Shown here piece after piece: positions 1 through 64,000 of a stretch of DNA of 64,000 nt. The DNA is from Centroberyx gerrardi (taxonomy: Eukaryota > Chordata > Actinopteri > Beryciformes > Berycidae): NCBI RefSeq assembly GCF_048128805.1, contig NC_136002.1, positions 28,640,162 to 28,704,161 of the forward strand. The letters run 5' to 3'. The position numbers and the translations under genes were made by a program. The notes under the pieces were generated by a model. That model saw nothing but the letters and a program-made list of their open reading frames with translations, was not told where the DNA came from and did no database searches. Positions within the stretch are counted from its first letter, which is position 1, and each line of letters starts with the position of its first letter.

Positions 1-310
1 GCTTGATAAGTACAGTTAGCTAGCTATATTTACTGTAGATTACGTCGATCACAAAAAGTGATTTTTCTTTTTGATGATCAACGTGTTAGCTTGATAAGTA
101 ACGTTACAGTTAGCTAGCTATATTTACTGTAAACTACATCGATCACAAAAAGTGATTTTTCTTTCTGATGATCAACGTGTTAGCTTGATAAGTACAGTTA
201 GCTAGCTATATTTACTGTAAATTACATTTGTTCCTTTAGCAGATGCTACGATTGCATTTTTAAGTAGTAGATCACAAAAAGTGCTATTTCTTTCTTATGA
301 TCAACATGTT
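1..310. repeat. About 90-bp tandem repeats at the left edge
   Basis: Three consecutive copies are visible, starting near 1, 90 and 183. Each opens with gcttgataagta, then tagctagctatatttactgta, a gatcacaaaaagtg block, and closes with gatcaacrtgttagc. The third copy is longer because of about 40 extra bases (around 220-265). The array probably continues left of the window. Its closing motif runs straight into the inverted repeat at 320, so it may be the subterminal part of the adjoining transposon. Confidence 0.85.
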
Positions 311-319
311 AGCTATTGA

Positions 320-341
320 CTGTGCCAGTGTTTTTAAGTTG
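320..341 (+). repeat. Left terminal inverted repeat
   Basis: Twenty-two bases that match the reverse complement of 6322-6343 without a mismatch. It directly follows the tandem array whose units end in a related motif. Confidence 0.8.
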
Positions 342-676
342 TCAGGGAAGTGAGAATGCGAAAAGATCAAATTGTCTGAAATCAGCCGGTTCTAGCAATT
401 AATGCCCTTAGACTGAGACCTCCTCCCTAACTTTGAAAAGCAGTTTATTTTGTAATTTCATGAGGTGTGATGAAACATGATTGAGTATACAAACATGATG
501 GAAATAGATGTATTTTTACTCAGGATTTTATTTGAACATATAAAAATACGCCTATGTGTTGTAGTAAGTAAGTCACATCATAAACTATCTTTGTCTGTTA
601 TGTGTATTTTAAAAATAGGCTACTAATGCTTCAATGATACAAAACATTCAGAATTAAATTCATGTACTTAAAGGAA

Positions 677-3600
677 ATGTCATCCAAGTCGCACAAGGCC
701 ATGTCAGAGTCAGAGTGGATGTCTCGCCTGAGAAAATTTGCCAGCACCGGCGTCTGGCCTGCAAATGAGGGCAACAGACCAGCTCCTCGGCAGAAGAAGT
801 GGCACGAGCTGTATCAAAGGGTATGAGGGTTTACTTGACAAAATACACATTAATAAATACGAAATCAAATTTCAGTTCATACACCAATGAAAAGCAGTTC
901 AGGAATAATTTGTGTATTAGATTGTGCTTTTAATAATAAAAAGAAAAGCTGCACTAAAGAGTCCCTGTCCTATGTCCGAATGTGCCATTACTGTTAAATT
1001 AATCGCACATACAAACAGTCTGCTGATGATGTGCAAAAACTATTACAGATTGAGAAATGTCCGATGCAGTCCCGTGGTCAGACTACCTTGCTGGAAGGGG
1101 TGCAGAAGTGCATGTGTGGATTTCACACTCAGAAGGTAACACCAATCAAATAAAGAAGCAGCAATTAAAAAATAAATAAACAGACCTATTTGTATATATG
1201 TTGTATATTATCTCTGTCTTCATTAATTAATATCTGCTGTACAAGTCCTGTTGTACTTCTTTTCTTCGTTGTCTTAAGCAGTCTGCAGCCACTGGACCGG
1301 AGCAGGGAGCGCTGGGGCAGAGTCGGCCTCAGGTGTCAGCCACCTCAAGTCCTGCACCAAGGACTGCATTGAATTTATCGATGGTAAATGGAAAATTAAT
1401 ATGCTGATTATTTAGATTAAGTTCCAAACATTCAAATTTATTTAAATACAAGTATCCCAACACAATATTATTACAATATTATTACAATACAATTACGTCC
1501 TTTCAGTGCTTTACACTGAATTTCTGCCTTTTCATGTCTTTTGTTGTCTTCTTCAGTTTACCAAGCCAAGATTTGGTGGCTCTCACATTCTTGCTGCCAA
1601 GCCAAATCTCAGTGTGGCAAGGAAAGTATCCCAGGTAAATAAAAATGAAGTAACAACGGTTTTAATTGACAAAATTAATACACGTTAACTCCAGTAACTC
1701 ACGGTGAATGCTTTTACAGACACGAGACCCTGTCACTCCAGCCCCAGTCACCAACCCCAATGCAGCAGTGGCCAGTTCCTCTCCATCATGCACCACTGTC
1801 TCAGTAAGTAAAAGCATTACCCATATTTTATTCAGTAAAGCCCCCCCCCCCCCACACACACACACACACATAAAGAAGAACAAACTAATTGGAAAATTAT
1901 GCTGGAAAGCCGTATTTCAATGTAGCAAATAGAGCTCTTGTATGAAATGAGATATCATGAGTTAAAATTGATTATGTTTACAAAGACAATATAATCCGCA
2001 TGATTGTACAGACACAAGACCCTCCAGCTCCAGCCTCTGTGACCAGTTTGGGTGCAGTTGTGGCCAGTCCCCCAGTGCCATGCGCTACTGTCTCAGTAAG
2101 TAATTTTATATTCAATTGTACACTATACAGTATCAGCAGTTTAATCTTGTATGTCTTTTTGTCAATGGAAAGTATGTTAATGTTGTGTTATCTCTGTCTT
2201 TGTCTGTGGAGACTGCTCCCTCAAGGATGCTTACTATGCAAGCTCCATCACCAGTTCAACTTCCCCGTTTGTGGTCGGAGACTTTGCCACCAGAGGACCG
2301 TAAATGGATCGCGACCACCCTCTTCAAAGTAGGGGCCAGTGGTAAGCCACAGCTGCGTGACAACCTGCAGCTCTGGTATTACCCACCTCCACCAGGCCTC
2401 CTGTACCATCAGCCTCCAGCACCAGACAGGTTTTTTTCCCATCCTCTCCTGCTCTGGATGCCCTACAAGCTGTGGAAGGTGAAGGTGGTCTGTCCCAATC
2501 CTTCCTGTGGACAGCATCAGTTGACAGGGGCAGGTCTGCACAAGAGGGCACGGCAGGTTCTGGACATAGACAGGTTCTACAATATGGTGACAGAAACCCT
2601 CACCTGCACCAAGTGTAGAGCCACCCATGTGTCCTGGAGTCAGACTGTCCTGCAACAGCTGGATCTGGCCCACCGGTCTGAGTTCAGGGTCATCCTCACG
2701 CAAAAGTGAGTAAGCTCTCTTTGAACATGCATTTGCAATCTGATCTTCATATGTACTTTTTGTAAAATATTTTTAAATATGTATTGTCTTGCTGTGACCA
2801 AGGTATGCCTGTGACATCCGGGTTATTCGACTGCTGCGGGAGCGAAGCCTGGGCAACAGCCCCACACGGGTTGTTAAACAGCTGAAAGAGAACCACAGCG
2901 AGGAGTGGCTGCAGCGCCTGGCCCGTTACACCACAGAATGTGTAGACGTCCTGAACCGCCCCAGTCTGCTACCCATCACCTTCCAGGAACCCCCAGAACC
3001 TGCAGTGGTGCCAAGCTGGAAGTGGCTCCTCACTGTTTACAGCCAGGACATCCTGACAAGGCTGGATGACATCAAGGCCAGGATAACCTCGACATTTGGA
3101 TCAGTTTTAAAGTTAGATTCTACCAAAAAGGTTAGAGGAAGTCTTGTTTAAATTATGCTGCTGTTCTGAAACATGTTGGGTAACACACATTCACAGAGGG
3201 CTTCTAAATCATGTGTGTTGCAGATCACCAAGAAGCTGGCCGGGACAGCCAAGGGAACAGGACTCTGGCTCACCTCTGTCGGCAATGAGCTGGGTCAGGT
3301 GCTGATCAGTGTGCTGACATCTCAAGAGGGACCTGGGCTGGACCTGATGGCTGCTGACCTGGTCAAGAGATACCAGAAGGCAGGTGTGGATCCCCCTGTC
3401 GTGATGTATGTCGACTGTGGGTGCTGCATTGAGGCTGGGGAAACCAAGCTGAAGACCAGGTTCAGCGGGTGGCCAGATCTCCATATAAGGCTGGACATCT
3501 GGCATTTTATGCGACGGATCGCCTTGGGATGCACTACAGACGCCCATCAGTTGTATCCCATCTTTATGTCACGGCTGTCAGCATGCATCTTTGAGTGGGA

Positions 3601-6122
3601 TGCAGCTGATGTTGCTCTGCTACGCAGAGCAAAAAGGGAGCTGCTTATGTCCCAGGGTCTGCCTGCACTGTCAGATGGAGAAGTCAGCAAACACCTGACA
3701 AAGGAGGAGCTGGCTCTCCATTGCCGGAGGAGGACCCATGGAGAGGAGGCCACTGTCTGCCTCATTGAGCAGCTGCTAAGAGAGCTCATGGGGAACAGTG
3801 GCAACGACTCCCTCGGTGTTCCTCTCCTCGACAGGGAAAGGATGGAGCACATCTGGCGGGTCCAGAAGAAGCATGTCAGGTGCATCCAGGACCTCCCTGG
3901 TGTAGCACTGTATGCAGAGACGGGGAGCATAACCAAAGGGGGTGTGCTTCTCAAGACCTACAGATGTGCCAGAGGCTCCACTTCTCTGGAGTCCTTTCAT
4001 CTACACCTGAACCGCTTCATCCCAGGTTTGTGTCAGTTATGCATATTGCGTACATGTTAAGAAGGAATATTCAATGTATTTGTGTGTTTCCTAAATAGCG
4101 TTGTATCTATTTTTAGGGACCAGTGCCAACAGCCTGAACTTCCAGATATATCTTCTGGAAGGGCTTAACAGGTGGAATCAGGACCGGGCCACTGCTTCCT
4201 TGCCATCAGGCCAGTCATCACTCCGCACCTACACAGGAGACCTGGTTCACAGCGTTAACAGGAACTACGAGAAACTGTTTGGCAGAAAGGTGGTCCCCAC
4301 GTTCTCTCCGCCTTCGCGTTACACTGGTAAGACATATTACAATCCATAACACTGCAGTAATTTTTCCACAGTCTTAGTCTCTGTTTTTGAACTTTATTAT
4401 TCCCTTCATCTCAATTTTTAAGGAGAGCTCATAGGAGTTCAGTACCTGTTCCGGCAGACTGGTCAGGCACTGCAGGAGATGCACCCTGACTTGGATGAGA
4501 CAGCACAGCTACTGGAAGACCTCAATGTGGAGGATGAGGGGTTCTGCGACCTCATGGAGGACCCCACAGTGTTAGACCGGGAGGTCCTTCAGTCACCAAG
4601 CTCCTCACTAGAGACCTCTGCCCCCTCCACCCTGACCGCCAGTGTGGCTTCTGGCTCCTCCACCCTGATCTCCAGCACCTCCCTTCTGTGCTCCACCTCC
4701 TCCTCTAACCAGGTCTCTGCCTCCTCCATCCTGGCACCTGACGTTGCCAGAGCAGACACTCCCTCTACAGAGGCTGAAGCTGCTTGTCGGGATGAGGATG
4801 AAGATAGAGAGATAGTAAGTGCCATTCTATATTTTATCTGATCATTTTTTAAACCAGTTAATACAGGGTTGGACACACATCTATTTAAATGTTTACTTTC
4901 AGACTCTTTACACATATTAGAGCAACAAATATTTATTAAATCAACAGTAGACAATAATTACACATAAAATGAGAGCTTTGCAATAGTAATTTTTTGTTAA
5001 CAATTCTCATCATCATTTGTATAGGCTGTTGACGACCGAAGCGTGCCAGGATTCCAACACGTGGACAAGCTGGCGGAGTACCTGGTGGAGCTCCGGGGTC
5101 AGACAGCCCTGAGTCTGACCAACCAGCAGGCCAGCACAATCATTGCGCTTTGGCAGAGCCTGGACAAGGGAGACAAGGAGCGGGTGGTATATGCTGCTCG
5201 TCACCAGACAAGACTCTTAAGTGGCCGCTTCCGAACACCTAAGAAGCCCACCCACACTCCTGGTGTGGAGAGCACCACCAGATGTGTGCTGGGAGCAAGT
5301 AGCTCACCTGCTCAGTGGCCTGACTGCTGCCGGCTGGTGGAGACCATCTTCATCAGGCTCTGCACCATCCACCCCAGCCCCAAAAAAAAAGGCAGGGGAG
5401 CCCTGTCAAGATGGTCTCTGATCCTCCAGGACTACCACAAGATCAGGCAGCTTGTGCTGGGGAATAGCACGGTGATGCAGGGAACAACACTGCAGCTAGT
5501 GGAGGTGAACCAGACCACCCTCATTCAGTGGCACAACGACAGACAGAAAAGGCAGGAGCTGTCTGTGCTGGTCCAGGGCATTGCATTGCCTCCACCCCTC
5601 CCTGAAGCTGAGGAGCCTCTCCTGGAGGCCAGGACCGTCTCTGCAGAACCTGTGCAACTGAGGGAAGAACATCAGTACAAGCTGCCAGAGAGCACAGCAG
5701 GTCAGGCAAAGCAGAGGCAGACTTCTGTTGGGCTACACCCTATCAGACCCAAGGCAGCAGTGAAGAGGCAGCTGTTTGCCACACCTCCAGTGCCTGGACC
5801 CTCCCTGCAGTTGGCACCACACATCCTCCTACCAGCAGCCCCAATGTTCCAGCCAATGATGCAGGCAGTACCAATGCTACAGCCAGTAGCAATGGTCCAG
5901 GGCACCACCCCGCTGTCTGTCGCCCCTGCCGCTGATCCTGGAACCATCCCAAAGAGGCCATACAGGCGAACTGTGCAGTCAAACACCTGCAAGAAGTGTG
6001 GCCAGTTCCGCACAAATGAGACAGGGCATAGTCAATACAGGGGCAGAGTCTTCTGCCCTCAAACTGAGACTGTCTCCAAAGAGGAGTGGTTGGAGGAAAT
6101 GAGGAGGAGGTTCCTTAAATAA
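677..6122 (+). CDS. Transposase-like cysteine-rich protein (DUF6729-like), 12 exons, about 1,300 aa
   Basis: Exons by splice sites and phase: 677-820, 1049-1135, 1282-1383, 1557-1634, 1720-1803, 2012-2095, 2212-2705, 2803-3130, 3224-4025, 4117-4326, 4423-4814, 5025-6122. They total 3,903 nt with no internal stop. Exon 2 has a CMCGFH motif. Exons 5 and 6 are two diverged copies of one 28-codon exon. Exon 7 carries CPNPSC and CTKC pairs (about residues 285-345), resembling what I recall as DUF6729. A candidate RNase H-like triad is LDSTKK (D about 463), YVDCGCC (D about 531) and RLDIWHF (D about 558), with SLESFH (E about 723) as another option. The C terminus has CKKCGQ...GHSQY...FCP, a zinc-ribbon-like signature common in fish transposon proteins. 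The ATG at 677 is the first usable one; an upstream exon cannot be excluded. Function as a transposase is inferred from the inverted repeats and the acidic residues, not shown. Confidence 0.75.
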
Positions 6123-6255
6123 TGTTAATAGTTTGAGTGTTTTGTGTTGTACATAGTTGTGTGTTGAATGTTGTAAATAGTTGAATGATATATTTTACAT
6201 TTTGAAAATTTGAATTTAATATATTTCCTGTTCTTACAATTGCGTTTTTGAGAAA

Positions 6256-6261
6256 AATAAA
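6256..6261 (+). terminator. Polyadenylation signal of the transposase-like gene
   Basis: AATAAA about 135 bases past the stop codon and about 60 bases before the right inverted repeat. Confidence 0.6.
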
Positions 6262-6321
6262 TATTTTGAAATGTCAAAATTTTCTTGGTTTCTTTTTTAT
6301 GTGTACTTTGTCAGGAGAGTT

Positions 6322-6343
6322 CAACTTAAAAACACTGGCACAG
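6322..6343 (-). repeat. Right terminal inverted repeat
   Basis: Perfect inverted partner of 320-341, lying about 200 bases beyond the stop codon and about 60 bases beyond the polyadenylation signal of the enclosed gene. This is the position expected for the end of a transposon. Confidence 0.8.
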
Positions 6344-6360
6344 AATAGTTAACACATTTG

Positions 6361-6844
6361 ATTGATTTATGAATTTTTATATAAACAGCAAATATTTAAG
6401 TGAATAATACTAATAATAATAGTATAATAATAATAGTATAATAATACTAATTTATGCATTTTATTTATATAGTGCTTTTCAGGGTACTCAAGGACAACAT
6501 AAATCTTAAGATGACACCGAATGACAGAACATCATGTTATAAATCAGAGTAAAAACAATTGCTAAAAAAAATTACTGAAAAGGAAAACGGCGCTGACTGG
6601 ATTCGATCCCGCGATCTTCCACGTACAGCTAATAGAAAACAATGCAATACAAAATGCAACATTTTCGTATGTTTAAAAGCTCCAAAATCTCCTTCCATAA
6701 ATGCAAGAAGTAAGAAATATCTCCAAATTCCCGTTTTTTCTTTCCTTTCTTCATTTTTTCCCTTTTTCTTCCTTTTCTCTTCCCTTTTCTTCTTCCCCCT
6801 TCTCCCCTCTTCTTCCCCTTCTTAGACAGACGATTGTTCCCCAG
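6361..6844. other. Intergenic: simple repeats and a tRNA-like fragment
   Basis: Contains an (ATA/AAT)n tract at about 6405-6450, a common fish repeat tail (atttatatagtgcttttc, about 6463-6481) and a long pyrimidine tract at about 6725-6825. On the minus strand about 6580-6620 includes a T-arm-like gggatcgaatcc, perhaps a remnant of an unrelated tRNA. No gene seen. Confidence 0.5.
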
Positions 6845-6882
6845 CCTGAACGCAGCGCCTTAGACCGCTCGGCCATCCTGAC
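6845..6882 (-). pseudogene. tRNA-Leu(CAG) 5' half
   Basis: Thirty-eight bases identical to the 5' half of the intact tRNA-Leu(CAG) genes downstream, from the first base through the CAGG of the anticodon loop. Homology then stops abruptly. The break coincides with the end of the inverted duplication arm, so the duplication boundary cut this gene in two. Confidence 0.85.
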
Positions 6883-7679
6883 TATCTTTACCACGTTGTC
6901 AGACAGATTTAAAGGGGCATTCAGTAACGTATTAGCCTATTTATTTATATTAGTATCGATTATTTGATCGATTGTGTGCGCGCGCGCATGTACACGCAGT
7001 ACGTGAGAGAAGCACAGGCCAACATCTCCACCAGTAATATTTGTCTGTCACGTCAGTTACGTCTTCTTTTTCAGATACATTATCCACCATCCAAAGCCCA
7101 CTGTCTAAGTGGAACTCAGATATAAAAATCATCCGACAAAAACACTTGTAAAGGCTGTTGGATTTATTGTATGATTATATATGATACACATTACCCCACT
7201 TGTTAAGTACAAATATCTCAAATTTAATAAAGTAACAACACTGTTTGTAGGTTGGGTGATGCAATCAGAAACTGTAGTACAATAGTATAGCCAAATGATT
7301 ACAAGTTCAAGACCATGGAATATTTCTGAATTACAATTAATATTCCTGTTGTGATTTTATGTTTTTGCATTAATAGAAAATGAATTCGTACTAATAACTG
7401 ACTTCATGTCACATAATCCAGTGGGTTTCGGTATTGTGCGATCATGACTCAACAGTTTGCAGGTTTTTGTTCCAGTAGCTGATTTTATTCATTCACACAC
7501 CTTGAGCCATGGAGGAGGAAACAATTAGTGGAAATCAGCTGGTGTAGTGTTTGATTGGCAGAAAACCCTACATGCTACTGAGTTGCAATGACATACAACT
7601 GACATAACAAATTCACCCAGCTTTTCAAACACACTCCTACTACAATTAAGCGTACATCATTATTTTAAACATGAGAGGA

Positions 7680-7867
7680 GGGTGCACCGTTCCTGGAGAT
7701 ACTGCAATACCAGGTCGATGCGTGGAGTGGACGGAGCAAGCCCCTATTCCATCTCCCTATTCCAAAAATCAATTTAATATATGGTCCCCGGGTAGGGGAC
7801 GTATCAGATATTAAACTGATAAGAACAGATACTACACTTGATCTTAGCCAAAAGGCCGAGAAGCGAT
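7680..7867 (-). ncRNA. U2: U2 spliceosomal snRNA
   Basis: 188 nt, full length. It shows the atcgcttctcggcc 5' end, the branch-point recognition element gtgtagtatc, the Sm site atttttgg and the stem-loop IV sequence tattgcagtat. It differs from the other U2 copy at one base in loop IV (c here, t there). The 80 bases upstream are almost identical to those of the other copy, as expected for a shared PSE-containing promoter. Downstream, gtttaaaataatga resembles the 3' box used for snRNA 3'-end formation. Likely functional; U2 base-pairs with the intron branch site in the spliceosome. Confidence 0.96.
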
Positions 7868-8602
7868 ACCGTTAAACTGACAGAGGTAAAGAGGTCATTC
7901 TCGGCGATATCAGTCTGACTGACGGGTTTGGACCGAAATTATAACTTTAAGGCCATTCAAGAAACAACGAACAAAAGTACGCTAACCTTAAACGTGTCAA
8001 ATGTCATATAACCACAGGAAAATATGTTATTTATAAGAAACGAGGGGCTCGCGAATGCAGCTTCTAGGCTCGTCCTGGTCACGTGGTGCGTTCTAGTCCA
8101 ATAGGAAACAGAAACATCGGAGGAATCGAAATCCCATTTACAGCTACGTTAGCAGGAAATGTGCGTATATTTTGTACTAATCTGAATGATAAAGATGCAT
8201 TGTAACTGTGTATCTGAACAGAACAGTCTGCTGGCGAAGAAAATATATATTTTCCGTACGCTCCAATAACTCGCTTCACAAAAACAAATGGAGCTCTAGC
8301 AGTATCTAGTGGAGAATCAAGCTAACTGCAGTGTGGTTTGCTTGTTGCACAATTAACCAAGTCTGGACGAAATTTCAACATGTAACTGCAGAAACGTGCT
8401 CTCACTAAAATAGACATATCAATGAATTGACAGTGTATTGTAAACAGCTTGCACGAGGAAATGAAAACCAGCACAACTATAGTTTATCTTACTCAGGCAG
8501 GAAGGTATGAATTGCACAATACGATGCATACTTCACGGTCTACAAACTCTGTTAGGTAAGCGTTATCTTTCTCTGCCACCCCGATGAAAATATCAAGTGT
8601 TT

Positions 8603-8808
8603 CGTGTCTGTGTAGATTTATTACAGTCATCCAGGTAGTAAGATGAAGAAGAATACAAAAAAATAGAATCAAAATTCACTGGACTTAAAATGAAGAGTTG
8701 AATACGTTTTACCACTCATCGGAGAGGGAGATACTTCTTCAGTTCTAATTAGTGCTAGTCTTCTTTAACTGTTTTAAGTCCAGTGGATTTTGTTTCTATT
8801 TTTGGGGG
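8603..8808. mobile_element. SINE-like or composite short insertion with 15-bp target duplication
   Basis: The 15-mer atatcaagtgtttcg flanks the insert at about 8588-8602 and 8809-8823. The insert contains inverted arms (about 8656-8690 and 8772-8807) centred on cactggacttaaaa, and the gaagtatctccctctccgat block often seen in fish genomes. A 15-bp duplication suggests LINE-style insertion rather than cut-and-paste. It lies just outside the end of inverted arm 1. Confidence 0.6.
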
Positions 8809-9460
8809 ATATCAAGTGTTTCGGTTTCCACTTGTTAACCAACGAGATGGGAGCTGGCATAGCATATACCGAGCTATTCAGAGCAGGAGGCTGCGAAAAT
8901 AAACGTTAATAAACAGTAAATTCGGACAATAATCATGTTATAAACGTTAAACAGTCCAAATTAAATCCTCTTATCTAAGTAACGTTAGTAAAAGAACTTA
9001 CCAAAAGATGTGTTCAATTGTTCACCTTTGGTAGGAATAATCCAATAACTGACCGGCAGTCTGTTTCACCAGCTAGCTAAAAGTTTGGTCGTACATTAGC
9101 ATCTCCACTGAAAGTTAACGTTAGCCTACATTTCAACTAGTTATTTTGACACTAAAAGTGTGTCTTTGTTTAGTTGCATCGTTTAGTTTCGTTGCTTAAT
9201 CGTAACTAGCGATGTGCAAGGTGTCAAGAGTCCACTATACAAATTATTTTGAGAGGAGGTTGTACCCAATTCAGTGGTCGGTCTGTCCACGGACCACTGG
9301 TCGCTAACACGGACCACTGGTTACTACGGTTACTACCACTAGGGGCGCTGAAGCTCGTGGTCGGTTATGGTCCGGACCAGTTGTTCAGTTCAGCGGTCTG
9401 GGATGAAGATGGTCTGCGGTTGGAGTGGTCTTGTGGTCCTAATCGACCTCACACCGGTGC

Positions 9461-10620
9461 ATGGCGGCCACGACAGCAGGTGAGTCACTTGCATTTCATG
9501 TGGTATTTTGAAGACAGTATTAAACGGACTGGTCGTTGGGGTTGCGAAATAAACATAACGTTATTTATGATAGTGTTGGCAACTTGGGGAAATTATTCAG
9601 TGCTGCACACTCTTTACTCCGATGCAGTTTTTAGATGCGACCAGCAGCAGCAGCTCTATAGCTCGCTCAGTTGGTCGGTCGGTTGGTCCACAAAAAGTTC
9701 CTAACGCGTGTATGCATGCGCGTACGTGGTCGCAACTATTGCGAATTCGCGCTTGTTTTAGTACAGTTGGCTAAATGTATTTTTCTGAACAACTGACTTT
9801 ACCGACTAGACCTGCACTCATCAACCCAGGTGTGCGTTCACTCTTGCCATTGCGAAAATTAACGTTCAGGTTAAGTTAACACTGAATATGCTTGCTAATG
9901 CTAGTTAGCATTAACGTTAGCTACAACATCAGCAAGTTATCACGACGCAGCTGCGTCTGCGAGAGGGACGGACCGGGGGGAGGAGCTGCTGGCTCGGTGA
10001 AATGCTGCATGTCACTTTCTGACTCTTGTAAATAAATAAAAACAAATACAACAGATCTGTCTTTTCTAAAAACTTTTTTTTTTTTTTTTTCGCCTTATAG
10101 TTGAAAGTTGGCTGCAGGTAAACCACTTGATTTCATGTGGTGTATGTATATTTTGAACAGTGTTTGGGCCATTTTTTATATTTAAGGAAATGTCAGTATA
10201 CCAATAATTAAACCAAGTTGTACTATTATTTAGAGGTCAATACTGCTTTAACAACGCTGGAGGACTTATATAAAATAGAAAACAGCAATTGCAGATAAAA
10301 AAAAAAAAAAACAGAGACCATATCAACAGAGTCCATTTACAGTATTCTGTGCACTTCAGGGATGATGATGGTGGTAAGCAAAATTACCATAGCTGTTCAT
10401 CTTTGTTAAAATTATGGCAAATTTCTGTGCCACAGCAGTCTGTATTCTTGGCTTAATGTGTTTATTTTTTCACATTAGTTTTCATTTTTCCCACAGACAC
10501 TTTTTCCATACCATGTCACTGCCAGCTGAAGTTGTCAACCCGAAGCAACTGGCACTGTCCAAAATGCAAATCCACCATACAGAGGAAGCACTCATTTGAA
10601 AATCATCTTAAAAAAACACG
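9461..10620 (+). CDS. Candidate first two exons of a small C2H2-type zinc-finger gene
   Basis: ATG at 9461 opens MAATTA and is followed at 9480 by a strong donor (cag/gtgagt). A matching-phase acceptor (ttttcccacag) lies before 10497, and 10497-10620 encodes about 41 residues including PCHCQL, WHCPKCKS and FENHLKKTR, which look like a C-x2-C ... H zinc finger, followed by a donor (cacg/gtaaga). Phase agreement across the intron supports the model. No convincing third exon was found: a frame after the acceptor near 10660 stops after about 10 codons. I do not recognise the protein. It could be a lineage-specific gene, part of a mobile element, or chance. Confidence 0.35.
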
Positions 10621-11753
10621 GTAAGATCATCAAAATATAACCCAGATTTTTTCCCTTCAGTTATCAGTATGTTCCATGGTTGTTTACATAGAATGGCCTA
10701 TGTAAAACACATTTTAAAGTGAATTGATAAACTACTAGGCTATATCTATTGCCCATACCTTTTTTGTTTTAACATAGGCTCCTGTTATGTCTTGACAGTT
10801 GCTTACGCTATCTATTTTTGCCCAACACTTGTAAATTATTTTTCTAATTAATTCTTTATTTCATTTAGTTCCATATTGGTTCTAATCTGTTAAATGCAAA
10901 GTACAAAAAAAGTACTATTTAGAATTTTTAAATGAACTCCACTTGCAGTGGGTTGTAACACTATATCCCACTACAGATGTTTAGGCTACTTGTTTTTACT
11001 CTAAAATACAATGTTTTTCATGGTGGCTGTGATCCTAAATGGTTGTTAAATTATGATCTTGGTCCAAGAATGAGAAATATTATTTTAGCAGATAGTTACG
11101 TTTTCGCCCAGGTTAATGTCTTAATTTATGCGACAGCGAGAGGAAAAAAACAGGATATACCTAGCTAATTTAACATCACCAAACATAAACAAGTATGCTA
11201 TCTGGTACAATTAAGTAGGACTGATTTGTAGTTTGTCTCCCATACTACATCTACAGACAAGCCTATACATCTAGTTAGATGTTAAATACCTGCGTTTTTA
11301 GAACTATAAAAACTTGACCTGATAAATGAAAACAGACAGTTTCAAATACCTCCATTAGTGCTGGAACAACGGGCTGTTGTGTTGTTGGTACCCAAGTGTG
11401 AAATGGCCACTACATTCATACAGTCAGCACCATCAAAACTCTATTGAAACTAATTCCACACATTTGATTAACCTGCCTTTAGAAAATACTGTGATGAGGA
11501 TAAGTACAAGTTAGTAAATGTAAAAAGAAACCTATTTTCCTATTGATTTCATCCATCATATCTGCTGGATCTCTGCTGTGATATAGCTCGCTCCTCTTTG
11601 TTGTAAAAATGTGACTTTTATTATTTATGTCAACTACAGTTAAGCCAGGTAGTGCCAGATACCTGTCCATGTTGTTTTAACTACCGTTCACTGAAGGATA
11701 TTGATGAATACATGACTGACTCCCCTTTTAAATATGGTAATGATGTACATGAG
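10621..11753. other. Gene-poor spacer
   Basis: AT-rich sequence with no supported gene. The segment about 11471-11545 (cctgcctttagaa through cctattttcctattg) reappears inverted at about 17215-17284, another trace of inverted duplication in this tRNA/U2 region. Confidence 0.5.
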
Positions 11754-11836
11754 GTCAGGATGGCCGAGCGGTCTAAGGCGCTGCGTTCAGGTCGCAGTCT
11801 CCCCTGGAGGCGTGGGTTCGAATCCCACTTCTGACA
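11754..11836 (+). tRNA. tRNA-Leu (anticodon CAG)
   Basis: 83 nt, a type II tRNA with a long variable arm. It has the 5' gtcaggatggccgagcgg A-box region, cgttcaggtcgc anticodon arm, gggttcgaatccc T arm (B box), and acceptor stem gtcagga/ttctgac with discriminator A. A TTTT terminator begins 8 bases after the 3' end. Same sequence as the copy at 13791. Confidence 0.97.
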
Positions 11837-12203
11837 GCAACAGTTTTGCACTGGAGGTGGAACCAGGCAAGTAGCTGTGAGACATGATAAGGTGGTAAAC
11901 TGTGATAATACCCATTGGTGACTGTGTACAGTCTCCCATACTACATCCACAGACAGTGTACAGTCACCAATGGGTAAAACATGGAATTGAGTAAATCACA
12001 AAACAAGATAGAGTCGACTTGACTGTAGGGTGATATGATTAGATGTGAAATAGCATTCGGTTATGCAGACCTCAGCTTTTGCAGAATGAGCACATTAAAG
12101 TGTTGTATCAGTGACAGTTTCCCTTGGTATTTGTAGCAGCACTGACGCCAGTCTATCCTCCCATCGGCTGCTGGTTTGATAATCTGGAGTTTGAAAAAGT
12201 TGT

Positions 12204-12274
12204 TGCATTGGCCGGGAATCGAACCCGGGCCTCCCGCGTGGCAGGCGAGAATTCTACCACTGAACCACCAATGC
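12204..12274 (-). tRNA. tRNA-Gly (anticodon GCC)
   Basis: 71 nt. Minus-strand features are the gcattggtggttcagtgg 5' part, cctgccacgcgg anticodon arm, ccgggttcgattcccgg T arm and acceptor pairing gcattgg/ccaatgc with discriminator A. T5 follows on the minus strand a few bases downstream. It is convergent with the tRNA-Leu at 11754; the same pairing recurs at 13791/15625. Confidence 0.97.
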
Positions 12275-12378
12275 AAGTTCTGTGGGTGAACTGGACCCTC
12301 ACAGCCTGACTGACAGGCAACTGACATGTTTCAAGTGGGGTCCAGGTGTAACCTGGAGAGATGTGTCTTCAGTCTCCG

Positions 12379-12409
12379 GCGCTTTTCTGCGTTTTGGCTA
12401 AGATCAAGT
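12379..12409 (+). pseudogene. U2 snRNA 5'-end fragment (about 30 nt)
   Basis: The last 18 bases (ttttggctaagatcaagt) are identical to U2, and the preceding bases (cgctt, ttctgcg) still resemble U2 nucleotides 3-13. Homology ends sharply at about U2 position 30, where a LINE-like open frame region begins. No U2 promoter precedes it. Confidence 0.65.
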
Positions 12410-12890
12410 TTAAGTGAAGGTCTCGCGCGATCACTCCAGGTGGCGACGGCGACATCGGCTACTAAGCAGTCGGCTGTGTCCGGACTGAAGAATACGCTGC
12501 GTGTTTCTTGGATGAGTGTGGAGGAACAGATGAAGGACCGTGTCAGTTTTCTGCCTACAACAGAATACGTTGGAGAGGTTTTATGATGTGTCGTTCTTTA
12601 CAGTGTCGAAGAAGGAGGAGGTGAAAGGACTAGCCGTTAAGCTAGCTCACACCGCTTTGAAGTATTTCAGTGTTGAAGCCTTGTGTCGGAATGGTCATCG
12701 TATAGTCACTGTACACATGAATAACCCATGGATAACCAAGGAGACCATAAGATATTTCCTGGGTAGATACACCACAGTGCTGCCGGGGATGAAGGAGATT
12801 CGGGACGCCCTGGGGATTTGGACCGGTAAACGGCAGTTTCGAGTGCAACTAAAATAAGACGCTGATGGATATCACGGCGGCATAAAAAAG
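12410..12890 (+). mobile_element. ZCCHC3-like ORF1 fragment, probable Keno/Tx1-type LINE 5' end (broken)
   Basis: The frame around 12540-12857 encodes GHRIVTVHMNNPWITKE, FLGRYTTVLPG and ALGIWTGKRQFRVQL, matching the conserved central region of fish ZCCHC3-like proteins, many of which are LINE ORF1 products rather than host genes. The upstream part is in a different frame, so the copy is not intact, and no zinc knuckles or reverse transcriptase follow. Joining of a U2 5' fragment to ORF1 in the same orientation is what a U2-targeting Keno-type LINE would leave. The family name is inferred from this junction. Confidence 0.55.
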
Positions 12891-13790
12891 GAAACAAAAC
12901 AATTGTACCCAATTAGCCATATTCCGAAAATGTCCATCACAAGAATATCTCCATCCCTTGTTTTCCTGACAAATCTACCGAACAAAATATACTAAGATAA
13001 ACTATGCAGCAATGCCTGCAAAAATATATTCCACTAATTAGGCACAATTATTTTGTTTTCTTTTTTATGGTGGAAGCTAAATATCTTGTCATGGATATTT
13101 TGAAATATAGCTGATGCTCTTATCCAGAACGACTTGCAATGAGTGCAAAACATACAACAAACAACCCACAGTAATGTTTAACTACAGTTTATCATGTCAC
13201 ACTCTCCAAGTTGTTCTGTTATGGGTTTATATCAGATCAAGAAAGGAGTTTAGTCTGTAGCTGATAACTCAAAAGCTGGTCAGCTGAGTGTTTGTGTGTG
13301 TTCATGTTAAACTGAGTGGTATTCCCCTTTAATTACAGAAAGAATAATAATTCTGGGGGTGTGTCCAGTCTGTTGGCATCGAGAGAGAGTAAGCAGGAAC
13401 CTTTTGCTTCATACATTTATGTTATAGGTTAATTAAGTATTAGCAACAACATCATATCCCCTTCTTAAATAGTTTTTAACTTCTTCAGCTTTGCTTCAGT
13501 GCAGCCATGAAACAGAAAATGCGCCCTGCTTGGACACATTTAGTTGATTTGCTGGTAGAGCTAAGTTAGCTTGTCAGCCAGTCTGTAGCTAGTACAAAAA
13601 TAACTCCCAGCCTGCCAGTGTTGGCTATGAATAACACTGGCAGTGGAAGTTTATTGCCTTTGCAGCTGTTAAATTCTAACATTTCCCTAACATTGTCGGG
13701 TGATTTTTATATTTGAGACTACTTAGACAGTGGGCTTCATTAATGTTACTGACTGCCCCTTTAAGTCTGTCTGATAGTTAGGCACATGCA
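12891..13790. other. Spacer; conserved tRNA-Leu upstream module at its right end
   Basis: No gene seen. The last 50 bases (actgcccctttaagtctgtctga and following) recur upstream of every tRNA-Leu copy at 16976, 22436 and, inverted, 6883-6930, so the duplicated unit includes the 5' flank. Confidence 0.5.
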
Positions 13791-13873
13791 GTCAGGATGG
13801 CCGAGCGGTCTAAGGCGCTGCGTTCAGGTCGCAGTCTCCCCTGGAGGCGTGGGTTCGAATCCCACTTCTGACA
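13791..13873 (+). tRNA. tRNA-Leu (anticodon CAG)
   Basis: 83 nt and identical by eye to the copy at 11754, with gttttgc downstream supplying a TTTT terminator. Its downstream flank (about 13918-14058, caccaatgggtaaaacatgg) matches that of the 11754 copy, so the two arose by segmental duplication. Confidence 0.97.
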
Positions 13874-15624
13874 GCAACAGTTTTGCACTGGATGTATGTG
13901 ATGTGTAGCTGTGGGAAATGATACGGTGGTAAACTGTGATCATCAGAGGGTGAACAGTCACCAATGGGTAAAACATGGAATTGAGTTTATCAGAAATCTA
14001 CAAGATATAGTGGACTTGACTGTAGAGTGTTATTAGATGTGAAACAGTATTCAGTTGCAAGGCTGTACGTTAACTTTTTTTGCACATAGCACTGGTGCTA
14101 CAGAGGTTGATAGTTTTGTAGCACAGGCCACAAAATTGTAGCACGTGTATAAAATGTCTGTTACCATCTCTAAAAACAACCACAAGTAGTGCAGTTCATC
14201 ACTTAAACAGGTATGTGACTGGCAAAGGACATTAATGTTGCATACAGGGCACACAAAATCCAAACCTTAACAAGAAATGTTTTCAGACAAACATTTTCTT
14301 TATTTGCCCATAATGGTAAATTGCAGGGACATAACAACTGTATACAAAACATCAATATATTACGCTTCAAATTAGGGGTGTGAATCTTTGGGAATCTCAC
14401 GATTCGATTTGATTCCGATTCTTGGGTGTCCGGATCGATTCAGAATCGATTCTCGATTCAAAACCGATTCTCGATTGAATGAATAGAAAAGGGGGCACTA
14501 TTTTCAGTCTCTTGCTCCAGTATACTGTGTGCCAAACCATTCACTGGTGTCCTTAGTCCACTGAAACACAATATGAAACATAATTGGCAATTAAGATAAA
14601 TGGTCCTCAGCCTTTTTACTTTAAAAAGTTAACTGCATTAATTAATGAATAAATTAATTTGAAAGCATCTTACAGTCTCCTGCCTGTATGAGAATAACAA
14701 AATGAGGGGGAGGCAGAGTGTGTTGTTATTAACGTTCTGTCGCCACAGTGGAGAGCAGCCTCTCTGCTGCACCGTTCTCTCCGGGGAAAGCCATCGTTGT
14801 CCAAGACGCTGAGTGGGCGCAGGGTTTTTGAGGTGAAACAGACTGAGCACAGAGTTATTTTCTTCACCTCAGAGTTGGTTTAAGTTGTTTAATGCTGCAG
14901 TGTGTGTTGGCCAGCCGGTCTCGTTTGTTATTGCTGATCGCTGCTCCGCTCTGCTAACGTTAGTTTCTGAGTGACGGCGTAGAAAGTTCACAATATACTT
15001 CACGTTCATCTCGTAAAGGTAATTATTTAGTCATTAAATCAAAACATGTTTGCAACCGCTTGCCTTTTTTGAAGATGAACTACAATATAACTCTAGCGTG
15101 TGCACGCTGTAGACTGTCCGGGTGCTACACTGCCCTCGGAGGAAACGGCGTAGAGGCCTATGCGGTTGCATAATTCCTATGCAACCGCATAGGAATTATG
15201 GGATTGTTCCCTAGGAATTGTAGGAATTGGTGTTGGATGTATGGACTCTACGCAGCCGGGGACATGATTTTTAATCGCACGATAGACTACAACTAGCAAG
15301 TAGAATAGCGATGCACCATCGATTCAACTCACACACAAACCGTCACTTCACACAAACAAAGCGGCGCCACACACGCAAAACTGTATCGCACGGGTGCTAC
15401 TGCGGTAAATTCATTCATCGCACAGACCGATTTTTTCGTAGCACGTGCGACATATATGTCGCACTGTACAGCCCTGAGTTGTGTGAAAACTGTTCTGGTA
15501 TTCAGACCTCATCTTATAGGTATTGTAGAAGTGATAGTTTCCCTTGACATCTGTAGCAGCACTGACACCAGTCTATCCTCCAGTCGACTCCTGGTTTGAT
15601 AATCTGGAGGTTGAAAACATTTAT
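13874..15624. other. Spacer with hAT-like terminal sequence and a small hairpin
   Basis: Positions about 14373-14480 (ggggtgtgaatctttggg, then repeats of gattcgattc and its complement) look like a terminus of a common fish hAT-type element; its partner end was not identified. A 15-bp perfect inverted repeat with a 7-base loop lies at 15157-15193 (arm cctatgcggttgcat). No gene seen. Confidence 0.45.
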
Positions 15625-15695
15625 TGCATTGGCCGGGAATCGAACCCGGGCCTCCCGCGTGGCAGGCGAGAATTCTACCACTGAACCACCAATGC
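15625..15695 (-). tRNA. tRNA-Gly (anticodon GCC)
   Basis: 71 nt, same sequence as the copy at 12204, and again with its 5' flank (ggacc ctcacagcctgactgaca on the plus strand) conserved. A T4 stretch follows on the minus strand. Likely functional. Confidence 0.97.
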
Positions 15696-17021
15696 AAGTT
15701 CTGTGGGTAAAGTGGACCCTCACAGCCTGACTGACAGGCAACTAATGTGTGGAAATGAGCAGATTTCAATTTAGGTTTGTAGGTTTTCCTAGCCTGGTTC
15801 CAGAATCGTGTCCCCCCAGCTTTCCAGATTTTGTCAAGTGATTCAGAGAGTCTGGTGTTTCCCTCATCAACTAAAGTTTGAACCATTTGTGCAACGATTT
15901 TTCAACGGCATTTTGGCAGAATACATTTGTGGGTGGTGTTAGGAAAGGTCGTGGAATGGGTAATGCCAGTGATTCTCAGATGTGTGCCATTGTAACTCAG
16001 TCGCATGTAGGTTTTCATGTCAATCAAACACTACACTAGTTACTAATCATTTCCCCCCGTCTGGTTCAAGGTGCATTAATGAATGAAATCAGAAAACAGA
16101 TGCTGTAGTGTTTGGTTGGAACAAAAACCTGCAAACTGTTGAGTCATGATCTCACATGACTGAAACCAGGGGTTGACAATGAGCAAAAATGTCCACTGAC
16201 TCTCAGGGCCAGTAACTTTCCAAATTCACTGGCCCTGCCATTAAAGCCACTGGCCCTGAAATAATTTGTTGTTTCGGCATTATTTTAACATTAAATTTAT
16301 TTTCTCCTCATGTAAGGGTTCTTATCACTGTGTATATGTGTTCAATGATGGTTAGAACTATTGTAAACTCTAAAAAAATATAGACCAAAATAATAATATG
16401 GGCATAAATAAGTAACTGTTGTATAACTATTTTGGGGAGATGTATTTAGCCTAGTAGATAATTAGGATTAAGTCAACTGATTCCCTGTTCACTAGAAGTC
16501 TGGTGCTATGTAACATTAGCCTAAAAAATCGCTAGGTGGCAACTGTTTACCAAGCTAACATTAGCCACTGACAGGGTAACGTTATCTTGGGCTCACCGGT
16601 GTGTGGCAACTCTGCAAGGAAAGCTACGTTTTTGCTACAGCATCACCCTCTGTTTGGCTAGCTCGCTACAAACTTTGTATTCAACCTTACTGTCACAACT
16701 TTTCCACCTTGACTCACTTGTTAACGTATGCGGGCATGGATCTGCATAGTTTACAGTAGACTTGGCCGTTTTCTTTATCACAGCCGAGCCACGGCCACCG
16801 CTCTAACCAATGAGGTAAGAAGGCTCTTTTCCTCTTTTTCTCATAGTCGTCTGCACCCTATTTTTTTTCTTCAGGTGTTCTTTGCTTGGATGCTTTTTTG
16901 CCTGGCGTTTGACCAGGAGCAGGGGGTTTTAAAAAAATGGCAGCACTAAATTACAAACTTAACTTGTTATTATATAGCTGACTGCCCCTTTAAGTCTGTC
17001 TGACATTGGGGTAAGTGAAGT
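15696..17021. other. Spacer; no gene seen
   Basis: About 16155-16260 carries several copies of a ctggccctg motif on both sides of a short spacer. The remainder is unique-looking and AT-rich, ending in the tRNA-Leu upstream module (about 16976-17021). Confidence 0.4.
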
Positions 17022-17046
17022 CAGGATGGCCGAGCGGTCTAAGGGT
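17022..17046 (+). pseudogene. tRNA-Leu 5' fragment
   Basis: The normal upstream module leads into gtcaggatggccgagcgg and then tctaagg, after which the tRNA sequence is replaced by tRNA-Gly flanking sequence. It is a chimera created by deletion or rearrangement between tandem tRNA units. Confidence 0.85.
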
Positions 17047-17060
17047 TTAATAATCTGGAG

Positions 17061-17127
17061 GTTGAAAAGTTTATTGCATTGGCCGGGAATTGGCCGATTC
17101 CCGGCCAATGCAATAAACTTTTTCAAC
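17061..17127. pseudogene. tRNA-Gly 3'-end fragments in a head-to-head palindrome
   Basis: 17061-17090 and 17097-17127 are inverted copies of the same tRNA-Gly 3' part plus flank (ttattgcattggccgggaat), differing by a single extra A, with a 6-base loop (tggccg). The stem is about 30 bp. A further middle piece (gggcctcccgcgtggcagg) lies at about 17393-17411. The gene is destroyed. Confidence 0.85.
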
Positions 17128-17411
17128 AACCAGATGATCAAACCAGCAGCCAACTTTAGGAGAGACTGACGCCATTGCTGCTGCAAATGTCATGGGAAAC
17201 TGTCACTACTACAACAACAGGAAAATAGGTTTCTTTTTACATTTGCTAACTTGTACTTATCACAGTGTGTTATTGTTCTAAAGGCAGGAATTGTTCTTTC
17301 TGGTGTTGTTCCTTGTTCTTCCTTTTGGAATGTGTGAAGAAACTCACAGTTGGAAAGCCATTCACTGACCAACTAGCAAGCAAACCAAACTTGGGCCTCC
17401 CGCGTGGCAGG

Positions 17412-18441
17412 CTCTTCTATGTTTCTAACCTCAGTTAGCCAAGTGTTTGTCTGCAGTAACCAAGTAGTAAGTTGTGTGTGCCACAAGGTGGCGCTAGTTG
17501 ATTAGAAATCAATAAGATGAAGCAGATGGCTTGACTGTAGAGTGATATGATTAGATGTGAAACAGCAGTCTGTTATGTTAAACAGAAGAAGTAACAGACC
17601 TCAGGATGCATTCTTTGGAAATCAGAATTGAGTATTTAACAAAGCAGTTAAAGGATACGGCTGGTGTTTTTAAATACATTTCTTATCATCAACAAATCCT
17701 ATGAAAATAACAAAATAAACAATGCATTTGCTCTACTCCCATTACTTTCCGACTTCCCATGTACCATTTTTAGCCTTTAAACTGGAAGTCATTAGCTCCA
17801 ATTGTAAGCTAAAAACCTTTAAATACAGCTCACAAAGACATAGTCTCAATTTTAAAAATCGCTAACTGTTACCATGGAAAGTCAGGCTACTGTAGTTATT
17901 ACGAAATCAAATTCAAATGGGAACAAATTCTTCATTACGCTGGGGACTATTTTCGGTGTTACGGAACTACTTTCCTGAGATGGAAAACGTGTTTATGGTC
18001 GGCTTATAAAGTTGTTTGAGGAAAAAGTCGGCTGGCCCGGTGCATCGCAATGATGAAATATGTTGCCCAGAGCAACGGCATGGCTCTGTGACGTGTTTTT
18101 AATAGTTTCTTTAATACAATGGAGTTCTATGGCTACTGGGACATGGCTTTATTGGGCATCGGCTACATGGACGAGAAATGCATTAAAAAACACCAGCCTT
18201 ATCCTTTAAATAAAATAATGTAATAATACAAGATAAGATACAAAATAACTTTTATAACTTTCCTGGGGAAATTACATTGTTGCAGCACCAAAAGGAATAC
18301 AATTCAGCAGGGGAAAAGACCAATAGAATATACTTGCAAAAACAATGCAAAAAACGAATATCAAAATTTGCTATGAACAGACTAATGACACAAAAGTGGA
18401 AAAAGTTTAGTCTACTCGTTATCAATTCCACGTCAGTTGCC
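17412..18441. other. Spacer, duplicated in part downstream of the 22480 tRNA
   Basis: About 17336-17640 (including agccaagtgtttgtctgcagtaa and tgccacaaggtggcgctagt) matches about 22680-22920. This shows that the tRNA units at 17022 and 22480 share a recent ancestor. No gene seen. Confidence 0.5.
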
Positions 18442-18450
18442 TGTCAGTCA

Positions 18451-18951
18451 TAGCCTGGTAAGACCATCCTGATCACATGACCTCACATTCTGTTTCGCTT
18501 CACGGATCAGTCTGGACTTCCAGCCACCCACATCGATTTCTTGAAATTACAATGTAACCGGGCCAATCAGGGACTGCGTCGTAGTTGATGACGTGAAATA
18601 CAGGCCACTGCTGGCAAAACAGTAATGGCGTCTCCCGAAGCAATGAACGTTAACGTTAACGTTTGTAGAGTAAACACAGCCATAAGTGCAGTTATTGCAG
18701 AAATAGACTCAATAACAACAATTAAACAAGAACAACAGTATGCACTAGCGGAGTTTCTCGGCGTAAAAAAAGGTTCTCGCCATTCTTCCAACTGGATTTG
18801 AATTTGGATTCGCTGATTGGCTGAAGGAGTTTGTCTGTCAAGGCAAGTACTCCCGCCCACTGAAATCGATGTGGGCGGCTAGAAGTCCAGACTGATCCGT
18901 GGAGCGAAACAGAACGTGAGGTCACATGATCAGGATGGTCTTACCAGGCTA
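18451..18951. mobile_element. MITE with about 95-bp inverted repeats and 9-bp target duplication
   Basis: The element starts tagcctggtaagaccatcc and ends in its reverse complement (ggatggtcttaccaggcta). The arms stay alike to about 18542 and 18863 (acatcgatttc / gaaatcgatgt). It is flanked by the identical 9-mer tgtcagtca at 18442-18450 and 18952-18960. The empty site can be recognised at 19133-19150, where the same tRNA-Gly flank is uninterrupted. Long inverted repeats with 9-bp duplications suggest a Mutator-like (MULE) non-autonomous element. It has no coding capacity. Confidence 0.85.
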
Positions 18952-18992
18952 TGTCAGTCAACTTCTGAGGGTCAAATATCCCCACAGACCTT

Positions 18993-19008
18993 GCATTGGT
19001 GGTTCAGT
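18993..19008 (+). pseudogene. tRNA-Gly 5' fragment
   Basis: gcattggtggttcagt follows the usual tRNA-Gly upstream flank and is then replaced by unrelated sequence. The next duplicated unit at 19129 carries a longer fragment. Confidence 0.7.
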
Positions 19009-19178
19009 TACTTTCTTCCTGTACCTTTAAATGTCAGGAAAACAGAATAGAAGTAGAATAGAAATACTTTATTTTTTTCAGTCAAAAGTGGAAAACCACA
19101 ACAACAAGTTTAAATAGAAATCTACACGTCAGTTGCCTGTCAGTCAGGCTGTGAGGGTCCAATTGACCCACAGAACTT

Positions 19179-19208
19179 GCATTGGTGGTTCAGTGGTAGA
19201 ATTCTCGG
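19179..19208 (+). pseudogene. tRNA-Gly 5' half
   Basis: The intact 5' flank (gtcagttgcctgtcagtcag through cagaacttgc) leads into gcattggtggttcagtgg and tagaattctcg, then diverges before the anticodon. Confidence 0.85.
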
Positions 19209-19524
19209 GTGCCGGGCGCGGGCCAGCCGCGGATAGTTGTAATTCATTGACAGCCAATCAGATTGCAGCATTTTTTGTCTGCTGTCCTTGGTAATGAATT
19301 TTACTTTCCCTGTCCATGGAACTGAACTGCTGCATTAGTTATTCAAAATTTCACATCAGAGGCAGGTTAGAATCTACATCAGTTCAGTCTGAAATGTGTA
19401 TATCATTTTTTGTATAGAGAATTGTATAGAGGAAGGCCCAAAGTATAGTATGGTGCTCTGAGACACACTCTCTGGTCAACTGCCGCATGCAGTGGAACAA
19501 GTCCAACTTCACAACAATGTCCTC

Positions 19525-19956
19525 ATTAAAGTCGAGATGAAATTTCGAGAGTATCTAACTTCCGTATCGTGACGTATTTCCGAGTGAAACAGGAAAGACA
19601 GGCGGGACATAACGTTGGGAGGAATTTGATTTGAACGTTGAAAAGTGGGTGTGCTGTTGCTAGCTAGCTAACTAATGAATCTTAGCCTCTTAGCTCTGTG
19701 GCTAAAAGTTGAAGATTGATTGATGGGTGGATGTCATGATATTATTGGTTGAAATTAGTTACGGGCATGCTTACGTAAGCACACGGCATATTTTGTTTTA
19801 CAGGAAGAAAACATGATTGAATTTTGATATAAGAATACAATGAAATTGATTTTTGGTATTTTTTTTGGCATATATTGTTAAATAGGTGCACAGTATGACC
19901 GGGGATGTGATCTAAAAGGGTTAAAAAGGCATTTTTCATTTCATCTCGTCTTTAAA
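19525..19956. mobile_element. MITE with about 19-bp inverted ends
   Basis: attaaagtcgagatgaaat at 19525-19543 pairs with atttcatctcgtctttaaa at about 19938-19956. No coding sequence inside. Target duplication was not resolved. Confidence 0.55.
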
Positions 19957-20890
19957 CTGTTTTCGTGACGCGCAGGTGTTGGCCAAATTGCCGGAAGTTG
20001 AATCTGAAACAATGGCCTCAGTGGTCCTCCAGGAGTCCCAGGATAGGTGGTCATTTGGCTTTGGGTCCAACACCTTGAAGGCAGCACAATAGTCCCTGAA
20101 AAAATACAATTAATACAAAACAAAAAAAAAATATCGCACAGCGCACAAAAGGTGGCCGCTCCCGAAAAGCGCTGCAGCCGGCGTTTTTTTCGTCAGAATG
20201 GAGCGCTTTCAAAAGTTGAGAAATGTTTTTTTTTTTTTTAGTTGAGAAATGTTCAACTTTTCAGAAAAGCCCGGGTGACGTGAACCGCTTTTTCCCAGCC
20301 GACCAATCGCGATGACAGAGACGCTGGTCGTTTTCCATAGCAACAACAAATATGGAGAAAGTGAAAGTGCCGGTGGAGAAATTGGACGTTGTAATAAGTG
20401 AATTTCCGTTACCGCAACAGCGATCTTAAAGGCAGTATGGATTATACTGGACATGTATTGGAAATATCTGGTAAGCCTTTGCTTGTTGCACAACACTGTT
20501 CTGTCTGTTAGAAGTGCTAACCAGCTGGTTAGTGAGCTAGCAGCTGCTCAGCTAACGTCAGGTGACGTTGCCGTGATCCGCTTTTTATTTCTCCTCACAA
20601 AAAGCGCTCCAGGCAGCGCCTTTTCCACATCAAAAAATGCTGTGTGAACGCAGCCTTTTAATCTACCTTTCTCTCTCTTCTCTTTCTTTTTCTCTTCTTT
20701 CTCTCTCTCCCTCTCGCCTCGGCCGGGTGTCGCCACGTGTCGCCACTTCTGTATCCGTCGTTTCAAATTAAAAGCCCTCTGCAGAGTCGTGTAATTACGA
20801 CTTCATGACATTTCATAAAATTCTGAAGCAGCGGGCAATAATTCTGCAGTGGCGGGCCGCCGCTGCAAAATGTATATAACGTAAACTCTG
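19957..20890. other. Spacer, possible further degraded short element
   Basis: About 20150-20660 has related but imperfect ends rich in gcgctgc and gagcgcttt with ttttt runs and a central gacgttgc region, suggestive of an old MITE. No gene seen. Confidence 0.35.
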
Positions 20891-21589
20891 TTTTCATCGG
20901 GGTGGCAGAGAAAGATAACGCTTGCCTAACAGTACGGTCAGTAGCTGGTTTGACCTCCATGCCCTTTTGATTTTTTCATGGAGTTTGTAGACCGTGAAGC
21001 ATGCATCGTATTGTGCAATTCACACCTTCCTGCCTGAGTAAGATAAACTATAGTTGTGCTGGTTTACATTTCCTCGTGCAAGCTGTTTACAATACACTAT
21101 CAATTCATTGATATGTCTATTTTAGTGAGAGCACGTTTCTGCAGTTAGGTTACATGATGAAATTCCGTCCAGACTTGGTTAATTGTGCAACAAGCAAACC
21201 ACACTGCAGTTAGCTTGATTCTCCACTAGATACTGCTAGAGCTCCATTTGTTTTTGTGAAGTGAGTTATTGGATCGTACGGAAAATATATAATTTATTCG
21301 CCAGCAGACTGTTCTGTTCAGATACACAGTTACGTTGCATCTTTATCATTCAGATGAGTCCAAAATATACGCACATTTCCTGCTAACGTAGCTGTAAATG
21401 GGATTTCGATTCCTCCGATGTTTCTGTTTCCTACTGGACTAGAACGCACCACGTGACCAGGACGAGCCTAGAAGCTGCATTCGCGAGCCCCTCGTTCCTT
21501 AAAAATAACATCTTTTCCTGTGGATATATGGCATTTTACCGTTTACCTGTCAGTGGACTTTGTTCGTTGTTTCTTGGATGACCTTAAAG

Positions 21590-21666
21590 TTATAATTTCG
21601 GTCCAAACCCGTCAGTCAGACTGATATCGCCGAGAATGACCTCTTTACCTCAGTCAGTTTAACGGT
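21590..21666 (+). promoter_or_regulatory. U2 proximal promoter
   Basis: The 77 bases before U2 match the other copy at all but a base or two (cagtcagttt here, ctgtcagttt there), while more distal flanks differ more. snRNA genes carry a PSE about 55 bases upstream; the segment gtcagactgatatcgccgag (about 21615-21634) lies where it should be. The exact PSE is not proven. Confidence 0.55.
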
Positions 21667-21854
21667 ATCGCTTCTCGGCCTTTTGGCTAAGATCAAGTGT
21701 AGTATCTGTTCTTATCAGTTTAATATCTGATACGTCCCCTACCCGGGGACCATATATTAAATTGATTTTTGGAATAGGGAGATGGAATAGGGGCTTGCTC
21801 CGTCCACTCCACGCATCGACCTGGTATTGCAGTATTTCCAGGAACGGTGCACCC
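21667..21854 (+). ncRNA. U2: U2 spliceosomal snRNA
   Basis: 188 nt, full length, with the same landmarks as the minus copy: atcgcttctcgg 5' end, gtagtatc branch-site pairing element, gatttttgg Sm site and stem-loop IV. One base in loop IV differs (tattgcagtatttcc). A 3'-box-like gttcaaaataatga follows about 22 bases after the end. Probably expressed. Confidence 0.96.
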
Positions 21855-22479
21855 TCCTCTCATGTTCAAAATAATGATGTACGCTTAATTGTAGTAGGAG
21901 TGTATTGTGGGGGAATTTGTTATGTCAGTGACTGTCAGTTTATGTCATTGTAACTCAGTAGCATGTAGGTTTTCATGCCGCGTGTGAATGAATAAAATCA
22001 GCTACTGCAGCAACTGCTGTAGTGTTTGGTTGGAACATAAACCTGCAAACTGTTGAGTCATGATCGCACAATACTGAAACCCACTGGATTATGTCACATG
22101 AAGTCAGTTATTACGTGTGTATCATATATAATTTATATTTATATTATATTATTATATATTATATTTATATTATATTATTATGTGTATCATATAATAAATC
22201 CAACAGCAACAAGTGTTTTTGTCGGATGGTTTCTATATTTGAGTTGCACTTAGACAGTGGGCTTTGGATGGTGGATAATGTATCTGAAAAAGAAGACATA
22301 ACTATGACGTGACATAGACAAATATTACTGGTGAAGATGTTGGCCTGTGCTTCTCTCACGTGCTGCGTGTACATGCGCGCACACACAATCGATCAAATAC
22401 TAATAATAAAAAATATATGCGTTAATACGGCACGTTACTGAATGCCCATTTAAGTCTGTCTGACAAGCAGGTAAAGACA

Positions 22480-22562
22480 GTCAGGATGGCCGAGCGGTCT
22501 AAGGCGCTGCGTTCAGGTCGCAGTCTCCTCTGGAGGCGTGGGTTCGAATCCCACTTCTGACA
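22480..22562 (+). tRNA. tRNA-Leu (anticodon CAG)
   Basis: 83 nt; differs from the copies at 11754 and 13791 by one base in the variable arm (tctcctctgg for tctcccctgg). T6 follows 9 bases after the end. It sits at the outer edge of inverted arm 2, and its 5' half was also copied to 6845-6882. Confidence 0.97.
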
Positions 22563-25500
22563 GCAACAGTTTTTTGCACTGGATGTATGTGACATACGGG
22601 TATGTAGCTGTGAGAAATGATACGGTGCGGTGACAGTCACCGACGGATAAAGAAACGCAGTTAGAAAACCATTCAGTCTCCAACCAGCAATCAAAGGTTT
22701 CAATGGTAAAATCTTCCATGTTTCTAACCGCAGTCAGCCGAGTGTTTGTCTGCAGTAAGCTGTTTGTGCCACAAGTCGGCGCTAGTTAATTAGAAAACAA
22801 CAACATGGAGGGGGCGGCTTGACTGCGGAGTGATATGATTAGAAACTGTTCTGTTATTAAGAAAAAAAAAAAAACAGACCCCAGGATGCCTTCTTTGGCC
22901 AATCAGAATTGAGTATTTAACAAAACAATGAAATAATAAAAAGACAAATAGAATGTGTATATAAGGATGTAGATAATATACTGTACTTCTAGTGTTTAAT
23001 TTATGTATTTATGTATGTATTTAATGTATTTAATTATGTATTTTTACATAAGACTCTAGTGCAGCTCTAACTGGTGTTAGAGGCTGCAGTTCTCTTTACT
23101 GCTACTGTCTTAAAAACACAGTGAAAAAACTGTTATCTTGACAGGGAAAAATGAGACAGATCTAAAACAAATGCGTACACATCTAAAACATCTTTATTAA
23201 AATGATTTTTGGCATATTTAATAGTTTTTCTCCTAACATTAATAGTGAAATAGAACAGTAGTAAAATATTCTTGCATGTCATTTTGCAAACCAACCTGAG
23301 TTAAATGTGACATTACTTGACCTTACAAGTAACATTACTTAAAAAATAAAAGATTCAGAGCCAAATTTAAAAAGAAAAAAATGGACATTGCAAATGTGTT
23401 TCTTAACAAACTGCAACCCAACAGCAACAAATAGGCTTTGTGTACACTCTAGGCTATTAAACAGCCATTTCAATATTCCCCAATAACTCAATATCCCATG
23501 ACCTAACTTTTTTTATTGAACAGAGCCCTAATAAATGCTATAGTGGCTACTTGTTGGAATTTAACATGATAAAATCACACATAGGCAACACAAACTAGAC
23601 TTATGAACATGCAAACAAAATATAACAGGGACTGTGATGGAATGTTTACAACCTCGTCTGTCTACTTATTATTCTTCTTGCACAACCCCTGGCTATGAAG
23701 CCACACCTGCTCAATATTCCATCTATCCAGACTGCAGGGAAACACAAAATCCCACTCTACTCCTGCACTGATTCAATTAAAGGCCACACATTATCATGAC
23801 ACCTTAATTGAATCAGGTGTGCAGGAGTAGAGTCCATAGTTCATAGTTCAGATCCACAAACAAAAGTCTATCCTGCTGAAGCCTATGCTAGTTGACTAAG
23901 CTAACACTTACCTTGTGGGGGCCAAGCTAATTTTGATATAAAAGTAGCACTTTTCAGTTAGATTGTATGTAATATTCTATACATATTTGTTGCCAAGCTC
24001 ATTTTTAACTTTTCAAGCAAAAATCTTAAGGCAGCACCTTTCCCCACCCAAGCAGCGGCGTGTCCCACCAGTTCTAACTGTATTTTTTTGGTCTCTTAAA
24101 TACGTTTTCATAAATAAGTTGTGTATGAGTTCTAAATTGTTTAAGTTGCATGTTAAGTAGGCTGTGTCTGGTGTTCTCTTGACCTCATTTTCATTAGCTG
24201 TATGTCAATGTAAACACCCCTCCTGTTTTCTCTGCATGTGTCTTGACGCAGATGTCTTTAGTGTCTGTGTAAACTCATTGTGCTTTCATGTCAGAAGCAG
24301 TTTGTGTGTCTTATAGATACACATGATGGGGTGGGGCGTATGCACGATTTGCATGTCTACAAACCCACAAAGAGAGACATTTTTACCCTCCTGTCCCAGC
24401 CAATCCATGTGCATTTTTATTGTCTGCGTACCTGTAATAAACATATTTTTGGGGGTTTTTGTTTGCCAGTCTTAATGTTAGCTATGTTGACTCTAACATA
24501 CTTTGCTGTCACCTTGGTTGGACTGAACAGACTCAAAAATAATGACTTTGTAACGCTCACAACAGCCATAAAGAAATATTCATGTTTCAGAATGGGATTT
24601 AATTGACAAACTGACACACCAATGTCCAAATACCCAGCCACCAAGACTGGGCACTGACTTGTTTATTAGCCAGTCTTCATGTTAGCAATATTGTCTCTAA
24701 CATGCTTTGCTGTCATTTTAGTTGGACTGAACAAAGTAATAATATAATATAATAATAAAATAATGACTTTGTAATGCTCACAGCAGCTGTAAAGAAAGAT
24801 TAATGTTTCAAAGTTTGATTTAATTGACAAACTATCTTGGAAAGCCAAAGAAGCCATGTTCATTTTATGACATTTTCCCATTTAAATTGTTTTGTTTCAC
24901 CATCTATAATTTGCAGATCAGAGTGCATCAGTTCTGGAGTTTGATTGTGTGAAAAGACAGCAGAACCACCACATGACACCCTTTACAGTGATGGAGGGAG
25001 TTTGTGCTCCAACAGTAGGAGCAGAGATGAAACCTTAAATAGGTTAGCAGCCTTTGTCCACTGAGACAGACTCTCTCTCCATTGTAAACTAATCTATTGC
25101 ACCTTTATTGTCGCCTTTTACCACCACAGTACTGGGACAACAATGCTGTAGGTGGGACATGTTTTACATTGATCCACTGAAAACACTACAGCACAGTGAA
25201 GTAGTGGCTCCCATTAACTTCTCATGTACTGACAGAGAAAACGTTGCCACATAATCACAACACATGAAGCTGCATTGCTGCTTTTACTAAAGCGATCAGA
25301 AAGGTACAGTCAGCTCACTGTGTGTGTGTGTGTGTGTGTTGCTGTGTGTTTGTTGCTGTGTGTGTGTCTTGGTGTCTGTATGTGTGAATACACACTTCCT
25401 GTTTGACACGTTTTGCCAGGTGTGTCAAAGCACGAATACCGGGTTATTTGACCTAAGTTGGTCTCATTTTATTTGACTCTGTGTGTGTGTGTGTGCGCAT

Positions 25501-26038
25501 TCGTGAGTGTTGGGTGTGGTGTGTGTGTGAGTGCATTCGTGAGTGTTGGGTGTGTGTGTGTGTGGATGGGGAGGAGGGGGGTGGGAGTGAGAAAATTGAG
25601 AAGGATATGTGTGTTTGCTCTATAGCCTGCTTCCTTCTCTCAGTGTGTGTGTGTGTGCGTGCGCGCGCACACCTCTGAGTACATGTTTGCTCAGTGATCT
25701 CTTGCTGAACCTGTCTGATAGGTGTGGGCTGGCTGGCGTTGGCTTGCACAGGTATGTGTGGCAGAACAGAGGAGCCTCAGAAGAGCCAACAAGCACAGAG
25801 CTGAGACAGGAGGGAACGACACACACAAACACACTCCGATTTCTCACAAAAAGAGGCAAAAAACACACACACACACACACACCTGTGACAAAGGAAAGTA
25901 GAAGGAGAAATTCTGGGAAGCGGGAAGCGACAGTCTCTGTTTTGGAGGGAGCGAGGCGGAGAGGAGAATGCTTCAGAATGTGAATTAACCCGGTGGAGTT
26001 TCTTCAGCGGTGGTTCGACCAATGGGTCTGGGATTCTA
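22563..26038. other. Gene-poor interval upstream of vstm5
   Basis: Holds an inverted repeat at 23754-23833 (arms actctactcctgcac / gtgcaggagtagagt), an imperfect tandem duplication (about 24467-24617 and 24672-24835, sharing ttggactgaaca and atttaattgacaaact), and (GT)n-rich stretches at about 25318-25370 and 25481-25660. The last few hundred bases may contain the vstm5 promoter and 5' UTR. No coding exon is supported. Confidence 0.5.
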
Positions 26039-27491
26039 ATGTGGCATTTTAGGCTCTGGGATACACAGGATGTCACTCTGTTTCTCAGCATCACACTCTA
26101 TATGTGTCACCTAGGTAAGTAGCCCACACGCTTATTGATTTGGTAAATTTACGCATGTGACTGCTGTGTTTGTGAGCATGCCTATAGAGTGCAGGCCTGA
26201 ATTTGTTTTAGCAGTAAATGCATAGGATGAGCGCCGAGCCCCTTCAGTAGAAACTCAAACAGAGAGTGTGGCAGTAGCGCACGCTTAAGATACGACTCCC
26301 TAACCTCAGCATTTTCTCAGGGATTGTGGCTTAACTTGCATACCAGGGCTAAGTACACTCACCGGCCACTTTATTAGGTACACCTATCTAATACTGGCAG
26401 GTCATCTGTTGCTGTTGCCCATTTATCATAAGGGAAACAACTTGAGATGCCCTTCTGCACTCCACTGTTGTAAAGAGCTGTTATTGGAGCATTTGTGGCC
26501 TTTCTGTTAGCTTGAACCAGTCTGCTCATTCTCCTGTGACCTCTGACCTCTCTCATTAACAACCTGTTTTCGTTCACTGGATGTTTTTTTGTTTCTCACA
26601 CCGTTCTCTGTAAACTCTAGTGTGAAAATCCCAGAAGGACAGCTGTTTCTGAGATGCTGGAACCAACAATCAGACCACAAAGGTGCTTAGATGACGCATC
26701 TCGCCCATTCTAATGTTTGTTGGAACAAAAAACTAAACCATTTATATATTGAGTTGCAGCCACATGATTCGCTATTTGAAGGAGCAGGCTATGTGCGTTA
26801 AGGAGCAGGTGTACCTAATAAAGTGGCCGGTGAGTGTGTGTTAACACAACACAGCTTGGCACATAGCAGTGACATTAGCCTTGATGTTGGCATGAAGGGA
26901 CGGGCAGTTTTTCCAAGCCGTCATGTGTCTTAGTCAGTGTCGGTATTCTCTGCTGGAATTCTTCGCCTATGCTTCATTAAGCAAACACACCTCCAGCAGA
27001 ACCAGATCTCTCACAGCGGCTCCTGTTAAAATATTAAATGGAGGCGCAACCACAAACACGTGGCCAGTACCGCAGGCTTTACGCAAATCAAAACTTCTCA
27101 GCTTGTTTGGCAGGTTTCATTCCACCAACAGCCAGTTTGTAATTTGACAAAGAAACAAAAAGAATAACATTGTGTCTGGCTGAACCTGTTCCATAAACCC
27201 CCAACTCACAATTTAAGGGCTGTGAGATGTGATGTAACACATTAGGGAAAAACAATAGAATCTGATTCAAATGTGTCACCAACTCTGGATGTCTAGTTGT
27301 GTGACACAAGTGCGAAAGTCATGAGGTGAAATTGTTTCTTTTTATGGAGCTGCATTGTATCTTAGACTGGAATGTTTTTTACTGCTATTACTGTCTTCAG
27401 TGGATGGAGGTTGAACAGTAACTAGAAGTGTGGAGTGTAAAGGTTTTCATGCAGTATGTACTATCTGACCCAATTTTTTGCCCATCTATCC

Positions 27492-27544
<53 letters not shown>

Positions 27545-30500
27545 CTGGTAGCTAGCTATAGCGGGCCAAATATATTACCCTAAAATGTGAACCTATATCC
27601 CTCTGGATTCTGGAGATCCATTCATTTCTAATAGGTTTTTCAGTGGAGAATCTGTGAAATTATAAATGTCTGAGTCTTGATGTTTGTATAATGTGCTCTC
27701 TTCTTGGTACACAAGTGGGAAACAGCCGGGCTGTAGTTGCTCCTCTGGTTAGAGTTTCCCACCCCAAGTGTTACGTAAATTCAATATGCTATGGGATCAG
27801 CAGCCATATATTCAGTCAAATCTTGAAGGCACATGCCATAATCAAAATGTGTTTGAAACAAGCAGGAAAAGGAACAAAATCAGACATCTATCTATCTATC
27901 CCAAGTAAACGCAATCTACTATCTACCTATCTGCTATCTATCCATGTACCTGTCTGTCTGTCTGTCTTTCTGTCTGCCTGTCTTGCTAAATAAAGGCAAC
28001 CTGCTGGAGATTTGCCTAAAATCATAAAAGCAACCTTATCTTGAAAATATTGCTGGCATCAATTTAATTCTCTCAAACTGTTGCCTGTTTATCTCGGCCT
28101 CCATCTTAACAAAATACCTCCTTTGAATTCTTCCTCCATGCTCTGCTGCGCTCAGGGATGCTTGCACACACAAACAAGCACCGGCAATGTTTACTTTTGT
28201 TGTGTATTTATCTGTTTTTTTACATTCTCTGTTACTGTACAAAGCATTTCATGACAAATCCATATTGTTCAAGAATTTGTTCAAGTTAATTTGTCTTGAC
28301 CCGACTCTTCGTCCGCTCTGTCCCACCTCCCCTCGTCCCTTTTCCTCCTGGATTTTGAAGCCGGAGCCATCTCCATCCAGTCTCCCCAGAGGAGCCTGAC
28401 CAGGTCGGTACAGGAGGATGTGTTTTTCTCCGTGGATGTCTCCGGCCGCGAGATCCCCACCATACAATGGACCTTTATGTCCGCAGCAGTGAGCCGCAGC
28501 ATCGGGACGTGGCGGCCGGGGGTGTACACCAACATAACGGTGGATTACAGAGACAGAGTGCAGCCCTACGACAACGGTTCGATGGGCCTGTCGGACCTGC
28601 GGCTACAGGACGCCGGGTACTACGTGGTCACCGTCACCGAGACTACAGGCAGCAGCAAGGACGCCGGGTTCGTCCTCAAAGTGAACGGTGAGTTGATCTT
28701 GGTTTGGAAATGATTCTGTTTCCCTGTATTTCACTCTTAACACAAGGAATAAGAGTGCTGCACTGTGGGAAACTGGAAGAGATCTGACCAAGTCAATTTT
28801 TCTCAAGTCCCAAGTCAGTCTCAAGTCTTAAGGCATAAGTCTCAAGTCAAGTCCCAAGTCTAAATGCAGATTACCAAGTCAAGTCCAAATAAAGTCCATG
28901 TCATTAATGTCCCGAATTTCCCCTACGGGATGAATAAAGTGCAATCTTAATCTTAATCAAGTCTCAAGTCTAAATGTAGAACAGCAAGTCAAGAACAAAT
29001 CAAGAGTCCAGTATCAATTTAATATCTTAAAGAAAACTAAATATCTAGGACTTTTCAATGCAATATGGTTTTAATAGGATAAAAACTTGGTAAGAGCATC
29101 ATGAGTTTCATTTCTATAATCAGTTTCAACTTCAATAAATTCAATCATTCCATACAAATTCAGAAAACAGAATTTAAATTCAGTCGTCTGCTGGAACAAA
29201 TCTCACCACTTTCAATCTAAATCATTTACACAAACAGAAGATCTCAAGTCAAGACTTTAGAAACCTTTTCAAGTCATCAAAGTACAAGTCAAAGTCAAGT
29301 CTCAAGTCACCAGAACTCAAGTCAAGTCAAGTCTCAAAGCTTCTCTTCATGCATCAAGTCAAGTCTCAAGCAGTTAAAATTGTGACTCGAGTCCCCACCT
29401 CTGGAAACTGGCCTAACTTCTGAGCTGTGAACCCTTATGTGACAAAGCAAACCGACTAAGAACATGTTCCCATTTATAACAACAGCCTGCAGCACAGGGA
29501 GTTTCAAGGAGAGGGAGTGGTGCATGCTTTCACACACTTGCGCCTTGGAGCTGCTCAGAACAAGCAAAGTCTTGTTGTGTGATTCTTAGAGGAACGGCAA
29601 ATTAGATTAGAATAAACAGAGACAGTGTATTCCATATGGCTCTGTGACAAGAGACATAATAAATTGCAGCCAATGTTTTTTTGAATTGAATTTATCCAGG
29701 GAAGGAGAAGTGACACTATTCACTTCCCCCACCCAGATTTCCCAAGCTCGTTTTGGGGTTTTTAACTGGCAACCTTCCATATTTCATGGACAAGTATATA
29801 GTGTACAGACCATAGTTCCAGTATCTGTGAAGGAGATGTGTTGGTGAAAGGCTGGAACGACATTTTGAATGCAATATGTGTCTGTAGAACATAAAGCAGG
29901 GACTTCTAGTTGTTTCTCAGTCAGTAACACAGCAATTCTTAACAGTGTGACTGATACAGGGTTTTAGCGTAAAATAGAGGAAGACCAACTTTTAATTCAT
30001 TTTGGGCAAAAAAAGACCTACATATGTTAAAATATTTGCCTGCACCCAGAGAATGACACATGAAAGTATAGTAATTATAGTTATTTCCAACGACTTTGAC
30101 CATGATATAAGTTTGAAGTTACTCATGAGCTTGGCATGATATAAGGAGTGATGGAAAGAGTACTAGAATATCCTACTCAAGTAGAAGTACTGTTACTTTG
30201 CTGATATTTTACTTAAGTAGAAGTAACAGTACTGGTGTGAGAATCTACTGAAGTAAAAGTAAAAAGTGTCTCATTTAAAATGTTTCCATGTGATTCTCAA
30301 AGGAGAGAGGACAGAGTTCAAACTAGATTCTTTTAATTTAGAAATTAGAAGTGCACAAACAAAGTAAAACCAGATTACTCTTCTCTTGTTCGCTGACTGA
30401 CCGTTGACTGTGAATGGCTCCACAATTTTTTAATTTATGATACTCCAGTCTTTTTTTGCCTGAAAAACTCTGAAAATCTGGATTCTAATGGAGTATTTTT

Positions 30501-32277
30501 TTTTTTTTTTTGTGGTTGATCAGTATACCACCACCACTTACTTATACACATAAAGACATGGTTTTGTGTGTAGGAAAGCAATGTGTACAAATACACAAAA
30601 AAAGCTACTCAATTACAGTAACGTGAGTAAATGTAATTAGTTACTTCCACCCTTGGATATAAGTTTCAAAAACACTATTAATTCTGTCGGAACATCCCAA
30701 CATATCTGATGCTACCTGGTCTCTCATATCTCACACAAGCTCACTTTTTGGCGGTGTGTTGGCTGGATTTATCTAGAGCGATCTTCTTTGTCTCTCTGGA
30801 GAGCAGTGGTGGAAAAAGTAGTAGCAATACCATAATAGAAAGATACTTCATTAAAAGTAAAAGCTCTGCATTCAAAAGTTTTCCTTAGAAGTATTAGCAG
30901 TAAAATGTACTAAAAGTATCAAAAGTAAAAGTCCTCATTCTTCCAAAGAGTTAAATTATTGAAGCATTAACCTGTAAGAAGTACTCAAGTAAAGTAGCAG
31001 TACCTCAAAATTTTACTTAAGTACAGTACTTAAGTAAACCAAAGCGGTTTTGTTAAAAGTGCTGTATAACTCAGTTTGACCTGCTGCTGTGTGTCTGTCC
31101 TGCAGAAGTGATCTATGAGGATCTGCAGTACCTGTCTGTCTCCGCCGTAGTGCTGGCCTGCCTGGCCGGCCTGCTCATGTTAGCCATGTGGCTACTGGAC
31201 AAGGCCTACAGGAAGATAGTGGCATGGAGACGCGCGCAAAAGATGCGAGGTAAAGCAGGATGAATTATAAGTAATACAGTATATCCACCTTTATGAGCTA
31301 CAGTATCAGTTTGGATGACACAACTTACACTGCCCATCAAAAGTTTGGCGACACCTAGCTTTTGAAAATGTTTAATAAATCAGCATGTTTTCTTTTGTCG
31401 GTTTGCAGTAACTTCACCCCATTAAAGACTAACTAAGACTAAGACTAAAACTAACTAGGTTTAGTTTGAGAAAATATTTGTGAAGATAACACTAAAACAA
31501 TTAAACTATACATTCATCCAAAAAAAAAACTCTGCTCACACTTCTTCATGCCGACAGTCAGACGCCATGAAAGATTTTCTCTTCACACCAAAGAGACACT
31601 TTGATGAACATGAAGCTGAGTGTTGAAGAAATAGATATTTTATGTTGACAAAACATCACAGGCATTTTTTTCCCTCACTTCTTCATTGAAAAATAACAGG
31701 GAAAGTCAAATAGTATTTTGAAAATGTATAAAAGGCAAGGTGTCTCCAAACTTTTGACAGGCGATGTATTGTCAAACTCGCATGAGATGAACTTTATTGA
31801 CACCTGAGAGGAAATTGGGTCATTACAGCAGCACAGAGGCTGGAAAACAGAGTAAAAAAAAAAAGTAATAACCAAAAATAAGAGTTCTGTTTCTCCATGA
31901 TGGCTGAAATAAAATTCACACAAGGATGTTATCTGCAGGATCTTATTAAGAAAAATAAAACACATACTGCTCCGATTTGTTTTTTATAACCTTTTGTTTA
32001 TATTAGTGGTTTGTTTGCCTTAGAGCTCATAGTTTACTCCGTTTTTTTTCCTACTTACTGTACCGTTGCATCATTGTATGAATGTATGAGTATGGCTTGG
32101 TGGGTGTGAATGTGGGTAGAAGTTATCTATTGTGTCCAAGAATGGGTGTGTTTGAGTACAAAGGTCTGCAACATCCATAACAGCTTCCTTATGCTGGTTT
32201 CTGACGGTGGTTTCTATTCTGACAAAGTTTAATCCCTTTCTGCAGAAAATGATGAAACGGAGCTGCAGCCTCTTTGA
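26039..32277 (+). CDS. vstm5: V-set and transmembrane domain-containing protein 5
   Basis: Coding exons 26039-26114, 28361-28687, 31106-31249, 32246-32277, all joined in phase 1, give 192 aa (human about 200). Exon 1 encodes a hydrophobic signal peptide (VTLFLSITLYMCHLG). Exon 2 is the Ig V-type domain with IPTIQWTF, VYTNITVDYRDRVQPYDNGS (an NIT and an NGS glycosylation site) and LQDAGYYVVTVTE. Exon 3 carries the EVIYEDLQYLSV stalk, a single transmembrane helix (VSAVVLACLAGLLMLAMWLL) and a basic anchor. Exon 4 ends NDETELQPL. The human protein shares the YEDL and DxGYY landmarks. The usual Ig disulfide cysteines are not seen: strand B has VDVSG and strand F has GYYVV. VSTM5 is reported in neuronal membrane protrusion and spine formation. 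The gene is tail to tail with med17. Confidence 0.93.
26355..26837. mobile_element. Non-autonomous DNA transposon with perfect 31-bp inverted repeats
   Basis: acactcaccggccacttta at the left and its complement at 26807-26837 are perfect over 31 bp; the sequence is familiar from many fish genomes. It lies in vstm5 intron 1. No coding capacity; target duplication unclear. Confidence 0.85.
27484..27545. repeat. (CTAT)n microsatellite
   Basis: About 14 tetranucleotide units in vstm5 intron 1. A second, interrupted tetranucleotide cluster with (CTGT)n lies at about 27886-27990. Confidence 0.95.
28790..29395. repeat. caagtc-rich low-complexity repeat
   Basis: Many copies of the 5-6-mer aagtc/caagtc, interrupted by ordinary sequence, in vstm5 intron 2. 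Related aagtac-rich repeats of the common fish type follow at about 30150-30660 and 30805-31045. Confidence 0.7.
31326..31768. mobile_element. Tc1/mariner-type MITE
   Basis: Ends cactgcccatcaaaagtttgg and (complement of) ccaaacttttgacaggcgat, each next to TA, as expected for Tc1/mariner target duplication. It lies in vstm5 intron 3. A related terminus (ccaaacttttgattggtagt) lies at about 56818-56839 in cep295 intron 14. Confidence 0.65.
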
Positions 32278-33597
32278 TGAACATCAAGCGTTGCATCGTC
32301 CCTGGCATGAAAAACACTTGAACACGCTGCAACACAAGGACCGATTTTCTGAATTTACTGAATTTTTTGGCATTTGTTTTGTAAATACAATAACTGAGAG
32401 AGCCTTTTTCAGCTCATAAAGTTACTTACAGCCAGGAAGATGAAGGATTGTCAATGATGAGCAACTCCATGTACCAAGAGAACTTATGCTATGTTTACAT
32501 TTTATACTGAACACACTGCATTTACAGCACACTGCCAACGCCACTGGATTGAATGTACATACATCACTCAAGACACTGGGAAAAATTACATATTTATTTT
32601 CACAGCAAAACGAGATCTGTGTTTTTTCTGCCACTGTAGTCCGCTTCACAGCCATTGACATCAGAAAGATTATAAATCAGGCTTTATTCTGTCTATATTA
32701 GCCTTAAGATGCAGTGACAATAATAGAAGCCATCAGATGCAGAACCATGTAAGGCTGCTTCAAGTTTTCAGAGAAGTGAGAAGAGTTTGACTGTTAAAAA
32801 AAAATTTCACAGTAAATGGCAGTTTCATATGATTTGAAGTGACTGTACATTTGCAATAATGTTGGCTGAGAGAAAAAAATAACTCTCAAAACTGCCACTT
32901 ACATGGTTCTTTATCTTAAGGCTTAAATTGATAATTCACACGGAGGAGGAAGTTAGTTCCACTGTAACTTTCTCCAAAAGATTGTTGCTTGAACCGAGGA
33001 TGTGATAAGGATGAAGCAAGGTAACAGAAAAAGAGGGTAGAAAAGCAGGAAGCCCACAGAGAGCCTCACGATAAAAATGAATGGGAGTAATGTCCAGAAA
33101 TCCTTAAAAACAAAACATGATAGTCACATCCCTGCTGTATTCTTATGATGACATGAGGAAGACAACGCATTAACAGAACCGGAGCATAACTCAGCACAGA
33201 CAGACACTGCTTTTTATTTATTGGGTATGAAACTGCTGGAAAGACACTGTACGCTCCAAAGCTTGCGTTATCTCAAAAAGTGAGTCGATGGCTGCGTTCA
33301 AAAAGTCCATGAAGTGGGTCAAGAGGAAGTCGTGAGGGAAGGAAGAGTCACATTTATTGACGTAAGCGTCAGGCAGCGTTCATCCAGGCCAAAACAGAAG
33401 CTGCGGGCATTTCTTTCACTTTTTTTGTGATATTTTTGGCTGGAAAACTCTAGAAAATGTGGATTCTATGGAGTGTTTTGTGTTTTTTTGGCTCAGTATA
33501 CCACCGCCATTCAATTAGATATAAAAACATGGCTTTGTGTATAGGAAAGTCAATGTTTCAGGAGTCCACAGATTCAGTTTGGGCATGCGGGCGTTAT
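32278..33597. other. Tail-to-tail 3' UTR region of vstm5 and med17
   Basis: No coding sequence. A med17 polyadenylation signal is present at 33213-33222. About 33430-33560 is a diverged copy of the repeat at about 30450-30585 (cagtataccaccrcca). A clear vstm5 polyadenylation signal was not found. Confidence 0.5.
33213..33222 (-). terminator. med17 polyadenylation signal
   Basis: Two overlapping minus-strand AATAAA hexamers, about 375 bases past the med17 stop codon. Confidence 0.55.
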
Positions 33598-43929
<10,332 letters not shown>

Positions 43930-44024
43930 GATGAAGATGCTGCGAGGGGGATGAACAGAGAGAGTCAAACACACAGAACAACTGACAGGGACACAGTGCA
44001 GCAGGAAGCATATCAGTTAGCTAC

Positions 44025-44362
44025 TGCAGGGTGTCTGTTAAATGTAAGATTTTAAGACCTTTTTAATGACAGTTATTATAAAAGAAGACCAAGACCAATT
44101 TCTAACAGAAATAAATGTGACAACTACAAAAACAAACAAACAAACAAACAAAACCCATACACCTACCAGAATATAGCCTAGGTTTGCATGACTGGACTGA
44201 TTTTTCATCAGGTAAAACAGCATTTTTCCAAGAAACCACATTTTTAGACCTTTTTAAACTTAACGCATAAAATATCATTTGTAAATGATTGTTTTAGATA
44301 ATATGACTTAATACATTCAATAAGACCTTCCCAGGAAGGACCTGCAGACACTCTCTGGTCTC
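44025..44362. mobile_element. Short repeat with ttaagacctttttaa ends, in med17 5' UTR intron
   Basis: Begins gggtgtctgttaa with ttttaagacctttttaatg and ends in ttttagacctttttaaac and aggacctgcagacactct; the ends look like imperfect inverted repeats. A related piece lies at about 36340-36420. Class uncertain. Confidence 0.4.
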
Positions 44363-44617
44363 TCTCTTGGTTTGGCGGTTAGTTGGTTTGGTTTTTTTAC
44401 ACCTCAGATTTGCAGTAAATAACTTTAGATAACACTATTAAAAGTATAAACTAGCTGCTAACTAGCACGAAATTTGGTCCACTATTTGACTGTGTACAGC
44501 CACTTCTGGCTAACTAAACTAGCTAGCGTTAGCCCCTTGCAATCCTTACTGGTTCAAGAGTAAATCGATCAGATGATAGTAGAGTAACAAATATCCATAG
44601 TCTGCGTGTGTCTTACC

Positions 44618-44924
44618 TCACTGATGTTCACTAGACAACCACGATTATACAAGCTTATCCACGGGACAATAAAGATGTAGTGAACGTTGATTCTTCTTGT
44701 TACAGAGAGAAACGACGTGAATGGTGACTTCTTCGTTCCTTTCTGAAGAACTGTAACGTCTCTCTGCTGCCCCCTAGTTTTCATGCTGCGTAAGGTCGAT
44801 GGAGACGGCGCAGGTTGCAATTTTATGTACATTGTGTTGGGGTTGTTTACTTTTCACATTGCTTCAACTTCTAAATCGAGTCACGATATTTGGATTTTTA
44901 TGTAAGAATGGCGTTGAAAACTGC

Positions 44925-45002
<78 letters not shown>

Positions 45003-45367
45003 AATACAACTTATCCTCCACTAGGCAGGCAGGAGGAACCAGGAACGGGTCAGGCGGGCAGTTTAAACTACCGGACGTGACGTCAAAAACGACAAAAACG
45101 TACACTTGTTGGCATGGGTTTCGGATGATAAACAAAACTTTAATGGTTAAGCCTTACCTAGACACTTTCTCTGGTCTTTCGTTAATGTGTTTTTGTTTCA
45201 CGTTTTGAGATGTCTAATGAAAATGTCTACGTACGCCGTTTAAATGCGCAAGCATTGCATTTCGTTGCATGCGCACGACGACAGTGAAGCTAACCAGCGA
45301 AGCTAACTGTTCGTGAGTCGCTGCTTGCTCTTTGTTTTTTGCGAAATGTTCGCCAGGGTATTTCAAA
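44618..45367. promoter_or_regulatory. Divergent med17-cep295 promoter region
   Basis: The two genes are transcribed away from each other. A med17 5' UTR exon probably ends at 44617 (gtgag/gtaaga on the minus strand), giving a transcription start at about 44,700-44,830. The cep295 ATG is at 45368, preceded by an in-frame-stop-free short leader around 45270-45367. No TATA box is evident. A 74-bp (GT)n tract (44925-44998) lies between. Confidence 0.5.
44925..44998. repeat. (GT)n microsatellite between med17 and cep295
   Basis: About 36 uninterrupted GT units inside the presumed shared promoter region. Confidence 0.97.
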
Positions 45368-48300
45368 ATGAAGAGAAAAGTAGTCAGAATAAGACTGAGT
45401 CCTAACGAAGAGGCTCAGCTGATTCGAGAGGAACATGAGAGGAGGAGAAAGCTGCGAATACAGCAGGTAATGCCATGCGATGATGGAGCGGCTTTTTTCC
45501 AACGGTGTCTTGTGATATCTATCTGAAAGTTTCAGTGTGCGTGATTTTTAATTGGCTTACAACATCCGTCTATATTTAACTAAGCTGATATTTCAAATCC
45601 GCTTTTTGCATTTGGCACCCGACTGACACTGACTGTTGTGCTGGTTGGCTGTCGGGACAGGTGCGGGAGCAGGAGCGGAACATCTCGCTGCAGATCCGCA
45701 GGGAGGTGCAGCGGAGGCGGCAGAGCGAGCTGCAGAGCCTGGAGGAGCAGCTGCGGGAAGACTGGGAGAGACAGCAGAGGGACAAACTCCTCACACTGCA
45801 GAGCTTGTACCAGGAGAGTCTGCAGCTCCTCGGACAGGGACACAGGAGCGCAAAAGAAAACGTAAGTGTCAGAACTAGGGAGGCGGCCCCCTTCTTGGCA
45901 GTCAAAAACTTCTTGATTATGTTTTACATTATGTCGTTGTGGCTACCTGGTTTGTCCATTTGTAGTTTGTGTGATTCTAGGGATGGGATGATTTGCTTAT
46001 CTCACGATACGATTCGATACCCGATACGGGGTTCAAGATTCGATACAACCACGATAATATGTAATAAATAAAAGTTAAATGACAAAGGATGACTGTGCAG
46101 ATTTCTGTTTAATTCTGAGACAAAAATCTTTCTAGCAATGGCATTGGCTTGCTAGAAACTGGATTAAAAAAACGTCTTGACGGATTTGGATGTGCGAACT
46201 ACTTGGATTTACTGTTTTTCAGCACTTGGCCAGACAGTGACACTGTTAATGAAGCTGTCCTGTAATGCTTAAAATTAGATGATCCAAGGCCAAATCAATG
46301 AGCACTGCTGATGCCAAAATACCACTTGAGGGCAATCTTAATGGAGGAAAGATGCAGAATTTGTGCACCATGATGATGAATACAACGCCCAGGTAACCGG
46401 CATTGTAACTTGACTTTGTATTTGCTATTTTTTTTTTACTTTCTTTGCACAAGGAACCCGACTGGGAGGCTATAGCTCAGAGAGAGGAGGAGAATCACGC
46501 CAAGGCAGAGGAGCGTTACCGAGAAGCTCTGAAGGAGCTCAAATCACAGAGGCAGAAAGACCATGAGGAACAAAACCGGTGAGCAGCATCGCATGCATTC
46601 GCTGGATAGATGTATTACATGTTTTTAATTTCATCTTGAGTGAAATGAGCATCATGTCTATTCTTTTACTTTTTTTCATTTAGTTCCATCAAGGCCAGGA
46701 AGAAGGCACTACAGGCAGAAAAGGAAAGATCGGCAAAAGTGGCCAGCCTCCCACCTCCTCCCCCAAACCCCATTGAGGTGATTTGACAGTTTCTCATTTT
46801 AAAAGGAGATTAAATGTTATATGAACTAGCATCCAGTAATATTAAAGGCCTTGTTTTCTCATTCTGAGTTAACCTGGCAAGCCACCTGGATTTGCATGCT
46901 CAGATTCCAAGTTACAGCAAGATTCAATCTGGCCAAGCCAAAATATCATGTACCAGGAAAAGTATAATCTTATAAGTTTCAGAGAATGTTCAGTTAGTGA
47001 AGGCATAAAGTTCAAAACCTTTGGCTGTGGCAGCTTCAATAAACACTAGTTGTGTCGAGCCAAACATGGCATCTGTGAAAGAGTTGTTGACGATCTGCTT
47101 ATCTCACAATACGGTTCGATACGCGACATGGGGTTCAGGATTCAATACAACCACGAAACAATGTAATAAATAAAAGTTCAGTGACAACAAAGTCTGACTG
47201 TGCAGAATTCTGTTTATTTCTGAGATACAGATCTTTCTAGTGATGACATTAGCTTGCTAGAATGTAAACAACAATTTAAAAATGTCATTACAAAGTGACA
47301 ATAATATAATTTGGATGGAGAGCTTGTGAAACTGTGATGGTCAAGCGTCTCATTTGTGATTACTACAGCAGAATAACATGGAGCTGATATCATGATTAAT
47401 TTTTCTGCCCCACGATACGTATTGTTACATTTTTGTATTGTGATATATTGAATTTTGATGTATCGTCCCATCCATAGTTGTTGGACATGAGTGCAAACGT
47501 GTCACCATTCTCCAGAGGTGCTGCGATGGTTGTTTCTGAATTGTTTACCAACTGAACCGCTCACATCAAACTTCACTCCCTGAAAACAAATAGGATTCTT
47601 CTTTATGTATATTGTTGTCCATGCACAGGGAGCATCAGTTTGGCCAGATTGGATCCTGTTTGCAAAATAAAACATGAGCTTTCAAATCCAGGCAGTTTGG
47701 TAAGTTGTGTTTAGGTGGAATCAAGGTAACGTTGTTTTTTGTCGTTCAAGCAGAACATCGAGTCCAAGAAACGACATGTAGTGAAGAAATTTGATGTGAA
47801 CGCCTTCGCTGCGACGCACTACCACATGCCCGAGGCCACAGTGGACAGAGAGGCGGACACAACACAGGTAAGCCCTGCAGTGACTGTCGTCGTTTGTCTG
47901 TGTGTGTGTGAATTGTCCAGTAAGTGATAAACTTTTTTTAAACTGTTGACGTGTCCGCAGCCTGACGCCCGTGAGGGAGCAGAGCAGGAGGTTCGGAGGC
48001 TGCAGGAGCTGGGGAGGGAGGCGGAGCGGGAGAGGGAGGAGCAGCTGGAGAAGGCTCGGCTCAGAGGGAAACACGCTCTGAGGAGAGAGCAGCTCATGCA
48101 GGTACGGCACTGACATGCAATTAGGGATGCACCGATACCGATACTGGTATCGGTATCGGTGCCGATACCAGGCTAAAATGGAATATCGGTATCGGAGATT
48201 TTACCCAAGACTAAAATCTGATACCGAAAGCCATGAGTAACATGTAAGAAATAAAAGCAAACTGTCTTGATTTTATGCATTTGTGGCACATAGAAGCCTG

Positions 48301-51300
48301 TATTTCTCAAACAGTGGGAAAAACAAGGATTTTATCTCAATAATTTTGTCCATTGACCCCAAACTAAGGAAGTAAGCCTGCGCTGTTCAGTAAAAGTAAT
48401 GGATCGGATCGGTACTCAGTCGACCGATACTTAAACTTTCATACTCGTAATCGGTATCGGCATTGAAAAAGTGGCATCGGTGCATCCCTACATGCAATGC
48501 TCATGCTGACTTAAAGGAACACGTTTTTAGGGGATTGGCCTGTTGGTCAAGCTGTAAGTAATGAGAACACAGGGCTGGACGAGAACTCAACACTCGTTTA
48601 TCGTCTTTCAGTGGAATCATATAGTGATGATATGTTGATTTTGGGATATTGTGACATAATTCTGCACTGATGATACAAAGCAAATTTGATTTAAAAACTC
48701 ACTAAATATTTTTAGGAATATTATTTGAAAATGTCAGTTTCGTTTGACATCACACGTAACATTAACGTTCGGTTCAATGGGATGAACATTCATTATATTA
48801 TTTGACGTGATTTTGCATACGTGAGCCATATTGTGATATAGATCGATCTAAAAAAAATCCTTTTGATGATTGTGATGTTGATTTCGACCATATCGCCCAG
48901 CCCTATCATTAACCCAATACATCATCATCATTAACACATATTCATCCGCTGTGCAGTGATTTTTAGCTGTAAACAGTCTCCAATCAACCACCACCATCAC
49001 TTCTTATGGAAACGGGGAAAATAGTCCCTGATAGTATGTTGACTCATTAGTGAACGTAACAAAATTGTACTTTCACTACTAATATTTCTCAAGTAGGCTA
49101 ATAAGTGAAGTGCCTTTTAACTATGAGATATATACAGTTATGTGAAAGCTAACAGTATAATGTCCTTTTCAGAACTGGGTTAAGTAGCAGTTCCAAATAA
49201 TAATTAGCATTGGTTTTAAACTGCGTGGAACACCAGATGGGTGGAGTCTGTCACACAGGAAAATAACAATGAGCACCCAAAAATTATAGACAGAAAAGTA
49301 TACTAAATTGACTTTCAAACACTTTTCTGTGATCGACAACTTACTTCACACTATCCGAATTATCCTGGTGCGGTAAACTCCATCCTTCCAATGCTCCAGG
49401 CAGAAAAGCAAAGACTTTAAAAACACCCTTTGTCCCCGGTCTGGTCTCCCTCAGGACCGTGAGCGTCTCCTGGTGGAACTGGAGCACATGCAGCAGACAG
49501 ACCTGCTGAGGAGGAGACAGCAGGTCCCCCAGATGCCTCCTCAGATCTTCCAGCCTCTCTACAAGAGACAGGAAATGAGGGACGACTGCCAGAGGGAGAT
49601 GGAGTTCGCCTTCGAGGACATGTACACTGGAGAGAGGAGTAAGGATTTTTTGCTTTATAGCAGCAGTGGTTGGGGGGGCGGTTTGATTATGTAAGGTTGT
49701 AGCACTAAAACTTCTTATTTGGATACTGTTATTATTATGATAAAAATCACTATTTTGAAACCATGGGCATATCCCCTCCATGTAGTTTGTGACTTTTGAG
49801 GGCAGTAGTTTCAGTTTGCTTTACTATTTATAGAAATCTTAGCAGATCCAGTTAATTTATTTGCAAATAAAGCAAATGTGCTCTTTAAGTAGAAAGTAGA
49901 AAAAAATTAGTAGCAAAGGAAAGAAATGGTCATGATAGCTTAAAATGCCTGTTCTTACTTTGAATGTGTAGTCCTTTTTCAGTTTTTTAGGTAGCATGAC
50001 TTTATTTCTGCGAGGATAATGCTACTAAAACAGTAGCACTGTAAAACCCTGACAAAGACATTTCACATCAAAGATTTTCGTTAATATGCCAGCCAGCTGC
50101 CCTTCACAACATTTTGTATGTTTGATACCAGTAGAATACCCAGAAAACAAACAATTGCAGGACACTCACTTGACTGCAAATATTAATAGTACTTTATGAA
50201 TTGAGCTCAATATTTTGTAGGGCTGAAAGATATTGACAGAAAATCCAGAATATTGCAATTGCGATCTAAACCATTCATATCATGTTTTTCTTGTCATACA
50301 TTTTTTAGAACTTTAAAAGTGTTTAAAGAAAAGAGATTTTGTTAAAAAAAACATAGATGTCAGTGTGCAGGATTTACTGAGTTTGAGTCTAACTGCAGCT
50401 CTAAAACACCTTGTTATGAAATCCATTTTGGACGAAACTCTCCCTTTAGCAATTAATTGCAGCCTCTGCGATTTGGAAATTGCAGAAATTCATATTGTGA
50501 TTTCATTTTGTTTTTCCCATTAGCTCAATTCAGCTCTAATATGTTGATAGTCTCCTGTTGTATACTCTTTTCCCTCTGCATACTATCAGCCACACGTAGG
50601 CTGCATGTGGTTTGACCTTGCAGATATATCAAGCATGCATGAGAGTGAACGGTTCTTCTCAAACCCTCATCTCTGTCTCGTCCCAGGGGTCAAAGGTGAC
50701 CTGGTGCTCCAGCTGGTGCCGGAGCCCCTGCCGGCCCCGTCCACCGGCAGCCAGGACCAAGAGCTGGACGTCACGCTGGACGACGACGTCACACCGGCAG
50801 CAGAACACACACACCGAGACGCAGAGCAGGAAACGTCTGCACGAGGTAAACGGAGGAACCTCAGGGAAAAAAAACACTTCTAATCTATCAGTTCTGTTAA
50901 AGATTGTATCAAACATTTTCTATAAGTTAGTTCCTGGAAATGATACTTACATTTCTGGCATTAGAACAATATGAGCATGTAGGTCTCGGTCTACTTTGAT
51001 AAAGCTCAAACTGCATCATTTTATTTAACTGGAGAAGGATAATAGTGTAGAGAAACCATGTTGCAGATAAAATCCTATGACTATTAGTCGACTTTAAATT
51101 TCTTTAGTCGAGGAAAAACAGGATGACTGTCTTTTGGAGTAATTTTGGCGTAATTGTTTTGAAACTGGTCTGTCCTGAGTAGGGATGGGACAATAACCGG
51201 TATTGCTATATATTGCGTTAAAAAAGCAATAACGATTGTGACACCGCCCCAAGCAATAAATTAGCATCACCATCTCCGTCAAATCCTCCTCCTAAGGTTT

Positions 51301-54300
51301 TCATCTTATTAATAATTATCAAGATAATGTTGTATATCGAGATAATTTTGGCCATGCTAATCGTACTATGAAACTTTCATATCGGCACAGGTCCAGTCTC
51401 CAGCAAGAGCTGCACTGAATATTTGTTCTCTTGTTGCAGCAGAGCCGTCCAGACCGGCTCCCAGACGGGCGCTGAGGAAACTCCTGGACCGCATCAGGAG
51501 CCAGAGGGACCAGCGGAGTCTCCACAGCGGCCGCGTCCCTGCAGCCGATCCCCCGACCGCCGATCCCCCGCCAGCCGCCGCCGATCAGATCCCAGAGCGA
51601 GAAACGACCATCGACACCGGCTCTCTGACCAGCGAGGAGAGAGACGCACCGCTCCCCACCGCGCTCCCTGAGCCCCGGTCACCACCAGGCGAGTCAGTTA
51701 CTGTCAGTAGCAGTGCTATGATCCAACAAGGCAACAGTAAACACGTCGTCCCGCACGAGTGATGCAGTCCCTGTCTGGGCCGATCAGTAACCAATATGTC
51801 AACGTTTTGACCTGTAATCGTAAACAACCAATTAGTGTTTGAAAATGCCGAAACGCAGCGGTGAGATGCATCATGCTTCCTCAAAGTCTGACCAGCGGCA
51901 TCTGAGATATTATGGGAGAATACTATTTCCTGTTTTGTGTTCCTGATTACATCCCTGGTTAAGGAGGTTCCCATTTTTGTTTGCTTTGAGATAATGAACA
52001 TGTGTTTTTCTTTTGTTGAAACCCAATCAGCCTTGGAGACGACGGAGGAAAGCATCGTGGCAGGTACTCTGCTTCTCCCTGATGTACTCGCCAACAGGAT
52101 CCAAGAGTTTGAGGAAGAGCGAAAGAAAAGGGTACGTGCCGATTCCTGTTCACGAGACTGTTCCTTTTTTGTGACAGGCACAGAAAAAATATCAGTTCTG
52201 GCTTGTATTTGCACTGGAGAATGAATAAAAAAAAAATCTGCAAGTGGCAGAAAGTTGCTAGAAAGTCAAAGCTTCTTAAATGAATATATCTCTTTCTTTT
52301 ATTGCAAATTATTGAAAAAAAATTTTGACTTGTTGGATTTGTGCATTTAGACATCTCCACTTATTCTGTATTAATCCAGCGCTTCTCATTTTCAAGGATC
52401 TAAACCTTCAGAGCTTGGTTCCATGTTATCCCATGCACTTCATTTGTTCTTTGTGATTGGTCAGAGTTAATGGATGCAGGTGTCACTCATTAGTTGATTG
52501 GTCCAGCTGCTGTATAAAGCAGGCGTGTGTACGGGCAGGTTGATACTTTTTTGTGGGCAAACAGTAGTATGTTAATTTGGGAATTCCAGTTTGTTTCACC
52601 TTGCTCAGTTTGCACAAACAGATTTTTTGTGGAATAAAACAAATCTTTTACTGCACAGACCATGGCCAGACACCCATTTTGGGGGCCAACGGGTTGTGAA
52701 GGTTTTAAAATAATTTTAGTACAAGAGAAAGAGAAGCTGAGGCATCATCTGCCAGTGCCAAGCAGAGTTGAGCCAGATGGGCAAAGTTTTGAAGAAGCTG
52801 CTGAGGAGGACAGTTCACCTGCCATGTGCACCAGGAGTAACTACAGGCACGGGGGATGATTTGTTTTTGCATAATGCTTACCAGTCATTCTTTGTTTTAA
52901 CTTGCTCTTTTTTACAAATATTTGTGTTTTTTCTCACAATGTATTTTAAAGTCTGACAGTGTAGAAGGAATGGCCAGCAGCACAATATCTCCAACAGTGA
53001 CAGTGTCTCCAAATGTATTTGCATTTAGCAAAGTGACACAGGCACTTTTGTTGCATATAGGAAGAGGAGGTGCAGATCGAGAAGTAGCTGCAGGAACTGG
53101 AGCTGATGTCAGACAGTCATCATCATTTAAGCTTGGGTATAAGGTCTACCGTGAGGCTAAGCTGAAAGTTGGGTTTATAAGGGTTAGAGTATGAAGTGTG
53201 AAGAGTTTGGCTTTGCAGCTTTGCAGCTATTGACTGTTTACCTGTATTGTCTTCTTGTTCAGGAAGAGGAGCTTGAGAGGGAAAAGCAGCAGCAGATTGC
53301 TTTGCTCCAGGAGTTGGAGGAGCAGAAGGCCCGGCTGGAGCAGATGCTGCTGGAGGCCCAGCAGGAGAGAGAGACCCTGACGGCCGCTGTGACCCAGGAA
53401 GTCCCTGTCCGCCAACCAGAGGTCCCAGTCCACGACCAGGAAGTCGCCTCTGCCACCCCTGGTCTAGACACTGAGGTAGGGCCTCAGACTCAAAACTCCT
53501 CAAGTTTTATTCTATAGCCCTTTATCACATACATGTCTCAAAAGGACTTCACAGAGAATGAGCTTAACTAGATCTAACAGATCAACAATCAACCATAGAG
53601 CAGAATGATACAGGACAAACATCAGGAAAAGCAGAGGACACTGTTTTTTTCCCCCAAATTTGTTAGTAAAAGATTAAAAGCCACTTCTGTAAAACATTGA
53701 TTTAACTCTCTAACTCTCTCTAGCTCTTCTAGCTAATTGGGGCGTAAGTGATTTTGGGGTTCACTGCCAAGAATTGATGAGGAAAATTCACATCTGAAAT
53801 AGCTGATGGTGTTTTTGTTGTCAATATCAAATTTTGTGCAGTATTCCTGTGAAAGCCCAATGTTGACTGACAAGATAACCTATTTTTATGTGTGCTCAGT
53901 GTACTAAACTTATTTCAGTTAGTGTTGTCATGGTTACCTCAAACTTAACTTTTGACTCTCTGCAGCCGGTGTTTCCTGCAGGTGAAGATACCAGACGGAT
54001 TAGAGAATACCAGCAGCGGCTGCTGGAACAAAACAGGTGGGTTACAAGCTGCCATCTGTACTGGATTTATCATGCAGAGGCCGCATTACAGAATAAAATT
54101 CCTTGCGTTTGTCCTATCCAATCCTAGATGTCAAAGATGGGGATAATCTTATTTTGCTAAACTCATGGTCGTATCCTATCTTATCTCTCATGTCCCATCT
54201 CAACTTCACTTAAGAAATCCTAACTATTTACTAAATTTCTAATCAGTAATCTGACATCGGCAATCATTTGCTTATGCCTGAATTCCAGTTAGAATGCGCA

Positions 54301-57300
54301 TAGAAGTTTATTTGCTTTTCCAACTTATAACGGACATTACCATTATGGCAATACTTGGAGTAAACCATGATCCCTTGACTAGTGCTTTAGTGTAGAACTG
54401 AACATTTGTTTAACTATCAATTTAACTGTTGGATTCCGCTGACCACATGTTTTTATATTAGGCTCCACAAGAGGTCGGTGGAAGTGGCCCGCCAGCGCCT
54501 GGAGGAATACCAGCGCGCTCTTCGAATCCGTTACAACATGACTGCCACATCGATGCTTCCCCCTGCTGTGCCTGCAGGTCTCCTTCACCCTCCTCTGCAC
54601 CGTACTGAGGGTGCTGCACCCATATCGCCTCCTCTGCAGCTCCCCACTGGCTCTGCAGCGTCAGCATATAATATCCCTGGCACTCATGCTAAACCCCGAG
54701 CCCCAGTGGAAATCCCTATAAGAGACGCACCTATTTTGGCTCCACCTCTCCCTCTCCCTGGTTTGGGTGTTTACTCCACGTCGCTGCCGGTTCAACTTGA
54801 ATCTTCAGACAGAACCAGGGACCAGAGAGCAGGTGTCCCTGTCCGGCTGACTGATGACGTGATGGAGAGAGTGACGGAGCATCTTCCTGAGAGACTGAGA
54901 CCCTCCTCTCTCACCTCGGACCCACCGACCCACAGACCGTTCACAACCCTCCACCCACCCGCTAACGTCCCACTCCAGCCAGGCGCTGACTCCATCCAAG
55001 CCATGAGCCCAAACATCACAGATGGACCACCTCTGCTCCCGGGCCAGGCCTCGCTGAAGCCTGGGACTTTCCTGCATGAGTCCTCCCAGTCGGGGGCGCT
55101 GGACATGGAGAGGCAGAGGCGAGAGCTGCAGGAGGTCCAGAGGCGGGTGCTGCAACAGAGGGAGGAGATGGAACAGCAGCAAGAAGAGGAGAGGCGGAGA
55201 CGGGAGGAGGAGAGACGGAGACGGGAGGAGGAGAGAAGGCGGAGACAGGAGGAGGAGAGGTGGAGACAGGAGGAGAGGCAGAGATGGGAGGAGGAGGAGA
55301 GGCAGAGATGGGAGGAGGAGGAGAGGTGGAGACAGGAGGAGAAGCTGAGACAGGAGGAGGAGAGGGACCAGATGAGGAGGCAGAGGGAGGCGCTGCAGGC
55401 TCTGATCAGCGCTGATGCACAAGTGAGTGACGGGACAATAACTTAACTTTTGACAAACTTTTTCAAGTGATGTTGAACTTGGGCAGTATCTTTGGTTGTG
55501 TAGCTTGCTGGACATGATATAACCCCAAAATCAGTGACTCTTATCTTATCTGTTGCTCCAGTAGAGGAGATTGGAGATTTTTGTTTTTGTTTTTCATTCA
55601 CTGCTATTATATGGCGAAACGGGTCTCAAAATCACACTTCTAGCACATGAACAAACGCAAACAAAGCAGATTCTGACAATATATAAAAATTAAATTGTGG
55701 GTAAGTGAATCGCTTTCTTTGTTTAAACCTTTCCGTTTGAACAGTGGACAGTGAACATTACCAGTAATTGTAAATAGGCAAAAAATTTGTCCTTCAACCA
55801 GAAGGAGGGTTCAAGCCTCCTTGACGGCAATCATCCACCCTGCTGAAGTGTCATTGAGCAAGACACCGAATCTCCACCGGCTCCAGGAGCGCTGTTCTAC
55901 AATAGCTGCACTCTGAAACAAGTGAAAAGAGACCTTTCCTTCGGGGGAATCAATAAAATATCAAACAACTTTTTTCAGTGTCTCTTTGTGCTTTGTTCTC
56001 CACAGCCTGCTGCAGAGGCCGACAGTGAAGTGTTGGTTTCGGAGGACATTGGTGAGACTCGCCTCCAACTGCTGGCCTCCCTGCTGAGGGCCATAGAGGA
56101 GTCTAACGGAGGAACTTTATCACACCTAGAGGAACATCAGGACCAAGACGGCACCGCACACCAAGAGCCGTCCACCAGTGGTAAGACCGGTTACTGATGA
56201 CATTGGATTTCAAACATTTTTTTTCCATATTTTGTGATAATTTAATTCTAATGGGAAGACTACTGTTTTCCATATTATTTTTTTATTTTTTTCCTGCTAG
56301 TTTTACTGGTCTCTTATTCTACTTCTACAATAAATAGGTCTGGGTGATATGGTTGAACTCAATATCAGGTGTGATATTAGGTGCGATGTGAAACAAAACT
56401 GAAATTTTCAAATAATATTCCAACCCTACCTCATTTTGTCACAGCTTTTAAATAAAATGTGCTTGTTATCAGTTTAGACAGCAGAATTGTCAAAAAAAGA
56501 TGATGAACGATAATATTATGTATGTTTATTATCTTTCACATTTCAGAACAGTAAAGACATCAAAACTATGAAATGACACAAATGGAATTATGCAGTGACC
56601 AAAAAAAGTGTTAAACAAATCAGAACTCTTATATTTTAGATTCTTTAAAGTAGCCGCCCTTTGCCTTGATGGAAAGGTAAAGGCTTTGGAAAGAAATTCA
56701 TACATAGGATCAACTTCACTATTTATTATATTTGTCTAAGAAACACATTTAAGCGTAAGCCTTTAGATCAAAATTGCTTTAAGAGAATGAAAAATCAGTA
56801 CATTCAATCAGGTGGGTCCAAACTTTTGATTGGTAGTGTATTTCATTGAAATCATACAGTAAATGATTTGTTCTTCAGATCCCCCCGCCCACCAGAGTGA
56901 TGCTCCAGCTGGTCCCGCCCCTCCGCCCCTCCTCCCCCCAGGCCTCCACCTCCCTCCTCGGGCGCCGAAGCCCCCGGTGAGCCGGGTCAGGCTGGGCGTC
57001 ATGGAGATGATGAGCGAACAACACGAGCTCAGCGCCATCCAGGAGGTGGAGACGCCAGTCAACGCCAGTCTGGTCACAGGTCAGGAAGAAATGGAAAATA
57101 AACACCATTATTTACTGTGTGTGTGTGCGCTTTGGTGATGCAGTTAAATATAAGACACAGCTGAGAGATTGATAACCAGCTGGCTCCAAACAAAGAGTTA
57201 AGTTGGCAGTGCATTTCATTTTTTATAATTCATAGATAGCTGTACACAATTATGATTATCAGCCTGGTTGGAATGCGTCTTTGACCAATCAGATTGCTTG

Positions 57301-60300
57301 AGTAGAAGGAAGGCACACCCAGCGAGGTGCAGACATGAGGCTTTTGTTTGGTAATACTTCCACTCATAAAGAAAATTGTTCAAGTTTCACAATCTTCTCT
57401 TTTTCTTTTTTAGTTTTGTGCTTTTATGATGAAGGCCATGTAGCCGAAAACATTTGGTGGGATAAATAAAGCACAAAATTAAAAGAAGCAACAATTAAAA
57501 GAAACAATTTTCTTTACAATCAGATTGCTCAGCCGAAACTGCTTGTTGTATTGTGTTTATAGCATTCGATGTATAATATAGATGCTGTGTACAGGCCATT
57601 TGTATGAAATTTGAATGCAGTTTAGAGACTTATTTTAAAGTTTTATATGATTTTAACTTCAAGTGCACATGCCATTCTTACCTTTTTTATTTATTTTTTT
57701 TTTTTAACCAGATTCCAAAACTACAACTACAGCTTCATATGGAGGCAAATCTGTCAGTGTAATTCTGTATGTTCTCTGTCTGCAGGCCCGGAGGAGAGTG
57801 TGAAGCTGCTGCCACACGCTGCAGCCTGGGATCCACAGGAGGAGTCGGAGTCCTCTGTGGTGTCTGACAGGCTCCTGCACTCCCCCTCTCTGTCCAGTGG
57901 AGGGCAGCGGTCTGCTGGCGGAGCGACCGGCTCGGGACGATCCAGCGACCCGTCCTGGAGAGAGAGACTGCTGACGGGGGCAGGAAGCTCCCCAGAATCC
58001 TCAGAGCCTGGTGTGTAGAGGGAGGAGGGATGTGATGAAGAACACAAACGGGGGGAGGAAAACGATAACATGAAACGATGAAAATGATCAGAATACAGTA
58101 TACTGAAATGTGATGAGGGTAGAGGAGCATAAATGTAGTGTGACGTGTATATTCTGCTGTCCACAGTAGGGCTGCAACTAACAATAATTTTTTTGATTAA
58201 TCATATAGTCTATAAAATGTGAAAAATAATGACAAACCCCCATCAAGTTCCCAGAGTCCAAAATGAATGAACAGCAGTATTCATTTTATAATGATATAAA
58301 ACAGAGAAAAGCTATTTAATCTTAACCAAGCAAATTTCCACTCAAAACATTATGTTCCAGACTCAGTCCTGCGGATTCTCTCTCCTCCCTCCTCTGACTC
58401 TGGGAGAGGAGACGACTACTCCGGTCCCGCCGTCGCCGGCTGCAGATCCCCCACAGAGGTAAGAAGACCAACTGAAGACTAACAAAACTGATAGTCTGGC
58501 TGTGTTTCCTTCCCTTGGAACAACTCCTCTACCTTCTCATAGGTTTTTTGCAGCAGAGGTTTGATGGGGAGAGTTATGAGGAAAGAAAGGATGTTAGACG
58601 ATACACAATGAAAGAGCGTGTAGCTCCAGAGGAGACAAAAGTTTCTCCCATCTTTGTTTTCATATTGCAACTTGGCAACTTTGTAGCTAACAGTTGATGA
58701 GGAAAAATAATCGTTCACAATCACTAATTTTTAATGACTGGGTGGTTGGCATGATAGCATTTCACACAGGCGTCCAGTGTTGATGGGCGTCTCCAAAATA
58801 TGTTAAGAAATAGACGGGTGACATTGGCCTTCAGTTTACTGTTTTTATTTTTTTCCCTCTGAGGTTCACTATGTTGTGGATCAATGATGAAAATTAGCCA
58901 AATCTGAGGGTTTGGGCACCATCTGCCTCACATCCCCATGATTATGCTTGAGAAGCTTTTTTTTATTTTTGTGTGTCTTTGTGTGTGCACGTGTGTGTCT
59001 GTGTTGTGTAGGTCTGAGTGTGTATCTTGGTGTAAATGGAGATGGCTGTCTGTCTGTGCACTGAGCGATGATGTAAACTTACTGTACCTGAAGTGTGTTT
59101 ACTTGAATACATTTCATGATGGTTTCTACACTTGAACTGAGCTCAGTGTGTTTGTGTGCATGTGCATGTAATAATTCAAATAAACTTTATATAGCACTTC
59201 AAAACAGATGGACAAAGTGTTTTACCAAAAGGCAACAGTGTCACAGGAATGATAAAACCCATCAAGAAACAAAGTGTGAAGAACAGGGCAACAGAATAAT
59301 AAAATGGGTAAAAACCTAATCAAAGTCTGTCTGTAAAAATGTGTTAAGAAGAAATTTAAGATGAAATGGATTTTTCTAGCCTATGTTTCTCATTCAGGGC
59401 GTTCTGAAGCCTAAGATGTTTCAGACGGCAGAGACCGAACACGTTTTGAGTCTTGAGCCTAGACTTCAGGATGGTTTTGCCTGAGAGTCTCAAACTGCAC
59501 TCTGGTTATAAGATCTGACATGTAGCTAGGAGCCAGACGTAGCTGAGAAAATAAAACGGTTAAGCCTTCAAATCATGCGTCTTGAGTGTGTCTTGGTGTG
59601 AGTGTGCGGTCCATCTGTGCATGATCAAGAGTGTCAGAGTATGTGTGTCCCTTTTTCTATGTGCGCCCAAGTATGACCAGAGCCTCCTGTTTTTTTTTTT
59701 TTTCCCCCCTAACACATTTGTGTGCGTGTGTGCGTCAGTCTGCACACAGGCCACCTGATCCTGACTGCCTCTCCTCCACCACCATCTCCACTGGTAGCTA
59801 CATCACCACCGATCCAGAGCAAAACTCCTCCCACACAGGTGAGGGGCAGCAGGAACGGGGGGGGGGGGGGGGGGGGGACTGTGTCTGTTTCGACTGTGTG
59901 GCTTTTTGTGAATTATTGGATCCTGCAGAAACTAGCAATTGGAAACCATAAAAGAAACATCTGACAGACTACCTGAACTAATTTGCCTTCCCAACCAGGC
60001 TGGAACAGTGAAGTATCTAAACCACCATACCAACATGACTTGAATTGGCTGGCTGCTTAAATATCACATTGGAAAAGTCTCATTTTATATAGTCTGATTT
60101 TTTTCAAATCCGCTTTCAGATTTGAGCAGTGCATTGATGTAGGGCCTGATGGAATATGTTGCAGTTCTGAACAGAACAATGTCTCCAGACCTAACAAATT
60201 ATGAATCTGTGGTTTGAGTCTGTCTATTTTGTTTTGCGGCACCTTGAGCTTCCCAAATTTCATGTCAATCTTTTTGGGCTTTTTGCCTTTTTATTGCGAT

Positions 60301-63300
60301 GGATACAGTAGAGATAGACAGGAAAGATGAAGAGAGAGAGAGAGAGGGGGGGGATAACATGTGCACATCGGGTTTACCACCAGGACGCCCCGTCAATCTT
60401 AAAAGAAAGTGGACTCACAGCTTATGTACCTTGAAGATGTTAATCATGCTTCTAACTCCAGTATTTGCCTAAATCTGTTTTCTCTCCTTCCCCTCTCCCC
60501 AGTAGATAACTCCCCTCCCCTCACCAGGCTCTGTGTGGAACGAGGAGCAGGAGGAGGAGCAGCAGGTTTACCAGACGCCTCCTCTCCATCCAGTCAGAGC
60601 TCCTGCAGTAAAGACGGGTCGGCTGCAGCCCCTCCTAGTCCAGCTGTAGACTCTCTGTTTCACGACAGCAGCATCCAGCGCATCATAGACAAATACACCA
60701 GGGAGCTGAACATCTCCCTCCACACAGCTGGGAATACCACAGGTGGAGGAACACGCTGACCTTTTCATCAACTTGACAGCTGCGGCCTTAGTGTTTATTT
60801 CAACTTATTTTATTCTATTTTAATATTTTATTTCTTTTTATTATTTATTGTGCTCCATTTCATTGTATTCTTTCTTTTTAGATGTTCTTTTCTATTTTTT
60901 TTAAGTCCTGTTTAAACTCTTTTTCTTGTTGTAAAGCACTTTGTAACTCTGTTTTTGGAAAGTGCTATATATGAATAAAGCTTATTATTCTGTACAGTAT
61001 CATGTCATACAATCGGTACTTAATTCCAGCGTCCTCTGCAAACGGAGAAGGCTCTTACCTGGAGGAGCCGAGCTGCTCGGCGTCCCAGCAGTCGTGGGGC
61101 GGGGTCCCAGAGAGGAGAGACGAGGAGCAGAGACCTGCAGACTGTCAGCCGCTCCCCTCTGACACAGAAACTGGAGCACAGAGCCACGGCCTGGTGGGTG
61201 ATTTCTGCCTTTATATCCATACGTTATTATTGTTATGTATTTGTACTGTTTATTAGGGCTGGGTATCAGCACTGATCTCCCCATTCGATTTTGAGTCTTA
61301 TTGATTCAGTTAGGAGTACTTCAGTTACAATACCAGTACTGGTTAGATATGAAAGAAATCCTCTGAGAATTAATGCTGTGAACTGCACAGGGAACCCTCT
61401 ATAATATGGTGCATTACTAAAAAGTTTAACATTGACAATTGGCAAATAACATTTTGTGAAAATCTACACACATCCACTGAAAAACAGCATAGATTAAAAG
61501 ATAGATCTCTGGATTTTAAGAATCAATATCGGATTGTCCAATTAATTTAATGGATCTTTGTTTTGTTTTATCTGTTTTCATGCACTTATTCACTTGCACT
61601 TTGAGACTTACTTGTAATGGAAAGTGCATTACAAATAAAATGTATCATTATTACACCTAGCCTTTACTTGATGGGAGTTATGTTTTTTTTTTTTTTCCCT
61701 CCAGGAATGGGACAATACAGTGAACCAAATCCTGGAGCGTTTCTCAGACCGGGTCTCCTCATTGGCTCAGGACCAAGAGCAGGACTCTTTCAGACCTTTG
61801 ATCGGCCAGCTGGCAGACGAGTCATCCTGCCTCGATCCGGACAGGAGGGACTCGGCCGTGGCTCAACTGATCGGTCAACCGTCAGCTCATTCCTCCATGA
61901 TCGCTCAGCTCCCGGGTCAGTCGGTTTCGCTGAGCTCGGATCAAGGCGGATGGGATTCCACTCTGAGTCGTATGATCGGCCGCCTCTCGCACCAGTCGAG
62001 CGGCCGCTGGCAGAGCGGTGGGCAGGACTTCTACGCCGGCCGGCTGATCGGTCGGATGGACCCGGAGCCGTCGTCCGCCTGGCTGGATGAAGCGCAGGAG
62101 GAGAGCCGGATGAGACCGCTGCTGGGGGAGCTGGACGAGTCTGCTGGCCACAGGAGTGGGAGCTCAGGTACAGGAGGGCTGTGTGGCTTTGTTCAGACCT
62201 ATGGAAAGTTCTTGCCTTCCTAGTAGCTTCTCTTTTGTTTTTTGTAAATATTGTCAAAGAATTTCTTTTACAACATGTATGATACGTTTCAAATGCATGT
62301 TTTCTTTAGAAAAAGCATAAATATAGGCATGGGGGGAAAAAACCCAGAAAAATAAAGTAGTAGCTTCTCTTATACCCACCTGAAGGATAGAAAACACCAA
62401 TAACTATCATTTGTAGGTCCTATTCTCCAAATCTAGCTAGCAGGTAAAATGGTGAAGGTGACTCTTTGGGATCAACCAACCGCTGTGGTGGGAAGTCAGT
62501 TTCCTGCCCTGCCTTCCTGGTAAAAGAGTATAGGGGAGGAGTAACTTTTGTTTTGTGCCTGTTGGGTGTCTGGTATTAGGCCTCAAGTCATTTAGCTCTA
62601 TGGGGATGAAAAAGTTGATTTGAAATGGGAGGGAAAAGCTGAGACCGTACAACAATCCCTGTGTTACCAGTTTATAGCAGCTCCGTGTGTCAATTAGCTA
62701 AAGTGCTCTAATTGTCCATAAACCAATTGCGCTCAAATATTAAAAGAGCCTTGAGTTTTGGTCCTCTGTGAGAAAGTGTGCGAGTGTGTGTTTTGTCATC
62801 GACTCGTCTGCTGTGTGTAGGTGAAAGAACCAGTGTGGATCTCGGCGGCTCTGCCCGGGCCGGTGTGCCGTCGGACCCAGCATCGTCTCCTGAAGCCCGG
62901 TCTCACAGCGGCTCCGTCCCTGGGCTGAATCCACAGGACCAGATCCTGCAAACCAGCTCCAGTCTGCCAGAGGCGGGACCAGAGAGGAGTGAAGGTGAGT
63001 CAGTAAGAGTTACAGTGAAGTCAAAAATGACCCAAGAACTGAAGGTGCTAGAGTATTTTAAGTTCATGTCAAGCAACCCTATCTGTAGTTTCAGTTTACA
63101 GTTCAAAGCAAGAAAAATGTAGTTTATGGATGTCATCACGTAGCAAAAACACACAGTTGGGAGTGCTGTTGAACTTTGGTAGAACTTTTGGTGTTGTATC
63201 ATGTCCAGGAAGCTACACAACCAGCTATCGAAGTTCAACATCACGTAAATAGTTTTTGAACTGGAGCGATGAGTGAGCAAACATCAACTATCTATCTTTA

Positions 63301-63938
63301 ATTTATTTATTTATTTTATTTTTGAAAATGATACCTGGTTTGGTTTTTAAATTAGCGCCATATTAATGCCTTCCACCTTCCCCTCAGTGTTTCCAGCCTC
63401 GGACTCGTTCCACCCTCTCCTGGCTGAAGTCACCCACAACGTGACGGTCGATGCCTCCATGACCTTTCACCTGCCCGTACAGGAAGCGCCTAGCTCTCCT
63501 GAGAGAAGCGGCCCGTCGCCTAGCGGGGAGCGCAGTCTCTCTCCGCACTCTGAGGAAGAGTCTGAAACGCACGCCGAACCTTCGGTCGAGTCGGAGCCGT
63601 CGCCGGAGCGTTTCAGAGCGGAGGAGCCGGCCGCTGCCTCCGTCTTACAGGAGTCCTTCTGCCTGCTCGCCACCTCCCAGTGCCGACCACAGGAATCTGT
63701 CCTCATGGTGTCTTCCCAGGAGGCGGAACTAGCAACTCTCAGCCTATCAGGTTTAACCCTGTGTGATGCTCCGCCTGCCCTAGACCTGCCGCCACCAGAG
63801 GGAGGGGACGCAGAAGAGAAGAGCGTTTCGGATCGACCTGGGCGCTCCGTCCCAGTCGGCGACCTGGGAGCTGGAGAGCCAAACACTCAGCAGGGTGCAA
63901 ACCTGAGGAGCGCTTCTCCTGTCTGGGATAAAATAATG
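45368..63938 (+). CDS. cep295: Centrosomal protein of 295 kDa (5' part; runs off the right edge)
   Basis: Exons: 45368-45466, 45661-45861, 46454-46578, 46684-46777, 47754-47867, 47961-48101, 49455-49638, 50687-50845, 51440-51688, 52031-52131, 53263-53475, 53966-54036, 54462-55422, 56006-56180, 56879-57079, 57786-58010, 58361-58458, 59739-59838, 60503-60742, 61030-61193, 61705-62167, 62821-62994, 63388-63938. All are phase-compatible: 1,701 codons so far (human about 2,600 aa). The N terminus matches human CEP295: MKRKVV, LSPNEEA, ERRRKL, VREQER, GHR.AKENEPD, IKARK.AL, SLPPPPP, MPPQ and EFAFEDMY. Exon 13 encodes an Arg/Glu-rich coiled coil with repeated RRREEE blocks. CEP295 acts at centrioles in assembly and centriole-to-centrosome conversion. 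Exon 9 appears to use a GC donor (ccag/gcgagt). The exon 19 acceptor is ambiguous by 3 bases, and exon 5 could start 3 bases earlier. The C-terminal ALMS motif lies outside the window. Confidence 0.94.
45978..46160. mobile_element. Truncated hAT-like MITE copy in cep295 intron 2
   Basis: Starts agggatgggatgatttgc and follows the 47090 element (tctcacgatacgattcgata, aataaataaaagtt, gactgtgcag) but loses homology after about 180 bases, so only one terminus remains. Confidence 0.6.
47090..47475. mobile_element. hAT-like MITE in cep295 intron 4, 8-bp target duplication
   Basis: Flanked by identical agttgttg at 47082-47089 and 47476-47483. The sequence is the inverted relative of 42270-42648 (shared interior catggagctgatatca and its complement, gtcattacaaagtgac). 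Confidence 0.8.
48122..48490. mobile_element. hAT-type MITE in cep295 intron 6, 8-bp target duplication
   Basis: Ends tagggatgcaccgata and atcggtgcatccc followed by ta, with perfect 8-bp duplications catgcaat at 48114-48121 and 48491-48498. The left terminus contains nested ccgatac/gtatcgg palindromes, typical of this abundant fish family. It lies 20 bases after the exon 6 donor. Confidence 0.9.
50215..50475. repeat. Degraded dispersed repeat in cep295 intron 7
   Basis: Begins gggctgaaagatattgac and shows the tgcaattgcgat / atattgtgattt motifs of a common fish dispersed repeat. A similar truncated piece starting agggatgggacaataaccgg lies at about 51181-51350 in intron 8. Confidence 0.4.
59857..59877 (+). 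repeat. Poly(G) run of 21 just downstream of a cep295 donor
   Basis: Twenty-one consecutive G, starting 18 bases past the end of exon 18. It could form a G-quadruplex in the pre-mRNA or be a sequencing-length artefact. Confidence 0.9.
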
Positions 63939-64000
63939 GTATGTTCTCCCCCTCTTTTTGTCCCCCATGATGACATCAGGCGGAGTCTAGATGGGTCTCT

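Follow-up and report, generated by a model that had tools for sequence, protein, structure and literature searches.

An intact element of Centroberyx gerrardi is best explained as a recently mobile Dada-tL DNA transposon in a tRNA-Leu gene

The window analysed here, a 64-kb stretch of the Centroberyx gerrardi genome, carries part of a 7,173-bp element (C6:28639835-28647007), which is almost certainly a complete Dada DNA transposon that belongs to the Dada-tL group and was recently mobile. The element begins 327 bp to the left of the window and has its right end at position 6846, while a first-pass annotation of the same DNA had delimited a unit at 320..6343 and called it unplaced; its left boundary actually lies outside the window, and placement is provided by the protein motifs with respect to the Dada superfamily and by the target with respect to the Dada-tL group. 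The analysis documents the anatomy and both ends of the element, its target duplication and empty site, the conserved catalytic residues and a second, near-identical insertion that arose independently, and a formerly unplaced transposon is thereby placed. Membership of the Dada-tL group is probable on the basis of target site and orientation. The Dada superfamily, its target and its multi-exon gene are known already; new, but modest, are this Dada-tL family in this fish, the naming of DUF6729 and the perfect 22-bp internal inverted repeats. The element is an intact candidate for studying DNA transposons that pick a single base of a multicopy gene for insertion.

A split tRNA-Leu gene, with one part on each side of the element, defines the ends (Table 1). 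Nucleotides 30-83 of this tRNA gene are located in the left flank (L021) at window positions -380 to -327, position 0 being the base before the window, and nucleotides 1-38 match the minus strand at 6882-6845, where the match breaks off at the published Dada-tL site; 36 of these nucleotides are tRNA-derived, and the remaining two (GG) are the element end matching by chance. Subtracting the element and one target duplication from the flanks yields an empty site that equals an intact tRNA-Leu gene in 83/83 bases, and the stretch 6845-7175 shares 88% identity with an intact unit at 22517-22186. Window 6847-6863 reads exactly TGAACGCAGCGCCTTAG, the described target of Dada-tL elements, which insert opposite to the tRNA (PMC8869645); here, the element gene is on the plus and the tRNA on the minus strand, the opposite orientations that the group requires. 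Insertion into a multicopy small RNA gene with a target duplication of 6-7 bp, a trait of the Dada superfamily, is thereby found for the window element.

Table 1. Features of the Dada-tL element and its insertion site (window positions unless a contig is given).
Feature	Position	Strand	Basis or remark
In-window part of Dada-tL element	1..6846	+	ends from two halves of interrupted tRNA-Leu and C4 copy with identical ends
Left target site duplication TGAACGC	C6:28639828-28639834		left of window
Right target site duplication TGAACGC, 7 bp	6847..6853	+	published Dada-tL duplication GCGTTCA (PMC3706591, Results)
Interrupted tRNA-Leu-CAG, 5' part, nt 1-36	6847..6882	-	nt 30-83 left of window
94-bp tandem repeat array, element 5' non-coding part	1..227	.	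sequence
Left internal 22-bp inverted repeat	320..341	+	646 bp inside left end
Transposase exon 1	662..820	+	gene model
Transposase exon 2	1049..1135	+	gene model
Transposase exon 3	1282..1383	+	gene model
Transposase exon 4	1557..1634	+	gene model
Transposase exon 5	1720..1803	+	gene model
Transposase exon 6, tandem duplicate of exon 5	2012..2095	+	gene model
Transposase exon 7, DUF6729 start, CCCC zinc motif	2212..2705	+	gene model and motifs
Transposase exon 8, first catalytic D (residue 468)	2803..3130	+	gene model and motifs
Transposase exon 9, second D 536, DxxH 563, E 728	3224..4025	+	gene model and motifs
Transposase exon 10	4117..4326	+	gene model
Transposase exon 11	4423..4814	+	gene model
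Transposase exon 12 with stop, C-terminal CCHC zinc motif (residues 1262-1284)	5025..6122	+	gene model and motifs
Right internal 22-bp inverted repeat	6322..6343	-	503 bp inside right end
Right copy of sub-terminal inverted repeat AATCGTCTGT	6826..6835	-	left copy outside window

Terminal inverted repeats are absent, as the element ends CAGCAGCCGCC and, in reverse complement, GGCTGGGGAAC are unlike each other. A 10-bp sub-terminal inverted repeat, AATCGTCTGT, is present at an offset of 12 from the left and 11 from the right end, and a shared run of this length at similar offsets was reached by 5/5000 random pairs; in the Results of PMC3706591, sub-terminal repeats of 7-9 bp (7 and 9 bp) are described for the Dada U6 and U1 groups only. 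The 3' end of the element (6344-6845) gave no match to Rfam. Within it, 6590-6625 on the minus strand resembles by eye a tRNA T-arm (B-box-like), a spot equally without Rfam match, and the non-coding stretch 6403-6496 resembles a dispersed repeat, as 36 of 42 genome matches are partial and cover about this stretch.

The gene between the ends was modelled from sequence with 12 exons, 11/11 introns of the GT-AG type, 3,918 nt including the stop and 1,305 codons with no internal stop, in agreement with the initially proposed gene of 12 exons and about 1,300 codons. Introns in the transposase gene, a Dada trait with the exception of the Perkinsus elements, are thus predicted for the window element, and the number of exons, initially considered unusual, is normal for Dada because Dada-U6_DR has 11 predicted exons (PMC3706591, Results). 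Exons 5 and 6 plus flanks (1708-1811 and 2000-2103) are tandem duplicates with 73% identity over 104 bp.

The acidic motifs and cysteine clusters previously noted as RNase H-like are present and resolve into a DDE triad (D468, D536, E728), a DxxH after the second D (DIWH at 563), an N-terminal CCCC zinc motif (C292, C297, C330, C333) and a C-terminal CCHC zinc motif (1262, 1265, 1275, 1284). The counterparts in Dada-U6_DR are CCCC at 389, 394, 429 and 432, D567, D635 and E811, and CCHC at 1359, 1362, 1372 and 1381 (PMC3706591, Results). Identical spacings are found from the fourth cysteine to the first D (135), from the first to the second D (68) and within the CCHC motif (3/10/9), whereas the CCCC spacing is 5/33/3 versus 5/35/3, with the gap being 33 instead of 35 residues, and the distance from the second D to the E is with 192 versus 176 residues 16 residues longer. 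Among relatives, this latter distance is mostly 176-194, with extremes of 167 and 215.

A DDE triad in an RNase H-like fold, as characteristic of Dada, is predicted with the fold derived from a modelled relative (P0007), the triad of which has D231 in strand 1, D299 following strand 4 and E491 where a late helix begins. The best structural match of this model by Foldseek and VIA is ISCth4 (PDB 6xgx, 6xg8), which we take to be an IS256-family enzyme; the match is partial, with a Foldseek TM-score of 0.20-0.23 of the 825-residue model and an identity of about 10%. The predicted fold of the transposase would accordingly be IS256-like. A sequence search of PDB with 486 residues of the core gave no match (best E 0.13).

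With respect to domain assignment, Pfam recognizes DUF6729 (PF20499) at residues 219-447, encoded by exons 7-8, with an E value of 6e-98. Of the families for which profile searches had been suggested, DUF6729 is therefore found, but neither KDZ nor MULE, since up to E 10 the window protein shows just one noise match beyond DUF6729. Among eight relatives scanned, 8/8 match DUF6729 and, with E values of up to 5 admitted, 0/8 match KDZ or MULE. At E up to 1e-3, a protein search retrieved 298 proteins; the best 120 among them are nearly all from fish, include amphioxus, sea urchin and priapulid, and carry PF20499 with one exception; a profile search retrieved 259 proteins, the best 120 of which add molluscs, sea star, crinoid, more sea urchins and a hemichordate. 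The matches listed are mostly just named 'uncharacterized', 'hypothetical' or 'DUF6729 domain-containing', and in the literature searched no paper was found that mentions DUF6729 or PF20499. In viral contigs, no relative was confirmed. A protein of Danio aesculapii (P0130) agrees with Dada-U6_DR from the first cysteine to the E (first C to first D 178, first to second D 68, second D to E 176) and is, judged by these distances, probably a Dada-U6 protein; its best alignment with the window protein has 44.6% identity over 891 residues. A tree of the relatives covers 63 of 168 proteins, none a confirmed Dada-tL reference. DUF6729 corresponds to the zinc-finger region of Dada transposases, which gives the Pfam entry a meaning.

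Three related loci were found elsewhere in the genome: one copy on C4 and, at C6:30.76-30.78 Mb, two copies with deletions. The C4 copy (7,189 bp), with the same ends as the window element, differs from it by 13 mismatches over 7,171 aligned bases, with 20 gap columns in addition, and in the coding part by four substitutions in 3,918 bases (two silent, two replacing); as its exon 12 has a 2-nt deletion and thus a frameshift, only the window copy of the two near-identical copies is intact. The C4 copy interrupts a different tRNA-Leu gene, again at this very base; its target duplication is perfect and its empty site agrees in 83/83 bases, while the 500-bp flanks of the window element outside the tRNA have no match (right) or only a 66-73% match to repeated sequence (left) in the C4 stretch. 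The C4 copy is an independent, recent insertion, and because a near-identical copy occupies the same base of another tRNA-Leu gene, the element has moved recently, in line with the early impression of an intact, recently mobile transposon.

The copy at C6:30.76 Mb, on the other hand, is internally deleted and flanked by tRNA-Leu on the right and tRNA-Gly on the left, indicating that targeting is not always clean, as tRNA-Leu is present on one side only; copies of Dada-tL_DR with mixed flanks are reported from zebrafish (PMC3706591, Results). Over 1.68 kb, its right flank has 95.9% identity to that of the window element, similar to the 96-97% seen for its main element pieces, and therefore it may be a duplicate of the window insertion and not a separate one. 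The two deleted copies (C6:30756431-30780078, L024-L026) have opposite orientations, and both miss the equivalent of window 3505-3628. Whole or nearly so, the 3' end (6344-6846) occurs at a minimum of four loci, at least the window, C4 and the two C6 copies, a lower bound as 40 of 121 first-look candidates were scored.

A genome search with exon 9 gave 51 matches. Two of them have 100% identity, four pieces in the C6 cluster have 95-99%, and the others range from 76% down to 30%, which indicates several other Dada lineages or remnants in the same genome. Dada-like coding pieces with at most 76% identity are located at L030-L036, L039-L041 and L044-L047, with several long open frames on C3 and C23. 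For 12 of 14 such loci, a search of the flanks for targets with Rfam gave none at gathering score, the flanks of about 1.5 kb being too short for the ends.

The perfect 22-bp inverted repeats, initially taken as the exact bounds of the unit, are real but internal, with the true ends located 646 and 503 bp farther out. With up to five mismatches allowed, the window has no further such site (BLAST of the repeat against the window, E 6e-6 to 1e-5). Across the genome (779 Mb), at least seven exact 22-mers exist, every one found being inside copies of this Dada-tL family: one pair in the window copy, one pair in the C4 copy and three in the deleted C6:30.76-30.78 Mb cluster. This count is a lower bound, and the family assignment covers the exact matches; at three mismatches there are 15 more sites (six for a control pattern), one of which, L027, was scanned for tRNAs and has none. 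The exact 22-mer was not found in viral contigs. Lengthening of the inverted repeat outward is weak, as it is reached by 62/1500 AT-matched random pairs (3/300 in a less strict test).

A separate 6,024-bp element, nested inside an older Dada-tL copy and terminated by the 22-bp repeats, would fit the perfection of these repeats and the gene between them, but is highly improbable. At the outer edges of the repeats, a target duplication was looked for and not found; the C4 and window copies align across the full 7.17 kb, inside as well as outside the repeats; and no exact 22-mer was found beyond the copies of this family. As termini of the element the repeats were ruled out, with no flanking target duplication and the true ends located in tRNA-Leu, and a shifted end with TTAA or TA as the duplicated target was abandoned once these ends were known. 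Long internal inverted repeats of Dada elements are not described in the main text of PMC8869645, in which the terms 'inverted repeat' and 'sub-terminal' are absent, or in the Results of PMC3706591, although deposited sequences may show them. The repeats may be extra transposase or regulatory sites. Tentatively, and with less than even probability, the 22-bp repeats might constitute a second recognition tier in this lineage, as putative transposase-binding or enhancer sites like the internal inverted repeats of the P element, or the borders of an inner unit that was formerly independent and gave rise to the present element.

A domesticated host gene, the other option initially raised, would account for the long intact frame and the retained conserved residues and has a precedent in dDada, a Dada-derived domesticated gene of Cyprinoidei (PMC8869645). 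In dDada, however, the triad and DxxH are often mutated (PMC8869645), whereas both are intact in the window protein, and two near-identical copies, one of them frameshifted, occupy separate contigs and separate tRNA-Leu genes, each bordered by a perfect target duplication of its own, which leaves domestication a negligible probability. Just as little is left for a KDZ (Kyakuja-Dileera-Zisupton), MULE/MuDR or unplaced superfamily: the C/DxxH motif class is shared with MuDR, hAT, P and Kolobok (PMC9587614), but the Pfam scans detected neither KDZ nor MULE in the window protein or the eight relatives scanned, and residue spacing and target agree with Dada.

To the right of the Dada-tL element, window 6847-22562 is a small-RNA-gene neighbourhood in diverged repeated units, with two U2 snRNA genes (7677-7867, minus; 21667-21857, plus), three intact tRNA-Leu-CAG (11754, 13791, 22480) and two tRNA-Gly-GCC (12202, 15624). 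At 17020-17144, a tRNA-Leu is cut after nt 25 and followed by a 100-bp stretch 88% like its own reverse complement, with tRNA-Gly end fragments. A MITE-like unit with 92-bp inverted ends, 93% alike, occupies 18449-18953, and an inverted repeat pair of 32 nt, 94% complementary with 81 nt between, is located at 8659-8803.

Dada elements insert into multicopy RNA genes, apparently by reading the DNA sequence (PMC8869645). For the window element, the host would express and splice a 12-exon mRNA coding for a DDE transposase of 1,305 residues, which would bind the element ends at the 10-bp sub-terminal inverted repeat, possibly with the 22-bp internal repeats as helper sites. The zinc motifs, if indeed binding zinc, may read TGAACGCAGCGCCTTAG in tRNA-Leu-CAG genes, and a presumed cut-and-paste reaction by the DDE transposase would then insert the element opposite to the tRNA, with duplication of TGAACGC. 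The element is probably active at present.

Among known systems, Dada-tL_DR of zebrafish, as described in the Results of PMC3706591, shares the target base in tRNA-Leu-CTG, the 7-bp duplication GCGTTCA, the orientation opposite to the tRNA, the lack of terminal inverted repeats and the occurrence of some copies with tRNA-Leu on one side only; it differs in that the listed zebrafish representative has 10,355 bp versus 7,173 bp, and the window element resides in a different host and has 22-bp internal inverted repeats. The Dada-U6 group with Dada-U6_DR (same Results) has in common the multi-exon gene, the DDE triad, DxxH, CCCC and CCHC motifs with identical or nearly identical spacing and short sub-terminal inverted repeats, but targets U6 snRNA with a 6-bp duplication and has the shorter distance between second D and E given above. 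ISCth4, finally, would resemble the window transposase in the predicted DDE fold, a likeness that is functional only, and is unlike it in sequence, as expressed in the low identity, and in size, with 355-402 versus 1,305 residues.
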